Below, piece by piece: positions 1 through 64,000 of a stretch of DNA of 64,000 nt (position 1 is its first letter; each line of letters starts with the position of its first letter). The stretch comes from Neotamlana nanhaiensis (GTDB lineage Bacteria > Bacteroidota > Bacteroidia > Flavobacteriales > Flavobacteriaceae), in assembly GCF_000943555.1 (NCBI RefSeq), contig NZ_JTDV01000002.1, forward strand, positions 360,831 to 424,830. Reading direction: 5' to 3'. The translations under genes and the position numbers were made by a program. The notes beneath the pieces were generated by a model. The model saw nothing but the letters and a program-made list of their open reading frames with translations. It did no database searches and was not told the origin of the DNA.

Positions 1-20
1 CATTTTTTTAGAGTTATAAT

Positions 21-1898
21 TTACTCCTTCCCTAACGAGTTATTTTCAACCGTTGGTACTTTTTCAACATCAAAAGGTTTTCCAAGGTAAACCAACTGAA
101 AACCTTCTTTTATTTTTTCAACAATATCCAATCCAAACGATGAAATAATGTGTAATTCGCCTTCTAAATCCTTTATAAATAAAGGGATTATATCGTCGTC
201 GTTATTCGTAATTTCTATCAGGCTTTCGTAATGCGCTTTATCGGTTAAATCTATTTCTTGTATGCTTGGGTGACGACGTGAAAGCTCTAAAAGTGAACTA
301 AAATCGTCGCGGTGCGAAAACAACCCTTCTTTTGGGTGATTACTAAAATCTTGATCAAGCATTTCTTGCGTAGTAATTAATCTAAACGAACCATTTTCTC
401 CAAATTGGCCTCCAAATTTTTCAATTGCATACTTATTAATATCAGAATTTCCTGTTAAAGCCATTAAATACCCAACATCACTAAGCTCGATATTGTCCAT
501 AAGCGTATCCGAATAAATATTGGTGGTTATGGCTTCAAGTCCTAGCTCTCGAGCTTTTTCAATATTACGCTCATTACTATCAATTAAAACCACATGGCGA
601 CCATTAGTTTCTAAGTAATGTCCGAGTAATCGCGATACTTTCGAGGCACCAACTATTAATATACCTCCAGATTTTTCAAGAAAAACACCCACCAATTTAG
701 CAAATAAACGCGCCGTAGTAGCGTTAAGTAAAACGGTTCCTAATACAATCATAAACACCAAAGGCGTTATGTATTTAGCATCAGCAACACCTTTATCGGC
801 AAGTGTTAAACCAAATAACGAGGCAATACCAGCAGCTACAATACCACGTGGACCAACCCAACTAATAAACAATTTTTCTTTAAGACGTAATTTACTGCCT
901 TGTGTACTTAAAAACACCCCTAACGGACGAATTATAAACACTACCAAAGCAAAAAGTATTACAGCATTCCAGTTGTAAATAAGTAGTAAATCTTCAAAAT
1001 TTATATTAGCAGCTAGTAAAATAAACAGAATTGAAATCAATAATACACTCAATGATTCCTTAAAGTAAAGTAGCTCTTTTAAATAGGGCGATTTAGAATT
1101 ACCCAAAACCATACCCATAACTACAACTGCTAGTAAACCAGACTCGTGAGCAAAAACATCAGATAAAATAAAAACACCTAAAACTGCAGCTAAAGCAAAA
1201 ACATTAAGTAAATAATGCGGTACTAATTTTTTATTAATTGCAAAATTTAACGCATGTGCAAAAGTAAAACCAAAGGTTGAACCAAATAAAACAATTTTAC
1301 CAAACTCAATTAAAGCAGTTTTAGTAAACTCACCACCAGCACCAACACTAATAAATTCAAATACCAATACTGCAACCAGCGCCCCAATGGGATCTATTAA
1401 AATACCTTCCCATTTTAACACTGCCGATACATCTTTTTTTAATGGAATATTTCGTAAAATAGGTGTAATTACCGTTGGTCCGGTTACTATTATTAAAGCC
1501 GAAAACAAAAATGATACATCCCAGTTTAAATAAAACACATAATGTGCTGCAACAGCTGCTCCAAAAAATGTAACCACCGATCCTAAGGTTATAAGCTTAG
1601 TAATTATAGGACCAACATTTTTAATTTCGTTAAATTTTAATGTTAAGCCACCTTCAAAAAGTATAATACTAATAGCCAACGATACAAAGTAAAATAAACT
1701 TTCACCAGGAAATAAACCTTCTTTACCATTCCAAATGGGTTCAATCCATTTAGTACCGTCATACGATAAATATTCGGCTGCAAACGGCCCAACCAAAAGG
1801 CCTATTAAAATTAAAGGTAAAATGGCTGGAATTTTAAATTTCCACGCTACCCATTGTGCTAATATTCCTAAAATAATAATACCTCCTAATTCAACCAT
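21..1898 (-). CDS. Cation:proton antiporter, CPA1/NhaP type with TrkA-N domain
   Basis: Probable Na+(K+)/H+ exchanger of the inner membrane. The first ~400 of 625 residues are a series of hydrophobic helices carrying CPA1-type motifs: TGPTVITP near residue 140, EGILIDPIGA shortly after, and GPRGIVAAGIASL near 350. The cytoplasmic tail opens with a Rossmann motif (GILIVGASKVSRLLG, about residue 413) typical of TrkA-N/RCK nucleotide-sensing domains, followed by an acidic C-terminal part. Family members with this tail are gated by nucleotide or ions; that is inference here. It is transcribed divergently from the hydrolase at 2065. An ATG complementary to positions 1-3 could start the next minus-strand gene. 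The ion specificity cannot be read from sequence. Confidence 0.88.
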   Translation of the reverse strand: MVELGGIIILGILAQWVAWKFKIPAILPLILIGLLVGPFAAEYLSYDGTKWIEPIWNGKEGLFPGESLFYFVSLAISIILFEGGLTLKFNEIKNVGPIITKLITLGSVVTFFGAAVAAHYVFYLNWDVSFLFSALIIVTGPTVITPILRNIPLKKDVSAVLKWEGILIDPIGALVAVLVFEFISVGAGGEFTKTALIEFGKIVLFGSTFGFTFAHALNFAINKKLVPHYLLNVFALAAVLGVFILSDVFAHESGLLAVVVMGMVLGNSKSPYLKELLYFKESLSVLLISILFILLAANINFEDLLLIYNWNAVILFALVVFIIRPLGVFLSTQGSKLRLKEKLFISWVGPRGIVAAGIASLFGLTLADKGVADAKYITPLVFMIVLGTVLLNATTARLFAKLVGVFLEKSGGILIVGASKVSRLLGHYLETNGRHVVLIDSNERNIEKARELGLEAITTNIYSDTLMDNIELSDVGYLMALTGNSDINKYAIEKFGGQFGENGSFRLITTQEMLDQDFSNHPKEGLFSHRDDFSSLLELSRRHPSIQEIDLTDKAHYESLIEITNNDDDIIPLFIKDLEGELHIISSFGLDIVEKIKEGFQLVYLGKPFDVEKVPTVENNSLGKE

Positions 1899-2064
1899 AT
1901 GTTAATGTTATAAAACACTAATTTAAAAAAATCTTATAAGTTTAAGTTTTTAATTATACTTTGTTATACTTTTTTAATTTTTTATTGGCTTCAAAAGCTA
2001 TATATCTTAATAAATTCTTAAGGTTTTTATGCAATCGTCGTAGATTTCTTAATTTTACATCCTT

Positions 2065-2925
2065 ATGAATTTATTTCCTATTAATGCTGGTAATTTTAAG
2101 CTCGATGGTGGTGCCATGTTTGGTGTAGTACCAAAATCGTTATGGCAACGTACCAATCCTGCCGATGCTAATAACATGATTGATTTAACAGCACGTTGTT
2201 TACTTATTGAAGAAGGCAATCGCCTTATTTTAATTGATAATGGTATGGGTAATAAACAATCTGATAAATTTTTTGGTTATTACCACCAATGGGGCGATTT
2301 TAGTTTAGATAGCTCGTTAAAACACTACGGATTTCATCGTGATGATGTTACCGATGTATTTATGACCCATTTACACTTCGACCACTGTGGCGGAAGCATA
2401 CAATGGAACAAAGACAAAACGGGTTACGAAACCGCCTTTAAAAATGCTCATTTTTGGAGCAACGCAAACCATTGGGAATGGGCAACACAACCCAACGCTC
2501 GCGAAAAAGCATCGTTTTTAAAAGAAAACATTTTGCCTATGCAAGAAAGCGGTCAACTAAAATTTACCAACATTCCAGAGGGCGATTTACTTAAAAATTC
2601 GGCACTTGGTTTCGATATTTTTTTCGCAAATGGGCATACCGATAAGCAAATGATTCCCTTAATTCATTACCAAGGTAAAACCATAGCTTTTATGGCCGAT
2701 TTATTACCAACAGTTGGACATTTACCGCTACCCTACGTTATGGGTTACGATACCCGCCCACTATTAACACTAAGCGAAAAAGAAAAGTTTTTAAACATAG
2801 CGGCAGATAATAATTATTACCTATTTTTAGAACACGACGCTCATAACGAAATAATTACAGTAAAACATACCGAAAAAGGTGTTCGATTAAACAACACATT
2901 TTCAACTACAGATATCTTTAACTAA
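2065..2925 (+). CDS. Metallo-beta-lactamase-fold hydrolase
   Basis: A 286-residue MBL-fold protein of the quorum-quenching-lactonase-like or glyoxalase II-like group. The full metal-ligand set is visible: HLHFDH (H102, H104, D106, H107), H191 in NGHTDKQ, D212 in FMADLLP, and H257 in LEHD. No signal peptide is seen, so it is likely cytoplasmic. A typical dinuclear zinc enzyme is expected, but the substrate is unknown. It lies 27 bp upstream of the S8 peptidase lipoprotein on the same strand and may be cotranscribed with it. Confidence 0.85.
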   Translation: MNLFPINAGNFKLDGGAMFGVVPKSLWQRTNPADANNMIDLTARCLLIEEGNRLILIDNGMGNKQSDKFFGYYHQWGDFSLDSSLKHYGFHRDDVTDVFMTHLHFDHCGGSIQWNKDKTGYETAFKNAHFWSNANHWEWATQPNAREKASFLKENILPMQESGQLKFTNIPEGDLLKNSALGFDIFFANGHTDKQMIPLIHYQGKTIAFMADLLPTVGHLPLPYVMGYDTRPLLTLSEKEKFLNIAADNNYYLFLEHDAHNEIITVKHTEKGVRLNNTFSTTDIFN

Positions 2926-2952
2926 ATATTAAAATTAACTCAATATTATACA

Positions 2953-4563
2953 ATGAAAATTATTAAACCCTTATTCACTTCTGCTTTATTTTCAGCAGTA
3001 TTATTTGGCTGCGGTACCGGAGCAAGTATCATATCTACACCTCCCGAAAATATTGATACCTCGCCACTTAAAGTTTCAGATTTAACTGAAGCCGAAAAAC
3101 ACAATTGGGGACATTTAGACATGATTGCCGATACCATTCCTGGTATGAGTGTAGATAAAGCTTACGCTGAAATTATTAAGAACAAAAAAGGAAAAAAGGT
3201 TATTGTAGCAGTTATTGATTCTGGTATCGATATCGATCACGAAGATTTAAATGATATTATTTGGACTAATAAAGATGAAATTCCTAACAACGGAAAAGAC
3301 GACGATAATAACGGTTACGTTGATGATGTTCATGGTTGGAATTTTTTAGGTGAAGGCTATAACGAACAATTAGAATATGTTAGAATTTTAGCAAAAGGAG
3401 ACACAAGTAATCCTGATTACGCTGCTGCAAAAGCCGAATACGATTCACAATACCAAACGTGGTTAGGCCGTAAAACGCAATACGATCAAATTTATCAGCA
3501 AATTTTAGCTGCTGACCAAATTTTAGCTAAAGCTACTGGAAAAGAAAAATATACCAAAGACGATGTAAATGCCATTACAAGCAACGATGAAAAAGTAAAC
3601 CAAGCTAAACAAATGGCGCAATACATGTTTAGCAATGGTATGGAATCGATGGATGAAGCTAAAGAAGAATTAAAATCTGGTTTAGATCAAATTAACGAGC
3701 GTTTAAATTATAATTTAAATAAATCGTTTACTGGTCGTGTAAATGGTGATAATCCAGACGATTTATCTACTAAATTCTATGGCGATGGCAATGTAAAACC
3801 AGTTGTAAAAACCGAAAGCCACGGTACCCATGTTGCCGGAATTATTGCAGCCGAACGTAACAATGGTTTAGGTGCCAATGGTGTAGCAAACAACGTAGAA
3901 ATTATGAGTATTAGAGTAGTACCTAACGGCGATGAGTACGATAAAGACGTTGCCTTAGGTATCCGTTACGCTGTAGATAATGGTGCTTCTATTATTAATG
4001 GTAGTTTTGGAAAAAGCTTTTCACCACACAGCGATTGGGTACGCGATGCTATTGCATACGCTAGCGAAAAAGATGTGATTTTTGTTCACGCTGCTGGTAA
4101 CGATAGTAAAAATGTAGATACCGAACCTAACTTTCCAGATGATAATATTAACGGCGAAGAAGTATCGAACACATACATTCGCGTGGGCGCATTAGCTCCA
4201 AAATATGGCTCTAATATGGTGGCTGGTTTTTCTAACTACGGTAAGAAAAACGTTGATGTATTTGCACCAGGAGCAAGCGTTTATTCTACTACTCCAGAAA
4301 ACGAATACGATACCAAAGGTGGCACCTCAATGGCGGCTCCAGCAGTTGCTGGTGTAGCAGCTTTAATTCGCTCATATTATCCAAGTTTAAAAGCGTCGCA
4401 AGTAAAACAAATTATTATGGATTCTGGTTTAGCACTTAAACCACGAGTAATTGTTGGTGGTGATAGTAACGATATTCGTCCGTTTGCCGAATTATCAAAA
4501 TCAGGAAAAATAGTAAATGCTTATAATGCATTAATCATGGCTTCAAAAGTAGCCGCTCAATAA
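2953..4563 (+). CDS. S8 (subtilisin-like) peptidase, lipoprotein
   Basis: A 536-residue secreted serine protease. The N-terminus is a lipoprotein signal with lipobox LFGC (C20). The catalytic triad is complete: D89 in AVIDSGID, H290 in SHGTHVAG, S459 in GGTSMAAP, with the oxyanion Asn in AAGND (N383). Between Asp and His there is an unusually long, charged, helix-prone insertion (about residues 135-265) that separates the two halves of the catalytic domain. Such an insert may be a cap or regulatory segment (inference). It is followed 14 bp later by an M1 metallopeptidase lipoprotein, suggesting a paired periplasmic or surface proteolysis unit. Confidence 0.93.
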   Translation: MKIIKPLFTSALFSAVLFGCGTGASIISTPPENIDTSPLKVSDLTEAEKHNWGHLDMIADTIPGMSVDKAYAEIIKNKKGKKVIVAVIDSGIDIDHEDLNDIIWTNKDEIPNNGKDDDNNGYVDDVHGWNFLGEGYNEQLEYVRILAKGDTSNPDYAAAKAEYDSQYQTWLGRKTQYDQIYQQILAADQILAKATGKEKYTKDDVNAITSNDEKVNQAKQMAQYMFSNGMESMDEAKEELKSGLDQINERLNYNLNKSFTGRVNGDNPDDLSTKFYGDGNVKPVVKTESHGTHVAGIIAAERNNGLGANGVANNVEIMSIRVVPNGDEYDKDVALGIRYAVDNGASIINGSFGKSFSPHSDWVRDAIAYASEKDVIFVHAAGNDSKNVDTEPNFPDDNINGEEVSNTYIRVGALAPKYGSNMVAGFSNYGKKNVDVFAPGASVYSTTPENEYDTKGGTSMAAPAVAGVAALIRSYYPSLKASQVKQIIMDSGLALKPRVIVGGDSNDIRPFAELSKSGKIVNAYNALIMASKVAAQ

Positions 4564-4577
4564 AAACAAATAATTAC

Positions 4578-6398
4578 ATGAAACGTTATTTTGTATCAAT
4601 TTTAAGCCTTTCCTTTTTATTATCATGTGGTAGTAGTAAAGGATCTGCTTCTATTACGCCAACACCTCCAAATACACCCGAAACACCTCAAGTTTCAACT
4701 GTAAACCCTGGTTATTGGCAACAACATGTCGATTACAAAATGGATATTGATATGGACGTTAAATCTTATCAATATCAAGGTAAACAACAACTGATTTACA
4801 CAAATAATTCACCCGATGTTTTAAATAAGGTATTTTATCATTTATACTTTAATGCCTTTCAACCAGGAAGCGAAATGGATGTGCGCTCACGCACCATTGC
4901 CGATCCCGATCGTCGTGTTGAAGATAGAATTAGCAAGCTTAAACCAAACGAAATTGGTTATATAAATGTAAGCTCGCTTAAACAAAATGGTACCGTTTTA
5001 AAACACGAAACTGTTGGTACCGTTTTAGAGGTTGAATTAGCAAAACCTATACAACCAGGAGAAAAAGTAACTTTCGATATGGTTTTTGATGCGCAAGTAC
5101 CTGTACAAATTCGCCGTTCAGGTAGAAATAACAAAGAAGGTGTGGCGCTTTCTATGACGCAATGGTACCCAAAATTAGCCGAATACGATTTTGAAGGTTG
5201 GCACGCCGACCCTTATATTGGTCGTGAATTTCACGGTGTTTGGGGTGATTTTGATGTGACCTTAACTATCGATAAAGACTATGTTGTAGGTGGTTCTGGT
5301 TATTTACAAGGCGAACCAAAAGTAAGCGGTGGTAAAAAAACCATGCATTTTAAAGCACCTAACGTACACGATTTTACTTGGGCTGCCGATCCTGAATATA
5401 TTCATGATACACTTCAAGTACCAAACGGACCGTTGCTTAACTTTTATTACAAAAAAACACTTCCTGAAGAAAACTTAAAATTCTGGAAAGAATTTCAGCC
5501 CAAGGCTGCTGCTTTAATTGAATATTATTCAGAACATGTTGGTAAATATCCTTACGAGCAATACTCGGTAATTCAAGGTGGCGATGGTGGTATGGAATAC
5601 GCCATGTGTACTTTAATTACTGGTAAACGCAGTTTTGGTAGCTTAGTTGGTGTTACCGCACACGAAATGGCGCATACATGGTTTCAGTTTTTATTAGCAA
5701 GTAACGAAGCGAAGCACGAGTGGATGGATGAAGGTTTTACCAGTTATATTAGCGATTTAGCGATGAATGACATTATGGATTCTAAAAGCGACAACCCAAC
5801 TGCTGGCGCATACAGAAACTATATTTACTTAGCAAAATCGGGTAAAGAGCAACCGCTTACTACACATGCTGATAGATACAATTACAACCAAGCTTATAGT
5901 ATTTCGGCTTACAGTAAAGGTGAAGTATTTTTAGCCCAATTAGGGTATGTTATTGGAGAAGATAACTTAAAGAAAACCATTAAAAAATACTTTACTGATT
6001 TTTCGTTTAAGCACCCAAAGCCTTTAGATATTGTTCGCACTGCCGAAAGAGTGTCTGGTTTAGAGCTCGACTGGTATTTAATAGATTTTGGACAAACTAC
6101 TAATACTATAGATTATGGTATTAAATCTGTTGACGACAAAACCATAACTTTAGAGCGCATCGGCTTAATGCCAATGCCTATAGATGTTACAGTAACTTAC
6201 ACCGATGGCACCACCCAAGATTATTACATACCATTACAAATGATGCATGGCGAAAAACCAACCACTGCAACCATTATTAAAGATTGGGCTTGGGCATACC
6301 CAACCTATACTTTTAATACCGAAAAAGCGGTTAAAAATATACAAATAGATCCTAGCGGTTTAATGGCAGATATTAACCCAGAAAATAATAAAAAGTAG
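4578..6398 (+). CDS. M1 family metallopeptidase, lipoprotein
   Basis: A zinc aminopeptidase-type protein of 606 residues. The signal ends in a lipobox (C17 in LLSCGSS). The gluzincin motif is complete: H362-E363-M-A-H366, with the third ligand E385 in DEGF, 18 residues after the second His. The substrate-binding GAMEN-like segment appears as GGMEY about 25 residues upstream. It forms a probable operon with the S8 lipoprotein just before it. A rho-independent hairpin follows the stop codon. In flavobacteria such lipoprotein M1 peptidases are thought to trim peptides outside the cytoplasm; the peptide specificity is unknown. Confidence 0.93.
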   Translation: MKRYFVSILSLSFLLSCGSSKGSASITPTPPNTPETPQVSTVNPGYWQQHVDYKMDIDMDVKSYQYQGKQQLIYTNNSPDVLNKVFYHLYFNAFQPGSEMDVRSRTIADPDRRVEDRISKLKPNEIGYINVSSLKQNGTVLKHETVGTVLEVELAKPIQPGEKVTFDMVFDAQVPVQIRRSGRNNKEGVALSMTQWYPKLAEYDFEGWHADPYIGREFHGVWGDFDVTLTIDKDYVVGGSGYLQGEPKVSGGKKTMHFKAPNVHDFTWAADPEYIHDTLQVPNGPLLNFYYKKTLPEENLKFWKEFQPKAAALIEYYSEHVGKYPYEQYSVIQGGDGGMEYAMCTLITGKRSFGSLVGVTAHEMAHTWFQFLLASNEAKHEWMDEGFTSYISDLAMNDIMDSKSDNPTAGAYRNYIYLAKSGKEQPLTTHADRYNYNQAYSISAYSKGEVFLAQLGYVIGEDNLKKTIKKYFTDFSFKHPKPLDIVRTAERVSGLELDWYLIDFGQTTNTIDYGIKSVDDKTITLERIGLMPMPIDVTVTYTDGTTQDYYIPLQMMHGEKPTTATIIKDWAWAYPTYTFNTEKAVKNIQIDPSGLMADINPENNKK

Positions 6399-6420
6399 AA
6401 AAAACCTACTTTAATTTAAT

Positions 6421-6455
6421 AAACCCTTTTGTATAAACAGAAGGGTTTTGTTTTA
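6421..6455 (+). terminator. Rho-independent terminator after the M1 peptidase
   Basis: An 8-bp stem (AAACCCTT at 6421-6428 with AAGGGTTT at 6441-6448) is followed by a T-rich tract. It lies 22 bp after the M1 peptidase stop and separates that operon from rnpA. Confidence 0.7.
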
Positions 6456-6491
6456 TAAACAAATAGATAATCCTCATTTTTATATTTTACA

Positions 6492-6499
6492 TACCTTTG
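6492..6499 (+). promoter_or_regulatory. Putative Bacteroidota -7 promoter box upstream of rnpA
   Basis: TACCTTTG matches the TAnnTTTG -7 consensus and lies 15 bp before the TTG start of rnpA, just after the preceding terminator. No clear TTG -33 box is seen at the expected distance. Confidence 0.45.
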
Positions 6500-6514
6500 A
6501 AAAAAATATAAAAA

Positions 6515-6889
6515 TTGCGGCTTACCTACCCTAAAAACGAAAAATTAAAAAGCAAAACTCTTATAGACGACCTATTTACTCAGGGTAAATCGGTTTCGGC
6601 ATATCCTTTGCGTTTGGTATATTTATCAACCAGCTTTAAAGATAATGTTAAGGCTAAAACTGGTGTTTCGGTAAGTAAACGTAATTTTAAAACTGCGGTC
6701 GCCAGAAACCGTATAAAACGCTTAATGCGTGAAGCTTACCGATTAAATAAACCCAATATTTTTAACAATTTAACAACGCCCCATGCGTTTATGATTTTGT
6801 ACATTGGTAAAGACAAACCAGATTACGCCTTAATTGATAAAAAAATGAAGCAATTATTCGATAAATTTTCGAATAAAAATGAAGCCTAA
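6515..6889 (+). CDS. rnpA: Ribonuclease P protein component
   Basis: The protein subunit that helps the RNase P RNA mature tRNA 5' ends. At 124 residues it is the usual size. The RNR signature is present as RNRIKRLMREAYR (about residues 68-80), and the N-terminus (RLTYPKNEKLKSK) matches the family. The start is TTG: no in-frame ATG fits the conserved N-terminus, and a -7 promoter box lies 15 bp upstream. The usual neighbours rpmH and dnaA are absent. Instead the S41 peptidase follows after 12 bp, an arrangement I believe is common in Bacteroidota. Confidence 0.93.
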   Translation: MRLTYPKNEKLKSKTLIDDLFTQGKSVSAYPLRLVYLSTSFKDNVKAKTGVSVSKRNFKTAVARNRIKRLMREAYRLNKPNIFNNLTTPHAFMILYIGKDKPDYALIDKKMKQLFDKFSNKNEA

Positions 6890-6901
6890 AAAAAATCGTC
6901 C

Positions 6902-8536
6902 ATGAAAAAAATATTAAAAAGAAAAGTAATTATTCCCGTGTTACTTTGTGTGATATTTATATCAACAACCGCTTTTAAAAACGACTTTTTTGAAATCGCT
7001 AAACAAATTGAAATTTTCACCACTTTGTTTAAGGAAATTAACATGAATTATGTTGATGATACCAATCCTGGTGAACTCATGGATACGGCCATAAAAAGTA
7101 TGCTTGCCGATTTAGATCCGTACACCAACTTTATGAACGAACAAGATGTTGAAGCCGCTAGAATTAACAACACTGGCGATTATACGGGCATAGGCGCGAA
7201 AGTTAAAACTTTAAAAGATAAACTATTAATTATAGAACCTTACAAAGATTATCCGGCCGATAAAGCAGGACTTAAAGCGGGCGACGAAATTATTAAAGTA
7301 GGTGATATTACAGTTAAAGATTATAAAGACGATGCCGGAAATTTACTTACAGGTACGGCAGGATCGCAAGTAGAAGTAACTTATAACCGCCAAGGAAAAA
7401 CCCAAACAACAACCATTAAACGTGCAGAAGTTGAAATTAAAGCAGTACCTCATTTTTCAATGATAAATACGACCACAGGTTATATTGTTTTAAGCGCATT
7501 TAGCCGTAAAGCTCATACCGAAACCAATTATGCATTGCGCGATTTAAAAGCCCAAGGCGCTAAACGTATTATTCTTGATTTACGCGGAAACCCTGGCGGA
7601 TTGGTAAACGAAGCCATAAAAATTGTTAATTTATTTGTACCAAAAGGGCAGTTGGTTGTTACCACAAAATCGAAGGTAAAAAAATACAATCGTACTTACT
7701 ATACACAAACCGATCCTATTGATACCGAAATTCCATTAGTTATTTTAATTGATGGTAAAAGTGCTTCGGCTAGCGAAATTGTTTCAGGATCGTTGCAAGA
7801 TTTAGATCGTGCCGTAATTGTTGGCACACGTAGCTTTGGTAAAGGCCTTGTGCAACGCCCAAAAGAGCTTACTTATGGCACCCAAGTAAAAATTACTATT
7901 TCGCGTTATTACACCCCATCTGGTCGTTGTATTCAAGCCTTAGATTATTGGCATAGAAACGAAAATGGAGAAGCCGTTCGTGTTAAACAAGAAAATTATA
8001 ACGAATTCAAAACCAAAAATGGCCGTAAAGTGTTTGATGGCGGTGGTGTTTTTCCCGATGTTCCTATGGGAAGTTATAAAACATCTCCTATTACCACTGC
8101 CATTGTTAATAACGATTTACTATTTAACTATGCTACAAACTACCATTACAAACACAAAATAAACGATATTAATAATTTAAAACTTAACGATACCGATTTT
8201 AAAGATTTTAAAAACTATTTAAAAGCAAATCATTTTTCATTTGAAACCGATACCGAAAAAGCACTTAAAAAAGCCTTCGAAATTGCTAAAAAAGAAGAAT
8301 TAAACGATAATATAAACAACGATTATAATACCTTAATTTCAAACTTAAACAAATCGAAATCAACGGTTATCGATGAGAATAAAGACTATTTACTTAATAA
8401 ACTTACTGAAGAAATAGTAAAGCAATATGCTTACCGAGAAGGTTTATACGAGTATTATAAAATACACGATAAAGACATTAAAAAAGCCACCGAAATACTT
8501 AGTAACTTAAGTACCTATTCTAGCTTTTTAAACTAA
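6902..8536 (+). CDS. S41 family C-terminal processing peptidase (CtpA/Prc-like)
   Basis: A 544-residue periplasmic serine protease with an N-terminal membrane or signal segment (residues 7-25). A PDZ domain spans about 90-175 (TGIGAKV... GLKAGDEIIKVGD). The catalytic Ser/Lys pair is S289, the middle serine of SASASE, and K314 in SFGKGLVQ. The C-terminal ~150 residues are helical, lysine-rich and lack a named domain. Family members trim C-termini of exported proteins. It is cotranscribed with rnpA (12 bp apart). Confidence 0.92.
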   Translation: MKKILKRKVIIPVLLCVIFISTTAFKNDFFEIAKQIEIFTTLFKEINMNYVDDTNPGELMDTAIKSMLADLDPYTNFMNEQDVEAARINNTGDYTGIGAKVKTLKDKLLIIEPYKDYPADKAGLKAGDEIIKVGDITVKDYKDDAGNLLTGTAGSQVEVTYNRQGKTQTTTIKRAEVEIKAVPHFSMINTTTGYIVLSAFSRKAHTETNYALRDLKAQGAKRIILDLRGNPGGLVNEAIKIVNLFVPKGQLVVTTKSKVKKYNRTYYTQTDPIDTEIPLVILIDGKSASASEIVSGSLQDLDRAVIVGTRSFGKGLVQRPKELTYGTQVKITISRYYTPSGRCIQALDYWHRNENGEAVRVKQENYNEFKTKNGRKVFDGGGVFPDVPMGSYKTSPITTAIVNNDLLFNYATNYHYKHKINDINNLKLNDTDFKDFKNYLKANHFSFETDTEKALKKAFEIAKKEELNDNINNDYNTLISNLNKSKSTVIDENKDYLLNKLTEEIVKQYAYREGLYEYYKIHDKDIKKATEILSNLSTYSSFLN

Positions 8537-8613
8537 AATACCTTTGTAATACGTTGTAATAGTAACAATATCAAGCTTTCAATTAAAAATATTATATTTA
8601 TCCCAAGGTTGAT

Positions 8614-9468
8614 ATGAATAAATTTTTAATCTACATACTATTTGTTTTTGGTGCTACTTTAGGTTTTTCGCAAGAAAATTTAAAGCACGAAGTGTATTTT
8701 GAAACCGATGAATATGTTGTACCAAATACAGAAACAAATAGACTACTTTTATTTATTTCAAAATTAACTGATGTAAATATTGAATCGATTTCAATTTTTG
8801 GATTTTGCGACGATAGAGGTGCCGATACTTACAATTTAAGACTCTCGCAACAACGTGCCAATGCTATTAAAACTATATTTTCAGAAAATGAAATTAGCGA
8901 ATCGTTAATTACAAATGTTGATGGTAAAGGCGAAATTCTATTAAAAATAGTTGAAGAAAAAAACCTATTAAAAATTCGTGGGTTAAATAGAAAAGTTGAA
9001 ATTATTGTTAAACCTAAACCGCCTAAACCTGTTGTTAAAGTGGTTGAAAAGGTTGAAAAACCAAAAGAAAAAACAGTAATAGATAAGATAAACGAAAGCG
9101 CAAAAGGCGATAAAATAATTTTTAAAGACATTTTATTTAAAACAGGATATGCAACCGTTACTCCTGGAACCAAAAAAAACCTAACCGCTATTGCTGAAGC
9201 CCTAGCAAGCAGACCAGATATTTATTTTACCATTCAAGGGCATGTATGTTGTACAAAATATTCGCGCGATGCTATTGATAGAAAAACAAAACTTCGTAAT
9301 CTATCGGAAGCTAGAGCTAAATATGTTTACGATTATTTTGCTAAAAAAGGCGTCGATAAAAAACGTATGAGGCATTTGGGAATGCGCAGAAAATTTCCGC
9401 TAGGTGGCGATCCTCAATTCGACCGTCGTGTTGAAATTGTTATTAACTACGTTGATAACGCTAACTAA
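8614..9468 (+). CDS. OmpA-family protein with two OmpA-like domains
   Basis: A 284-residue exported protein (signal MNKFLIYILFVFGATLGFSQ). Two OmpA_C-like peptidoglycan-binding modules appear in tandem. The first, about residues 27-130, has GFCDDRGADTYNLRLSQQRA. The second, about 165-282, has FKTGYATVTPGTKKNL and RNLSEARAKYVYDYFAKKGVDKKRM, ending in FDRRVEIVI. A P/K/V-rich linker joins them. No beta-barrel is present, so it is likely a periplasmic or outer-membrane-associated anchor. The gene at 9474 starts 5 bp after it, pointing to cotranscription. Confidence 0.88.
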   Translation: MNKFLIYILFVFGATLGFSQENLKHEVYFETDEYVVPNTETNRLLLFISKLTDVNIESISIFGFCDDRGADTYNLRLSQQRANAIKTIFSENEISESLITNVDGKGEILLKIVEEKNLLKIRGLNRKVEIIVKPKPPKPVVKVVEKVEKPKEKTVIDKINESAKGDKIIFKDILFKTGYATVTPGTKKNLTAIAEALASRPDIYFTIQGHVCCTKYSRDAIDRKTKLRNLSEARAKYVYDYFAKKGVDKKRMRHLGMRRKFPLGGDPQFDRRVEIVINYVDNAN

Positions 9469-9473
9469 ATGTT

Positions 9474-10877
9474 ATGCGCTTAAAAACTCTATATTTTACC
9501 CTTATTTTAATTGGTTTCCAGTTAAAAATTTATGCGCAAACTTATATTCCAGATCCTAATTTTGAACAAGCTTTAATTGATTTAGGTTACGATACGTTGC
9601 CCTTAGACAGCTTTGTACTAACAGCAAACATTAGCAGTATTACCAATTTAGATATTGCCGAAAAAAATATAAGCGATTTAACAGGTATTGAAGATTTTAT
9701 AAACTTAACCAATTTAGATTGCTCGTTAAACCAAATTACAAGTTTAAACCTTTCAGCAAACACACTTTTAACCGAATTATACATAAACGACAATCAATTA
9801 ACCACAATTGATGTTTCTGCTTTAGCAGCTTTAAAAATATTTTGGTGCTTCAGTAATAATATAAATCAATTACAAGTAAATAATAATCCCAACTTAATTT
9901 CGCTGGTATGTTGGAATAATAATTTAACCACCTTAAATGTTAGCAATAATACCGCTTTAACCGTTTTAGTTTGCGAAGAAAATAATCTTACAAATCTTGA
10001 TATTTCTCAAAATTCAGCTTTAAACCGCTTGCAATGTGGTAACAACTTATTAAACAATTTAAACCTATTAAACAATACTAATTTAAGTTATTTAGCCTGC
10101 GAAAATAACCAATTAACAACGCTCGATGCTAGCCAAAACACAGCATTAAAAACTGTAATTTGCAATAATAATAACTTTAAAACCCTAGATTTTTCTATTA
10201 ATAATAGTCTGTCTTATGTAGATGTACAATCTAATGCATTGTGTACATTAAACCTTAAAAACGGTAATAATTCGGCAATAACATACCTGAATTTTAGCGA
10301 TAACAATTTTATTAATTGCGTTGTTGTAGATAATGAAAATGCCGATTTTAGCCATTGGCAACCCAATAATTTTACAAACTATACCAACACTGTTGATGAT
10401 TGCAGTGTTTTTGTTCCTGTTGATAAACTCGACAATTTTATTGGAAAAAGTTTCACCTTACCCAATTTAACTAATGGCAATTATTTTACTTTATCTGGAG
10501 GTGCAGGAAATCCTTTAACTGCAGGTGAAACAATTACAGCATCGCAAATAATTTATATTTACAACGAAACGATTTGCGATAGTAACGAATCGTATTTTAA
10601 TGTTTTAATTACCGATGCCGATTATTACATCCCTAAATATTTTACCCCAAATAACGATGGTAATCACGATTTATGGGAGATTTTAGATAATACCAATAGC
10701 ATTAACAACATTAGTATTTACAATAAATATGGTAAGCTTTTAAAACACTTACTTCCCGGTAATTTACAATGGGATGGCACTTTTAATGGTAACTATTTAC
10801 CAACCGACGATTATTGGTTTGTACTTGTTTTTAATTCTGGTGAAGTGTTACGAGGGCATTTTTCATTGAAGCGTTAG
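9474..10877 (+). CDS. Leucine/asparagine-rich repeat protein with T9SS type B sorting domain
   Basis: A 467-residue secreted protein (signal MRLKTLYFTLILIGFQLKIYAQ). Residues ~60-290 are irregular ~20-residue repeats of the form L-x-x-L-x-(C/V)-x-x-N-x-L, resembling a bacterial leucine-rich-repeat solenoid with frequent Cys and Asn. The last ~85 residues (YYIPKYFTPNNDGNHDLW... WDGTFNG... DDYWFVL) form the gliding motility-associated C-terminal (type B) sorting domain, which directs export through the type IX secretion system. The target of the repeat domain is unknown. Its end overlaps the convergent acetyltransferase by 4 bp. Confidence 0.85.
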   Translation: MRLKTLYFTLILIGFQLKIYAQTYIPDPNFEQALIDLGYDTLPLDSFVLTANISSITNLDIAEKNISDLTGIEDFINLTNLDCSLNQITSLNLSANTLLTELYINDNQLTTIDVSALAALKIFWCFSNNINQLQVNNNPNLISLVCWNNNLTTLNVSNNTALTVLVCEENNLTNLDISQNSALNRLQCGNNLLNNLNLLNNTNLSYLACENNQLTTLDASQNTALKTVICNNNNFKTLDFSINNSLSYVDVQSNALCTLNLKNGNNSAITYLNFSDNNFINCVVVDNENADFSHWQPNNFTNYTNTVDDCSVFVPVDKLDNFIGKSFTLPNLTNGNYFTLSGGAGNPLTAGETITASQIIYIYNETICDSNESYFNVLITDADYYIPKYFTPNNDGNHDLWEILDNTNSINNISIYNKYGKLLKHLLPGNLQWDGTFNGNYLPTDDYWFVLVFNSGEVLRGHFSLKR

Positions 10878-11317
10878 TTTTTTAACATCGCCACATGCGG
10901 AATTCCATCTTCTAAGTACTCCTCTCCTATTTCGTTGAATCCTAAATTATTATAGAACTTTTTTAAATAACATTGTGCCGAAATTTTAATTTCAGTTTCG
11001 TTAAAATAATTACTAACAGTAGCTATTGAAGCTTTCATTATATCGTAACCGTATTTATGTTTACGTTCGTTTTGTGCCACTACTACCCTACCAATGCTAG
11101 CTTTTTCAAAATAATCACCAGGTTTAAAAATGCGTGTATAAGCCACTATTTTTTCATTTTTAATTCCTAAAATATGAATGGCTTTTTGGTCTTTATAATC
11201 TATGTCTTGGTACACACAATCTTGCTCTACAACAAATGCTTCGCTTCGTAATTGAAGCAAATTATAAAGTTCGCTGGTAGTAAGTTGGTTAAAGGTTTTA
11301 GTTTGTATGGTTAGCAT
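10874..11317 (-). CDS. GNAT family N-acetyltransferase, ElaA-like
   Basis: A 147-residue acetyl-CoA-dependent acyltransferase. The N-terminal segment LRSEAFVVEQDCVYQDIDYKD is characteristic of the ElaA branch. The acetyl-CoA-binding strand-loop is IGRVVVAQNERKHKYGYDIMKAS. The C-terminal part (CYLKKFYNNLGFNEIGEEYLEDGIPHV) matches the family's usual end. It is cytoplasmic with unknown substrate. A palindromic repeat lies between it and the upstream CDF gene, so it may have its own transcript. Confidence 0.9.
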   Translation of the reverse strand: MLTIQTKTFNQLTTSELYNLLQLRSEAFVVEQDCVYQDIDYKDQKAIHILGIKNEKIVAYTRIFKPGDYFEKASIGRVVVAQNERKHKYGYDIMKASIATVSNYFNETEIKISAQCYLKKFYNNLGFNEIGEEYLEDGIPHVAMLKN

Positions 11318-11344
11318 CTATGAGTTTTATTAAAAATTAATGAT

Positions 11345-11411
11345 TGTCACCTTGAGCGTAGTCGAAAGGTTTTAAAAAAAGAATAAGGTTTCGACTGCGC
11401 TCAACCTGACA
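11345..11411. repeat. Intergenic palindromic repeat (TTGAGCG/GTCGAAA type)
   Basis: The left arm (from 11345: TGTCACCTTGAGCG...) and right arm (to 11411: ...CGCTCAACCTGACA) are imperfect inverted copies around an A-rich centre. Related partial copies occur at 17439-17464 and 43251-43320, so it belongs to a dispersed repeat family. It lies downstream of the CDF gene and could also act as a transcription terminator. Confidence 0.7.
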
Positions 11412-11443
11412 TTAAAAGTAATGTTCCGGCGTGTTAAACTAAA

Positions 11444-12361
11444 TCAATCCTGAACTATAATATCTTTTATATCGTCTTTGTTAAATTCTGGTTGAATGGT
11501 CACGTGGTTTATATCAAATTTTTCATGCAACAAAGCTTCAATAGTAACTAAAATTGCATCAAATTCTGTGATGTTAACATCTTCATTCAAATCTAAATGT
11601 GCTTCTAAATGCAATTCTTCATCACTTAAATTCCAGATGTGTACATGATGTAATTTTTTAACTTTTGGTAGTTTGTTAACTTCATTTACAACTTCTTTAA
11701 TATCAATATGTTCGGGCGTGAATAACATAATCATTTTAGTAGAAGATTTCAATAAAAAATATCCTACCCAAATTAAATATAAGGCTATTAAAAAGGTAAG
11801 TAAACTATCTACCCAAAATAGCTGAAAATATTTCATAAGCAAGCCACCAACTAAAACGGCAATACTTGCTAACATATCGGTTAATAAGTGTATGTAAGCC
11901 GATTTTATATTAATATTATTTCCCGATTGCTTTTTAAGTAAATACACGCTAAAGCCATTACCTAAAATAGCTACAATAGCCAGAATAATAACTAAATTAG
12001 ATTCAATAGTTTGCGGATTTTTAAAACGCTCGAAAGCTTCTTTAATTAAAATAACAGCAACTATTATTAAGGTAGATGCATTTATAAAAGCTGCTAAAAT
12101 TTCTGCTCGTTTGTAACCAAAAGTTCGATGCTCCGAAGCTTCCTTTTTTGCTAATTTATTAGCGATATAACTAACTACTAGCGATATAACATCGCTAAAA
12201 TTATGCAAAGCATCACTTAATAACGATAAGCTTCCAGAAACTAAACCGCCAATAACTTGAGCTACTGTAATAACTACATTTAATAATATAGATATTAACA
12301 AATTTCGCCCATTTAAATCGGGGTGTTGGTGCGAATGGTTATGCGAATGATTGTGTCCCAT
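11444..12361 (-). CDS. Cation diffusion facilitator (CDF) metal transporter
   Basis: A 305-residue inner-membrane divalent-metal/H+ antiporter, probably for Zn2+ or a similar ion. The N-terminus is His-rich (MGHNHSHNHSHQH), typical of zinc-handling CDFs. Six membrane helices carry the two metal-site motifs: SDALHNFSD in TM2 and HLLTDML in TM5. A cytoplasmic domain from about residue 205 includes HHVHIWNL and ends with HVTIQPE. It starts 5 bp after the rpiB stop codon, so the two form one transcript. The metal specificity is inferred only from the His-rich tail. Confidence 0.92.
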   Translation of the reverse strand: MGHNHSHNHSHQHPDLNGRNLLISILLNVVITVAQVIGGLVSGSLSLLSDALHNFSDVISLVVSYIANKLAKKEASEHRTFGYKRAEILAAFINASTLIIVAVILIKEAFERFKNPQTIESNLVIILAIVAILGNGFSVYLLKKQSGNNINIKSAYIHLLTDMLASIAVLVGGLLMKYFQLFWVDSLLTFLIALYLIWVGYFLLKSSTKMIMLFTPEHIDIKEVVNEVNKLPKVKKLHHVHIWNLSDEELHLEAHLDLNEDVNITEFDAILVTIEALLHEKFDINHVTIQPEFNKDDIKDIIVQD

Positions 12362-12366
12362 TCATA

Positions 12367-12801
12367 TTAACAAGATAATGGAATTTTATCGATGCGACGT
12401 TGGTGACGACCACCTTCAAACTCGGTATTTAAAAAGGTTTCTACCATTTCAACCGCTTGTTCAATAGCTGTAAAACGCGCTGGAATACAAATTACATTGG
12501 CATTATTATGACCACGAATAAGTTCTACAATTTCTTTGGTCCAACTTAAACCTGCACGAATACCTTGATGTTTATTAGCTGTAATAGCCACACCATTAGC
12601 ACTACCACAAATTAAAATGCCATAAGTGGCTGTTTTATTTTCAACATCGGTAGCAACAGGATGTACAAAATCGGCATAATCTACACTATCTTTATTATCG
12701 GTACCATGATTAATAACAGTATAACCTTTATCTTCAAGATATTTTACAATAGCATATTTATAATCGGTACCAGCGTGGTCGTTTCCTATAGAAATTGTCA
12801 T
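12367..12801 (-). CDS. rpiB: Ribose-5-phosphate isomerase B
   Basis: Interconverts ribose 5-phosphate and ribulose 5-phosphate in the pentose phosphate pathway. The 144 residues are normal for the RpiB/LacAB family. Recognised segments are GNDHAGTDYK at the N-terminus, the catalytic loop ICGSANGVAITANK with the active-site Cys, and HNNANVICIPAR. It is the first gene of a two-gene operon with the CDF transporter. A perfect TAnnTTTG box sits 26 bp upstream of the ATG. Confidence 0.93.
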   Translation of the reverse strand: MTISIGNDHAGTDYKYAIVKYLEDKGYTVINHGTDNKDSVDYADFVHPVATDVENKTATYGILICGSANGVAITANKHQGIRAGLSWTKEIVELIRGHNNANVICIPARFTAIEQAVEMVETFLNTEFEGGRHQRRIDKIPLSC

Positions 12802-12826
12802 TTTTTTATACTTTAATATATAGTTA

Positions 12827-12834
12827 CAAAGGTA
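12827..12834 (-). promoter_or_regulatory. Putative -7 promoter box for rpiB-CDF
   Basis: Read on the minus strand this is TACCTTTG, an exact match to TAnnTTTG, 26 bp before the rpiB ATG. No convincing -33 TTG is visible. Confidence 0.5.
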
Positions 12835-13332
12835 ACGAATTAGGATTTAGATAACTATTCAATAAAAAAACTTATCATTTATTTCAACATGTTAATAACC
12901 TCATGTTTTTTACAAAAGCTGTGTATTAGTTTTTCATTACCTGTTAATAACTGTTGATATGTTTATAAAACATTTATTTGGTTTTTATCTAAAAAATTAC
13001 AATCCGTAACATTTACGTAACATACAAATAAGTTAATGTAAATTTTTAGTTAACTTATAAGCACTAAAATGTGCAGTTATAAGCTATGTTAACTAAATAT
13101 TTTATTAAAAATTAACTGTTAGTTTTGTTATTAACAGCTGTTAATAGCAAATTAAAAAAGCTTTAAAATTAATAAGTTACGCATGTTTATAATTGTTAAT
13201 TAACTATCAATAGTTTTAAATAACATAATTTTCAAAATAAAACCTCAAAAAGTTATACCGCTATTAACAAACAATAATCATCATCAATATTTTTTTAAAA
13301 TTTTTAAAAGAAAAAGATATTATAATATATAG

Positions 13333-13341
13333 TGTGGATAA
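13333..13341 (-). promoter_or_regulatory. Consensus DnaA box
   Basis: TTATCCACA on the minus strand, the exact consensus 9-mer for DnaA binding, set in AT-rich DNA 157 bp before rnr. A single 9-mer can occur by chance; its weight comes from the surrounding cluster of degenerate copies. Confidence 0.5.
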
Positions 13342-13384
13342 CTTCAATTTAACATTAATTAAATCGTTTTAAATTTTATTATTG

Positions 13385-13392
13385 TAGCTTTG
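13385..13392 (+). promoter_or_regulatory. Putative -7 promoter box for rnr
   Basis: TAGCTTTG matches TAnnTTTG and is about 100 bp upstream of the rnr ATG, implying a long 5' leader. No clear TTG -33 box is found at 19 bp upstream. Confidence 0.4.
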
Positions 13393-13489
13393 TGTAAACA
13401 AATAGCTATTACTTCGCCTTTTTAAGCTATTTTTATAACAGGTTTCCTAACTGTTATTTTATTAGGAATTAAAAGATTACTCAAATTAT

Positions 13490-15718
13490 ATGAGCAGAAA
13501 AAGAAAAGGAAAATCCAGAAAAAACGGTATTTCCAACCTTACAAATACAATTTTAAGCATTTTAAAAAAAGAACGTAATCAGGCGTTTAACTACAAACAA
13601 ATAGCGGCTAAACTTGGTGTAAATGATGCCAGTAGCCGTAATCAAATTATAAAAACCTTAGCTAAACTTGCTGCGAAACAAGAAATACAAGAAGTAGATC
13701 GTGGTAAATTTAAAGCTGTTATTAACACCGAATATTATACCGGTATTTTAGATTTATCTTCTCGTGGATCTGGATATATTATTTGTGACGAATTTGAAGA
13801 AGATATTTTTGTTGCTTCAAACAATATTAATCGTGCATTAAATGGTGACGAAGTAGAATTTTATCTGTACAAACGCCGTAAGCGTGGTAAAATGGAAGGT
13901 GAAATTACTCAAGTTTTAAAACGTGATAAAAGTGAGTATGTTGGTGTTATTCAGTTACATAGTAATTATGCATTTGTAATTGCCGATAGCACAAAAATGT
14001 ACAAAGATATTTTTGTACCTATTAACAAAACTTTTAATGCCGAAGATGGCGATAAAGTTTTAGTAAAGCTTGAAGACTGGCCAGAAAAAGCCGATTCGCC
14101 TTACGGAAAAGTAATTAAAGTACTTGGTAAACCAGGTGAACATAACACCGAAATTCATGCTATTTTAGCCGATTATGGTTTACCGAACGAGTTTCCCGAA
14201 GCTGTTGAAAACTATGCTAACGAGCTCGATACCTCTATAACTGAAGCCGAAATAGCTAAACGTCGTGATATGCGTAAGGATTTAACCTTTACAATAGATC
14301 CTAAAGACGCTAAAGATTTTGATGATGCTTTATCTTTTAAAAAACTTGAAAATGGTTTATTTGAGGTTGGTATTCACATTGCCGATGTATCTCATTACGT
14401 TAAAGAAGGTACTGTTTTAGACGATGAAGCTTACGAACGTGCTACATCGGTGTATTTAGTAGATAGAGTAGTGCCCATGCTTCCTGAAGTATTGTCTAAC
14501 AATGCTTGTTCGTTGCGTCCACATGAAGAAAAATATACTTTTTCGGCAGTGTTTACATTGAATGAAAAAGCCGAAATTAAAGACCAATGGTTTGGTAGAA
14601 CTGTAACTTACAGTGATGCTCGTTTTGCTTACGAAGAAGCCCAAGCTATTATTGAAAATAATTGCAATGTTGCGCTGAGCGCAGTAGAAGCGTCTAAAAT
14701 AAATACCGAAATTCCAGAAGAAGTTTCTTTAACAGGAAAAACATATCAAACACAACCCGAAATTGCCGAAGCGGTTTTAGTACTCGATAAATTGGCTAAA
14801 AAAATGCGTAGTGTTCGCATGCGTTCGGGAGCTATTTCGTTCGATAAAGTTGAAGTAAAATTCAATTTAGATGAAAACAACGATCCGGTTGGTGTATTCT
14901 TTAAAACCAGTAAAGATGCTAATAAGCTTATTGAAGAATTTATGCTGTTAGCAAACCGAAAAGTATCGGAATTTATTGGAAAACAGTCTCCTAAAAAAAC
15001 ATTTGTGTATCGTGTTCACGACGAGCCAGACGAAAGTAAACTAGCTAGTTTACAAGGTGTTGTAAAACGTTTTGGTTATAAACTCGATTTTAAAGATAGA
15101 AAATCTACTTCAGCTTCATTAAATAATTTATTAAAAGAGGTTGTTGGTAAAAAAGAGCAAAATTTAGTCGATACTTTAGCGATACGAAGTATGAGTAAGG
15201 CCGAATATTCTACGCAAAACATTGGGCATTATGGTTTAGCTTTCGATTATTACAGCCACTTTACATCGCCTATACGCCGTTATCCCGATGTCATGGCACA
15301 TCGATTACTTCAATGGTATTTAGATGGCGGAAAAAGCGCTAATGAAGATGCGTACGAAGAAAAATGTAAGCATTCTAGCGATATGGAAAACTTAGCCACA
15401 AAAGCCGAACGCGATTCTATTAAATACATGCAAATTCGTTTTATGGAAGATCATAAAGACGAAGACTTTGTAGGTGTTATTTCTGGTGTAACCGATTGGG
15501 GAATTTATGTTGAAATTATTTCGAATAAATGCGAAGGTATGGTAAGTGTGCGTGATATGACCGACGATCATTATGCATTCGATCAAGAACTTTACGCTAT
15601 GGTTGGTCGTAGTAATAAAATTATCTATCAGCTTGGTGACGAAGTTGTTGTAAAAGTTAAAAACACTGATTTAGTTAAAAAACACCTCGATTTTACTTTA
15701 ATAGGAAAGGTTGAATAA
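13490..15718 (+). CDS. rnr: Ribonuclease R
   Basis: A processive 3'-5' exoribonuclease of the RNB/RNase II superfamily, used in mRNA and structured-RNA decay. The 742 residues are standard. Order of domains: a basic N-terminal helix-turn-helix-like region (1-75), cold-shock-like OB folds (about 80-230), the RNB catalytic domain from about 260 with the Mg2+-binding acidic motif TIDPKDAKDFDDALSF, and a C-terminal S1 domain from about 655 (GVISGVTDWGIYVEI). HYGLAFDYYSHFTSPIRRYPD is the conserved RNB signature. It is monocistronic, with the AT-rich region upstream. Confidence 0.95.
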   Translation: MSRKRKGKSRKNGISNLTNTILSILKKERNQAFNYKQIAAKLGVNDASSRNQIIKTLAKLAAKQEIQEVDRGKFKAVINTEYYTGILDLSSRGSGYIICDEFEEDIFVASNNINRALNGDEVEFYLYKRRKRGKMEGEITQVLKRDKSEYVGVIQLHSNYAFVIADSTKMYKDIFVPINKTFNAEDGDKVLVKLEDWPEKADSPYGKVIKVLGKPGEHNTEIHAILADYGLPNEFPEAVENYANELDTSITEAEIAKRRDMRKDLTFTIDPKDAKDFDDALSFKKLENGLFEVGIHIADVSHYVKEGTVLDDEAYERATSVYLVDRVVPMLPEVLSNNACSLRPHEEKYTFSAVFTLNEKAEIKDQWFGRTVTYSDARFAYEEAQAIIENNCNVALSAVEASKINTEIPEEVSLTGKTYQTQPEIAEAVLVLDKLAKKMRSVRMRSGAISFDKVEVKFNLDENNDPVGVFFKTSKDANKLIEEFMLLANRKVSEFIGKQSPKKTFVYRVHDEPDESKLASLQGVVKRFGYKLDFKDRKSTSASLNNLLKEVVGKKEQNLVDTLAIRSMSKAEYSTQNIGHYGLAFDYYSHFTSPIRRYPDVMAHRLLQWYLDGGKSANEDAYEEKCKHSSDMENLATKAERDSIKYMQIRFMEDHKDEDFVGVISGVTDWGIYVEIISNKCEGMVSVRDMTDDHYAFDQELYAMVGRSNKIIYQLGDEVVVKVKNTDLVKKHLDFTLIGKVE

Positions 15719-15925
15719 GATAAATTATTAAGCCATATTATAATTTCAACTTCTTTAGTAATATTTTACGTAAATAATTAAGTATTATTTTTTATTAATA
15801 CTTAGTTATTTACTTAGTAAGTGTACTCAAATTTTATATAAAATCATTTAAATCCATTAATTTTAAGGTATTTGTAAAAATTTTAAATATGTATTAATGC
15901 AGTTTTTATATTGATAAAAAACATG

Positions 15926-15933
15926 TATGTTTG
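15926..15933 (+). promoter_or_regulatory. Putative -7 promoter box for the nitrate/nitrite transporter
   Basis: TATGTTTG fits TAnnTTTG, 62 bp before the ATG. A T-run sits at the -33 distance rather than a clear TTG. No obvious FNR-type TTGAT-N4-ATCAA site was seen nearby. Confidence 0.4.
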
Positions 15934-15995
15934 CGATATATAAGTATTTTCTAAGTATTATTACTTAATTATTTTAATTTAATCGCATTATTATC

Positions 15996-17351
15996 ATGGA
16001 TCATTTAAGTACAAGTAAAGCCACAAAAATTAAGCTTACCGATTTTAAAACTGTACAAATGCGTACATTTCATTTAAGTTGGATTGCTTTCTTTTTATGC
16101 TTTTTTGGTTGGTTTTCTCACGCACCATTAATGAAATCAACTATAGCATTAGATTTAGAATTAACTAAAGCGCAAACCACTTTAGCCTTTATAGCATCGG
16201 TTGGTGTTACCATTTTTGCACGTTTGTTAATTGGTTCGTTGTGCGATAAAATAGGACCTCGAAAAAGTTATGTTTACTTATTAGTATTTGGAGCGTTTGC
16301 TGTGGCAGGTTCGTCGTTTGCACATACTTGGGAAACCTATTTAATTTCAAGATTGGCCATAGGTGTTATAGGTGCTTCGTTTGTAATTACACAATATCAC
16401 ACTTCGGTGATGTTTGCTCCTAATGTTATTGGTATTGCAAATGCAACAACAGCCGGTTGGGGTAATTTAGGTGGTGGTGTTACAAATGCAGTAATGCCGT
16501 TAATTGCCTCAGGTGTTTTAGCTTTAGGTTTAGCTGAAGCGAATACGCAATGGCGAATTGCTATGTATGTTCCTGCAGTAATTATGTTGGTTGTAGCCTT
16601 TTTATATTGGAAATACACTACAGATTGTCCGAAAGGAAATTATACCGATTTACCAGAAGAAAGACCACAAGTTAAGAAAGGAGAAAAAGGATTGTTTTTA
16701 ACTGCAGCTTCAGATAAGCGTGTTTGGATTTTATTTTTAATGTATGCGGGTTGTTTTGGTATGGAATTGTTTGTTACAGGGAAAGCATCTACGTATTATC
16801 AAGAAAAGTTTGGTTTAAGTCAAGAATCGGCAGGTTTTATAGTGCTTTTCTTTGGAGCTATGAATTTGTTTGCACGTTCAACAGGTGGTTGGATTGCCGA
16901 TAAATTTGGAAAAAATTCGGGTCTTAATGGTCGTGTAAAAATATTGGTTTATGTTGTTATTGCTGAAGGTGCAGCTTTATTGTTATTCTCTCAAATGAAT
17001 GTTTTAGGATTTGCCGTTGCAAGTATGGTGTTCTTCTCCTTATTTGTACAAATGGCAGAAGGTGCAACTTATTCTGTTGTACCGTTTATTAATCGTAAAG
17101 CTTTAGGTGCAGTTTCTGGTATAGTTGGTGCTGGTGGTAATGTAGGTGCAGTGCTTTATGCACAGTATTTACTACGTAGTGGTTCTAGTTTACAAGAAGC
17201 ATTCTTTGCCTTTGGTTTTGTGGTAGCCGCTGTTGGATTTCTTGGTTTACTCGTAAAGTTTTCACCTCAAGAGGAGCAAGCTGCAAAAGACGAACAAAAG
17301 CGTATAGAAGATTTACAAAAAGTAGTAGATGCCTCCGTTGTTACCGCTTAA
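15996..17351 (+). CDS. narK: Nitrate/nitrite transporter, NNP family (NarK-like)
   Basis: A 451-residue, 12-helix major facilitator. Both glycine-rich NNP signature motifs are present: AGWGNLGGGVTNAVMP near residue 150 and GIVGAGGNVGAVLY near 370. The opening TM1 (FHLSWIAFFLCFFGWFSHAP) is typical of assimilatory bacterial nitrate/nitrite carriers. It probably imports nitrate or exchanges nitrate and nitrite. No nitrate or nitrite reductase gene lies in this window, so the partner enzymes are elsewhere. It ends before a strong bidirectional hairpin. Confidence 0.88.
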   Translation: MDHLSTSKATKIKLTDFKTVQMRTFHLSWIAFFLCFFGWFSHAPLMKSTIALDLELTKAQTTLAFIASVGVTIFARLLIGSLCDKIGPRKSYVYLLVFGAFAVAGSSFAHTWETYLISRLAIGVIGASFVITQYHTSVMFAPNVIGIANATTAGWGNLGGGVTNAVMPLIASGVLALGLAEANTQWRIAMYVPAVIMLVVAFLYWKYTTDCPKGNYTDLPEERPQVKKGEKGLFLTAASDKRVWILFLMYAGCFGMELFVTGKASTYYQEKFGLSQESAGFIVLFFGAMNLFARSTGGWIADKFGKNSGLNGRVKILVYVVIAEGAALLLFSQMNVLGFAVASMVFFSLFVQMAEGATYSVVPFINRKALGAVSGIVGAGGNVGAVLYAQYLLRSGSSLQEAFFAFGFVVAAVGFLGLLVKFSPQEEQAAKDEQKRIEDLQKVVDASVVTA

Positions 17352-17438
17352 GTTTTTAAATAGTATAAATTAACCTTAGTTCAATATGAAAATTATGAAA
17401 TAATAATCAAAAGCTAAATGATGATACAGTGACATTTG

Positions 17439-17464
17439 CCTTTCGACTACGCTCAACCAGACAA
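17439..17464. repeat. Partial copy of the palindromic intergenic repeat
   Basis: CCTTTCGACTACGCTCAACCAGACA resembles one arm of the element at 11345-11411. The other arm is absent. It sits just upstream of the bidirectional terminator. Confidence 0.5.
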
Positions 17465-17480
17465 AAAAAGTTAATTTATA

Positions 17481-17515
17481 AAAAAATCCTAGAATTTAAT
17501 TTCTAGGATTTTTTT
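17481..17515. terminator. Bidirectional terminator between narK and the HNH gene
   Basis: A perfect 14-bp inverted repeat (17481-17494 with 17501-17514; AAAAAATCCTAGAA and its complement) with a 6-nt loop. Flanking A and T runs let it terminate both convergent genes. Confidence 0.85.
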
Positions 17516-17527
17516 AGTTTTAATAAA

Positions 17528-18076
17528 TTAATATTCGGTTACCGAACTCCAATTTTCACCAGATTTTATGCGATATAATTGCATTTCGGAGATACCAAAT
17601 TGTTTTGCAATCATTTTTAAACGGGTTCTTCTATTTGGGTCGTTAATTTTACGTTTAATAAGTTTTACTTTATTTTCGGTAAGTTTTGCGTAAGTACGTT
17701 TTCTAGGTTTATTTTTATATTCTGGATTACTAAACTGATGCACCTCTTTTTCGCGTTTTGTAGCCCATTTTAAATTTTCAACACGGTTGTCGGTTTTATC
17801 GTAATTTAAATGAATGACGTAAATGCCATCATTTTGTTCTAAAAAATGCTGCGCAACTAGTTTGTGAATATATCTACTGGTAGATTTTCCGTTTAGTCTT
17901 TGTTTTAATGGTAAGTTTCTGTAACCGTTTATAAATGACTCTTTCACTAAAAATTCTTTTTCACCTTTACAATTTATAATACGACCATAATTCGATATTT
18001 TAAATTTTTCGTTTTCTGCAATAGCATCATCAAAAATTATATTCTTCCATTCTTCCTTCCAAAAGTCCCGTATCAT
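17528..18076 (-). CDS. NUMOD4 / HNH endonuclease-like protein
   Basis: A 182-residue stand-alone protein related to phage and homing HNH nucleases. The N-terminus (WKNIIFDDAIAENEKFKISNYGRIIN) is a NUMOD4-type DNA-binding motif. The centre holds an HNH_3-like core with VIHLNYDKTDNRVENLKWAT, retaining the His and the N-x-x-x-NL pattern. The C-terminal ~50 residues (LTENKVKLIKRKI... MIAKQFGISEMQLYRIKSGENW) look like a helix-turn-helix. Such genes are frequent, often as single inserted genes, in flavobacterial genomes. Whether it is an active nuclease is unknown. It is flanked by a terminator on one side and a degraded gene on the other. Confidence 0.8.
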   Translation of the reverse strand: MIRDFWKEEWKNIIFDDAIAENEKFKISNYGRIINCKGEKEFLVKESFINGYRNLPLKQRLNGKSTSRYIHKLVAQHFLEQNDGIYVIHLNYDKTDNRVENLKWATKREKEVHQFSNPEYKNKPRKRTYAKLTENKVKLIKRKINDPNRRTRLKMIAKQFGISEMQLYRIKSGENWSSVTEY

Positions 18077-18229
18077 GTGTTTTTATGTTTAGTTTATGAA
18101 AAAAATCAACTGCGTAATTTACATAAAATAAGGATATACTTAAAACGTTTCAACTAAAAACGACTGATTTTTAGTTATTTGAAAGAAATGAAATACATAT
18201 AAAATTTTACTTTTCTTAACAAATGTTAA

Positions 18230-18388
18230 TTAATTTTTCTTTTTACTAGACTTTGCAATCGGATTAAAATTTAAGGTTAATTGTATCCAATATTCTAAAT
18301 CACTATCTAAATCGAAACCTTCTGGAGTTACAAAAATATAACCTTTCATGGGGCGACCTGTAAAATCCATTGGTAAACATTCGGGTTT
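18230..18388 (-). pseudogene. C-terminal fragment of a TfoX/Sxy-family protein
   Basis: An open stretch on the minus strand translates to PECLPMDFTGRPMKGYIFV and so on to LNFNPIAKSSKKKN, ending in TAA at 18230-18232. This matches the C-terminal third of small TfoX N-terminal-domain proteins (the MDFTGRPMKG motif). The N-terminal ~65 residues are missing: the frame is closed just upstream and the CPBP gene stop codon abuts it. It may be a decayed remnant left when neighbouring DNA was replaced. An ATG at 18370 could allow a 46-residue peptide, but the domain would be incomplete. Confidence 0.65.
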
Positions 18389-18390
18389 AT

Positions 18391-19248
18391 TTATATGTTT
18401 TTATTTAAAGCTGATTTTCTTCTATAGTATACATCAATAATTACAATTAAAATAATCATGGTAATTAATGCAAAAAAGGAGCCTTCAAAACCAAAATTTC
18501 CACCATTTATGGTGTTGTTTTTTAAAATTTCAAAATTTATTATGGAGTAAAAATCTTTCCCGCTTACATTAAATCCAACTAAAGTTTGGCTTAAATTCCA
18601 ACTTAAATGAAACGCTATGGGAAACCATAAGTTTTTGGTGTGTATGTACGAAATACCGAGTAATATTCCGGCAAATAATAGGTTTAGTAATGCAAAAGCA
18701 TCAATGTTTTGGTTGGCACCATGAAATAATGAAAATAATAATGACGAGAGCAGCAAAGCGAAATACTTGTTAAACGAAATCATTAAATTTTTTAAAATAT
18801 AGCCTCGAAATAATACTTCTTCGGCTATGGCAACTGCACTAAAAATTACTGTTGAGTACAAGAGTTCTTTAAATTTGAAAAGCGTTTTAATAAAGACTAT
18901 TTCGTTTAAAGTAATTAATAAAAAGTAGGCGAGAATCATAATAAGGCTTCCTAAAAATAGACCAACTATTAAATCTTTTAATCGGTTTTTTAAGTTAAGG
19001 CCTATTTGTAAAAAGGTTTCTTTATCTAAAAATTTTAAAAAAATCCATACAACTATCAATGTACCAAATAGTCCGCAAAGCGTAATAATCATTTGTTGAT
19101 ATGTATTTGGGTTATATTGGCCTGCAGCAATGTCTTTTATATGAAATCCGGCCAGTAAGTATCCAATTAATTGAAAAATGCTAACGATAATAAAATACGG
19201 AATAAGTATAAGTAATACGCGTTGCCAACCTTTGTGATTGTTGTTCAT
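18391..19248 (-). CDS. CPBP family intramembrane glutamic endopeptidase
   Basis: A 285-residue polytopic membrane protein with about eight helices. The Abi/CAAX-protease (CPBP) signature is clear: EEVLFRGYILKNL around residue 142 with the paired catalytic glutamates, FSLFHGANQ with the motif 2 His, and a later AFHLSWN with the motif 3 His and Asn. Bacterial members are linked to bacteriocin immunity or membrane protein processing; the role here is unknown. It is transcribed away from the YbjQ gene and runs into the TfoX remnant. Confidence 0.88.
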   Translation of the reverse strand: MNNNHKGWQRVLLILIPYFIIVSIFQLIGYLLAGFHIKDIAAGQYNPNTYQQMIITLCGLFGTLIVVWIFLKFLDKETFLQIGLNLKNRLKDLIVGLFLGSLIMILAYFLLITLNEIVFIKTLFKFKELLYSTVIFSAVAIAEEVLFRGYILKNLMISFNKYFALLLSSLLFSLFHGANQNIDAFALLNLLFAGILLGISYIHTKNLWFPIAFHLSWNLSQTLVGFNVSGKDFYSIINFEILKNNTINGGNFGFEGSFFALITMIILIVIIDVYYRRKSALNKNI

Positions 19249-19334
19249 AATTAAGGTTTTATAGATTTAATTATAAAAAATAAATACATAAAATCAGTGA
19301 ATTTTTTAATTTAGTTGAAACAAAAAATATAATT

Positions 19335-19628
19335 ATGATTTTAACGACCACACACAATATTGAAGGCCATAAAATTACCGATTATTTAGGCATAGTTACA
19401 GGAGTATCGAGCAATATTAAAACGTCGTTTTCGTTTAAAACCGAAAAGACAATGCATATTATTTCTGAAGCTATTAATAAAGCCAAAGAAGAAGCTTTTC
19501 AAAAACTAAAAGCAAACGCAAACCAATTAAAAGCAAACGCGGTTGTGGGTATAAATGTAGATATGGAAACCGAAGGAGGAGCTTATTTTTTTATTTCGGT
19601 TACGGGTACTGCGGTTAAGGTTGAATAA
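19335..19628 (+). CDS. YbjQ/UPF0145 family protein
   Basis: A 97-residue heavy-metal-binding-like small protein of the YbjQ family, which forms pentameric rings in solved structures. Recognisable segments are ILTTTHNIEGHKITDYLGIVTG at the start, AKEEAFQKLKANANQLKANAVVGINVD in the middle, and the terminal FFISVTGTAVKV. It is a single gene with no clear operon partner. The function of the family is not established. Confidence 0.88.
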   Translation: MILTTTHNIEGHKITDYLGIVTGVSSNIKTSFSFKTEKTMHIISEAINKAKEEAFQKLKANANQLKANAVVGINVDMETEGGAYFFISVTGTAVKVE

Positions 19629-19725
19629 TTTATAATGTTTTGCTAAAGTTTTTAAGTATTGGAACAATTATTGATTCTTTTACGTAAATTATAAAAAGTA
19701 CAATTAAAAATTATAAAATTTAAAA

Positions 19726-20400
19726 ATGAAGACCTTAGTTAAAACCCTTGTTTTATTTATAACTGCAAGCTTATTTTCGCAAAATACTATTGAAAAAACG
19801 GTTGGTGAATTTAAAGAACTTAAAGTTTACGATTTAATTAATGTAGAGCTTATTAAAGCGAGCGAAGATAAAGTTGAAATTACAGGCGATAATAAAGATG
19901 ATGTTGTAATTGTTAATAAAAATGGTACTTTAAAAATTAAAATGAAGCTAGGCGAATCGTTTGAAGGTAACCAAACTAAAGTAACATTGTATTACACCAA
20001 AGTAGATGTTATTGATGTAAACGAAGGGTCAACTGTAACCTCAAACGATACCATAAAACAGTTTGAAATAGATTTAAATGCTCAAGAAGGTGGAATAATT
20101 AAAATACCCGTAGATGTTTCGTTTACCAATGTAAAAGCAGTAACTGGTGGTGTAATTGAAGTTTTAGGAACCTCAAAAAGTCAAGATATTTCGTTATTAA
20201 CAGGTGGCGAATATCATGGTAAAGAATTAGATTCAGAAAAAGCTAAAGTTTCTATTAATGCGGCAGGTTCTGCTTATGTAAAGGCATCAAAAACCGTTGA
20301 TGCTAAGGTTAGAGCTGGAGGTGAAATTTTTATTTATGGTAACCCAGATAAAGTTAACGAAAGTAAAATTTTTGGTGGTAGTATAAAGCGTATAGATTAA
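19726..20400 (+). CDS. Head-GIN domain (DUF2807) exported protein
   Basis: A 224-residue protein with a signal peptide (MKTLVKTLVLFITASLFSQ) followed by a repetitive all-beta domain. EFKELKVYDLINVELIKASEDKVEI is typical of the putative auto-transporter adhesin head-GIN domain (DUF2807). The ~20-residue beta-strand rungs and conserved Gly/Asn suggest a right-handed beta-helix. The function is unknown; it is probably periplasmic or outer-membrane-facing. A hairpin follows the stop and separates it from the glucan-utilisation locus. Confidence 0.82.
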   Translation: MKTLVKTLVLFITASLFSQNTIEKTVGEFKELKVYDLINVELIKASEDKVEITGDNKDDVVIVNKNGTLKIKMKLGESFEGNQTKVTLYYTKVDVIDVNEGSTVTSNDTIKQFEIDLNAQEGGIIKIPVDVSFTNVKAVTGGVIEVLGTSKSQDISLLTGGEYHGKELDSEKAKVSINAAGSAYVKASKTVDAKVRAGGEIFIYGNPDKVNESKIFGGSIKRID

Positions 20401-20408
20401 TTTTTAAG

Positions 20409-20450
20409 CTTTACATAGCCTATACAAAAGGGCTTGTAAAGGTTATTTTT
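20409..20450 (+). terminator. Probable terminator after the head-GIN gene
   Basis: CTTTACA (20409-20415) pairs with TGTAAAG (20435-20441), with an inner AGCC/GGCT pairing (20417-20420 with 20431-20434), followed by a T-rich run. The region directly after it resembles a promoter (TATATTTA) for the regulator gene. Confidence 0.5.
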
Positions 20451-20485
20451 ACTATATTTAGCTATACAACAAACTAAATTTTACC

Positions 20486-23293
20486 TTGAAGCTAAATAAA
20501 CTGTTAAGTTTTGTTGCTGTAATATATTGTGTTTTAATAGTTACAGCACAAGAACGTCCACCCATTCAAATTTTTACACCGTCGCAGTATGGTGCCGAAA
20601 ATCAAAATTGGGGTATCTCCCAAGGTGAAAACAAGTCTATTTTTATTGCTAATAATAAAGGACTTTTAGAGTTTAATGGCGCAAAATGGCGGGTTTATGC
20701 CTCTCCAAATAAAACTATTTTGCGCTCGGTAGCAGTTATAAAAAATAAGATTTATACAGGTAGTTTTCGAGAATTTGGTGTTTGGCAACGCGATAATATT
20801 GGGAATTTAAATTATACATCGTTATCGCAGCAATTAAATATTCCTTTTTTAGAAGATGAAGAATTATGGAATATTATTGGAATAGACGATTATATTCTGT
20901 TTCAATCGCTTAATCGAATTTACATTTACAATACTAAAACCGAAACGTATTCCATAATAAATTCAACCGAAACTATTTATCGTTTGTTTAAGGTAAACGA
21001 TTCCATTTATTTTCAAAAATTAACAAATGGTTTGTTCGAAATTGTAAATGGTAAAGCGCGTTTAGTATCAAATCATCCTATTATTCAACAAAATTTAGTT
21101 GTAAATATATTTATTCAACATAATAAACTTTTGCTTTTAACCGAGGATAATGGTTTTTATAGTTTACAAAATAATCAGCTCGATAAATGGGAAATTCCAG
21201 CAAATACTTCACTAGATAATTTACGTATTTATAGCAGTAAGCAATTGCAGGATGGTAGTTTTGTTTTAGGAAGTATTTCCGATGGTATTTTACTATTATC
21301 TGCTAAAGGCGATATTGTTTATAAAATTAATCAGAAATCTGGAATAAGCAATAACACAGTTTTAGCGGTTTTTGAAGATGTAGATAATAACATTTGGTTG
21401 GGTTTAGAAAATGGCATTAACTGCATAAATATTAAATCGCCGTTTAGTATTTATAACGATACCGAAGGCCATATTGGAGCCGTAAATACTTCGGTATTAC
21501 ATGAGGGCAATTTATATATTGGTACCAATCAAGGCTTATTTTATAAAGCTTATAATAGTAAGGACGAGTTTAAATTTATATCGGGAACTCAAGGTGCAGT
21601 TTGGTGTTTAAATAAAATTGATAATGAGTTATTTTGCGGGCATAATTCTGGTACGTTTTTGGTGAATAATAATAAAGCTAAGTTGGTAGCAAATGTTCAA
21701 GGTACTTGGAATATAAAAAAACTTAACGATCGTTTACTTTTACAAGGAAATTATACAGGACTTTACCTGTTAGAAAAAACTAACAATTCCTGGAAACTTC
21801 GAAATAAAATAAAAGGTTTTAATATTTCTAGCCGCTATTTCGAAGTGTTAAATAACAATAACGTTTTTGTAAGCCACGAGTATAAAGGTGTTTTTAATAT
21901 TAGTTTAAATAAGGAATTAACCGAAGCGGTAGCTATTACGCAAGAAGCCATTGAAACCGGATTAAAAACCAGCTTAATTAAGTACAAAAACAATATTTAT
22001 TATTCGCAAATAAGTGGTGTTTATAAGTATAATAAAGCTAATAAAACTTTTGATCGCGATTCTGTTTTTAGTCAGCTTTTTAATAAAAACGAATATATTT
22101 CAGGAAAATTAATTGTAGATAGCCAAACCAATAAACTATGGGCAACATCGGTTTCTGGTTTAACTTACATGGCTACCAGTAAGCTTAGTAATACGCCAAA
22201 ATTTACACATATTGCTTTACCAAGTTTGTCAAGAAACGATGTGGCTGGTTACGAAAATATAGCGCATTTAGAGGGTAATAAATTTCTTTATGGAAATTCT
22301 ACAGGTTACATTATTTTTAATTTACAGCAGGTTAAACAAAAGCCATTTAAAGTACATTTAAATCAGGTTGTTAATAGTGCATTTAAAAATACAAATCATG
22401 CTTTAATTTATGTAAATACCCTTAAAAATGAAACCTTCGATTATGCTAATAATAATATTAGGTTCACCTTTAGTGTGCCCGAATATCAAAAATTTGCACT
22501 AGCCGAGTACCAATACCAATTAGAAGGGATTCAAAACACTTGGAGTAATTGGACTAAAAAACCTGAAGAATTTTTTGAGAATTTACCACATGGTAATTAT
22601 ACTTTTAAAGTACGTGCCAAAATAGGAAGTACTTTGTCTACAAATACCGAAACCTTTAGTTTTAGTATTAAACGACCTTGGTATATTTCAAATGCTATGA
22701 TGGGTTGTTATGGCTTGATGGTACTGTTATTTTCTGTGTTTATGCATAATCAGTATAAACGAAGTTTTAAAAAGCAACAAAAGAAACTTATTATTAAAAA
22801 GCAACGTGAATTAGAGTTAAAAGAGCTCGAAAATAAAGCGCAATTAACGCGGTTTAATAATGATAAGTTGCGTCAAGACATCGAAAATAAAAACCGAGAG
22901 TTGGGTATTTCTACCATGAACTTAATTAAGAAAAATGAGTTTTTAAATAATTTGAAAAAGGAATTACAAAACGTAAACGATGTTAAATCTATTAAACGTG
23001 TCATAAATATTATTGATAAGAATATTAATAATACCGACGATTGGCATCTCTTTGAAGAAGCATTTAATAATGCCGATAAAGACTTCCTAAAAAAAATAAA
23101 GCAACTGCATCCAGAGCTTACTTCAAACGATTTACGTTTATGTGCCTATTTACGTTTAAATTTAGCTTCAAAAGAAATTGCTCCACTTTTAAATATTTCT
23201 CCTCGAAGTGTCGAAGTAAAACGTTACCGATTGCGAAAAAAGATGAATTTAAAGCACGAAGCCAGTTTAACCGATTATATTTTAAGTGTATAG
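20486..23293 (+). CDS. Membrane-anchored glycan-sensing regulator (propeller, Y_Y_Y, LuxR-type HTH)
   Basis: A 935-residue one-component regulator heading the PUL. Signal peptide to about residue 22. Two-component-regulator propeller repeats fill the sensor (for example VFEDVDNNIWLGLENGI). A Y_Y_Y (triple tyrosine) domain lies near 640-725, then one membrane helix at about 731-752. A cytoplasmic coiled coil (KKQQKKLIIKKQRELELKELE) leads to a C-terminal LuxR/GerE-like HTH (LTSNDLRLCAYLRLNLASKEIAPLLNISPRSVEVKRYRLRKKM). Unlike hybrid two-component systems it has no kinase or receiver domain. Start codon TTG, chosen because the signal peptide begins there. It likely activates susCD when it senses oligosaccharide in the periplasm. 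Confidence 0.85.
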   Translation: MKLNKLLSFVAVIYCVLIVTAQERPPIQIFTPSQYGAENQNWGISQGENKSIFIANNKGLLEFNGAKWRVYASPNKTILRSVAVIKNKIYTGSFREFGVWQRDNIGNLNYTSLSQQLNIPFLEDEELWNIIGIDDYILFQSLNRIYIYNTKTETYSIINSTETIYRLFKVNDSIYFQKLTNGLFEIVNGKARLVSNHPIIQQNLVVNIFIQHNKLLLLTEDNGFYSLQNNQLDKWEIPANTSLDNLRIYSSKQLQDGSFVLGSISDGILLLSAKGDIVYKINQKSGISNNTVLAVFEDVDNNIWLGLENGINCINIKSPFSIYNDTEGHIGAVNTSVLHEGNLYIGTNQGLFYKAYNSKDEFKFISGTQGAVWCLNKIDNELFCGHNSGTFLVNNNKAKLVANVQGTWNIKKLNDRLLLQGNYTGLYLLEKTNNSWKLRNKIKGFNISSRYFEVLNNNNVFVSHEYKGVFNISLNKELTEAVAITQEAIETGLKTSLIKYKNNIYYSQISGVYKYNKANKTFDRDSVFSQLFNKNEYISGKLIVDSQTNKLWATSVSGLTYMATSKLSNTPKFTHIALPSLSRNDVAGYENIAHLEGNKFLYGNSTGYIIFNLQQVKQKPFKVHLNQVVNSAFKNTNHALIYVNTLKNETFDYANNNIRFTFSVPEYQKFALAEYQYQLEGIQNTWSNWTKKPEEFFENLPHGNYTFKVRAKIGSTLSTNTETFSFSIKRPWYISNAMMGCYGLMVLLFSVFMHNQYKRSFKKQQKKLIIKKQRELELKELENKAQLTRFNNDKLRQDIENKNRELGISTMNLIKKNEFLNNLKKELQNVNDVKSIKRVINIIDKNINNTDDWHLFEEAFNNADKDFLKKIKQLHPELTSNDLRLCAYLRLNLASKEIAPLLNISPRSVEVKRYRLRKKMNLKHEASLTDYILSV

Positions 23294-23450
23294 TTACTAT
23301 ACATAGTGAATTTATACCTATACAACACCACAACAAAGCTATTTTTAACCATATTTAAAGGTTTAGTTTAAAGCCTTTGTTTTCGGCATATAATCAACTA
23401 AAATTATAGAATCATTAATAAAAATATATTTTTTTTACGATGTATGTTTT

Positions 23451-23480
23451 TTGTTGAGGTGTTTTATAAAAATACTTTAA
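23451..23480 (+). promoter_or_regulatory. Putative promoter of the SusC operon
   Basis: TTG at 23451-23453 is separated by exactly 19 nt from TACTTTAA at 23473-23480. This fits the Bacteroidota -33/-7 arrangement (TTG, ~19 bp, TAnnTTTG) with one mismatch at the last base. It lies 40 bp before the susC ATG in a 227-bp gap. Confidence 0.45.
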
Positions 23481-23520
23481 TTGTGTTTTGTAATTTTATT
23501 TCAAACTAAAACTAAATTTT

Positions 23521-26500
23521 ATGAGACACACGCTAATTAAATGTTTAGCCTTATTCTTATGTATATGGTCGCATGCACAAACTACTAGTGTAAGTGGTAT
23601 TGTTCAAGATGAAACTGGATTTCCTATTCCAGGTGCCAATGTTATTATTAAAGGAACAACCACTGGAACGACCACCGATTTTGATGGTAACTTTACGCTA
23701 AATAAGGTTAATACTGGTGCAACCATAACCGTAAGTTATATAGGTTATATAACAAAAGATGTGGTTATTACTTCAAACCAAAACCTAACTATTACATTAC
23801 AAGAAGATGTATCGCAACTCGACGAAGTGGTTGTAGTTGGTTATGGTACACAAAAGAAAAAAGATGTTACGGGAGCGGTATCTACAGTATCGGCCGAAAC
23901 ACTTGAAGATTTACGCCCAATAGATGCAGCGCAAGCCTTACAAGGTACCTCTGCCGGGGTTTCGGTTACAGCACCTTCGGGTTCTCCAGGTGGTAATTTT
24001 AATATATTAATTCGCGGCGTTAGTTCTAACCTTAATAATGAACCATTGGTAATTATTGATGGGTATAAAGGTGAGTTAAACTCTATCAACCCAAGCGATA
24101 TTGAGACTTTTACCATTTTAAAAGATGCTCAAGCGGCTATTTATGGTATTCAAGGAGCCAATGGCGTGGTATTAGTTACTACAAAATCGGGTAGAAATAA
24201 TGCCAAAGCAAAAATTAATTACACAGGTTATACTGGTATGCAACAAACCACCAGAAAATTACCTTATTTAAATGCCACCGAATATGCTTTAATTTTAAAC
24301 GAAAGCTACGCGGCCAACGGGCAAGCATTACCATTCCCAAATGTTAGTGGTTTGGGAGCTGGAATAGATTGGCAAGACCAACTTTTTGAAACCGCACCAA
24401 TTACAAACCATAGTTTATCGGTTACTGGTGGAGGCGAAAAAAGCACCTATTATTTTGGTGGTTCTATTTTAGAACAAGATGGTATTATTGCGAGTGAAAA
24501 ATCAAACTTTCAACGTGCTAATGCCAAGATTAAATTAAGTTTTGATGTTTCTGAGAAATTAAAATTTACAACTTCGGCCAACTATTTTGTTAACAATCGT
24601 GGAACTATAGGCGAAAATGCCTTAGGAACACCATTATTCAACGCTTTAAATTATGCACCAACTTATAGTTTAAATCAAGAAGATACTAGTGGTTTTTTAG
24701 GTAACGAAGTGGTAAATCCATTATCGCAAATAGCGAATACCTTTAACGATTATAAAGGAAGCTCAATTGAAGGTACTTTTCAAGCCGATTACAAACCTAT
24801 TGAAGGACTAACCATTACATCACGTATTGGTTTAAAAGCCTATAACGATACTGGTAAAACTTTTGCACCTATTGTAAATTACGGTTCGGGTAAAGTGTTT
24901 AATACCGATAGAAGTAGTGTAACACAAACTAAAAACACGAACAATTCCTATACTTGGGATACTTTTGCTACATACAATAAAGTATTTGACGAAAATCACA
25001 ATACCTCATTTACATTGGGTACGAGTGCGCAACGTGCTTGGGGCGATAATTTACAAGCTACTGGTTTTGATGTGCCTAATAATTCTTGGGAATTTGCCGA
25101 TATTTCTTTGGCCAATGGTTTAAGCGAAGCAAAATCTACAAGTTCATATATTTACGATACGCGTTTATCGTCATACTTTGGAAGGCTACAGTACGACTAC
25201 AATAGCAAATATTTACTTTCTGCAATGATTCGTCGCGATGGTTCGTCTGACTTTGCGCCTGAAAACCGAATCGATTATTTCTATTCAGCTACTGCAGGTT
25301 GGAAAATTTCCGATGAAAACTTTTTAAAAGATTCAAACGTTATAAACTTTTTAAAACTTAGAGCTAGCTACGGTACTTTAGGAAATAATGTAGGTCAAGA
25401 TTTATACCGTGCCTTATTAAGTGGTGAAGCTACTTATGTTTTAAATGGTGCTTTGGTTACTGGAACAGCAAATGGTAGAATTCCTAATCCCGATGCTAAA
25501 TGGGAAACAGCAGAAAAGTTAGATATTGGTTTAGATTTAAACTTATTTGATAATAAATTTGAAATTGTAGCCGATTATTTTGTTGAAGATAGAAACGACT
25601 TATTAATTAGTGGTTTTCCAATCTCAGGAATTATAGGTGCCGGTGCTCCTGGTGCTGGGTTACCTACGGTTAATGCTGGTACAACCAGAAATAAAGGTAT
25701 CGAGTTATTTTTAAATTATAAACAATTTATTGCAGACGATGTTTCGTTTAACATCAGTTATAATGTAACAAAAATAGAGAGTGAAGTTACTGCAATAAAT
25801 GGTGGTAATATTCCAGAAGGTGGCTCGTTTAGTGTTGGGCAACCTGCTATTGCTAGAATGGAAATTGGCCAACCGATAGGCTATTTCTACGGTTTAAAAA
25901 CCTATGGTATTTTTCAAAATCAAGCTGAAGTGGATGCACATCCTTCTCAATCTGGTTTAGGTGCCGATGCTGCTCCTGGCGATATTCGTTTTGTTGACGT
26001 TAATGGCGATGGCGAAATTACTATCGACGATAGAACCTATTTAGGTAAACCCATAGCTGATTACATTATGGGACTTAACTTAAGTTTCAATTATAAAAAC
26101 CTCGATTTTGGTGCTTATATGTATGCCGAATTAGGTAAAGAAACCGTGCGTAACTACGAGCGCGATCAGCCTAATGTAAATCGTTTAAATCTGTATTTAA
26201 ATAGATGGACAGGCGAGGGCACAAGCAATACTGTACCTCGTGCTACAACTGCAGGTACTTCAAATAAGTTATTTTCCGATTTTTATGTTGAAGATTCTTC
26301 ATTCTTAAGAATTCAAAACATTCAATTAGGCTATTCGTTACCTAATGCTGTAATCGAAAAATTAGGTATGAGCAAATGTCGTTTTTACGCTTCAGTAAAC
26401 AACGCATTCACATTTACAAAATACAATGGTTACGATCCTGCTGCAACCAATGGCAATGCAATTGGTGGTAGTATCGATTATGGGTTTTATCCTATTTCCA

Positions 26501-26535
26501 GACAGTTTATTTTAGGTTTAAACTTATCAATTTAA
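23521..26535 (+). CDS. SusC/RagA TonB-dependent outer-membrane transporter
   Basis: A 1004-residue outer-membrane channel of the PUL. Signal peptide to about residue 20. A carboxypeptidase-regulatory-like domain follows (TTSVSGIVQDETGFPIPGAN... TTTDFDGNFTL, about 21-100). A TonB-box-like DEVVVVGYGTQKKKDVTGAVS and plug domain come next, with the SusC signature NEPLVIIDGYKG. The 22-strand barrel fills the rest and ends in FILGLNLSI. Together with the SusD lipoprotein 10 bp downstream it imports oligosaccharides, here inferred to be beta-1,3-gluco-oligosaccharides, into the periplasm using TonB energy. Confidence 0.96.
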   Translation: MRHTLIKCLALFLCIWSHAQTTSVSGIVQDETGFPIPGANVIIKGTTTGTTTDFDGNFTLNKVNTGATITVSYIGYITKDVVITSNQNLTITLQEDVSQLDEVVVVGYGTQKKKDVTGAVSTVSAETLEDLRPIDAAQALQGTSAGVSVTAPSGSPGGNFNILIRGVSSNLNNEPLVIIDGYKGELNSINPSDIETFTILKDAQAAIYGIQGANGVVLVTTKSGRNNAKAKINYTGYTGMQQTTRKLPYLNATEYALILNESYAANGQALPFPNVSGLGAGIDWQDQLFETAPITNHSLSVTGGGEKSTYYFGGSILEQDGIIASEKSNFQRANAKIKLSFDVSEKLKFTTSANYFVNNRGTIGENALGTPLFNALNYAPTYSLNQEDTSGFLGNEVVNPLSQIANTFNDYKGSSIEGTFQADYKPIEGLTITSRIGLKAYNDTGKTFAPIVNYGSGKVFNTDRSSVTQTKNTNNSYTWDTFATYNKVFDENHNTSFTLGTSAQRAWGDNLQATGFDVPNNSWEFADISLANGLSEAKSTSSYIYDTRLSSYFGRLQYDYNSKYLLSAMIRRDGSSDFAPENRIDYFYSATAGWKISDENFLKDSNVINFLKLRASYGTLGNNVGQDLYRALLSGEATYVLNGALVTGTANGRIPNPDAKWETAEKLDIGLDLNLFDNKFEIVADYFVEDRNDLLISGFPISGIIGAGAPGAGLPTVNAGTTRNKGIELFLNYKQFIADDVSFNISYNVTKIESEVTAINGGNIPEGGSFSVGQPAIARMEIGQPIGYFYGLKTYGIFQNQAEVDAHPSQSGLGADAAPGDIRFVDVNGDGEITIDDRTYLGKPIADYIMGLNLSFNYKNLDFGAYMYAELGKETVRNYERDQPNVNRLNLYLNRWTGEGTSNTVPRATTAGTSNKLFSDFYVEDSSFLRIQNIQLGYSLPNAVIEKLGMSKCRFYASVNNAFTFTKYNGYDPAATNGNAIGGSIDYGFYPISRQFILGLNLSI

Positions 26536-26545
26536 TACAAGCATC

Positions 26546-28024
26546 ATGAAAAAATATATAAATAAAACAGTTAAAAGTATACTTGTTGTTTTAGTGCTTT
26601 TTGGTGCTAATTCTTGCGGCGATTCTTATTTAGAAGATGTTGATCGGTACAGTATAGATTCCGAAAATTATTTTAATTCCGAAGACGATTATTACCAAGC
26701 GCTTATTGGGGCTTACGATTTGTTACAAGCAACCTATGTTAATGTTATTTTAGGTGAAATAGCTTCCGATAATACCTTATGCGGTGGCGAAAGTGCAACC
26801 GATGTAGTTGGCTGGCAACAAGTTGATGATATGATTCATACACCCGTAAATAGTGAACTTAGAAAACTTTGGGATTGGATGTACGCCGGTGTAAATCGTG
26901 CTAATTTTATTCTTGAATTTCAAGATAAAACCGATTTTGAAGGTAGAGAAATTATTATTGGTGAAGCCCGTTTTTTAAGAGCGTATTATTATTTCGAGTT
27001 AGTAAAATGGTTTGGACCAATTCCATTAAAGGAAACGCGTTTTCAGTTAGGTGATGAAACCAGTTTACCACGTGCTTCGGTAAGCGATGTGTATGCTTTA
27101 ATTGAAGCCGATTTAAAATATGCAGTCGATAATTTAAATTATACGGCACCAGAAGTTGGGCGTGTTACCAAAGGTGCCGCACAAGCGCTTTTAGGAAAAG
27201 CCTATTTATACCAAGATAAATTTTCTGAAGCAGCTACGGTTTTAAACAATTTAATTGTAAACGGCCCTTACGATTTGGTAAGCGATTACGATACTATTTT
27301 TGAAAATGACAATGAAAACAACATAGAATCTGTATTTGAAGTACAATATTCTGATGCTGAAGGTGCTGGTTTTGAATGTTTACAATGTAGCGAAGGTAAT
27401 GTGGCAGTCGGTTTTAACGGTATTCGTAACTATAATGGACCATTATTCGATTCTGGATTCAGCTTTAATGTTCCTACTCAAGAAGTCGTTGATGCTTTTG
27501 AAGCTGATGATTTACGTAAAGATGTAGCCATTTTAGATATTGAAAATTGGGCTGCTTTAAATGGTGCTACTTTTGGTACAGGTTATGAACACACAGGGTA
27601 TTACAACAGAAAATATATTGCGCGTAAAGGCGATTTAAATACTGGAGATCAAAACCTTACAAATCCAAATAATTATAGGTCAATTCGTTTTGCCGATGTA
27701 TTGTTAATGGCAGCCGAAGCTTATAACCGCGGCAATATTGACGATACTAAAGCACAACAATTTTTAAATCGTGTTCGTGCCAGAGCTTTTGGTGATACAA
27801 ATCACAATGTTACTTCAACGGGAGTAGCCTTAACCGATGCTATTGCTAACGAACGTCGTGTAGAATTAGTAGGCGAGGGGCATCGTTTTTTCGATTTAGT
27901 TAGAACGGGTAAAGCTGCACAAGAAATTGATGGGTTTACCGCTGGTAAAAATGAAGTATTCCCTATTCCTTTTGAAGAAATTCAGTTTTCAAATGGCAAC
28001 TGGGAACAAAATCCAAACTACTAA
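26546..28024 (+). CDS. SusD/RagB glycan-binding lipoprotein
   Basis: A 492-residue surface lipoprotein (lipobox ANSC, about C24), the lid partner of SusC. SusD-family marks: SEDDYYQALIGAYDLLQA, EARFLRAYYYFELVKWFGPIPL (TPR-type helices), RFADVLLMAAEAYNRGN, NERRVELVGEGHRFFDLVRTGKA and a terminal FPIPFEEIQFSNGNWEQNPNY. It binds the oligosaccharide at the cell surface and closes over the SusC pore. It is cotranscribed with susC and the downstream glycan-binding lipoprotein (11 bp gap). Confidence 0.96.
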   Translation: MKKYINKTVKSILVVLVLFGANSCGDSYLEDVDRYSIDSENYFNSEDDYYQALIGAYDLLQATYVNVILGEIASDNTLCGGESATDVVGWQQVDDMIHTPVNSELRKLWDWMYAGVNRANFILEFQDKTDFEGREIIIGEARFLRAYYYFELVKWFGPIPLKETRFQLGDETSLPRASVSDVYALIEADLKYAVDNLNYTAPEVGRVTKGAAQALLGKAYLYQDKFSEAATVLNNLIVNGPYDLVSDYDTIFENDNENNIESVFEVQYSDAEGAGFECLQCSEGNVAVGFNGIRNYNGPLFDSGFSFNVPTQEVVDAFEADDLRKDVAILDIENWAALNGATFGTGYEHTGYYNRKYIARKGDLNTGDQNLTNPNNYRSIRFADVLLMAAEAYNRGNIDDTKAQQFLNRVRARAFGDTNHNVTSTGVALTDAIANERRVELVGEGHRFFDLVRTGKAAQEIDGFTAGKNEVFPIPFEEIQFSNGNWEQNPNY

Positions 28025-28035
28025 AAAATAAGACT

Positions 28036-30141
28036 ATGAATTCATTAAAACATATATTAAAATTTTGTCTGATTGCATTATTCGTAGTGAGTTGTGTACA
28101 GGAAGACGATAATACCGATTTTGTAGATAGTATCGCTGCACCATCAAACATTTCGGCAGCTGTTAGTGTTACACAAGATAATACGGGACTTGTAACTATT
28201 ACACCTCTTGGTGAAGGTGCGGTTACTTTTACAATTAATTATGGCGATGGTTCTGGAGAATCAGAAGCTATAAAACCAGGACAAAGCACGCAACATACGT
28301 ACAGCGAAGGTAGTTATGATGCTACCATTACAGCAACAGGTTTAAACGGACTTAAAACAACGGCAACACAACCTATTTTAGTGTCGTTTAAAGCGCCTGA
28401 AAATTTATTAGTTACTATTGAAAATGATGCTGCGGTTTCTAAACAAGTTAACGTAAAAGCAAGTGCCGATTATGCATTGTCTTACGAAGTGTATTTTGGC
28501 GAACCAGGTAACGATGAGCCAGTTGCTGGAAACAATGGAGATACAGTATCTTACACCTATCAAGAAGCAGGAACGTATACCATTCGTGTGGTATCAATGA
28601 GTGCTGCTATTGCAACTACAGAGTATTCTGAGGAATTTGAGGTTACCGCAATTCTTCAGCCTTTAAATGCAGCACCAACGCCAATGTCGCGTAATCCTGA
28701 AGATGTTATTTCAATTTACAGCGGTGCATACACGAATGTTGAAGGTACTAACTATTTCCCAGATTGGGGACAAGCAGGACAAGGTAGCGGATGGGCAGAA
28801 TTCGATTTAAATGGCGATACCATGTTACAATACATTAATTTAAGTTACCAAGGTATTGCATTAGCAGATGGTACTTCAGTTGATGTTTCAGGTATGGAAT
28901 ATCTTCATCTTGATGTTTGGATGGCCGAAGGTATAAACACTATCGAAACCTCACTTATTAACAATGCCGGTGGTACAGTTACCGAAGCTCCTGTAGTTTC
29001 AGCATTAACAGCAGGCGAGTGGACAAGCATTGAAATCCCAATTTCAGATTATACCGATCAAGGACTTACCGTTACCGAAATTTTCCAATTAAAATTCGTA
29101 GGCGATCCTTGGGCTTCAGGTACAGTGTTTATAGATAATATTTATTTCTATAAAGCGCCTTCAAATCCTTCAACAGGATTAGCTGGTACTTGGAAACTGG
29201 CACAAGAAGTTGGAGCTTTAGGTGTTGGTCCTGCCGTTGGAGATATTAGTTGGTGGAATTGCGATGCCGATTGTGTCGATTTAAGAGCATGTTATTACGA
29301 TGATACCTATGTGTTTGGTACCGATGGTTCATTCACAAACAATTTAGGTGGTGAAACTTGGACAGAAGGTTGGCAAGGTGGCGGCGATTCTTGTGGTACG
29401 CCAATAGCACCGCACGATGGTTCTAACGCGGCAACTTATGTGTACGATGAAGCTGCTGGTACAGTAACCTTAAACGGTACAGGTGCATATATAGGTCTTT
29501 CAAAAGCCGTTAATGGTAGCGAATTAAGTAATCCTGCCGATACACCTGCTTCGGTAACTTATAATATCAATTTTATAGATCCTAATACCATTTCGGTTTA
29601 TGTAGAAGCTGGCGATGGCGTATTCTGGCAGTACAAACTGGTTAGAGATGGCGCTGTAGTTTCTCCAGTAGCTGGTACTTGGAAACTTGCCGAAGAAGCT
29701 GGAGCTTTAGGTGTTGGTCCTGCCGTTGGAGACACAAGTTGGTGGAATTGTGATGCCGATTGTGTTGGTTTAAGAGCATGTTATTACGACGATACTTACG
29801 TTTTTGGTACCGATGGTTCATTTGCAAATAATTTAGGTAGCGAAACTTGGACAGAAGGTTGGCAAGGTGGTGGAGATTCTTGTGGTACACCAATAGCACC
29901 ACATGATGGTTCTAATCCTGCAACGTATACGTACGATGCTGCTGCAGGCACCCTAACTGTAAATGGTACAGGTTCATTTATTGGCTTAGCGAAAGCGGTT
30001 AATGGCAGCGAACTAAGTAATCCAGCTGATACACCTGCTGCAATTACTTATAACGTCATGTTTATAGATAATAATACGATGTCGGTTTATGTAGAAGCTG
30101 GCGATGGCGTGTTCTGGCAATACAAACTAGTAAGAATTTAA
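28036..30141 (+). CDS. Surface glycan-binding lipoprotein: PKD, CBM-like and duplicated Cys domains
   Basis: A 701-residue lipoprotein (lipobox VVSC, about C20). Two PKD-like Ig domains (residues ~35-205; NYGDGSG, HTYSEGSYDATITA) are followed by a jelly-roll domain (~210-375) resembling carbohydrate-binding modules. Then come two tandem copies of a 163-residue domain starting at A383 and A546. Each has GTWKL, LGVGPAVGD, SWWNCDADC, ACYYDDTYVFGTDGSF, GGGDSCGTPIAPHDGS and a final GDGVFWQYKLVR. No catalytic residues are recognised. Its place after SusD matches SusE/F-like surface glycan-binding proteins. A similar domain occurs in the next gene. Confidence 0.8.
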   Translation: MNSLKHILKFCLIALFVVSCVQEDDNTDFVDSIAAPSNISAAVSVTQDNTGLVTITPLGEGAVTFTINYGDGSGESEAIKPGQSTQHTYSEGSYDATITATGLNGLKTTATQPILVSFKAPENLLVTIENDAAVSKQVNVKASADYALSYEVYFGEPGNDEPVAGNNGDTVSYTYQEAGTYTIRVVSMSAAIATTEYSEEFEVTAILQPLNAAPTPMSRNPEDVISIYSGAYTNVEGTNYFPDWGQAGQGSGWAEFDLNGDTMLQYINLSYQGIALADGTSVDVSGMEYLHLDVWMAEGINTIETSLINNAGGTVTEAPVVSALTAGEWTSIEIPISDYTDQGLTVTEIFQLKFVGDPWASGTVFIDNIYFYKAPSNPSTGLAGTWKLAQEVGALGVGPAVGDISWWNCDADCVDLRACYYDDTYVFGTDGSFTNNLGGETWTEGWQGGGDSCGTPIAPHDGSNAATYVYDEAAGTVTLNGTGAYIGLSKAVNGSELSNPADTPASVTYNINFIDPNTISVYVEAGDGVFWQYKLVRDGAVVSPVAGTWKLAEEAGALGVGPAVGDTSWWNCDADCVGLRACYYDDTYVFGTDGSFANNLGSETWTEGWQGGGDSCGTPIAPHDGSNPATYTYDAAAGTLTVNGTGSFIGLAKAVNGSELSNPADTPAAITYNVMFIDNNTMSVYVEAGDGVFWQYKLVRI
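29182..30138 (+). repeat. In-gene tandem duplication of a 489-bp domain module
   Basis: Copy 1 (29182-29670) and copy 2 (29671-30138) encode the same Cys-containing domain in frame. They remain similar at DNA level over long blocks (for example the shared block ending GGTGTTGGTCCTGCCGTTGG), so the duplication looks fairly recent or homogenised. Confidence 0.85.
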
Positions 30142-30154
30142 AAATCTAAGAAAA

Positions 30155-31813
30155 ATGAAATATTTAAAATATAATATAGCAATCATCCTTTCATTGGTAT
30201 TACTAGTTTTAAGTTGTCAAGAAGATGATGCTACAATTGGAGAAATTATAGCGCCAAATACGGTTGAAATTTCGGCTGAAATTGTTGGTGCAGATACTGA
30301 TAATCCAGATGGTGATGGTAGCGGATTTGTAAACTTAATTGCTACCGCAAATAATGCGGTAAGTTATAAATTCGATTTTGGTGATGGTTTAAGCGAAGTA
30401 GCTCCTTCGGGCGAGGTAATGCATCGTTTTACAAAAGTTGGTGTAAACACTTATACCGTGGTGGTAAACGCTGTTGGTACAGGTGGTTTATCGTCTAGTA
30501 CGGCTATTGAAGTAACCGTTAGAAGTGATTTTGATGATCCTGAAGCAAAACAATTATTAAGCGGTGGTTCTAGCAGAACATGGTATTTAGCGGCTGCCGA
30601 TAGTGAGCATTTAGGTGTTGGTCCAGGAAATGCAAGTATCGATGCAGAAGGCTATTGGTATCCAAAATGGTATGCGGCACAACCTTTTGAGAAATGTGGT
30701 GTAGAAATTAGTGCTTGTTTTTGTGATGATGAGCTTACGTTTAATTTAGATGCAAATGGTCAATTAACTTACGAGTTAAACAACAACGGATTCACTTTTT
30801 TCAATGCCGGACATCAATCTGTAATTGGTGAAAATGCCGGAGAAGATGCTTGTTTTGCTTTCGATACTTCAGGAACAAGTATTGTGTCATTAGCACCAAC
30901 ATCAACCGATTGGTCTTTATTACCAGATCCAGATTTTGAGGTACGTGGTACAGTTATGAATTTTTCAAACGATGCTTTTATGAGCTATTACATTGGTTCA
31001 TCAACTTACGAAATTATTTCCATCACCGATACCGAATTACATGTACGTACCTTAGATGGAAACGATCCAGGATTAGCATGGTATTTAAAATTCCAAACAA
31101 GTCCGGCCGAAGATACTTTCCAAAGTGTATTTAACACCTTAGTATGGTCTGATGAGTTTGATACTCCAGGAGCTCCAGACGCTGCAAAATGGACCTATGA
31201 TTTAGGTGCAGGCGGCTGGGGAAATAACGAAGTACAAACCTATACCAATAATGCCGAAAATGTTATTGTTGAAGATGGCATGTTAAAAATTACAGCTGTG
31301 GCAGATGGTTCTGGAGGTTATACATCGGCGCGATTAAAATCTCAAGATTTACAAGAGTTCACTTACGGTCGTGTTGAGGTGCGAGCTAAGTTACCATCTG
31401 CACAAGGTACATGGCCTGCAATTTGGATGCTTGGTGCCAATTTTGATGTTGTAGACTGGCCAGCTTGTGGAGAAATAGATATTATGGAGCAAACAGGTTG
31501 GGATAAATCTATAACATCGGCAGCTTTACATATGCCTGGTAATTCTGGTGGTGATGCCATTTTTAATGAAACACCAAATGCGACCTCGACTTCCGAATTT
31601 CATAATTATTCAGTAGAGTGGACGTCAACCGCTATTAAAATTTTGGTTGACGATACGGTATTTTTAAGTTGGGCGAACACGCCAGATACAGCCTTTAATG
31701 CCGATTTCTTTATAATTTTAAATGTCGCTATGGGCGGAACATTAGGAGGAACAATCGATCCTGCATTTATTCAAGATACTATGGAAATTGAATATGTAAG
31801 AGTTTATCAGTAA
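30155..31813 (+). CDS. GH16 beta-glucanase (laminarinase-type) lipoprotein with PKD and Cys domain
   Basis: A 552-residue surface endo-glucanase (lipobox LSC, about C21). Order: a PKD-like domain (~35-125), a domain with LGVGP (153-157) and ACFCDDELTF that resembles the duplicated module of the preceding protein (~130-325), then a GH16 catalytic domain (~330-552). The active-site motif GEIDIME gives nucleophile E440, helper D442 and acid/base E445. WPAIWMLG and the terminal MEIEYVRVYQ are family-typical. It probably cuts beta-1,3-glucan at the cell surface before SusCD import. GH16 also includes other specificities, so the substrate is inferred from context. Confidence 0.93.
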   Translation: MKYLKYNIAIILSLVLLVLSCQEDDATIGEIIAPNTVEISAEIVGADTDNPDGDGSGFVNLIATANNAVSYKFDFGDGLSEVAPSGEVMHRFTKVGVNTYTVVVNAVGTGGLSSSTAIEVTVRSDFDDPEAKQLLSGGSSRTWYLAAADSEHLGVGPGNASIDAEGYWYPKWYAAQPFEKCGVEISACFCDDELTFNLDANGQLTYELNNNGFTFFNAGHQSVIGENAGEDACFAFDTSGTSIVSLAPTSTDWSLLPDPDFEVRGTVMNFSNDAFMSYYIGSSTYEIISITDTELHVRTLDGNDPGLAWYLKFQTSPAEDTFQSVFNTLVWSDEFDTPGAPDAAKWTYDLGAGGWGNNEVQTYTNNAENVIVEDGMLKITAVADGSGGYTSARLKSQDLQEFTYGRVEVRAKLPSAQGTWPAIWMLGANFDVVDWPACGEIDIMEQTGWDKSITSAALHMPGNSGGDAIFNETPNATSTSEFHNYSVEWTSTAIKILVDDTVFLSWANTPDTAFNADFFIILNVAMGGTLGGTIDPAFIQDTMEIEYVRVYQ

Positions 31814-31816
31814 AAC

Positions 31817-34096
31817 ATGAAAACAGCAAAACTAATAGGGCTAGTTTTGCTGCTTGTTACCTTGGGTTGCAAGCAGCAAGACCAAGCAAACCCTACAAAT
31901 ATTTCAGAGGATATAAGCATAGAAAATAAGGTTGATTCCTTACTTTCTATAATGACGCTTGAAGAAAAAATTGGGCAAATGAACCAGTATAACGGGTTTT
32001 GGGACGTTACTGGACCAACCCCAGAAAATGGGGATGCAGCCAAGAAATATGAACATTTACGCAAAGGCTATGTGGGTTCCATGCTTAATGTTACAGGTGT
32101 AGAAAATGTACGCACAGTACAAAAAATTGCCGTTGAAGAAACGCGTTTAGGTATTCCGTTAATTATCGGTTTCGATGTTATTCATGGCTATAAAACGTTG
32201 AGTCCAATACCACTGGCAGAAGCAGCAAGTTGGGATTTACAAGCTATTAAAAAATCTGCTGAAGTTGCTGCCTTAGAAGCCTCAGCGGCAGGTATAAATT
32301 GGACGTTTGCACCGATGGTGGATATTTCTCGTGATGCCCGTTGGGGACGTGTAATGGAAGGTGCTGGCGAAGATACGTTCTTAGGTTCTAAAATCGCTGT
32401 GGCAAGAGTTGAAGGTTTTCAAGGCGACGATTTAAGCACACACAACACTATAGCGGCTTGCGCTAAACATTGGGCTGGTTATGGTTTTGCCGAATCTGGT
32501 AAAGATTACAACACCGTAGATGTGGGTACATCAACTTTAAATAACATCATTTTTCCGCCGTTTAAAGCAACGGTTGATGCTGGCGTGCGCACGTTTATGA
32601 ATTCGTTTAACGAACTCAATGGTATTCCTGCTACAGGAAATGCTTATTTACAACGCTATGTTTTAAAAGGGAGTTGGGAATTTGATGGTTTTGTGGTGTC
32701 TGATTGGGGTTCAATGTCAGAAATGATTGCTCATGGTTACGCCGAAAATAAAAAGCATGCCGCAGAATTATCGGCAAATGCTGGATCGGATATGGATATG
32801 GAATCCTATGCTTATGTTGCAGAATTAGCAAATTTAGTAAACGAAGGCAAAGTTTCCGAAGCACACATTAACGATGCCGTTAAGCGTATTTTACGCGTAA
32901 AATTTGAGTTAGGATTATTCGACGATCCCTATAAATACTGCGATGCTTCTCGCGAAAAAGAAGTTACAGGAAGTCAAGAAATTCATGATGCCGTTTTAGA
33001 AATGGCAAAAAAATCTATTGTGCTTTTAAAAAATGAAAACAATACACTTCCGCTTAAAAAAGAAGGACAAAAAATAGCTTTAATAGGCGCATTGGCAGAC
33101 GATAAAACGAGTCCGTTAGGAAGCTGGCGTATTGGTGCGGAAGATGGTACAGCCATTTCGGTTTTAGAAGGCATGCAACAATACAAGAACAATCAATTAA
33201 CCTTTGCAAAAGGCGCGAATGTGATTACTGGTGGTGCGTCTTTTCCGTTTGAATTAAATATCAATACAAACGATAAATCGGAATTTTCTAAAGCCATAAA
33301 CACTGCAAAAAATGCCGATGTTGTAGTTATGGTTCTAGGGGAACACGCATTTCAAAGTGGTGAGGCTAGAAGTAGAGCGCTATTAGGTTTACCAGGTGTT
33401 CAGCAAGAATTGTTAGAAGCCGTTTACGCCGTAAATAAAAACATTGTTTTGGTATTGAATAATGGTCGTCCGTTAACTATTCCGTGGGCAGATGCACATA
33501 TTCCTGCTATTGTTGAAGCGTGGCATTTAGGCACACAAAGCGGTAATGCCATTGCGCAAGTGTTGTATGGTGATTATAACCCAAGTGGAAAATTACCTAT
33601 GACGTTTCCAAGAAGCGTAGGACAACTTCCTATTTATTACAATTTTAAAAATACAGGAAGACCATCAGCCAACGAACCGAATAGTGTGTTTTGGTCGCAT
33701 TATACCGACGAAAGTAATACACCGCTGTATCCGTTTGGTCATGGGTTAAGTTACACAACTTTCCAATATTCTAATTTACATGTAAATGTTGTAAATACGA
33801 ATACCGTTGAGGTCTCTTTCAGCTTAAAAAATACAGGAAGCGCAAAAGGAAAAGAGGTTGCACAGCTTTATATCCGCGATTTGTTTGCGAGTGTCACACG
33901 TCCTGTGAAAGAACTAAAAGGTTTTGAGTTAGTGGCGTTAGAATCTGGAGAGACCAAACAAATTACCATAACCTTAACGGAAGATGAATTAGGATTTTAC
34001 AATAATACTGGTGAGTTTGTTGTAGAACCAGGTGATTTCATGGTTTTTGTTGGCGGAAGTTCGAATACTGTTTTAGAAAAAAAATTTAAATTATAG
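31817..34096 (+). CDS. bglX: GH3 beta-glucosidase, lipoprotein (BglX-like)
   Basis: A 759-residue retaining beta-glucosidase that releases glucose from imported gluco-oligosaccharides, likely in the periplasm. The lipoprotein signal ends at C18 (LGCKQQ). The GH3 N-terminal TIM-barrel carries nucleophile D296 in FVVSDWGSM and the substrate-binding KHWAGYG. The alpha/beta sandwich has the GEHAFQSGEARSR loop. A fibronectin III-like C-terminal domain ends the protein (VSFSLKNTGSAKGKEVAQLYI... GDFMVFVGGSS). It starts 3 bp after the GH16 stop and 3 bp before the second GH16, so it is in the same transcript. Confidence 0.95.
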   Translation: MKTAKLIGLVLLLVTLGCKQQDQANPTNISEDISIENKVDSLLSIMTLEEKIGQMNQYNGFWDVTGPTPENGDAAKKYEHLRKGYVGSMLNVTGVENVRTVQKIAVEETRLGIPLIIGFDVIHGYKTLSPIPLAEAASWDLQAIKKSAEVAALEASAAGINWTFAPMVDISRDARWGRVMEGAGEDTFLGSKIAVARVEGFQGDDLSTHNTIAACAKHWAGYGFAESGKDYNTVDVGTSTLNNIIFPPFKATVDAGVRTFMNSFNELNGIPATGNAYLQRYVLKGSWEFDGFVVSDWGSMSEMIAHGYAENKKHAAELSANAGSDMDMESYAYVAELANLVNEGKVSEAHINDAVKRILRVKFELGLFDDPYKYCDASREKEVTGSQEIHDAVLEMAKKSIVLLKNENNTLPLKKEGQKIALIGALADDKTSPLGSWRIGAEDGTAISVLEGMQQYKNNQLTFAKGANVITGGASFPFELNINTNDKSEFSKAINTAKNADVVVMVLGEHAFQSGEARSRALLGLPGVQQELLEAVYAVNKNIVLVLNNGRPLTIPWADAHIPAIVEAWHLGTQSGNAIAQVLYGDYNPSGKLPMTFPRSVGQLPIYYNFKNTGRPSANEPNSVFWSHYTDESNTPLYPFGHGLSYTTFQYSNLHVNVVNTNTVEVSFSLKNTGSAKGKEVAQLYIRDLFASVTRPVKELKGFELVALESGETKQITITLTEDELGFYNNTGEFVVEPGDFMVFVGGSSNTVLEKKFKL

Positions 34097-34099
34097 TTT

Positions 34100-34861
34100 A
34101 TGAAACCGACTGTTTTTTTATGGCTTGTGTTGTTGTTTTTTTCTTGTAAAGAAGAAGGCAAAAAACTCATTTGGGAAGAAAATTTTGATGGTAACGCACT
34201 CAATGAAGCCCACTGGAATTTCGAGCTCGGTAATGGTTGCCCTAACCTTTGTGGTTGGGGTAATAACGAACGCCAAATATATACAAAAACCAATCATAAG
34301 TTAGAAAATGGTATGCTAACCATTACGGCGAACTTGAAAGATTCGGTGTATACATCAACTCGAATTACGACCAAGAATAAATTTCAGTTTAAATATGGCA
34401 CTATAGAAGCCCGAGCGAAATTACCCGTTGGTCAAGGTTTGTGGCCTGCTTTTTGGATGTTAGGTAGCAATATTGATACCGTTGGATGGCCTAAATGTGG
34501 CGAAATAGATATTTTAGAATATGTTGGTAAAGAACCAAGTATGGTGTTTACTTCACTACACACGCAAGACAGTCACGGAGAAACTATCAATACTAAAAAG
34601 ACAAAAATTGAAGGTATAGAAGACGGTTTTCATGTGTATAAAGCGCATTGGACAGAGACAAAAATTGAATTTTTTATAGATGATAAATTACTGTACACGT
34701 TCGCCCCAGAAGCGTTAAACGATGAAACGATTTGGCCTTTTAACCAACCGTTTTACATCCTAGTAAATTTAGCTATTGGTGGCAATTTTGGAGGTCCAGA
34801 GGTAGATGACACAGTGTTTCCGCAGCAGTATATTATAGATTATATAAAGGTTTACAAATAA
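34100..34861 (+). CDS. GH16 beta-glucanase, compact lipoprotein
   Basis: A 253-residue single-domain endo-beta-1,3-glucanase type GH16. Lipobox FFSC (C16). Catalytic motif GEIDILE with E135, D137 and E140. WWGNNERQIYT-like (GWGNNERQ), WPAFWMLG and FYILVNLAIGGNFGG are typical of laminarinases. Compared with the larger GH16 upstream it lacks accessory domains, suggesting a division of labour on intact polymer versus shorter chains (inference). It is the last gene of the PUL; a strong hairpin lies 61 bp downstream. Confidence 0.93.
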   Translation: MKPTVFLWLVLLFFSCKEEGKKLIWEENFDGNALNEAHWNFELGNGCPNLCGWGNNERQIYTKTNHKLENGMLTITANLKDSVYTSTRITTKNKFQFKYGTIEARAKLPVGQGLWPAFWMLGSNIDTVGWPKCGEIDILEYVGKEPSMVFTSLHTQDSHGETINTKKTKIEGIEDGFHVYKAHWTETKIEFFIDDKLLYTFAPEALNDETIWPFNQPFYILVNLAIGGNFGGPEVDDTVFPQQYIIDYIKVYK

Positions 34862-34922
34862 ACCCTAAGCCATTTTTTAATAGCATAAAATTTATTTAGT
34901 TAAGTTTGTTTGTGGTTGTTAT

Positions 34923-34960
34923 GCGAGGTTGTTATTTTATGGCAACCTCGCTTTGTTTTA
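34923..34960 (+). terminator. Terminator of the polysaccharide utilisation operon
   Basis: A GC-containing perfect 9-bp stem (GCGAGGTTG at 34923-34931 with CAACCTCGC at 34943-34951) is followed by TTTGTTTT. Confidence 0.85.
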
Positions 34961-35033
34961 CAAAATGAAAGCTAAATACCTTCTTAAAAATTAAAAAAAA
35001 GCGTTATTTTGTAGAGAAACCACCACAGCATTT

Positions 35034-35717
35034 ATGTTTGATGATATTTTAGCGGCAATTCCTTTTGGTATAATTTTATCGTTTACTATTGGACCTGTAT
35101 TTTTTGTTCTACTCGAAACCAGCGCCACAAAGGGTATTAAGAGTGCTTTAATTTTCGATTCTGGGGTTATTCTTGCCGATATCATCTTTATTTTTGTAGC
35201 TTTTTTTAGTACCAATAAACTTTTAGATAAAATAAAAGACGATCCTAATTTTTTAGTATTTGGAGGTGTTTTACTTACAGCCTATGGTATTATTACGTTT
35301 ATAAAAACTTCAAAATCGTTTAGAGAAATTGTTAGAGAGTATCATAAAGTAGAAATTAAAAAGGGCTATGGTAAGCTATTTTTAAAAGGTTTTCTGCTTA
35401 ATTTTATAAATATTGGTGTGTTGTTAGGTTGGGTGGCTTTTATTGTATTAGCAAACAGTTTAACAAGTTCTAAAAACGGCGTGGTTGTGTTTCTTTCAAC
35501 CATTTTAATCGTGTATTTATTAGTCGATTTAATAAAAATAGTAATTGCTAAAAAGCTAAAAAATAAGCTTACCCCGCGAGCTATTTTTAAAACTAAAAAA
35601 ATAATAGCATTGGTTATTTTAGGGTTTGGTATTTTATTGTTGGTTCAAGGGTTTTTCCCAAAAGAAAAGGAACTTATTAAAGAAAAGTTCGAGCAAATTA
35701 ACCCAATTGGTGGATAG
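35034..35717 (+). CDS. LysE/RhtB-family amino acid exporter
   Basis: A 227-residue inner-membrane protein with about six helices. The N-terminal motif AIPFGIILSFTIGPVFFVLLETSATKGIKSAL matches the conserved GPxxxxV/L...G region of LysE-family translocators. It likely exports an amino acid or related metabolite; the substrate is not predictable. It stands alone between the PUL terminator and a bidirectional hairpin shared with tRNA-Cys. Confidence 0.87.
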   Translation: MFDDILAAIPFGIILSFTIGPVFFVLLETSATKGIKSALIFDSGVILADIIFIFVAFFSTNKLLDKIKDDPNFLVFGGVLLTAYGIITFIKTSKSFREIVREYHKVEIKKGYGKLFLKGFLLNFINIGVLLGWVAFIVLANSLTSSKNGVVVFLSTILIVYLLVDLIKIVIAKKLKNKLTPRAIFKTKKIIALVILGFGILLLVQGFFPKEKELIKEKFEQINPIGG

Positions 35718-35749
35718 CAATAGCATCAAAAAATAAAATTTACACTATA

Positions 35750-35786
35750 AAAAAAGCTCCCAGAAACTCTGGAAGCTTTTTGTTTT
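35750..35786. terminator. Bidirectional terminator for the LysE gene and tRNA-Cys
   Basis: The stem AAAAAGCT-C-CCAG (35751-35763) pairs with CTGG-A-AGCTTTTT (35769-35781) around an ACT-type loop, with A and T tracts on both sides. It lies 2 bp beyond the tRNA-Cys 3' end. Confidence 0.8.
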
Positions 35787-35787
35787 G

Positions 35788-35858
35788 AGGCGTCTAGCGG
35801 ATTCGAACCGCTGTACAAGGTTTTGCAGACCTCTACCTAGCCACTCGGTCAAGACGCC
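35788..35858 (-). tRNA. trnC: tRNA-Cys (anticodon GCA)
   Basis: A 71-nt cloverleaf read on the minus strand. The acceptor stem is GGCGTCT/AGACGCC, the anticodon loop CTGCAAA gives GCA, and the T-loop is GGTTCGAATCC. The discriminator base is U, as expected for Cys. CCA is not encoded. A perfect TAnnTTTG promoter box lies 13 bp upstream. Confidence 0.96.
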
Positions 35859-35870
35859 GTAATCGGACTG

Positions 35871-35878
35871 CAAATGTA
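35871..35878 (-). promoter_or_regulatory. Putative -7 promoter box for tRNA-Cys
   Basis: On the minus strand it reads TACATTTG, an exact TAnnTTTG match, 12 nt upstream of the mature tRNA 5' end. Confidence 0.55.
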
Positions 35879-35909
35879 AAAAAAAATAAGAGTTTATTAC
35901 ATCTTAGTT

Positions 35910-36272
35910 TTATTTTTTACGCTTATCAGTCATTTTTATGGTCACTTTAGCTACATCACCACCAATTGGAGGGTTTAATTTGCTTACCCAAACCGTTGCT
36001 TTTGTAACTAATTTATCTTCTTTAAAAATGCGGTCTAAAATGCGGCGTGCTACGGTTTCAAGCAGATGCGACGCTTTTGCCATTTCTTCTTTTATAATTC
36101 TATTTAAAAAAACATAATCTACGGTATCGGCTAAATTATCGGTTTTTGCCGATGGTTGTAAATTCGCTTCAACTTCTAAATCTACGCGGTAATCGCTACC
36201 AATTTTAGTTTCTTCTTTTAAACATCCGTGGTAGGCAAACACACGAATATTTTCAACTTTTATAATTCCCAT
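35910..36272 (-). CDS. folB: Dihydroneopterin aldolase
   Basis: Converts 7,8-dihydroneopterin to 6-hydroxymethyl-7,8-dihydropterin in folate biosynthesis. The 120 residues match the family. Visible marks are VENIRVFAYHGCLKEETKIGSDYRVDLEVEA with the conserved catalytic-region Glu, DTVDYVFLNRIIKEEM, LLETVARRILDRIF and SKLNPPIGGDVAKVTI with the catalytic Lys. A small zinc-ribbon gene lies 65 bp upstream on the same strand, with a dispersed repeat fragment between them. Confidence 0.93.
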   Translation of the reverse strand: MGIIKVENIRVFAYHGCLKEETKIGSDYRVDLEVEANLQPSAKTDNLADTVDYVFLNRIIKEEMAKASHLLETVARRILDRIFKEDKLVTKATVWVSKLNPPIGGDVAKVTIKMTDKRKK

Positions 36273-36295
36273 ACTACAAAAATAATACAGGATTT

Positions 36296-36336
36296 GTCAC
36301 TTCGAGTGGATTTCTACAAGAAATTTGTATCAAGAA
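36296..36336. repeat. Partial copy of the CGAGTG...GTATCGAGAA dispersed repeat
   Basis: GTCACTTCGAGTGGATTTC followed by TTTGTATCAAGAA resembles the right half of the ~140-bp repeats at 38731 and 40676. It fills the folB/zinc-ribbon gap. Confidence 0.5.
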
Positions 36337-36337
36337 G

Positions 36338-36538
36338 TTAGTTTGTAAAAAAGTCGAAAATATTACCCAAAGCACTGGTTTTCGATTTGTAAAACTCGGT
36401 ATACGTACAGCGTTTACAAGTAACCGAAGAGAATTTTTTGTTTTGTACGTCAAAAATTTTCGAGAACCTTCCGCCAGTAGCACGCATTTCATCAAGTTCG
36501 TAAGTGGTATTTCCGCATTTCGGACAGCTGTAATTCAT
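36338..36538 (-). CDS. Small zinc-ribbon protein (DUF2082-like)
   Basis: A 66-residue protein with two CxxC pairs (C5/C8 and C41/C44) forming a treble-clef-like zinc ribbon. The central segment RATGGRFSKIFDVQNKKF and the terminal SALGNIFDFFTN match a conserved family annotated as zinc-ribbon, putative nucleotide- or nucleic-acid-binding protein (DUF2082). The function is unknown. This frame is preferred over an overlapping minus-strand frame because of the metal-ligand pattern. Confidence 0.85.
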   Translation of the reverse strand: MNYSCPKCGNTTYELDEMRATGGRFSKIFDVQNKKFSSVTCKRCTYTEFYKSKTSALGNIFDFFTN

Positions 36539-36643
36539 TTCAAAAAAGGTTTAAATTAATATTTACACACTATTAGTACAATCTTTCTGCGTTTTGTTAC
36601 GAATTTCATTAATTTTATACCCTATTTTAAGTACAGTTTATAT

Positions 36644-38653
36644 ATGTCTGAAGAAACAAAATCGCTCAACTTTATCGAGCATATTATTGAAGAAGATTTA
36701 GCTAACGGATTAGCTAAAGATAAACTACGTTTTCGTTTTCCGCCAGAGCCAAACGGCTATTTACACATTGGGCACACCAAGGCTATTGGTATTAGTTTTG
36801 GCTTAGGATTAAAGTACAACGCGCCTGTAAATTTAAGGTTCGACGACACTAATCCTGCAAAAGAAGAACAGGAATATGTCGATGCTATTAAAAAGGATAT
36901 CGCTTGGTTAGGTTACCAATGGGAAAACGAATTATACTCTTCAGATTATTTCCAGCAATTGTACGATTGGGCGGTTCAGTTAATAAAAGATGGTAAAGCC
37001 TATGTAGATTCGCAATCGAGTGAAGCTATGGCAGAACAAAAAGGCACACCAACACAACCCGGTGTAGATGGTCCTTACAGAAACAGAACGGTTGAAGAAA
37101 ACTTAGACCTTTTTACACGCATGAAAAATGGTGAGTTTGAAGAAGGTGAACATATTTTGCGTGCCAAAATAGACATGCAACATACCAACATGCTTATGCG
37201 CGACCCTATTATGTATCGGGTTATTAAAAAGCATCATCACCGTACAGGAAACGATTGGTGTATATACCCAATGTACGATTGGACGCATGGTGAGAGTGAT
37301 TACATAGAGCAAATTTCACACAGTTTATGTTCATTAGAATTTAAACCACACCGCGAGCTTTACGATTGGTTTAAAGAGCAGGTTTACGATTACTCGAAAG
37401 CCGAATACCCCATGTTACCAAAGCAACGTGAGTTTGCTCGTTTAAACCTAAGTTATACTATAATGAGTAAGCGAAAGCTACTAAAATTGGTTGAAGATAA
37501 GGTGGTTTCTGGATGGGACGACCCGCGTATGCCAACCATTTCTGGGTTGCGTCGTCGTGGTTACACACCAGCATCGTTGCGAAAATTTGTTGATACCGTT
37601 GGTGTGGCTAAACGCGAAAATGTGATTGATGTAGCGCTTTTAGAATTCTGCGTTCGTGAAGATTTAAACAAAACAGCTCCGCGCGTTATGGCGGTTTTAA
37701 ATCCGTTAAAAGTTGTTATAACCAATTATCCTGACGGAAAAGAGGAGTGGCTTGACGCGGAAAATAATCCAGAGGATGAAAGTGCAGGATCAAGAAAAGT
37801 ACCGTTTTCAAAAGAAATTTACATCGAGCAAACCGATTTTAAAGAGGAGGCAAGTAGTAAATTCTTCAGACTAAAATTAGGTGGAGAAGTGAGGTTGAAA
37901 AATGCCTATATTATAAAAGCTGAAAACGTGATTAAAGATGCCAACGGAAACATAACTGAAGTGCATTGTACTTACGATACCGATACCTCTAAAAAAGTGA
38001 AAGGTACCTTGCATTGGGTATCTATTAAACATGCTGTAAAAGCCGAAGTTAGAGAATACGATCGTTTGTTTATGGATGAAGCACCAGATAGCCACGACGG
38101 AAAAGATTTTATGGCGTTTTTAAATCCAAATTCTTTAAAAGTTATTGAAGCTTTTGTAGAGCCAAGTTTAGCTGAAGCTAAAATAGGCGAGCAGTTTCAG
38201 TTTCAACGTTTAGGTTATTTTAATGTAGATGACGATTCTAAACCAGAAGCGTTAGTTTTTAATAAAACTGTTGGTTTACGCGATAGTTGGGCAAAACAAG
38301 CGCCGAAGCAAAATAACGCGCCACAACCGCAACAAAACAAGCCACAGCAACAACGCAAGGCTATAAATGTGGTGCAACAATTGGGTAAAAAATACACCAA
38401 TTATCCGCCAGAAAAGCAAGAAAAAGTTAAAGCTGAAATATTAGAACTTGCCAAAGATGTTAGCTACGACGAGTTAGAACCTCTTTTTAACACCGCAGTT
38501 AAAAAAGTAGGAACACGTATAGCAGCTATGTTGGTGTTGCAAGTCAAATTAAGTGAAGGTCAAGAGCGTAACGAAGCTATTAATAGTTTTATTGAAAAGG
38601 CTCTGGATGATAAAAGCGAATTGCTAGTAGCTGAAGCAAAAGAGATAGCTTAA
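36644..38653 (+). CDS. glnS: Glutaminyl-tRNA synthetase with C-terminal extension
   Basis: Charges tRNA-Gln with glutamine. The class I HIGH motif is H41-I-G-H44 in PEPNGYLHIGHTKA. The KMSKS equivalent is IMSKRKL near residue 278. DDTNPAKEEQEYVDAI and the GlnRS-type core confirm GlnRS rather than GluRS; a separate gltX lies at 45864. The core ends near residue 550, followed by a Q/P/N-rich linker (about 553-575) and a ~95-residue helical tail. Bacteroidota GlnRS with an appended YqeY-like domain are known; this tail may be a form of that, but I could not confirm it by motif. Two repeat units follow the stop codon. Confidence 0.94.
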   Translation: MSEETKSLNFIEHIIEEDLANGLAKDKLRFRFPPEPNGYLHIGHTKAIGISFGLGLKYNAPVNLRFDDTNPAKEEQEYVDAIKKDIAWLGYQWENELYSSDYFQQLYDWAVQLIKDGKAYVDSQSSEAMAEQKGTPTQPGVDGPYRNRTVEENLDLFTRMKNGEFEEGEHILRAKIDMQHTNMLMRDPIMYRVIKKHHHRTGNDWCIYPMYDWTHGESDYIEQISHSLCSLEFKPHRELYDWFKEQVYDYSKAEYPMLPKQREFARLNLSYTIMSKRKLLKLVEDKVVSGWDDPRMPTISGLRRRGYTPASLRKFVDTVGVAKRENVIDVALLEFCVREDLNKTAPRVMAVLNPLKVVITNYPDGKEEWLDAENNPEDESAGSRKVPFSKEIYIEQTDFKEEASSKFFRLKLGGEVRLKNAYIIKAENVIKDANGNITEVHCTYDTDTSKKVKGTLHWVSIKHAVKAEVREYDRLFMDEAPDSHDGKDFMAFLNPNSLKVIEAFVEPSLAEAKIGEQFQFQRLGYFNVDDDSKPEALVFNKTVGLRDSWAKQAPKQNNAPQPQQNKPQQQRKAINVVQQLGKKYTNYPPEKQEKVKAEILELAKDVSYDELEPLFNTAVKKVGTRIAAMLVLQVKLSEGQERNEAINSFIEKALDDKSELLVAEAKEIA

Positions 38654-38660
38654 TTTTTTT

Positions 38661-38712
38661 TGTCAATTCGAGTAATTCTGAGATTACGAAGCATTGTATC
38701 GAGAATTTTTTA
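38661..38712. repeat. Half copy of the dispersed repeat
   Basis: GTCAATTCGAGTAATTCTGAG... TTGTATCGAGAA matches the right half of the full repeat that begins 19 bp downstream. Confidence 0.6.
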
Positions 38713-38730
38713 GCGTAAAGTTTCAAAACC

Positions 38731-38870
38731 TTCTCGATACAGATTTGCTCCGTTGCGCTTCGCAAATCTACTCGAAGTGACAAAACGTTATTCGGAATAG
38801 CTATTAGTTGTTTTTTAAAATCCACCGTCAATTCGAGTGATTCCGAGGCACGAGGAATTGTATCGAGAAT
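38731..38870. repeat. Dispersed ~140-bp repeat, copy A
   Basis: It begins TTCTCGATAC and ends GTATCGAGAA, giving 10-bp terminal inverted repeats. Inside is a short palindrome (GATTTGCTCCGTTGCGC / GCTTCGCAAATC). About 85% identical by eye to copy B at 40676-40814. Both copies lie directly outside the DUF1761-acetyltransferase pair in the same orientation. No coding frame is evident. Confidence 0.8.
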
Positions 38871-38948
38871 AGTTCGAGCAGGAACTTTTTTTTATGTAAT
38901 ATTCATTTTTTAGTTATCTTTAAATACTAACATTAACTAATTAACATT

Positions 38949-39434
38949 ATGGATTTTATAAACCCTTTTGCAATTGTAGTTGCAGCAGTTTCGGCTTTGG
39001 TTATCGGATTTATTTGGTATAACCCTAAGGTTTTTGGTACCGCTTGGATGAAAGCTGCCGACATGACCGACGAAAAAATTAAAGGAGGTAACATGGCCAA
39101 AATTTTTGGTTTAGCGTTGTTATTTGCTTTTCTTTTAGCAAGTGCTTTACCAGGTATTGTGGTACACCAAATGGGCGTTTTTAGCTTGGTTGGAGGCGAT
39201 CCTGCAAATGCGTTACCATCGTACGAAGCCATTATGAGCGACTACGGAAGTGCCTTTAGAACCTTTAAACATGGCGCTTTTCACGGTGTGCTTTCAGGTA
39301 TTTTTATTGCATTACCAATTATAGGAACTAATGCCTTATTTGAACGAAAAAGTGCTAAATACATTTTTATAAATGCAGGATATTGGATTGTAACACTCGG
39401 TGTTATGGGTGCTATTATTTGCGGTTGGAATTAA
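38949..39434 (+). CDS. DUF1761 membrane protein
   Basis: A 161-residue integral membrane protein with about four helices. The N-terminal INPFAIVVAAVSALVIGFIWYNPKVFGTAWMKA and the central FRTFKHGAFHGVLSGIFIALPIIGTNALFE match the DUF1761 family (function unknown). A good hairpin terminator follows at 39462. The gene sits between two direct repeats together with the FemAB-like gene. Confidence 0.85.
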   Translation: MDFINPFAIVVAAVSALVIGFIWYNPKVFGTAWMKAADMTDEKIKGGNMAKIFGLALLFAFLLASALPGIVVHQMGVFSLVGGDPANALPSYEAIMSDYGSAFRTFKHGAFHGVLSGIFIALPIIGTNALFERKSAKYIFINAGYWIVTLGVMGAIICGWN

Positions 39435-39461
39435 GAATTTTTGTAAGGATTTAACATAAAT

Positions 39462-39495
39462 AGAGACTGAGAATTGTATTTTTCAGTCTTTTTTA
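39462..39495 (+). terminator. Terminator after the DUF1761 gene
   Basis: AGACTGA (39464-39470) pairs with TCAGTCT (39483-39489) and is followed by TTTTT. Confidence 0.7.
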
Positions 39496-39506
39496 TTTCA
39501 GCGTAA

Positions 39507-40664
39507 TTGATACACTTTAAAATCTATACTTCCCCAAACGAACTTCCCAAATTATGGGATAGTTTTGTAGCTCATGATGCGTTTTTACAAAGCGCTTATT
39601 TTAAAGCTATTAAAAAGGCTTCGCCAGAAAATATTAGTTGGTTTTTTGTAGGGGTATTTAAAAATGAGACTTTGGTTGGAGTGGCTGTAACGCAGCGTGT
39701 GGAGTTGTATTTAAAAGATATTTTTCGTGATGAAAAAGACCGCTGCTTAAAAACACTGTTTCAAGATTGGATTGCTAAAATATTAAGAGGAAATATTTTA
39801 GTAGTTGGTAATTTAATGCAAACAGGTCAGCATGCCATGTATTTTGATGAAAGGGAATTAACTTATTCGGCCTTTTTAAAAACACTTTTAAAGGCGGTTG
39901 ATGCTATTAAAGTGTCCATTAAAAAAACAGACCACAAGAAAATAAGAGCGGTTATGCTCAAAGATTTTTTTGAAACTAACCCAATTCATAAAGAGACTGC
40001 TGTTTTTAAAAAAGCGAATTTATATCAAGTAAAAGTACAGCCCAATATGTTGCTTTCGGTACCAAAGCATTGGCATCAATTCGATGATTACATTGCAGAT
40101 CTTACCAAGAAATATCGCGATAGGTATAAGCGTGCTCGTAAGAAGTTAAACGGCATTCAAACTAGAGAATTAACGCTTGAAGCTATTCAAGAGCATCAAA
40201 ACACCTTACATAGTTATTACTTAAATGTATCGAACAATGCGAAGTTTAACACCTTTATTTTACCTGAAAATCATTTTTATAATTTAAAAGAAGCCTTACA
40301 AGAAAACTTTAAGGTTTTTGGCTATTTTTTAAAGGACGAATTGGTTGGTTTTTACACGTTAATTTTAAATAATGATAGTTTAGAAACCTATTTTTTAGGC
40401 TACCACGTGGAACATCAATACATAAATAAGTTGTATTTAAACATGCTTTACGACATGCTAAAATTTGGTATCGAACATCAGTTTAAAACCGTGGTTTATG
40501 CCCGTACCGCTATGGCTATAAAGAGTTCGGTTGGTGCAAAGGCAAAACCTATGTTGGTGTACATGAAACATACCAATGTTTTGATTAATGCCTTGTTGAA
40601 TCCTATTTTCAAGTTGATGAATCCTAAGCAAGATTGGGAAGAACGGCATCCGTTTAAAATGTAA
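39507..40664 (+). CDS. GNAT/FemAB-like acyltransferase
   Basis: A 385-residue cytoplasmic protein with two GNAT-like halves. The second half shows DYIADLTKKYRDRYKRARKKL, FKVFGYFLKDELVGFYTLILNNDSLETYFLGYHVEHQYINKLYLNMLYDMLKFGIEHQFKTVVYARTA in outline, typical of FemAB/peptidogalycan-type (BioF2-like) acetyltransferases. The start codon is TTG; no in-frame ATG lies near the conserved start. The substrate is unknown, possibly an aminoacyl or acyl group for envelope molecules. It is flanked by a terminator and repeat copy B. Confidence 0.75.
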   Translation: MIHFKIYTSPNELPKLWDSFVAHDAFLQSAYFKAIKKASPENISWFFVGVFKNETLVGVAVTQRVELYLKDIFRDEKDRCLKTLFQDWIAKILRGNILVVGNLMQTGQHAMYFDERELTYSAFLKTLLKAVDAIKVSIKKTDHKKIRAVMLKDFFETNPIHKETAVFKKANLYQVKVQPNMLLSVPKHWHQFDDYIADLTKKYRDRYKRARKKLNGIQTRELTLEAIQEHQNTLHSYYLNVSNNAKFNTFILPENHFYNLKEALQENFKVFGYFLKDELVGFYTLILNNDSLETYFLGYHVEHQYINKLYLNMLYDMLKFGIEHQFKTVVYARTAMAIKSSVGAKAKPMLVYMKHTNVLINALLNPIFKLMNPKQDWEERHPFKM

Positions 40665-40675
40665 GTTTTAATTAG

Positions 40676-40814
40676 TTCTCGATACAAATTTGCTCCGTTG
40701 CGCTTCGCAAATCCACGCGAAGTAACGAACCGTTTTTCAGAATTGCTACTAGTTGTTTTTAAAATCTACTGTCAATTCGAGTGATTCTAAGGCACGAAGA
40801 ATTATATCGAGAAT
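40676..40814. repeat. Dispersed ~140-bp repeat, copy B
   Basis: Same structure as copy A (38731-38870): it starts TTCTCGATAC, contains TTTGCTCCGTTGCGCTTCGC and AATTCGAGTGATTCTAAGG, and ends TATCGAGAAT. It begins 11 bp after the acyltransferase stop. Confidence 0.8.
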
Positions 40815-40888
40815 CATTTAAAAACAAGAATTAGTTCTTACCAAGAATTAAAAATTCACGATATTTACAAAGCAAACCAACTACCAAA

Positions 40889-42553
40889 ATGAGCTTACGA
40901 TCGCTAATACTAATTATTATAAATAGCCTTGTGTTTTTGGTAATTGTATTGCTGTCTATTACGTTTTACAATCAGTTTTCAAAGGTTTTAGACGATAGAA
41001 TTCTGCTTCAGCTTAACTCGATTAAAACGCTTAAACAAATACAAATTGAGCGTTTAATAGCTTCCGAATGGGAAAATTTTAAAAACAATCCGGAAACGGC
41101 ACCCTTCAGCGACAGCTTAAAAATTGTAAATTCAAAACAGATCTTTTCATCCTCGGGAGTTTACGATTTAACCAAATTTCATTCAGGTAAAAAAACATCA
41201 ATAGCTTTGGTTTTGCGCGATAGCAATCAAACAAAAATGAAAGTTATTGATTATAATAAGATTAAAAACATCCTTTTAGAACGCACCGGAATGGGTGAAT
41301 CTGGCGAGTCATATTTGGTTGGTCAAGACTTTCATTTACGTTCGCAATCGCGCTTTTTAACCCAAAAAATACCTGCATCTATTTTAGCAAAAACAGTTGG
41401 CGTAACACAAGCGTTTTTAGGAAAGTCGGGTAGAGGCATTTATCCCGATTATCGCGGTATTGACGTGTATGGCGTTTACGATGTTATAGAGGTTGAAAAT
41501 TTAAAACTCGCCATAGTATCCGAGATTGACGAAAGCGAAGTGAATGCGCCATTAAAAGATTTGCGCTTACGGCTTTTTGGTTTAATTGTTTTGGTTACGG
41601 TTTTGGCTATAATTCTGTCGCTGTTTTTAACGCGGATTATCACGAAGCCTGTCGAGAACATGAAAAGTAGCTTAAAAATTATGGCGAATGGCGATTATTC
41701 AGGGACTGAGCAGTTTCATAAAAATTCCACCGAAATAAGTGAAATGTTTGATGCACTTGGGCAATTGAAAAAGTCGTTGCAAGGTGCTGTAAGTTTTTCG
41801 GAAGACATAGGAAAAATGAATTTAAATGCACAATACACACCAAAAAGTACCAACGATGTTTTGGGTAAAAGTTTGGTAAAAATGCGCGATAAACTTATTG
41901 AATTCCGTAATAACGAAAACAAAAACAGATTAAACACCAAACGCCAGTTGGTTGATGGTTTAGAAAACCAACGCCGCCGTTTAGCGCGCGAACTTCACGA
42001 TGGTTTAGGTCCGTTATTAACTTCATTAAAATTTTATATCGATAATAAAATTGAAAGTGAAGCGCAGCGTGTTGATATGAAAACCATTTTAGATGAAACC
42101 ATAGCAGAAATCCGGGTGATGTCTAACGCTTTAATGCCTTCGAGTATTGATGATTTTGGTGTTGGTACAGCCATTTTAAACTTCATTGAAAGCATAAAAA
42201 ATTCTACCGAAACCAAAATTGTTTTCGAAGATTTAACTAAACAAAAGGATAGTAAAATAACTAAAAATCAGCAGATTAATATTTTTAGAATTACTCAAGA
42301 ATTAATAAACAATACCTTAAAACACGCTACAGCTAAAACCATTAGAATTACCTTATCGGAATTTGACGATTTTATCTCGCTTTTTTATTTTGATGATGGT
42401 ATAGGTTTTAACTTAAACCACGTAACTTTAGGTTCTGGAATTTCAAATATTAAGGAACGTGTTGATATTTGTAACGGCGAAGTTAACATAAATTCGCAAG
42501 CAGGAAGTACCACTTTTGAAATTGAATTACCCATCGATCATGACTCCAATTAA
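40889..42553 (+). CDS. Sensor histidine kinase (NarL/DesK-type, HisKA_3)
   Basis: A 554-residue membrane sensor. TM1 is at about residues 6-28, an extracytoplasmic sensor of about 200 residues follows, TM2 is at about 228-250, then a HAMP domain (ITKPVENMKSSLKIMANGDY). The HisKA_3 phosphoacceptor is H370 in RRLARELHDGLGP. HATPase boxes are NNTLKHATAK, FYFDDGIGF and LGSGISNIKERV. The signal is unknown; the sensor contains GESGESYLVGQDFHLRSQSR, a Cache-like pattern. It overlaps the response regulator gene, so the two form one system. Confidence 0.92.
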   Translation: MSLRSLILIIINSLVFLVIVLLSITFYNQFSKVLDDRILLQLNSIKTLKQIQIERLIASEWENFKNNPETAPFSDSLKIVNSKQIFSSSGVYDLTKFHSGKKTSIALVLRDSNQTKMKVIDYNKIKNILLERTGMGESGESYLVGQDFHLRSQSRFLTQKIPASILAKTVGVTQAFLGKSGRGIYPDYRGIDVYGVYDVIEVENLKLAIVSEIDESEVNAPLKDLRLRLFGLIVLVTVLAIILSLFLTRIITKPVENMKSSLKIMANGDYSGTEQFHKNSTEISEMFDALGQLKKSLQGAVSFSEDIGKMNLNAQYTPKSTNDVLGKSLVKMRDKLIEFRNNENKNRLNTKRQLVDGLENQRRRLARELHDGLGPLLTSLKFYIDNKIESEAQRVDMKTILDETIAEIRVMSNALMPSSIDDFGVGTAILNFIESIKNSTETKIVFEDLTKQKDSKITKNQQINIFRITQELINNTLKHATAKTIRITLSEFDDFISLFYFDDGIGFNLNHVTLGSGISNIKERVDICNGEVNINSQAGSTTFEIELPIDHDSN

Positions 42554-43172
42554 ACTTATAATAGCCGACGACCACGAACTGTTTAGAAATGGTTTAAACG
42601 AACTTTTAAAAAAGTACGACGATGTGCAGGTTGTTGCCCTTGTTGAAGATGGTAATGTGTTATTTCAAGAGCTTGAAAAACATACTGATGTTGCTATGGT
42701 TTTGCTCGATATTACCATGCCAAATATGGATGGTTTTGAGGTTTTAAATACTTTAAAAAATAGAAATTCTCAGGTTAAGCCTATTGTTATTTCAATGCAC
42801 GACGAAGGTAATTATATAGCAAGTTGCGCTAAAAACGGAGCTTATAGTTATTTGTTAAAAAACACCGATCAAGAAGAGCTGATAAAAACCATTAGAATAG
42901 TGAATGATGGTAAAAAATATTTTCATCCGCAGATAGCCGAAAAAATGATAAACTATATGTCGGAACAATCGGTTAGTGAAAATTTATTATCTAATAAAGA
43001 GAAAGAAGTATTAGGTTTAATTGCTAAAGGTTTAACCACCAAAGAAATCGCTAAACAATTGTTTGTAAGTAGCCGAACTATTGAGACACATCGTGCCAAT
43101 ATTATTAAAAAGCTGGAAGCAAAAAACACTGCCGAACTTATTAAGAAGGCCACTGAAATTAATTTAATATAA
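42540..43172 (+). CDS. Response regulator, NarL/FixJ type
   Basis: A 210-residue transcription factor, partner of the overlapping kinase. The receiver domain has DDHELF and phospho-acceptor D57 in VLLDITMPNMDGF, with the switch Lys in YLLKNTD. A LuxR-type HTH follows (LLSNKEKEVLGLIAKGLTTKEIAKQLFVSSRTIETHRANIIKKL). The ATG at 42540 is preferred over an upstream TTG at 42516 because MTPIKLIIADDHELF fits the family N-terminus; it overlaps the kinase by 14 nt. The target may be the small secreted-protein gene downstream, but that is only positional inference. Confidence 0.94.
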   Translation: MTPIKLIIADDHELFRNGLNELLKKYDDVQVVALVEDGNVLFQELEKHTDVAMVLLDITMPNMDGFEVLNTLKNRNSQVKPIVISMHDEGNYIASCAKNGAYSYLLKNTDQEELIKTIRIVNDGKKYFHPQIAEKMINYMSEQSVSENLLSNKEKEVLGLIAKGLTTKEIAKQLFVSSRTIETHRANIIKKLEAKNTAELIKKATEINLI

Positions 43173-43250
43173 TAACTATTGGTTCTGTTTTAGAAAGATA
43201 AAATGTGGCTAAATTTCTAGAAACTAATTATTAATTGAATACTATTTTAA

Positions 43251-43320
43251 GTCTACTTTGAGCGCAGTCGAAAGGTCTAAGAGTTACTAAAATTAGGTTT
43301 TGACAGAACTCAAAATGACA
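43251..43320. repeat. Degraded copy of the palindromic intergenic repeat
   Basis: The left arm CTTTGAGCGCAGTCGAAAGG (43256-43275) matches the element at 11345. The right arm (43299-43320, TTTTGACAGAACTCAAAATGACA) has diverged. Confidence 0.55.
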
Positions 43321-43445
43321 TCGACTTCTACCGAAAAATTAAAAAAAATCAGTATAAATACGGATGCCGTTTCGGTAGTTTCATAGATATGTACACTGTC
43401 TATTCTGGACTTAATTTTACATGTAAATTAAAAAAGGAATATGAC

Positions 43446-43766
43446 ATGAAAAAAGTAGCTATAATAGCCATTGCATTAGTGTTTACTGCTAGTGCTTTTG
43501 CACAAAAGAGAAATGAATTTAAAGGGCCAGCATACAAAAACTACAAACCTTGGCAACACGATGTTGAACCTACTGTGGTTTATACGGTTGTAGAAAAGGA
43601 AAACCTAACAGGGCCAGAATATAAAAACCAAAAAGTTTGGGAAAAAGACAATACAGAAGCTTATAAAGTAATTACTATTGGCACAAAACGATCGAAATTA
43701 AAAGGACCTGCTTACAAGAATTATAAAGCTTGGATGCACAAAGAGCAAGAAAATAAAGACTCTTAA
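43446..43766 (+). CDS. Small secreted protein with three GPxYKNxKxW repeats
   Basis: A 106-residue exported protein: signal MKKVAIIAIALVFTASAFAQ, then three repeats of the form K/T-GP-(A/E)-YKN-x-K-x-W (KGPAYKNYKPW, TGPEYKNQKVW, KGPAYKNYKAW) spaced by about 30 residues. The mature chain is basic and rich in Lys, Tyr and Trp. I do not recognise a named family. The ATG at 43446 is chosen over an upstream in-frame ATG (43389) because the signal peptide starts there. It lies downstream of the two-component system and could be its target or output (inference). Confidence 0.75.
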   Translation: MKKVAIIAIALVFTASAFAQKRNEFKGPAYKNYKPWQHDVEPTVVYTVVEKENLTGPEYKNQKVWEKDNTEAYKVITIGTKRSKLKGPAYKNYKAWMHKEQENKDS

Positions 43767-43970
43767 TGTTCTAAAAATATATTTGTTAGTTTGAGTGTTA
43801 CTGTTATTGTAATGTATGGAAATTGATAGAATTTTGGATTTATAGATATTTTTCGATACACCCCAAATTACCCTATCACTTCAGGAAAAGGGGCACTCAA
43901 AAACTACAATATTTATCTTCAAAAATAATTTTAGTTAATTAGTTTTTTGAGTAAATTGTTTCTTAAGAGA

Positions 43971-44000
43971 AAAGCGGTTTTAAATTTTTAAAACCGCTTT
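43971..44000. terminator. Bidirectional terminator between the repeat-protein and SPFH genes
   Basis: A perfect 14-bp inverted repeat (AAAGCGGTTTTAAA at 43971-43984 and its complement at 43987-44000) lies between two convergent genes. Confidence 0.8.
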
Positions 44001-44023
44001 AGTATTAGTACAAGCTAAACTAT

Positions 44024-44959
44024 TTAGGCATCATTTTCATCATCTTTCTTTTTCTTAGCGTTTTTCATAGCTTCACCAATTTGGTTACTAGCTGTAAAAC
44101 TTGCTACCATATTATTTAACATGTCGCTACCTGCTTGTGGCGAATTAGGTAATAAAATAAGATTACTATTTGTTTCTTCACCAATAGATTGTAGTGTGTC
44201 GTAATGTTGTGTTACTACAATTAGGGCAGAGGCTTCTTGAGAGTTAATACCAACACGATTTAAAACTTCTACAGATTCTTCTAAACCACGCGCAATTTCA
44301 CGACGTTGGTCTGCAATACCTTGACCTTGTAAACGTTTGCTTTCGGCTTCAGCTTTGGCTTTTTCAACAATTAAAATACGCTGCGCGTCACCTTCGTATT
44401 GTGCAGCCGTTTTTTCGCGTTCTGCGGCGTTAATTCTGTTCATAGCAGCTTTTACTTGGGCATCTGGATCAATGTCGGTTACAAGCGTTTTAATAATATC
44501 GAAACCGTATTCTAGCATGGCATCGTTAAGTTCTGCCTTTACAGCTAAAGCAATATCATCTTTCTTAACAAAAACGTCATCAAGTTTCATTTTTGGTACT
44601 TCTGCACGAACTACATCAAATACATAACTAGTTATTTGCTCATGCGGATAGTCGAGTTTGTAAAATGCATCATAAACTTTTTGGTTAAGTACACGGTATT
44701 GTACAGATACTTTTAAGCGCACAAAAACATCATCTAAAGTTTTGGTTTCAACAATTACATCTAACTGCTGAATTTTTAAGCTTAATTTACCAGCAATTTT
44801 ATCAACTAAAGGAATTTTAAATTTTAAACCCGATTGGCGAATGCTGTGAAATTTACCAAAGCGTTCAATTATGGCGGCAGTTTGTTGTTTAACAATAAAA
44901 ATTGAAGAAATTAGAATTACGATTCCGAGAAAAAGAATGGGAATAAAAATATAGTCCAT
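44024..44959 (-). CDS. SPFH/band 7 (stomatin-like) membrane protein
   Basis: A 311-residue protein with one N-terminal membrane helix (IFIPILFLGIVILISSIFIV) followed by an SPFH domain (QTAAIIERFGKFHSIRQSGLKFKIPLVDKIAGKLSL). The flotillin-like coiled coil is rich in Ala/Glu (NRINAAEREKTAAQYEGDAQRILIVEKAKAEAESKRLQGQ). It likely oligomerises at the inner membrane as a scaffold for proteases or membrane microdomains. No NfeD partner is adjacent. The tail is charged (KKKKDDENDA). Confidence 0.92.
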   Translation of the reverse strand: MDYIFIPILFLGIVILISSIFIVKQQTAAIIERFGKFHSIRQSGLKFKIPLVDKIAGKLSLKIQQLDVIVETKTLDDVFVRLKVSVQYRVLNQKVYDAFYKLDYPHEQITSYVFDVVRAEVPKMKLDDVFVKKDDIALAVKAELNDAMLEYGFDIIKTLVTDIDPDAQVKAAMNRINAAEREKTAAQYEGDAQRILIVEKAKAEAESKRLQGQGIADQRREIARGLEESVEVLNRVGINSQEASALIVVTQHYDTLQSIGEETNSNLILLPNSPQAGSDMLNNMVASFTASNQIGEAMKNAKKKKDDENDA

Positions 44960-45009
44960 AATAAATTAGTTTAAATGATGGTTAAAAAATTAAGATACGA
45001 AATTAATGT

Positions 45010-45017
45010 TATATTTG
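45010..45017 (+). promoter_or_regulatory. Putative -7 promoter box for the PorT-like gene
   Basis: TATATTTG matches TAnnTTTG and lies 21 bp before the ATG at 45038 but downstream of the in-frame ATG at 44975. It thus supports the shorter reading frame. Confidence 0.5.
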
Positions 45018-45037
45018 ACGACAGATGTTCTCAACTT

Positions 45038-45718
45038 ATGAAATATAATCGTCTTTTATTGTTTGTCGCTTGTTGTATAAGTTTTGTTACAAAAAGTGAA
45101 GCTCAAAATTATAGAATTAATAACGGCTTTGGTTTAACCGGAGGCATAACGCAGTTTAATATTTTAACCGATAATTTTGAAGTAGAAGAAGGAAATGGGT
45201 TTTTAGGAGGTTTTTTAGCAACTGTAGATTTACCTTTAAAATGGTATAATGTAGGTTTTGGGATGCAGTTTTCTGAAAACCCTGTGAAAATTTCAGGGCG
45301 TGAAACATTGGCTATAACAACTGATGAAACTTTTATTGAATACAAGTTGTTTACTGTACAATTGGCTATGTTGTTAAACATTAAGGTTATTCCTAAATAT
45401 TTTACAATAGATGTTGGTCCAATAGTGCAATACAATAGTAAGTTTGAGTTTAAGGATAAAGATCAAGAAAGCTTTTATGTAAATAATTACGATAATTTAC
45501 AGGCGAGTGATATTACTGATATTTCTCAGTTTAATTTAAATGGAGCAATTGGTGCATCGTTAGGGATTAAGCATTTTAAATTGCGTGCGCAATACATGTA
45601 TGGGTTTACCAATATGCTTAATAAATTGCAGAAGAAAAACTTAGATACTTCTGGAGGCGAAGCCAATTTTAAAGGAAACCAAAGTTTATTAATGCTTGGT
45701 GCTATTGTAGAGTTTTAA
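45038..45718 (+). CDS. PorT-family outer-membrane beta-barrel protein
   Basis: A 226-residue exported barrel protein. Signal peptide MKYNRLLLFVACCISFVTKSEAQ. Amphipathic strands follow (GFGLTGGITQFNI, YNVGFGMQFSE, LAMLLNIKVIPKYFTIDVGPIVQYNSKFEF in outline, KLRAQYMYGFTNML), ending in LLMLGAIVEF with a C-terminal Phe, as in outer-membrane barrels. It belongs to the broad PorT-like barrel group; the founder PorT is a T9SS component, but this one need not be. The start at 45038 is chosen because it opens the signal peptide and follows a promoter box. Confidence 0.78.
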   Translation: MKYNRLLLFVACCISFVTKSEAQNYRINNGFGLTGGITQFNILTDNFEVEEGNGFLGGFLATVDLPLKWYNVGFGMQFSENPVKISGRETLAITTDETFIEYKLFTVQLAMLLNIKVIPKYFTIDVGPIVQYNSKFEFKDKDQESFYVNNYDNLQASDITDISQFNLNGAIGASLGIKHFKLRAQYMYGFTNMLNKLQKKNLDTSGGEANFKGNQSLLMLGAIVEF

Positions 45719-45728
45719 AAAATTAAAA

Positions 45729-45855
45729 ATCGGTTTTAGGAATCTCTTTATTTGTCATCCTGAACTCGTTTCAGGATCTCATAAAATTGAAATCTGTTCA
45801 GAAATAAATCTGAAAATAGGTTATATACAAATTCCAAAAAATTCCCAAAACCGAT
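45729..45855. repeat. Intergenic element with 15-bp terminal inverted repeats
   Basis: ATCGGTTTTAGGAAT (45729-45743) is the inverse, with one mismatch, of ATTCCCAAAACCGAT (45841-45855). Inside is a hairpin ATCCTGA (45757-45763) / TCAGGAT (45771-45777) in a segment reading GTCATCCTGAACTCGTTTC. It fills the gap between two convergent genes and could act as a terminator. Confidence 0.55.
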
Positions 45856-45863
45856 ATCATATA

Positions 45864-47387
45864 TTATAGCATCGAAATTACTTTATCAATACGTTTAATC
45901 GTTTCATTCTTTCCTATTAAAAACATAATTTCGAAAACATCTGGTCCTTGTAAGGCACCAACAAGTGCAATTCGTAAAGGCATCATAACTTTACCAAAGC
46001 CAATATTATTTTCGGTTATCCATCCTTTTATATCAGTTTGTAATGCATTTACAGTAAAATCATCAATGTGTGTTATTATGCTTTTTACTTTGGTTAAAAC
46101 CTCGGCCGTATCGTCTTTAAAGGCCTTTTTTGTGGCCTTTTCGTCGTAACTTGTTGGTGTTGCAAAGAAAAAGTGTGTTAAGTCCCAGAAATCGCTTATA
46201 AATGTGGCGCGCTCTTTTATTAAGCCAATTACTAAAGCAATATAATTTACATCGATGTCGCTCTCGTTACTATTTAATTTTTCATCAAGAATAGGTTTAA
46301 ATTGTTCTGCTAAATGCAAGTCGAGTTGTTCTTGCATGTAATGATGATTAAACCATTTGGTTTTATCTGGATCGAAACGCGCACCAGATTTGTTTACTTT
46401 ACTTAAATCGAAAGCTTGAATTAATTCTTCTAAACTAAAAATTTCTTGTTCTGTTCCTGGGTTCCATCCTAAAAATGCTAAAAAGTTTACAACAGCTTCA
46501 GGGAAATAACCATCTTCTTTGTAACCTCTAGAAATATCGCCTTCTGGGGATTTCCATTCTAAAGGAAATACAGGAAATCCTAATTTATCGCCATCGCGTT
46601 TGCTTAATTTTCCTTTTCCTGTTGGTTTTAAAATTAATGGTAAATGTGCAAATTCTGGAGCTTCCCAATTAAAAGCACGATAGAGTAGAACGTGTAAGGC
46701 TAAACTTGGCAGCCATTCTTCACCACGAATAACGTGCGATATTTCCATTAAATGGTCATCTACAATATTTGCTAAATGGTAAGTTGGCATACCATCGCTT
46801 TTAAACAATACTTTATCGTCTAAAACGTTAGTGTCAATTTTTATATCGCCACGAATTATATCTTTTAAATGAAGTGCTTCGTCTTGCGGACTTTTAAAGC
46901 GAATAACATAATCTTCGCCAGCGTCAAGTTTTTGTTGCACATCTTCCGCGCTAAGCGATAACGAATTATTAAGCTTTAAGCGGTTATGCCAATTGTAAAT
47001 AAATGTTTTGCCTTTGGCTTCGTGGTCTTTTCTGTGAGCATCTAACGCTTCAGCGGTATCGAAAGCGTAATAGGCGTTACCCGAGGCTATAAGTTCATCG
47101 GCATATTGTTTGTACAAATGTTTGCGTTCACTTTGTCTGTATGGTCCAAATTTTTCGGCTTTATTCGGCCCTTCATCAAAAGGAAAACCACACCAATTTA
47201 AGGCGTCGATAATATATTGTTCGGCACCTTCTACGTAACGGTTTTGGTCGGTATCTTCTATGCGTAACACAAAGGTTCCGTTGTGTTTTTTGGCAAATAA
47301 ATAATTAAATAAAGCAGTACGAACACCGCCAATATGTAATGGTCCAGTTGGGCTTGGTGCAAAACGCACGCGAACATTTTTTGTCAT
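45864..47387 (-). CDS. gltX: Glutamyl-tRNA synthetase
   Basis: Charges tRNA-Glu. The 507 residues include the class I HIGH motif as HIGG (H18) in APSPTGPLHIGGVRTALFNY and the KMSKS equivalent KLSKRDG near residue 270. GEEWLPSLALHVLLYRAF is characteristic of GluRS. The start at 47387 (MTKNVRVRFAPSPTG) is chosen because the upstream in-frame ATG at 47435 lies above a promoter box and adds 16 atypical residues. It is divergent from the DUF4175 gene. Confidence 0.95.
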   Translation of the reverse strand: MTKNVRVRFAPSPTGPLHIGGVRTALFNYLFAKKHNGTFVLRIEDTDQNRYVEGAEQYIIDALNWCGFPFDEGPNKAEKFGPYRQSERKHLYKQYADELIASGNAYYAFDTAEALDAHRKDHEAKGKTFIYNWHNRLKLNNSLSLSAEDVQQKLDAGEDYVIRFKSPQDEALHLKDIIRGDIKIDTNVLDDKVLFKSDGMPTYHLANIVDDHLMEISHVIRGEEWLPSLALHVLLYRAFNWEAPEFAHLPLILKPTGKGKLSKRDGDKLGFPVFPLEWKSPEGDISRGYKEDGYFPEAVVNFLAFLGWNPGTEQEIFSLEELIQAFDLSKVNKSGARFDPDKTKWFNHHYMQEQLDLHLAEQFKPILDEKLNSNESDIDVNYIALVIGLIKERATFISDFWDLTHFFFATPTSYDEKATKKAFKDDTAEVLTKVKSIITHIDDFTVNALQTDIKGWITENNIGFGKVMMPLRIALVGALQGPDVFEIMFLIGKNETIKRIDKVISML

Positions 47388-47424
47388 GTTTAAAGTTGAT
47401 TTTTTAACGCTTACAAATATTCTG

Positions 47425-47432
47425 CAAAGATA
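47425..47432 (-). promoter_or_regulatory. Putative -7 promoter box for gltX
   Basis: On the minus strand it reads TATCTTTG, an exact TAnnTTTG match, 37 nt upstream of the chosen gltX ATG. This makes the ATG at 47435 an unlikely start. Confidence 0.55.
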
Positions 47433-47506
47433 CAATTAACGTGTAATTATGATGCGTGTAAAAAATAAAATTGTAGTTTAGTAGTTTATAGCGTTTTACC
47501 CAAATC

Positions 47507-50500
47507 ATGACAAATTTTACAGACATACAAAACAAGGTTGAAGCTTTTATTAAAAGGTATTATACCAACGAATTACTTAAAGGCATTATTCTATTTTTTG
47601 CCATTGGATTGCTGTATTTTTTGTTCACGCTTTTTATAGAACATGTACTTTGGTTAGGAACAACAGCACGTACTGTTTTATTCTGGCTTTTTATTGCTGT
47701 AGAATTTGGCTTACTATTAAAATTTATTGCGTTGCCCTTGGCTAAATTATTTAAGCTTAAAAAAGGCATAAACCATTTAGATGCATCAAAAATTATTGGT
47801 CAGCATTTTCCTGAAGTAAACGATAAATTATTGAATGTTTTTCAGTTGGAAAATAATGCTGAAAAATCGGAATTGCTATTGGCAAGCATCGAACAGAAAT
47901 CTGTAGAATTAAAACCCATTCCGTTTAAACTGGCAGTAAATTTTAAAAAGAATATTAAGTATTTAAAATATGCTGCCATTCCGGTTGTAATTATTTTGTT
48001 GTCACTGTTGTCTGGAAATTTTAATTGGTTTAACGATAGCTACAATAGGGTAGTGCATTATAAAACCGCTTACACACCGCCGGCACCTTTTGAGTTTTTT
48101 GTGGTAAACGAAAATTTAACGGCCGTAGAGAATAAAGATTTTACCTTACAAGTTCGTACTGCTGGTGAGGTAATTCCTGAAACGGTTGAAATTAATTACA
48201 ACAACGAAACCTATTTTTTAAAACAGAAAGGTAATGGAGAGTTTGAATATGTTTTTAACAAGCCAAAAACAGCAATCGCTTTTAAATTAACAGCTAACCA
48301 AGTTACCTCGAAACCTTACGAAATTGATGTTGTAAAAACACCAAGTATTGTCGATTTTCAAATGCATTTAAATTATCCGAGTTACACTAAAAAGGCCGAC
48401 GAAGTTTTAAAAAGTTCTGGTAGTGCTTTGGTTCCAGAAGGCACCAAAATAACTTGGGTGTTGGATGCTCAATCAACCAATGCGATTACTTTGTTTTCAA
48501 AAGATACCATTCAATTTTCTAGTGAAAACGAAACAACTTTTAAAGCGTCCAAACGTGTTTTTAGTAACTTCAATTACACATTAAGTACTAGTAATAGTAA
48601 GTTGCAGAATTATGAGAATTTAAACTTCAGTATTAATGTTATAAAAGATGCCTATCCTGAAATTAAGGTGGATGTAAAGCAAGATAGTTTAGATAACCAA
48701 TCGCTTTATTTTTATGGAAAGTTAAATGACGATTACGGTTTACAAAAAGCTCAAATGGTGTATTATCCATCTAATGATATTCAAGATAAGCAGGTAGTAG
48801 ATTTAGGAATTTCTAAAACTAATTTTGCCGAATTTATATCGGCCTTTCCAAACCAATTAAATATTAAACCTGGTATAGCCTATAGTATTTATTTCGAGGT
48901 GTTCGATAATGATGCTGTTCATAGTTTTAAAAGCGCTAAGAGTTCTGTTTTTTCTTTTAGAAAGCGAACTCAAGAAGAGGAAGAGCAGCGCAATTTAGAA
49001 GAACAAGGGAAAACGATAAACGATTTACAAAAGTCGTTTGAGAAGTTTAATTCGCAGGAGAAGAAACTTGAAGAACTTACACAGCTTCAAAAGGAAAAAA
49101 GCGATTTAAATTTTAATGATAAAAAGAAGTTAAAATCATTTATCCAACGTCAAAAAGAACAGGATGAGATGATGAAACATTTTAATAATAAACTGCATAA
49201 TAATATTGATGAGTTTCAAAAAGAAGAGAAAGAAGATCCGTTTAAAGAAGCTTTAAAACAACGCTTAGATGAAAACGAAAAACGCCTTGAAAAAGACGAA
49301 CGTTTACTAAAAGAGTTGGAGCGTATGCAAGATAAAATTAGCAAAGAACAATTAACAGAAAAGCTTGAAGAATTAGCCAAACAAAACAAGAATAAAAAGC
49401 GCAGTTTAGAGCAGTTGTTAGAGTTGACTAAACGCTATTATATTGAGAAGAAGTTAGAGCAATTAAAAGAGGATTTAATGAAGCTGGCTATTGAGCAAGA
49501 AAAACTTTCAAATGACACTAAAGAAGATAACACAGTTGAAAAGCAGGATGCATTAAACGAAAGGTTTGAAGAATACAAGAAGCAAATTTCTAAATTAGAA
49601 GAAGAGAGCAAGTCTTTAAAAAAGCCAATCGGAATCCCTAGAGATAAGCTAGAAGAAAATGAAATAGATAAAGAACAAAATACAGCCTCTGAGGAGTTGC
49701 AAAAGAAGGACCAAGAGAATGCTTCTGAAGAGAAGAATAAGCAAGAGAATAGTTTAGAGCAAAACTTAAAAAACGCTCAAAAAAGTCAGAAGAAGGCGGC
49801 TAAAAAAATGATGGAAATGAGCCAAAGCATGCAACAAGCTATGCAAGCTTCTGGTGGTGATCAGATGCAAGAAGATGCTGAAACGCTGCGTCAAATTTTA
49901 GACAACTTGGTGTTGTTTTCTTTCGATCAAGAAGACTTAATGAATCAGTTTAAAACTTCAGAAACTAACGATAATAGTTTTGCTTCAAACTTAAAAAAGC
50001 AAAATAATTTGTTAGAGCATTTCGAGCATGTAGACGATAGTTTGTTTGCCTTATCGCTTCGTAACCCTAAACTTTCCGAACAGGTTAATAATGAGATTTC
50101 GGAGGTGTATTATAACATGGAAAAGAGTTTGGAAAACTTTGCCGATAATCGAGTGTATCAAGGTATTTCAAATCAGCAATTCACAATTACTGCAAGCAAT
50201 AATTTAGCCGATGTTTTAAGTGATGTGCTAGATAACATGCAGGAGAGTTTAAGTATGTCTCAAGGTCAAGGAAGTTCTGGTGACATGCAGTTGCCCGATA
50301 TTATTATGAGTCAGGAGCAGCTTAATAAAATGATGCAGGAAGGTATGCAAAAAGGAGAGGGTAAACCTAGTGAAGGGGAACAAGGTGATGGTGAAAAGCA
50401 AGGAGAAGGAAGTAAATCTGGTGAAGATTCAAATGGAAAATCTGGTAACCAAGAAGGAGATAGTGACCAAAAAGGTAAGGGCAAAAGCGGTAAAGAAGGA

Positions 50501-50950
50501 CAAAAAGAAGCAGGAGATGGAGAAGGTACAAATGAAGATTTAAATGGGTTGTTGTTTCAAATTTACCAAGAACAACAAAAGCTTAGAAATGCCCTTGAAG
50601 AGCGAATTGCTAAAGAAGGATTAAAAGGCAATGCTCGAAGCTTAGTGCGCCAAATGGAGAATGTAGAATTAGAATTATTAAACAAAGGTTTTACAAAACA
50701 AACGCTTCAAAAAATGATGCAATTAAAGCATCAATTATTAAAATTAGAGAATGCCACATTGCAACAACAACAGGATAATAAGCGTGAGTCACAATCAAAT
50801 TCTAATCAGTTTAATAATAGCACGAATAATCAAATTCCAACAGCGAAACAATATTTTAATACCACTGAAATATTAAACAAACAAGCATTACCTTTGCAGC
50901 CTGTTTATAAAGTTAAAGTACAACAATATTTTAATAAGGCTAATGATTGA
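47507..50950 (+). CDS. DUF4175 large membrane protein
   Basis: A 1147-residue protein of the DUF4175 family, common in Bacteroidota. Hydrophobic helices lie at about residues 22-42, 50-75 and 150-170. A periplasmic-type beta-rich region runs from about 175 to 485. A very long charged coiled coil (about 490-760, rich in E/K/Q) follows, then a Met/Gln segment (KKAAKKMMEMSQSMQQAMQ) and a low-complexity G/E/K/S stretch (about 945-1010). The C-terminus is Gln/Asn-rich. The function is unknown. Its end overlaps ybeY by 8 bp, so the two are translationally coupled. The gene is markedly purine-rich on this strand. Confidence 0.88.
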   Translation: MTNFTDIQNKVEAFIKRYYTNELLKGIILFFAIGLLYFLFTLFIEHVLWLGTTARTVLFWLFIAVEFGLLLKFIALPLAKLFKLKKGINHLDASKIIGQHFPEVNDKLLNVFQLENNAEKSELLLASIEQKSVELKPIPFKLAVNFKKNIKYLKYAAIPVVIILLSLLSGNFNWFNDSYNRVVHYKTAYTPPAPFEFFVVNENLTAVENKDFTLQVRTAGEVIPETVEINYNNETYFLKQKGNGEFEYVFNKPKTAIAFKLTANQVTSKPYEIDVVKTPSIVDFQMHLNYPSYTKKADEVLKSSGSALVPEGTKITWVLDAQSTNAITLFSKDTIQFSSENETTFKASKRVFSNFNYTLSTSNSKLQNYENLNFSINVIKDAYPEIKVDVKQDSLDNQSLYFYGKLNDDYGLQKAQMVYYPSNDIQDKQVVDLGISKTNFAEFISAFPNQLNIKPGIAYSIYFEVFDNDAVHSFKSAKSSVFSFRKRTQEEEEQRNLEEQGKTINDLQKSFEKFNSQEKKLEELTQLQKEKSDLNFNDKKKLKSFIQRQKEQDEMMKHFNNKLHNNIDEFQKEEKEDPFKEALKQRLDENEKRLEKDERLLKELERMQDKISKEQLTEKLEELAKQNKNKKRSLEQLLELTKRYYIEKKLEQLKEDLMKLAIEQEKLSNDTKEDNTVEKQDALNERFEEYKKQISKLEEESKSLKKPIGIPRDKLEENEIDKEQNTASEELQKKDQENASEEKNKQENSLEQNLKNAQKSQKKAAKKMMEMSQSMQQAMQASGGDQMQEDAETLRQILDNLVLFSFDQEDLMNQFKTSETNDNSFASNLKKQNNLLEHFEHVDDSLFALSLRNPKLSEQVNNEISEVYYNMEKSLENFADNRVYQGISNQQFTITASNNLADVLSDVLDNMQESLSMSQGQGSSGDMQLPDIIMSQEQLNKMMQEGMQKGEGKPSEGEQGDGEKQGEGSKSGEDSNGKSGNQEGDSDQKGKGKSGKEGQKEAGDGEGTNEDLNGLLFQIYQEQQKLRNALEERIAKEGLKGNARSLVRQMENVELELLNKGFTKQTLQKMMQLKHQLLKLENATLQQQQDNKRESQSNSNQFNNSTNNQIPTAKQYFNTTEILNKQALPLQPVYKVKVQQYFNKAND

Positions 50951-51365
50951 ATTTAATTACGAAACCGATTTTAAGCTGTCTTCTGAGGATGCAATTTCTG
51001 CTTGGATTAAGGAAACGATTGAGCAAGAAAACCATATTTTAGAAGAAGTAAATTATGTGTTTTGTAATGATGACTATTTACATAAATTGAATGTTGAATT
51101 TCTCAATCATGACACTTTAACCGATATTATTAGTTTCGATTATTGTGTTGGTAAACGCGTTGCAGGTGATATTTTTATTTCTGTTGAAAGAGTAGCGGAT
51201 AACGCTAAAGATTTTGATGTTTCGTTTAATGCGGAATTAAAGCGCGTTATTATTCATGGTGTATTGCATTACTGTGGTTATAAAGACAAAACAGATGCTG
51301 ATGCTAAACTAATGCGAGACAAAGAAGATTTCTACTTAGCGCTTTATAATCAGAAGTTTATTTAA
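50943..51365 (+). CDS. ybeY: Endoribonuclease YbeY (16S rRNA maturation)
   Basis: A 140-residue metal-dependent RNase acting in 16S rRNA 3' processing and ribosome quality control. The core motif is HGVLHYCGYKDKTDADAKLMRDKED: the two first His ligands are kept, while the third ligand, His in E. coli (H3xH5xH), is Asp here. The N-terminal NVEFLNHDTLTDIISFDY is the family signature for the TDVLSF segment. It overlaps the DUF4175 gene and is followed by a parS-like site and mnmG. Confidence 0.92.
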   Translation: MIEFNYETDFKLSSEDAISAWIKETIEQENHILEEVNYVFCNDDYLHKLNVEFLNHDTLTDIISFDYCVGKRVAGDIFISVERVADNAKDFDVSFNAELKRVIIHGVLHYCGYKDKTDADAKLMRDKEDFYLALYNQKFI

Positions 51366-51387
51366 GAATTTTACAAAATTTAATTAG

Positions 51388-51403
51388 TGTTCCACGTGGA
51401 ACG
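51388..51403. promoter_or_regulatory. parS-like palindrome 1
   Basis: TGTTCCACGTGGAACG contains the perfect 14-bp palindrome GTTCCACGTGGAAC (51389-51402). It resembles the chromosomal ParB-binding parS consensus TGTTNCACGTGAAACA, with GGAAC in the second half. It lies in the 55-bp gap between ybeY and mnmG. Confidence 0.65.
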
Positions 51404-51420
51404 CTACAAATTTCCACGAT

Positions 51421-53292
51421 ATGTTTAACGAAGTATATGATGTTATAGTAGTTGGTGCAGGACATGCTGGTAGCGAAGCAGCAGCAGCTGCTGCCAATAT
51501 GGGAAGTAAGACCTTGTTGGTTACTATGAATCTTCAAAACATTGCACAAATGTCTTGTAATCCAGCTATGGGTGGTATTGCTAAAGGGCAAATAGTGCGC
51601 GAAATTGATGCGCTTGGAGGTTATAGTGGTATTGTGTCTGATACCTCGGCAATTCAGTTTAAAATGCTTAATAAGTCTAAAGGGCCAGCTATGTGGAGTC
51701 CGAGAGTACAGAGTGATAGAATGCGCTTTGCTGAAGATTGGCGCATGCTTTTAGAGCAGACAAAGAACTTAGATTTTTATCAAGAAATGGTGTCTGGTTT
51801 GCTTGTTGAAGGTGATAAAGTTGTAGGTGTAAAAACATCTTTAGGTGTTGAGGTTCGAGGTAAATCTGTAGTGTTAACTAATGGTACTTTTTTAAATGGC
51901 TTAATTCATATTGGAGATAAAAATTTTGGTGGGGGTAGAGCAGGTGAAAAAGCAGCTACTGGAATTACCGAGCAGTTGGTTGATTTAGGTTTCGATTCTG
52001 GTAGAATGAAAACAGGAACGCCGCCAAGAGTGGATGGTAGAAGTTTAGATTTTTCTAAAATGGTTGAGCAGCCTGGGGATGAAAATCCTGAGAAATTCTC
52101 ATATTTAGATGTTACAAAACCATTAAAGGATCAGCGTTCTTGTCATATGTCTTATACGAGTCCTTTGGTTCACGATTTGCTTCGTGAAGGGTTTGATAGG
52201 TCGCCAATGTTTAATGGTAGAATTAAAAGTTTAGGACCTCGTTATTGTCCGTCTATTGAAGATAAAATAAATCGTTTTGCAGATAAAGATCGTCATCAAT
52301 TATTTGTAGAGCCAGAAGGTTGGAATACGGTTGAGTATTATATAAACGGATTTTCTACGTCGCTGCCAGAGGATGTTCAATTTAAAGCGTTGCGTTCGGT
52401 TGCTGGTTTTGAAAACGTGAAGTTTTTCCGTCCAGGTTATGCTATAGAATATGATTATTTTCCGCCAACACAATTAAAACACACCTTGGAAACTAAGTTG
52501 GTTAGTGGTTTGTATTTTGCGGGTCAAATTAATGGAACTACGGGTTACGAAGAAGCGGCTTCACAAGGCTTAATGGCTGGTATAAATGCGAGTTTAAAAG
52601 TTCAAGAAAATGAACCGTTCATATTAAAACGTGATGAGGCTTATATAGGTGTTTTAATCGATGATTTAATTACAAAAGGGACAGAAGAGCCGTATAGAAT
52701 GTTTACTTCGCGTGCAGAATATAGAACCTTATTGCGTCAAGATAATGCAGATTTGCGTTTAACGCCGAAAGGTTTTGAATTAGGTTTAGCTTCAGAAAAA
52801 CGATTAAAACGTATGGAGCAAAAGCATGAGTCGGCTAAAGAATTTGTGTCTTTTTTCGAAAACACAAGTGTTAAGCCAGAAGAAATCAATCCTATTTTAG
52901 AGTCTAAAAAATCTTCGCCGGTTAATCAATCTGGTAAATTGTTTAAAATTTTTGCGCGTCCTAATATTGAAATGGATGATGTTAGAAAAGTTGAAAGTGT
53001 TGAAGCTTATATTCAAGAGCATAATTTAGATCGAGAGGTGATAGAGCAAACCGAAATTCAGGTTAAGTATTCTGGTTATATTGCTAAAGAAAAAAATAAT
53101 GCTGATAAGTTAAGTCGATTGGAATATGTGAAAATTCCAGCTGATTTTGATTATTCTAAAATAAAATCCATGAGTTTTGAAGCGCGCGAAAAGCTGAAAA
53201 AAATACAACCAACAACTGTTTCGCAAGCATCAAGAATTAGTGGTGTTTCGCCAAATGATATTTCGGTGTTATTGGTTTATATGGGTAGATGA
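51421..53292 (+). CDS. mnmG: tRNA uridine-5-carboxymethylaminomethyl(34) synthesis enzyme MnmG (GidA)
   Basis: With MnmE it installs the cmnm5 modification at the tRNA wobble uridine, using FAD. The 623 residues are normal. The N-terminal Rossmann FAD site is [12 protein letters not shown] (G12-G17). The family signatures [31 protein letters not shown]-type ([12 protein letters not shown]) and [19 protein letters not shown] are all present. It overlaps the next gene by 4 bp (ATGA). The location next to parS-like sites fits the tendency of mnmG to be origin-proximal in many bacteria. Confidence 0.97.
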
Positions 53293-53753
53293 TGAAGGTT
53301 GTTGAGTTAAAACAGAAGGTTTCTTTTCAAATTAAGGCACAATTTGGCATTCCTCTTGTTGTTTTTTGTTGTGCTATATCTTATATTAATTTAATTTTTT
53401 TTCCTTTGGCATTAGTTTCTATTTGTCTGATGTTTGTGGGTTATTCTTATCTTTTTAGAAGTGATTTTAAACATAAAATGGTGATTACTGTTTTTGGTTT
53501 TAAGTTGATTTATTTAAAGAAAACTTTTTTGAATCCAGACTATATTTCATTATTTCCTCAGTCTTATAAGCAGACAAATGCTTTTGGGTTTTTAGAGTTT
53601 GGTCAATCTAAGTGGAAGGAGTACACTATTAAGTTTTTTAGTTCTAATAGAAATCAAACTGTTTTCAGAAGCGAAAATAAAGAAGATGTTTTGACTCTCG
53701 GAGTTCAATTATCCGACTTGTTAGGAGTCAAATTGTATAATAAATTAAAGTAG
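53289..53753 (+). CDS. Small two-helix membrane protein, unknown function
   Basis: A 154-residue protein with two adjacent hydrophobic helices (residues ~19-38 and ~39-57; [20 protein letters not shown] and [16 protein letters not shown]), then a cytoplasmic-type region of ~95 residues with aromatic content. I do not recognise a family. It overlaps mnmG by 4 nt, implying translational coupling, and ends exactly where the second parS-like palindrome begins. The base composition is unusually T- and G-rich. Confidence 0.75.
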
Positions 53754-53767
53754 TTCCACGTGGAACA
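53752..53767. promoter_or_regulatory. parS-like palindrome 2
   Basis: AGTTCCACGTGGAACA contains the same perfect 14-bp palindrome GTTCCACGTGGAAC (53753-53766) as the site at 51388. It touches the stop codon of the preceding gene. Confidence 0.65.
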
Positions 53768-53773
53768 GTAGTT

Positions 53774-53799
53774 AAAACACTCAATAAAAGTGTTTTTTT
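53774..53799 (+). terminator. Terminator after the mnmG transcript
   Basis: AAAACACT (53774-53781) pairs with AGTGTTTT (53789-53796) and is followed by TTT. It ends just before the GTG start of the methyltransferase. Confidence 0.65.
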
Positions 53800-53816
53800 A
53801 AAACATTTGTGAATTC

Positions 53817-54680
53817 GTGACGATAAAACAAACTAAAAGCATCATTTTAAAAGTAAAGGATTATTCGGTTTCTGGCGAAGATTTTCAGTTGTTAGAAAAC
53901 GAAACCTATGGTTTTTTAGAAACGCATCCGCAGCCTTCAAATGAAAAATTACCAGAATATTATAAAAGCGAAGATTATATTTCGCATACCGACGCCAAGA
54001 GAAACTTATTTGAAAAAGTGTATCATTTAGTTCGTGTTTATGCTTTAAATAAAAAAGTAGCTTTAATAAATAGTTATGTGTCGTCAAGCAAACATGTTTT
54101 AGATGTTGGTTGTGGTACGGGTGATTTTTTAAGTACAGCGAAAAAAAATGGATGGCAGGTGAGTGGGGTAGAGCCAAACGAACAGGCTCGAGAAATAGCT
54201 AATAAAAAAACAAATAACGCTGTTTTTAATATTGAAAAGCTTTTAGAGTTTAAAGAAGCTTCGTTTAATGTTATTACACTTTGGCATGTTTTAGAGCATT
54301 TGCCAAATCTTGAAGATCATATAAAAGTGTTTAAAAAACTATTAAGGCCTAATGGTGTTTTAATAATTGCTGTTCCTAATTATAAAAGTTATGATGCGAA
54401 ACATTATAAAAACTTTTGGGCAGCTTACGATGTGCCTAGGCATCTTTGGCATTTTAATAAAACATCTATTAAAAATTTAGTTGAGCGTTTTGGTTTTAAT
54501 CTTATTAAAACAAAACCAATGTGGTTCGATGCGTTTTATGTGAGTTTGTTATCTGAAAAATATAAAACTGGCAAAATGAATTTTTTAAAAGGATTTTTTA
54601 TTGGTTTAGTTTCAAATGTAAAAGCAATAGCTTCAAAAGAAACATCGTCTCTAATTTATATTATTAAAAAGAACGAATAG
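53817..54680 (+). CDS. Class I SAM-dependent methyltransferase
   Basis: A 287-residue methyltransferase of the Methyltransf_23/UbiG-like type. The SAM-binding motif I is VLDVGCGTGDFL near residue 99, motif II is NVITLWHVLEHLPNLEDHI, and motif III is LLRPNGVLIIAVPNY. The C-terminal RHLWHFNKTSIKNLVERFGF is common in methyltransferases that act on sugar or lipid intermediates. Start codon GTG. The substrate is unknown. A cell-envelope role is possible but not shown. Confidence 0.88.
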   Translation: MTIKQTKSIILKVKDYSVSGEDFQLLENETYGFLETHPQPSNEKLPEYYKSEDYISHTDAKRNLFEKVYHLVRVYALNKKVALINSYVSSSKHVLDVGCGTGDFLSTAKKNGWQVSGVEPNEQAREIANKKTNNAVFNIEKLLEFKEASFNVITLWHVLEHLPNLEDHIKVFKKLLRPNGVLIIAVPNYKSYDAKHYKNFWAAYDVPRHLWHFNKTSIKNLVERFGFNLIKTKPMWFDAFYVSLLSEKYKTGKMNFLKGFFIGLVSNVKAIASKETSSLIYIIKKNE

Positions 54681-55038
54681 TAATTTCCGTTTTTTTCTTC
54701 TTGTTTTTAAAAAGAGCTTCATAAATGTCTTTTTTATTAAAAATATTCAAAAGTTTAAGTTTTGAGCTCATTTTTCAGTCTTAAAAACCAAAATATTTAT
54801 TTTAAGAATTTATTTTAAAGCATTTTTAAGGGTGATAGGCGCTAATATGTCTTTTTTGTGAAATGTGCTTAAAACGCTTTAAAACGAGTCGTTTTTTATA
54901 GGTAATTTTTATTTTGGCCTGTTTTTGTTATAAGTTTTCTTTATTTGTTAAAAACAGAATAAATTTCGGTTATTCTAAAACTTACTTTATTACATTTGTT
55001 TGATTTAAAAAAAAGATCTAACTAATTTTCATAAAACC
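54681..55038. other. 358-bp intergenic region without a gene
   Basis: T-rich DNA between the methyltransferase and the OmpH-like gene. It holds a weak hairpin AAAACG/CGTTTT (54881-54895) followed by T, which might terminate upstream transcription, and a TAnnTTTG box at 54991. No other ORF or RNA structure was recognised. Confidence 0.5.
54991..54998 (+). promoter_or_regulatory. Putative -7 promoter box for the OmpH-like gene
   Basis: TACATTTG matches TAnnTTTG, 40 bp before the ATG. Confidence 0.45.
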
Positions 55039-55557
55039 ATGAAAAAATTATTTTTTACTGCTTTGGCAGTTTTGGCATTAACAGCATGTCAACAAGAAAA
55101 GAAAATTGCTTTTGTTGATAATGGAGAAGTTATTAACGAATATCAAGAGAAAAAAGATGTAGAGGCGAAGTTTCAATTAAAAGATGAAGCTTTTAGAAAA
55201 AAAGCCGATAGTATTGGGCAAGCATTTCAAGCCGAAGTGCAATCTACTCAAGCAACGGCTCAAAAATCGTCGCAACGTAAAGCGCAAGAATTAATGGCAG
55301 GTTTGCAACAAAAGCAACAACAATTGCAACAACAAATGCAAATTGAGCAACAACAGTTAACACAAGAATTTCAAGCTGAAATAGATTCTGTAATTGGGAA
55401 AGTGAAAGATTTTGTAAAAGATTATGGTAAAACGAATGGCTACACCTATATTTTAGGAACAAGTGATGCTGCGGCAACAGTAATGTATGGTGCTGAAGAA
55501 AACGATTTAACCGAAACTATTTTAGCAGCTCTTAACGACGTCTATTCAAAGAAATAA
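55039..55557 (+). CDS. OmpH/Skp-like lipoprotein chaperone
   Basis: A 172-residue exported protein with a lipobox (C17 in LTACQQ). The N-terminal KIAFVDNGEVINEYQEKKD matches the Skp/OmpH start. The middle is a Gln-rich long coiled coil (about residues 50-125, QQKQQQLQQQMQIEQQQ). The end YTYILGTSDAAATVMYGAEENDLTETILAALN matches the family. Skp-type proteins hold unfolded outer-membrane proteins in the periplasm; the lipid anchor differs from E. coli Skp. A strong terminator follows. Confidence 0.88.
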   Translation: MKKLFFTALAVLALTACQQEKKIAFVDNGEVINEYQEKKDVEAKFQLKDEAFRKKADSIGQAFQAEVQSTQATAQKSSQRKAQELMAGLQQKQQQLQQQMQIEQQQLTQEFQAEIDSVIGKVKDFVKDYGKTNGYTYILGTSDAAATVMYGAEENDLTETILAALNDVYSKK

Positions 55558-55577
55558 TATAACGTTTAGTACGTTTT

Positions 55578-55616
55578 AAAAGCCAGAGTATTTTATTTAT
55601 GCTCTGGCTTTTTTTA
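55578..55616 (+). terminator. Terminator after the OmpH-like gene
   Basis: AGCCAGAG (55581-55588) pairs with CTCTGGCT (55602-55609), followed by a run of T. An ATG inside this hairpin (55599) is in frame with the next gene but an unlikely start. Confidence 0.85.
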
Positions 55617-55631
55617 TTTAATTACTGTTAC

Positions 55632-56525
55632 ATGAAAGTACGAGACTATTTAAAACAACCTTTCGATTATTTTAACGACGATAAATCGAAGAGGATTTAC
55701 ATTATTTCTGCCATCGTTTTTTCGCATTTATTCTTAATAATTTTTCAGCCTTATGGTATTTCTGAAGAAATGTCGAACCCTGAAAATAGTACTTTAAATA
55801 AGTTTTTGTTCTTTTTTTCTATCGCATTAACCACATTTGTGGCCTTATCACTTTCACAATTTGTTCTCAGAAAATGGTTTCATATTACTAACGTTAGTAG
55901 TAAAAAATATTTGGGTTGGTTACTTTTTGAAGCGCTGCTTTTACAGATTGTTAATTTTGGAATGGCGTTTATTATTCCAGATTTAGGAAACGATTTTGAA
56001 GAAGAATTAAACCTGTGGTTTCAAATAAAAATGTATCCTAAATTATTACTTATTTTAATATTTCCTTTTTTTGGAACGGTAATTTTTATTGCTATAAAAC
56101 GGTTAAAATCTGAAGTAAAAACATTAGACGAACAACTGCATTTTTTTAAGCATAAATACGCTCAAAATTCGAGTGAAGATTGCGTAGAATTACGTGATGA
56201 AAATAATCAAATAGATATCTCAATTCCTGTAAATAATTTAATGTATTTAGAGTCGAGTAACCAATATGTTTTAATTTACTTTATTAAAAATAATGTGATA
56301 AAAAAGCATATTGTGCGTAACCGATTGAAGAATATTATACAGCAAATGCAACAATATCCTATAAAGCAATGTCACCGATCGTTTGCTGTAAATATGATGC
56401 ATATTGAGCATTTATTACGTAAAAATGGTAAAGCTTTTTTAGTATTTAAAGCCGATTTTGAAATGCAAAAAATACCTGTTTCAAATTCATTTATAAGTAC
56501 TTTTGATGTGGTTGTTTCTATGTAG
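55632..56525 (+). CDS. LytTR-family membrane transcription regulator
   Basis: A 297-residue protein with four N-terminal membrane helices (RIYIISAIVFSHLFLIIF; FLFFFSIALTTFVALSL; YLGWLLFEALLLQIVNF; LLLILIFPFFGTVIFIAI). A C-terminal LytTR DNA-binding domain follows from about residue 195 (LMYLESSNQYVLIYF, HIVRNRLKNI, QCHRSFAVNMMHIEHL). The start at 55632 (MKVRDYLKQPFDYF) is chosen because the upstream ATG lies in a terminator hairpin. It likely controls the TonB receptor-DUF4249 pair just downstream (inference from position). Confidence 0.88.
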   Translation: MKVRDYLKQPFDYFNDDKSKRIYIISAIVFSHLFLIIFQPYGISEEMSNPENSTLNKFLFFFSIALTTFVALSLSQFVLRKWFHITNVSSKKYLGWLLFEALLLQIVNFGMAFIIPDLGNDFEEELNLWFQIKMYPKLLLILIFPFFGTVIFIAIKRLKSEVKTLDEQLHFFKHKYAQNSSEDCVELRDENNQIDISIPVNNLMYLESSNQYVLIYFIKNNVIKKHIVRNRLKNIIQQMQQYPIKQCHRSFAVNMMHIEHLLRKNGKAFLVFKADFEMQKIPVSNSFISTFDVVVSM

Positions 56526-56697
56526 TTTATTTTTTCACTCCATATATGTAACAATTCACTCCAAACGATCGTCTTCATTACAAGGTTCGTCAATATTTAA
56601 AATTATTTTGCGTTAACAAAGCCATAAAGTAAAAATCGATTTTTTATTACAAACAAATCTTAAATTTATCAAATCATAAAAAACAGAACAGTTACTA

Positions 56698-59073
56698 ATG
56701 AAGCAATTATGTTTAGTCATCTTCTTGTTTACGAGCTTGTTATGCTTGTCTCAAGAAAAATTCAGTATTAGTGGTACCATAACCGATACCACCAACGGAG
56801 AAACGCTTTTAGGAGCAACCGTGTATTTAAAAAACACCAATTTTGGGGCCTCAACCAACGAGTATGGTTTTTTCTCGTTAACCGCACCAAAAGGCAGTTA
56901 CACGTTAATTATTTCGTATGTGGGTTATAACACGTATTCACAAGAAATTACATTAAACGGCGATCAAAAACTCGATTTCGAGTTGCAAGAATCGGCTACA
57001 TCTCTCGATGAGGTTATTATAGTGGCCGAAGAATCGGAAACTGTTAGCATTAAAAAACCACAAATGAGCGTGTCTAAACTTAATGCGCAAACTATTAAAG
57101 AAATGCCTGCGGTTTTAGGCGAAGTAGATGTTATAAAATCCATTCAAATGTTACCCGGAGTTACCAATAATGGCGAGGGTTCAGCAGGATTTCATGTGCG
57201 TGGTGGAGCCGCCGATCAAAACCTAGTTTTACTCGATGAAGCTATTATTTATAACACCTCGCATTTATTTGGTTTTTTCTCTGTATTTAATGCCGATGCT
57301 ATTAAAAATATAAAGCTTTATAAAGGCGATATTCCAGCTAAATTTGGCGGAAGAGTATCATCTGTACTCGATGTGCGTCAAAAGGACGGAAATAGCAAGA
57401 AATTTGCTTTAAATGGCGGTGTTGGACTTATTTCAAGCAGATTAACCGCAGAATCGCCATTTTTTAAGGATAAAGGCTCGTTTTTAATTGCGGGACGAAC
57501 CTCATATGTGCATCTATTTATGCCGCTTATTGAGGATGTAAAAGATGATAAAATATCGTTTTACGATCTTAACTTAAAAACTAATTTCGAGATTAATAAA
57601 AACAATAAATTGTATTTGTCGGGTTATTTTGGACGAGACGCTTTCGATTTATCGGGTTTAATTACTAATAATTACGGTAATGCCACTGGAAATTTACGTT
57701 GGAACCATGTTATAAACGACAAATTATTTTCAAATTTATCCTTCATTTACAGTAAATACGATTATAACATTGTGCTTGACTTTATTGAGCTCGATTGGGA
57801 TGCTGATATTACCAATTATAATCTTAAATACGATTTAGGCTATTATGTCAACAATAATTTAACCCTCGATTTTGGTGTAAGCGGATTAATCTATAATGTA
57901 AATCCTGGTGAAGTAAAACCTTCAACCGAAACATCATCAATTAATCCTTTAAAATTAGATGAAAAACGCGCTTTCGAAGGTGCTGTTTATGCTAGTGCCG
58001 AACATCAAATTACCGATAAATTGGCACTTAATTATGGGCTACGATACAGTACATTTTCGCGTTTAGGCGGCCAAAGCATTACGAATTATGTTAATAATCA
58101 ACCGGTAGTTTACAATAGCGATTTAGGAATTTATGAGCGTGGTGAAGCCGAAAGTGAAACGAGTTATAGTAAAAACGAAAGTATTAAAACATTTGGGTAT
58201 TTCGAGCCTCGTTTTGGGGTGTCGTATCAGTTAAATGATGCTTCTTCAGTTAAATCGAGTTATACAAAATCGACACAATATTTACACTTATTATCCAATA
58301 CTGCTTCGGTGACGCCTTTGGATGTTTGGACACCAAGCGGACAGTACATTAAGCCGCAAATTTCCAACCAATATGCGGTGGGTTATTACAGGAATTTTAA
58401 TGATAACGCTTATACTTTAGAGTTAGAAAGTTATTATAAACATGTTGATAATCGTATTGATTACATTGACGGATCAGATTTAATTGGTAACAACAACATT
58501 GAAACCGAAATTTTAAATGGCGAAGCCCGAGCTTATGGTATGGAATTACTGCTTCGTAAAAATAAAGGCGATTTCACGGGGTGGTTAGCCTATACTTTAT
58601 CGAAATCGGAGCAGCGCGCCTTAGGCGGAAATGCCGGCGGACCTGGAATTAACAATGGCGATTGGTACAAAACGGCTTATGATAGAACACACGATATTTC
58701 ACTAACAGGTTCTTATAAATTAAATGATAAATGGCGTTTTAGTTCTAATTTTGTGTTTCAAACAGGGCGACCAGTTACCTATCCAAACGGACAATACAAC
58801 TACGAAGGCTTGTCGGTAGCAACCTATGCCAATCGAAACGAGAACCGCTTACCAACGTATCACAGATTAGATTTATCGGCAACCTTAACTCCAAATAGAA
58901 ACCCAGATAAACGCTGGAAAGGCGAGTGGGTATTTAGTATTTACAACGCTTATAATCGCAGAAATGCAGCCTCGGTTGGTTTTAGCCAAAACAACCAAAC
59001 AGGTTTAAACGAAGCCACGCGAATTTCAATTTTTGGAGCAATTCCGTCGGTATCTTATAATTTTAAATTTTAA
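56698..59073 (+). CDS. TonB-dependent receptor with CarboxypepD_reg-like domain
   Basis: A 791-residue outer-membrane receptor. Signal peptide to about residue 19, a carboxypeptidase-regulatory-like domain (FSISGTITDTTNGETLLGATVYLKN, 23-100), a plug domain (SAGFHVRGGAADQNLVLLDEA near 160) and a barrel ending in FNFKF-type aromatic residues (VSYNFKF). It is not SusC-length. Paired with a DUF4249 lipoprotein 4 bp downstream, the combination is seen repeatedly in Flavobacteriaceae and often linked to iron or other nutrient uptake; the ligand is not known here. Confidence 0.93.
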   Translation: MKQLCLVIFLFTSLLCLSQEKFSISGTITDTTNGETLLGATVYLKNTNFGASTNEYGFFSLTAPKGSYTLIISYVGYNTYSQEITLNGDQKLDFELQESATSLDEVIIVAEESETVSIKKPQMSVSKLNAQTIKEMPAVLGEVDVIKSIQMLPGVTNNGEGSAGFHVRGGAADQNLVLLDEAIIYNTSHLFGFFSVFNADAIKNIKLYKGDIPAKFGGRVSSVLDVRQKDGNSKKFALNGGVGLISSRLTAESPFFKDKGSFLIAGRTSYVHLFMPLIEDVKDDKISFYDLNLKTNFEINKNNKLYLSGYFGRDAFDLSGLITNNYGNATGNLRWNHVINDKLFSNLSFIYSKYDYNIVLDFIELDWDADITNYNLKYDLGYYVNNNLTLDFGVSGLIYNVNPGEVKPSTETSSINPLKLDEKRAFEGAVYASAEHQITDKLALNYGLRYSTFSRLGGQSITNYVNNQPVVYNSDLGIYERGEAESETSYSKNESIKTFGYFEPRFGVSYQLNDASSVKSSYTKSTQYLHLLSNTASVTPLDVWTPSGQYIKPQISNQYAVGYYRNFNDNAYTLELESYYKHVDNRIDYIDGSDLIGNNNIETEILNGEARAYGMELLLRKNKGDFTGWLAYTLSKSEQRALGGNAGGPGINNGDWYKTAYDRTHDISLTGSYKLNDKWRFSSNFVFQTGRPVTYPNGQYNYEGLSVATYANRNENRLPTYHRLDLSATLTPNRNPDKRWKGEWVFSIYNAYNRRNAASVGFSQNNQTGLNEATRISIFGAIPSVSYNFKF

Positions 59074-59077
59074 AACG

Positions 59078-59923
59078 ATGAAAAACTATATAAAAACCCT
59101 ATTTGTTTTAACCAGCATTATTTTTTCGGCCTGCGAAGATGTTATTGATGTTGATGTTGATACCGCTGAAACGCGCTTAGTAATTGAAGCTTCTTTAGAT
59201 TGGGAAAAAGGAACAACCGGAAACAATCAAACCATAAAATTAAGCCTATCGTCACCTTATTTTAATACACAGGATATTACCGTAGTAACGGGAGCAAATG
59301 TAGTGGTTACAAACATGAATACGGGCGATATTTTTAACTTTACAGATGAAAATGATGGCAGCTATACTACAAACAGTTTCGAGCCTATAATTGGTAATAC
59401 ATATAGCTTACAAGTGAGTTATAATGGAGAGACGTATGAAGCTACCGAAACTTTAATGGCAGTTCCGGAAATTAAGGAGATAAACCAAAGTATTGAAGGC
59501 GGATTTGATGACGAATTACTTGAAGTTAATGTGTATTTTGATGATCCTGTTGATGAAGAAAATTATTACTTATTAAATTTTTATGAAACAGGTGATTTGT
59601 TTTCCTTTTTTGCCGATGTTTCGGATGAATTTGTAAACGGAAATGAAGTGTATTATTTCTTTGAAAAAGAAGATGACGAAGACAATAACCAAGCGCCATT
59701 TCAAGCCGGAGACACGGTAGATATTGAGCTTTATGGTATTTCGGAATCATACTATAATTACATGAGATTGTTAATAGAACAGTATTACAGTGGAGGCAAT
59801 CCGTTTTCATCTACAGCTGCGCTCATAAAAGGCAATTGTATAAACCCAACAAACCCCGATAATTATGCTTTTGGGTATTTTAGAGTCACCGAGGTTGATG
59901 TGGCTACTTATACTTTCGAGTAA
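59078..59923 (+). CDS. DUF4249 lipoprotein
   Basis: A 281-residue surface or periplasmic lipoprotein (lipobox FSAC, about C19 in SIIFSACEDVIDVDVD). Beta-rich segments (RLVIEASLDWEKGTTGNNQTIKLSLS, GANVVVTNMNTGD, YSLQVSYNGETYEATETL) fit DUF4249, a family that pairs with TonB receptors. ATG at 59078 is chosen over an upstream in-frame start at 59033 because it begins the signal peptide. It ends before a strong 15-bp hairpin terminator. It presumably assists ligand capture, by analogy with SusD. Confidence 0.85.
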   Translation: MKNYIKTLFVLTSIIFSACEDVIDVDVDTAETRLVIEASLDWEKGTTGNNQTIKLSLSSPYFNTQDITVVTGANVVVTNMNTGDIFNFTDENDGSYTTNSFEPIIGNTYSLQVSYNGETYEATETLMAVPEIKEINQSIEGGFDDELLEVNVYFDDPVDEENYYLLNFYETGDLFSFFADVSDEFVNGNEVYYFFEKEDDEDNNQAPFQAGDTVDIELYGISESYYNYMRLLIEQYYSGGNPFSSTAALIKGNCINPTNPDNYAFGYFRVTEVDVATYTFE

Positions 59924-59943
59924 AAAAAGGTTTTAATAGAATC

Positions 59944-59984
59944 AGACCTGTCAGGTTTCAAAAACCTGACAGGTCTTTTTTTTT
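59944..59984 (+). terminator. Strong terminator of the receptor operon
   Basis: A perfect 15-bp inverted repeat (AGACCTGTCAGGTTT at 59944-59958 with its complement at 59962-59976), a 3-nt loop and a T9 tract ending at 59984. Confidence 0.9.
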
Positions 59985-60088
59985 AAAAGAATTAATAGCT
60001 TTCAGAGCGCTATTTAAAGATTTAATTTGTTTATTTTAAATCAGTTAAATTACAAATAAATGACTCATAAATTTATGCCAACCAACCC

Positions 60089-61243
60089 TTAATTCTCCTT
60101 TTTATGCAATAAACGCGTGAGTTTAATACTCAAATCGGTTAGAATGATTTTAGAGTTACCGTTGCGTTCAATATGATAAATAGCATCTTGTAATTCGTTG
60201 CTAATATCCATAATGTTATTGCCATGTATAAAAGGCGCAAATTTAGCCAAGTTAAAAGCTTCGCTTTTAGGTTCAAAAAACACCAAATCGTTGGCGTTAT
60301 AATTTAGTAGTAAGGCTTGTCTAAAAAAGTCTAAACAAAAATTTAAAAACTGTTTTTGGGTTTCTCTACCTGTTTTAGCAACCTCTTCGCTCCATGAAAT
60401 TAAATCGTGAATGGCAGCTTTATTGCCTTTTGCTTTAAACGCGGTGCGTACCCAAAACACAAACCATTTTTCAAATTGTAAATCTTCACTATCACTATAA
60501 ACCAAATCGCAAGCTTTATTGTAATTGCCATTAGCTTGGTGCGCAATTTTGGTAGCATCAGCTTCAGCGATATTAAATTGTTTAATTAAAGCTTCTTTTA
60601 CGTCGTTTTCGGCCAGCGGCGGAAAGTGTAACACTTGGCAGCGTGAGCGAATGGTGTTAATAATTTGCTCTTCGTCTTCAGCAATTAATAAAAAAATCGT
60701 TTTTGCAGGCGGTTCTTCAATCAGTTTTAAAAGTTTGTTTGCCGCGGCAGTATTCATTTTTTCGGCCATCCAAACCAAAAGAATTTTATAGCCACCTTCA
60801 TAAGCTTTTAGTGATAGTGATTTTACGATATCTTGAGCTTCATCTACACCTATTTGACCTTGCTTGTTATCTACTCCAAGTAGTTTGTACCAGTCGAATA
60901 AATTTCCGTAAGGTTGTTCGTTTAAAAGTTGGCGCCATTCTTCTAAATAATGACTAGAAACAGGGTGTTTTTTTACTTTATCGCTGGTAGTTACAGGAAA
61001 TGCAAAGTGCAAATCGGGATGCGAAAAATTCTTAAATTTTAGGTTACAAGCATCGTTACCACCAGTGTTTTCGGCATTAGTATTTTTACACAAAATGTAT
61101 TGCGCATAAGCTAAGGCCATGGGTAAAGTGCCACAACCTTCGTTGCCAACAAATAGCTGTGCGTGTGGTATGCGACCATTATCGGCACTTTGGGTTAAGT
61201 GCTTTTTTATATGTTCTTGTCCTATAATTTCATTAAATAGCAT
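60089..61243 (-). CDS. holB: DNA polymerase III delta' subunit
   Basis: A 384-residue clamp-loader subunit. The N-terminal MLFNEIIGQEHIKKHLTQSADNGRIPHAQLFVGNEGCG and WMAEKMNTAAANKLLKLIEEPPAKTIFLLIAEDEEQIINTIRSRCQ in outline match the AAA+ delta'/gamma family, with the SRC motif. The Walker A equivalent GNEGCGTL lacks the lysine, consistent with a delta' subunit that does not hydrolyse ATP. Several Cys residues (CKN... ACN) could form the zinc module. The start at 61243 is ATG; a TTG two codons upstream is less likely. Confidence 0.9.
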   Translation of the reverse strand: MLFNEIIGQEHIKKHLTQSADNGRIPHAQLFVGNEGCGTLPMALAYAQYILCKNTNAENTGGNDACNLKFKNFSHPDLHFAFPVTTSDKVKKHPVSSHYLEEWRQLLNEQPYGNLFDWYKLLGVDNKQGQIGVDEAQDIVKSLSLKAYEGGYKILLVWMAEKMNTAAANKLLKLIEEPPAKTIFLLIAEDEEQIINTIRSRCQVLHFPPLAENDVKEALIKQFNIAEADATKIAHQANGNYNKACDLVYSDSEDLQFEKWFVFWVRTAFKAKGNKAAIHDLISWSEEVAKTGRETQKQFLNFCLDFFRQALLLNYNANDLVFFEPKSEAFNLAKFAPFIHGNNIMDISNELQDAIYHIERNGNSKIILTDLSIKLTRLLHKKEN

Positions 61244-61384
61244 AGGCAAACCTACATATTTTTTTGTTTTAATTTTAATTAAGTAACGTATAAAAAACGG
61301 ACTAAAAGTTTAAGAATAAAAAAAATCTTTATCAGCTATATCGTTTTCGTGTAAAATCGCATTTTAATTAGGCTATTTATTAGT

Positions 61385-61392
61385 TACATTTG
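61385..61392 (+). promoter_or_regulatory. Putative -7 promoter box for pgk
   Basis: TACATTTG matches TAnnTTTG, 26 bp before the pgk ATG. A T-rich stretch occupies the -33 position. Confidence 0.5.
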
Positions 61393-61418
61393 TAGGACTA
61401 AATAGTAAATACAAAACA

Positions 61419-62606
61419 ATGAAAACGATTAACGATTTTAATTTCGAAAATAAAAAAGCACTTATTCGTGTAGATTTTAACGTGCCTTTAAACGATAAAT
61501 TTGAGGTAACAGATACCACAAGAATTGTTTCAGCAAAACCAACTATTATTAAAATTTTAGAAGATGGTGGTAGCTGTATTTTAATGTCGCATTTAGGGCG
61601 TCCAAAAGGTGTGCAAGATGAGTTTTCGTTAGGTCATATCGTTGAAACCGTTAAAGATATTTTAGGAGTAGAAGTTACTTTTGTTAAGGCTTGTGTTGGC
61701 GAAACTGCCGAAGAAGCTGCGGCAAAATTACAACCAGGACAAATTTTATTGTTAGAAAATTTACGTTTTCATGCTGAAGAAACTGCGGGCGATGTTGCCT
61801 TTGCAGAACAACTATCTAAATTAGGTGATATTTACGTAAATGATGCTTTTGGTACCGCACACCGTGCACATGCTTCAACAACTATTGTAGCTCAGTTTTT
61901 CGAAGATAAAAAATGCTTTGGTAGTTTATTAGCTCAAGAAATTGAAAGTATTAAAAAAGTATTAGAAACAGGGGAAAAACCAGTTTTAGGTATTTTAGGA
62001 GGAGCAAAAGTATCTTCAAAAATTACTATTATCGAGAATATTTTAGATGCTGTAGATCATTTAATTATTGGTGGAGGTATGGCCTTTACTTTTGTTAAAG
62101 CGCAAGGCGGAAAAATAGGAAATTCTATTTGTGAAGATGATAAAATGGAGTTGGCTTTAGAGATTTTAAAACAAGCTGAAGCTAAAAACGTAAAAGTACA
62201 CATCCCTGTTGATACTATTGCTGCCGATGATTTTAGTAACGATGCCAATACACAAACTGTAGATATTAATGCTATTCCAGATGGTTGGGAAGGTGTTGAT
62301 GCGGGGCCAAAATCGAGAGAAATTTTCCACGATGTTGTTATGCAATGTAAAACCATTTTATGGAATGGTCCGTTAGGCGTTTTTGAAATGGAAAGTTTTG
62401 CTGGAGGTACTATCGAATTAGGAAACTCTATTGCCGAAGCTACTAAAAATGGCGCGTTTTCATTAGTTGGTGGTGGCGATTCTGTTGCTGCTGTTAAACA
62501 GTTTGGTTTCGATGATAAAGTAAGTTATGTAAGTACTGGTGGAGGCGCTATGCTTGAAAGTTTAGAAGGTAAAACATTACCAGGTATTGCTGCAATTTTA
62601 GAATAA
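61419..62606 (+). CDS. pgk: Phosphoglycerate kinase
   Basis: Interconverts 1,3-bisphosphoglycerate plus ADP and 3-phosphoglycerate plus ATP in glycolysis and gluconeogenesis. The 395 residues are typical. The substrate-binding [10 protein letters not shown], the hinge-region [21 protein letters not shown], the [12 protein letters not shown] signature, GGAKVSSKI and the nucleotide-binding [13 protein letters not shown] are all in place. It appears to be monocistronic. Confidence 0.97.
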
Positions 62607-62768
62607 AATACGCTTCAAAATAAATTAAGGGTTGTTTGTGTGATTTTATAATCGCTTTAATTCAGGCGATTACTAATCAAACATAAAAAATTAAATTTAA
62701 GTTTTTTAATTCCCTTAAAAAATACGAATTTAGCCATAATGTCGTTGATTAACATGTTAACCGATTTT

Positions 62769-64000
62769 ATGGCTATTCGTTTTTATATCGCTTTGTTTGT
62801 GTGTGGTTTAGGATTTTCTCAAACCACCGATTCTATTATTGATGGTACTAAAAATACCATCAAAACAATAGAAGTACAACCAGATTCTACCCAAGTAAAA
62901 GAATTTGTAGATAACGAATTTGCTGCGCAAATAGATGAAAAATGGCTCGAAGAATTGTATAGCAACGCCTTGTTCGATACCATTTACAAATCGGTTACCG
63001 AACTCGATTTTAAAGATGTTGATTTTCCAGAATTACCAACCGATACCTTAAAAGCACGATTAAAAGAACTCGATGCCAGAACACCGTTTAATGTGGAGTA
63101 TAATCCGTCGTTAGAAAGTGTTATAAAATCGTACTTGAAACATCGTAGAAATTCCATTCAAAAATTAATTAGCTTAAGCGCGTATTATTTCCCAATGTTT
63201 GAACGCGAGCTCGATTTGTATGATATTCCTTTGGAAGTTAAATATCTAGCCATTGTAGAATCGGCGTTAAAACCTAGAGCACGATCTAGAGTAGGAGCAA
63301 CTGGTTTATGGCAATTTATGTTTAGCACAGGTAAAATGTACGGACTCGATGTAAGTAGTTATGTTGATGAGCGTAGCGATCCTATAAAATCTACCGAAGC
63401 CGCAGCAAAATATTTAGCTAAACTCTATGAAATATTTGGCGATTGGGATTTGGCTTTAGCAGCCTATAATTCTGGTCCAGGAAACGTTTCAAAAGCGATT
63501 CGTCGTTCTGGAGGTTATCAAAATTATTGGAATATCAGACATAATTTACCAAGAGAAACAGCAGGTTATTTACCAGCATTTTTAGCTAACATGTATATTT
63601 TTGAATATGCCGAACAACACGGTTTTAAAAAAATAAAACCAGAAACCGCCTATTTTGAAACCGATACTGTAAGAGTTAAGCAGATGATAACGCTCGATCA
63701 AGTTTCAGAAGTAACGGGTACGCCAATTGAGGCGCTTCAATTTTTAAATCCGTCGTATAAATTAGATATTATTCCGTTTATAAAAGAAGAAAAATACACG
63801 TTAAGATTACCTCGCGAAGTTATGGGTGCTTTTGTAACTAACGAAGATTCTATTTATGCTTTTGCTAAAGCCGAATTTGACAAACGTGAAAAGCCACTGC
63901 CACAATTTTTTAATGCCGATGAGAAAATACGGTATCGTGTAAAATCGGGCGATTATTTAGGAAAAATATCAAGAATGTACGGGGTTCGTGTTAGCGATAT
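62769..64000 (+). CDS. mltD: Membrane-bound lytic murein transglycosylase D-like (3' end outside window)
   Basis: A partial gene running off the window; about 411 codons are visible. Signal peptide MAIRFYIALFVCGLGFSQ. An SLT catalytic domain follows with ESALKPRARSRVGATGLWQFM (catalytic Glu in IVESAL) and ALAAYNSGPGNVSKAI. YRVKSGDYLGKISRMYGVRVSD near the right edge is the start of a LysM peptidoglycan-binding domain. Cleaves the glycan backbone of peptidoglycan. Two further in-frame ATGs (62739, 62754) lie upstream; 62769 gives the cleanest signal peptide. Confidence 0.9.
   Translation, partial: MAIRFYIALFVCGLGFSQTTDSIIDGTKNTIKTIEVQPDSTQVKEFVDNEFAAQIDEKWLEELYSNALFDTIYKSVTELDFKDVDFPELPTDTLKARLKELDARTPFNVEYNPSLESVIKSYLKHRRNSIQKLISLSAYYFPMFERELDLYDIPLEVKYLAIVESALKPRARSRVGATGLWQFMFSTGKMYGLDVSSYVDERSDPIKSTEAAAKYLAKLYEIFGDWDLALAAYNSGPGNVSKAIRRSGGYQNYWNIRHNLPRETAGYLPAFLANMYIFEYAEQHGFKKIKPETAYFETDTVRVKQMITLDQVSEVTGTPIEALQFLNPSYKLDIIPFIKEEKYTLRLPREVMGAFVTNEDSIYAFAKAEFDKREKPLPQFFNADEKIRYRVKSGDYLGKISRMYGVRVSD

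Follow-up and report, generated by a model that had tools for sequence, protein, structure and literature searches.

Gene content of the locus and occurrence of the domain

The window, the whole stretch of 64,000 nucleotides of Neotamlana nanhaiensis DNA that was analysed, includes genes for two adjacent lipoproteins downstream of a SusC/SusD pair (Table 1). A sequence-only reading had proposed that a Cys-containing LGVGP domain of no recognised name occurs twice in the first lipoprotein and a third time in the second. The question is what this domain is, and what it contributes to the locus. As the SusC/SusD pair, a GH16 laminarinase-type enzyme and a GH3 enzyme are all present, the gene content points to a laminarin (β-1,3-glucan) utilisation locus. 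Much of the carbon stored in the sea is laminarin, and the source bacterium is probably marine.

Table 1. Features of the locus, with coordinates in the window.
Feature	Coordinates	Strand	Basis
Regulatory protein encoded upstream of susC; domains Reg_prop, Y_Y_Y and LuxR-type (GerE)	20486..23293	+	Pfam
SusC-like TonB-dependent transporter	23521..26535	+	Pfam
SusD-like protein, closest to 6gcz among solved structures (E 3.1e-68)	26546..28024	+	Pfam, PDB
Predicted surface glycan-binding lipoprotein, 701 aa	28036..30141	+	ORF
Copy 1, tandem type, residues 383-537	29182..29646	+	Alignment, AlphaFold2 model
Copy 2, tandem type, residues 546-701, reaching the C-terminus	29671..30138	+	87% identity to copy 1
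GH16 lipoprotein, 552 aa	30155..31813	+	ORF, Pfam, lipobox pattern
PKD in the GH16 lipoprotein, residues ~66-121	30350..30517	+	PF00801 residues 66-116, 24.6 vs cut-off 23.5 bits
Copy 3, GH16 type, residues 133-314	30551..31096	+	phmmer, AlphaFold2 model
GH16 catalytic domain, residues 324-552	31124..31810	+	Pfam, PDB match
GH3 lipoprotein, probable β-glucosidase, lipobox TLGC by pattern	31817..34096	+	Pfam
Second GH16 (253 aa), lacking the domain; nearest solved structure ULam111 (5wut), E 2.3e-116	34100..34861	+	Pfam, PDB

The 701-aa lipoprotein consists of a lipobox (VVSC, assigned by pattern), PKD-type repeats, a middle region and the two tandem copies. PKD_4 at residues 61-112 is above the Pfam cut-off, and a second PKD at residues 144-187 falls just under it (23.2 vs 23.5 bits). 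The PKDs are separated from copy 1 by a region of ~170 residues, and no PKD directly precedes copies 1 and 2. This middle region (residues ~205-375, window positions 28648-29160) gave no Pfam family, and the best matches in a PDB search had E values of 0.43 and 0.47; it could represent a carbohydrate-binding module not described before. The sequence AGTWKLA starts at residues 383 and 546, giving a period of 163 residues, the copy length noted earlier, and LGVGP at residues 395 and 558. Copies 1 and 2 share 87% protein identity over 155 residues and 85.4% DNA identity over 465 bases.

In the 552-aa GH16 lipoprotein, the order is lipobox VLSC, PKD, copy 3 and GH16 catalytic domain, with the PKD-type module detected by Pfam directly ahead of copy 3. 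The E-x-D-x-x-E sequence is the catalytic motif of the GH16 endo-1,3-β-glucanase (laminarinase) group, and EIDIME at residue 440 fits it. The nearest solved structures are the endo-1,3-β-glucanase 4bq1 (E 1.9e-65) and then 4bow (E 1e-64). Motif and nearest homologues thus place the protein in the laminarinase group, as a predicted member. LGVGP of copy 3 was found exactly where it had been noted, at residues 153-157, and this element is common to all three copies; F-x-x-D-G, which had also been listed as shared, is confined in its strict form to copies 1 and 2, copy 3 having F-x-x-D-A-N-G.

Homology of the three copies

The three copies are genuine and homologous. BLASTP related copy 3 to copies 1 and 2 only weakly (E 0.003 and 0.015, respectively), as would be expected if unrelated domains had converged on short matching motifs. 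However, comparison of the tandem-type profile with the GH16-type profile by hhalign gave a probability of 97.9% (E 4.2e-13), which stands out against the controls. For these, the columns of the GH16-type and of the SGBP-type alignment were shuffled 30 times each (60 shuffles in total), and the highest probabilities obtained were 1.1% and 1.9%, respectively; the reversed alignments gave 0.5% and 0.8%. A third, independent profile, built from nine ~300-aa one-copy proteins of other genomes, recovered all three window copies from their own genome (E 1.9e-18, 4.2e-9 and 4.2e-8), and a single solved protein ranks first for the models of both copy 1 and copy 3 (see below). Hence, convergence is refuted and its probability is negligible, and chance resemblance is likewise ruled out by the shuffled and reversed controls. 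Profile searches of the genome at E up to 0.001 found no further copies beyond the window.

The signal resides mostly in the N-terminal third of the domain. The part of the tandem profile past residue 55 gave probabilities of only 39% and 31% when used alone, and the homology of this later part therefore depends on the structure models.

Fold and relationship to B. fluxus SGBP-B

Copies 1 and 3 were modelled by AlphaFold2 with pLDDT values of 96.5 and 92.2, respectively. All Foldseek matches with E < 0.001, three for copy 1 and four for copy 3, were to SGBP-B of the gut bacterium Bacteroides fluxus. In VIA, the copy 1 model aligned with 7kv5 and 7kv6 at Z 13.8 (135 residues, 2.8 Å), the next protein being at Z 8.6, and the copy 3 model aligned with SGBP-B at Z 20.5 (157 residues, 2.0 Å), the next protein being at Z 8.4. 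Both models match the fold of 7kv5 residues ~125-290. These matches rule out an unknown fold, and the common best match speaks for structural similarity between the GH16 copy and the tandem copies. On the evidence of the models, and of the 87% identity of copy 2 to copy 1, the three copies look like kin of the solved C-terminal β-barrel of B. fluxus SGBP-B, which is lipocalin-like.

A lipocalin-like or a jelly-roll module had been envisaged from the sequence. Structure comparison favours the former; the latter found no support, as SGBP-B and lipocalin-like barrels head the match list of each model, although absence of a jelly-roll CBM from such a list does not exclude one. The Bacteroides lipocalin-like or small barrels 4gzv, 4qrl, 4iab, 5byp and 4zgf have a barrel similar to copy 1, but their Z of 7.4-8.6 is in the range that VIA deems common for unrelated folds.

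At the sequence level, copy 3 plus PKD matched 7kv5 with E 2.1e-15 in phmmer, and the nine-protein profile matched it inside the domain with E 6e-14. A PDB search with the tandem-type sequence or profile gave no matches, so that copies 1 and 2 are linked to SGBP-B solely via intermediates and structure. Low sequence similarity among SGBP-B proteins makes them hard to recognise. The clear match to 7kv5, 7kv6 and 7kv7, an outcome named beforehand as refuting, leaves the earlier suggestion of an unfamiliar module confined to these loci without support. The domain was nevertheless correctly described as lacking a name: neither Pfam nor NCBIfam has a family above cut-off over the three window copies. 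Copy 1 gave no Pfam family even at E up to 1, copy 3 matched Lipocalin_4 weakly (12.9 bits vs cut-off 22.4), and 13 of 62 tandem-type copies had weak hits to that family (E up to 1, the lowest being 0.0085). No papers were found for 'CBM102' to 'CBM107', and no CAZy number is assigned to the domain here.

In the alignments of copy 3 and of the nine-protein profile with 7kv5, the features shared with B. fluxus SGBP-B are an N-terminal T-W, [LF]GVGP followed by paired aromatics, an [AG]-[FY]-x-G strand and a final W-aromatic. Further likenesses are the PKD ahead of the barrel in copy 3 and the SGBP-B position in a SusC/SusD locus. Unlike SGBP-B, copies 1 and 2 are in tandem with no PKD directly ahead; two of their cysteines (C37, C71) are invariant, and the second aromatic pair is missing. 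Copy 3 is joined to GH16. The ligand site of B. fluxus SGBP-B reportedly lies in the barrel, not in the first module. The titles of 7kv7 and 7kv6 name complexes with laminaritriose and mixed-linkage glucotriose, respectively. One report describes binding of the whole BfSGBP-B protein to laminarins and to mixed-linkage glucan from barley, and only weak binding to yeast β-glucan (PMC7157763).

Residues that distinguish the tandem type

Residues were counted in 62 tandem-type, 37 GH16-type and 9 SGBP-type copies. An aromatic pair present in 37/37 GH16-type and 9/9 SGBP-type copies is found in 0/62 tandem-type copies, which have L/I plus A/P/S instead; the binding face of the tandem type may therefore differ or be lost. 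A W-x-E-x-W-Q sequence is near-invariant in the tandem type (W60 in 60/62, E62 in 62/62, W64 in 60/62, Q65 in 62/62), as are K108 (62/62) and E114 (61/62). Aromatics of the solved family are kept at W24 (58/62, the other four being aromatic) and W149 (62/62). Thus, the tandem copies appear to form a diverged branch of the SGBP-B barrel; no published account of this subtype was found in the open-access literature. Its study bears on whether one fold evolved two β-glucan readings within one locus.

Cys is wholly absent from 9/9 SGBP-type and 8/37 GH16-type copies. 'Cys-containing' was therefore rejected as a family hallmark and retained as a subtype trait. The printed 7kv5 alignment also has two Cys near the aligned place.

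Conservation of the gene pair and proposed roles

Synteny was scored where downstream sequence was available, the first following ORF on the same strand with 150 aa or more having to include both the domain and GH16. By this measure the gene after the tandem lipoprotein encodes a domain-bearing GH16 protein in 31/33 loci, with GH16 recognised by its motif in 28 and by Pfam in three. For L010 and L030, which are among the 31, the script counted a single copy in the lipoprotein upstream instead of two.

With homology, fold match, gene order, pattern-based lipoprotein signals and enzyme families directly established, it is highly probable that the three copies are SGBP-B-family barrels in a laminarin locus, the tandem pair capturing laminarin and copy 3 tethering the laminarinase. 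The tandem copies of the first lipoprotein, which occupies the SGBP-B position after SusC and SusD, would hold laminarin at the cell surface, presumably with copies 1 and 2 cooperating in an exposed position. The second lipoprotein would join an SGBP-B-like unit of PKD and barrel to an endo-laminarinase, and it is proposed that the enzyme thereby binds the chain being cut. Products would enter through SusC/SusD and then reach GH3. The glycan-binding role suggested earlier is thus likely, given a β-glucan locus, with binding by all three copies expected from their kinship.

The replaced aromatic pair, the near-invariant W60, E62, W64, Q65, K108 and E114, and the faint homology signal past residue 55 would also fit tandem copies of the same fold and family that read another feature through a new W-x-E-x-W-Q site, for example a β-1,6 branch, the mannitol or another end of the chain, or a different glucan, while the GH16 copy retains the ancestral β-1,3 site. 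Retention of W24 and W149, and an unchanged kind of locus with near-fixed gene order with GH16, argue against such a change of ligand, which is possible but unlikely. Also doubtful, and put forward tentatively, is the narrower proposal that the tandem copies are a separate SGBP-B branch whose relocated W-x-E-x-W-Q site, in place of the tyrosine-type pair, reads a feature of laminarin other than that read by copy 3; if true, surface protein and enzyme would recognise one polysaccharide in two ways.

SGBP-B proteins elsewhere often have spacer modules. The tandem copies might similarly lengthen the lipoprotein without binding, leaving the glycan to SusD and the middle region, for which the lack of a Pfam assignment or convincing PDB match leaves room. 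This is improbable, as the W, E, Q and K positions are strongly conserved across 62 copies and some shorter proteins, for example L049, L052 and L053 (454-466 aa), have the two copies with only ~135-140 residues ahead. Single-copy proteins also adjoin GH16 genes (L035, L056). Description of the ~300-aa relatives as 'PKD plus one copy' was dropped, since Pfam detected PKD above cut-off in 0/10 of these one-copy proteins.

Comparison with related systems

The proposed capture by copies 1 and 2 and tethering by copy 3 can be compared with better known loci. BtSGBP-B and BuSGBP-B of gut 1,3-glucan loci have linker-joined tandem CBM-like modules and are not known to have the B. fluxus-type barrel. 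They share the gene position and the proposed role of the tandem lipoprotein (PMC7157763). With a profile of the domain, annotators would be able to identify many lipoproteins of marine laminarin loci that are labelled 'PKD-domain' or hypothetical. For a flavobacterial GH16_3, that of Maribacter forsetii, the SGBP-B homology was already published in 2024 (PMC11345257). As described there, the enzyme resembles the product of ORF 30155-31813 in being a lipoprotein with a PKD, an SGBP-B-type laminarin-binding domain and a GH16 laminarinase domain, but it is about 700 aa long and has an insertion in GH16 that its authors also relate to BfSGBP-B. In contrast, GH16 of ORF 30155-31813 aligns over residues 324-552 without an insertion.

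Results

Identity of the domain

The domain of the tandem lipoprotein (copies 1 and 2) and of the adjacent GH16 lipoprotein (copy 3) belongs to the family of the C-terminal β-barrel of Bacteroides fluxus SGBP-B (BfSGBP-B). Copy 3 together with its PKD domain matched PDB 7kv5 with E 2.1e-15, and the same chain was matched over the domain alone (E 6e-14) by the profile of A3, an alignment of copies from ~300-aa one-copy proteins (SGBP type). The tandem type matched no PDB chain by sequence, with the whole lipoprotein as query, or by the profile of its alignment A1. The AlphaFold2 models of copy 1 (pLDDT 96.5, pTM 0.90) and copy 3 (pLDDT 92.2, pTM 0.88) gave three and four Foldseek chains, respectively, at E <0.001, all from BfSGBP-B. 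Copy 1 superimposed on BfSGBP-B with VIA Z 13.8 (135 residues, 2.8 Å; next protein Z 8.6) and copy 3 with Z 20.5 (157 residues, 2.0 Å; next protein Z 8.4); the fold likeness of the two models to each other is via this common best solved match. The runners-up of both were mostly lipocalin-like barrels with Z in the range flagged by the tool as common. The sequence-only reading had taken the domain for an unrecognised module; given the 7kv5 sequence match and the best fold match of both models, it is one already characterised in a relative. PDB titles name laminaritriose (7kv7) and mixed-linkage glucotriose (7kv6) as ligands, and Tamura and others in 2021 reportedly described a shallow binding canyon on the barrel domain.

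Homology of the three copies

The tandem copies of the lipoprotein (Table) are 87% identical. BLASTP related copy 3 to them with E values of just 0.003 and 0.015, and the likeness seen by eye therefore has bare pairwise support. Relatives were taken from 35 loci of named genomes (the domain matching at 89% in the closest, Tamlana sedimentorum) and from matches in 30 of 149 same-family genomes, own genome counted. Rows of A1 (62 tandem-type copies), A2 (37 GH16-type) and A3 (9) were hand-picked among 92 + 54 listed references. Profile comparison (hhalign) gave 97.9% probability (E 4.2e-13) for A1 with A2, 98.0% (E 1.8e-13) for A1 with A3, and 100% (E 3.6e-49) for A2 with A3. Thirty column shuffles each reached at most 1.1% (A2) and 1.9% (A3), and reversed alignments 0.5% and 0.8%, respectively. 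The A3 profile, with no window sequence among its rows, matched all three window copies (E 1.9e-18, 4.2e-9 and 4.2e-8). However, the tandem profile restricted to the part after residue 55 gave just 39% and 31%, which counts against homology; the later part of the tandem type is therefore strongly diverged. The observation of three copies, including a third, diverged one in the GH16 protein, is sound, its homology being upheld by the controlled profile comparisons.

Subtypes of the domain

All 62 tandem-type copies have C37 and C71, while C27 and C31 are both present in 31 and both missing in 31; this co-occurrence suggests C37-C71 and C27-C31 disulphides. GH16-type copies have a Cys pair at 56 and 101 (27/37) and an additional pair at 49 and 58 (11/37); 8/37 of them and all nine SGBP-type copies are Cys-free. 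Positions 146-147 are aromatic in 37/37 GH16-type copies, as is the equivalent pair in 9/9 of the SGBP type. At the hhalign-aligned pair the tandem type has L/I then A/P/S, followed by K, in 62/62. Because of this aromatic swap, the tandem type may use another site than the other types. It is further marked by W60 (60/62), E62 (62/62), W64 (60/62) and Q65 (62/62); its W24 and W149 are common in kind to the other types. PKD is recognised by Pfam in the window GH16, unlike in the ~300-aa relatives, where no N-terminal PKD scored above the Pfam cut-off in ten scanned (nine of A3 and the L054 protein).

Gene content and order

Features of the window and of loci from other genomes (positions within each locus)
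Feature	Position	Strand	Content
Regulator	20486-23293	+	Reg_prop, Y_Y_Y, LuxR-type domains (Pfam)
Tandem lipoprotein	28036-30141	+	Copies start at residues 383 and 546; period 163 residues
Its middle region	28648-29160	+	Residues about 205-375
PKD-domain-GH16 lipoprotein	30155-31813	+	LGVGP at residues 153-157, as first read
L048 protein	1972-2874		~300 aa, one copy
L051 protein	119-1018		~300 aa, one copy
L054 protein	609-1478		~300 aa, one copy, tandem type
L049 region	2113-3033		Short tandem-copy lipoprotein beside a GH2_C-match protein
L053 region	1-936		Short tandem-copy lipoprotein beside a GH2_C-match protein
L026 protein	5029-6471		Cellulophaga MAG; three tandem copies rather than two
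L074 protein (= L106 protein)	1492-2973		GH16/SGBP-type then tandem-type copy
L034 protein	4987-6450		Lipoprotein-like; two tandem-type copies
L031 protein	5905-7809		Tandem copies; Por_Secre_tail, E 1.2e-14

The locus runs regulator, SusC, SusD, tandem lipoprotein, PKD-domain-GH16 lipoprotein, GH3 and second GH16, all on the + strand. The regulator differs from classical hybrid two-component sensors in that no kinase domain is among its Pfam matches. The closest solved relatives are 1,3-β-glucanase 4bq1 (E 1.9e-65) for the first GH16 and ULam111 (E 2.3e-116) for the second. Those of SusD are 6gcz, then 9sje and 9sjj, then 7kv4, 7kv2 and 7kv1; we take 6gcz to be a laminarin/pustulan-binding SusD of a marine strain.

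Of the 35 named-genome loci, 33 extend downstream; in 31 of them the domain is encoded by the next same-strand ORF (≥150 aa), always with GH16 (28 by motif; L011, L023 and L025 by Pfam). For the lipoproteins of two of these 31 loci (L010, L030), the script counted a single copy only. The exceptions are L031, where a Y_Y_Y and Reg_prop regulator follows, and L035, where a GH16 without the domain follows. In L048, L051 and L054 a ~300-aa one-copy protein without GH16 follows the tandem-type lipoprotein gene. The window GH16 looks as if such a protein had been joined to a laminarinase. Beside the short lipoproteins of L049 and L053 lies a protein matching the GH2_C TIM barrel instead of a GH16, hinting at a different β-glucan or enzyme chemistry.

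Most likely, the tandem barrels on their lipidated stalk would gather laminarin near SusC/SusD, the barrel of the second lipoprotein would grip the chain during GH16 cleavage, and oligosaccharides would pass in via SusC/SusD, with GH3 completing their breakdown. Binding by the window barrels is inferred here. Whole BfSGBP-B is described in PMC7157763 as binding laminarins and the mixed-linkage glucan of barley, with only weak binding of yeast β-glucan. The N-terminus of a Maribacter forsetii GH16_3 is termed laminarin-binding, from homology to BfSGBP-B, in PMC11345257; the reading of the PKD-domain-GH16 lipoprotein was therefore already published for a relative. Figure legends of PMC6246565, on Formosa laminarin-locus expression, name 'PKD-domain containing' proteins. 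A search of open-access papers, a weak negative, found no published description of the tandem subtype, which appears to be a new variant with a putative binding face.

The middle region of the lipoprotein matched no Pfam family, and PDB only at chance level; it is a candidate carbohydrate-binding module of an undescribed kind. By eye, L054 shows a similar stretch, as does L031, where it follows the copies.

Distribution and evolution

The domain was found in 179 ORFs, 149 once contained repeats were removed: 49 had two tandem-type copies, one had three, one combined a copy of each type, 49 paired a single copy with a GH16 motif, and 49 had a single copy and no GH16 motif found; some ORFs are truncated at the edge of their locus, and at least three that have Pfam GH16 lack the motif. 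FastTree placed 195 of the 196 copies in a tree, where the closest relative of copy 1 was its own protein's copy 2 in 19/49 pairs, the window's included, and another protein's copy 1 in 28/49 (other in 2). The pattern is compatible with recurrent re-duplication or conversion inside individual proteins, but a quick tree is not decisive on this. Among 395 genomes sampled evenly from the window's phylum, the A1 profile matched 25 and the A3 profile 50.

The L074 protein is a hybrid of both subtypes. The L034 protein lies beside oxaloacetate decarboxylase genes in a MAG labelled Porticoccaceae, by that label a gammaproteobacterium; horizontal transfer or misbinning is possible. The L031 protein carries a C-terminal type IX secretion tail and is therefore probably secreted or attached another way.
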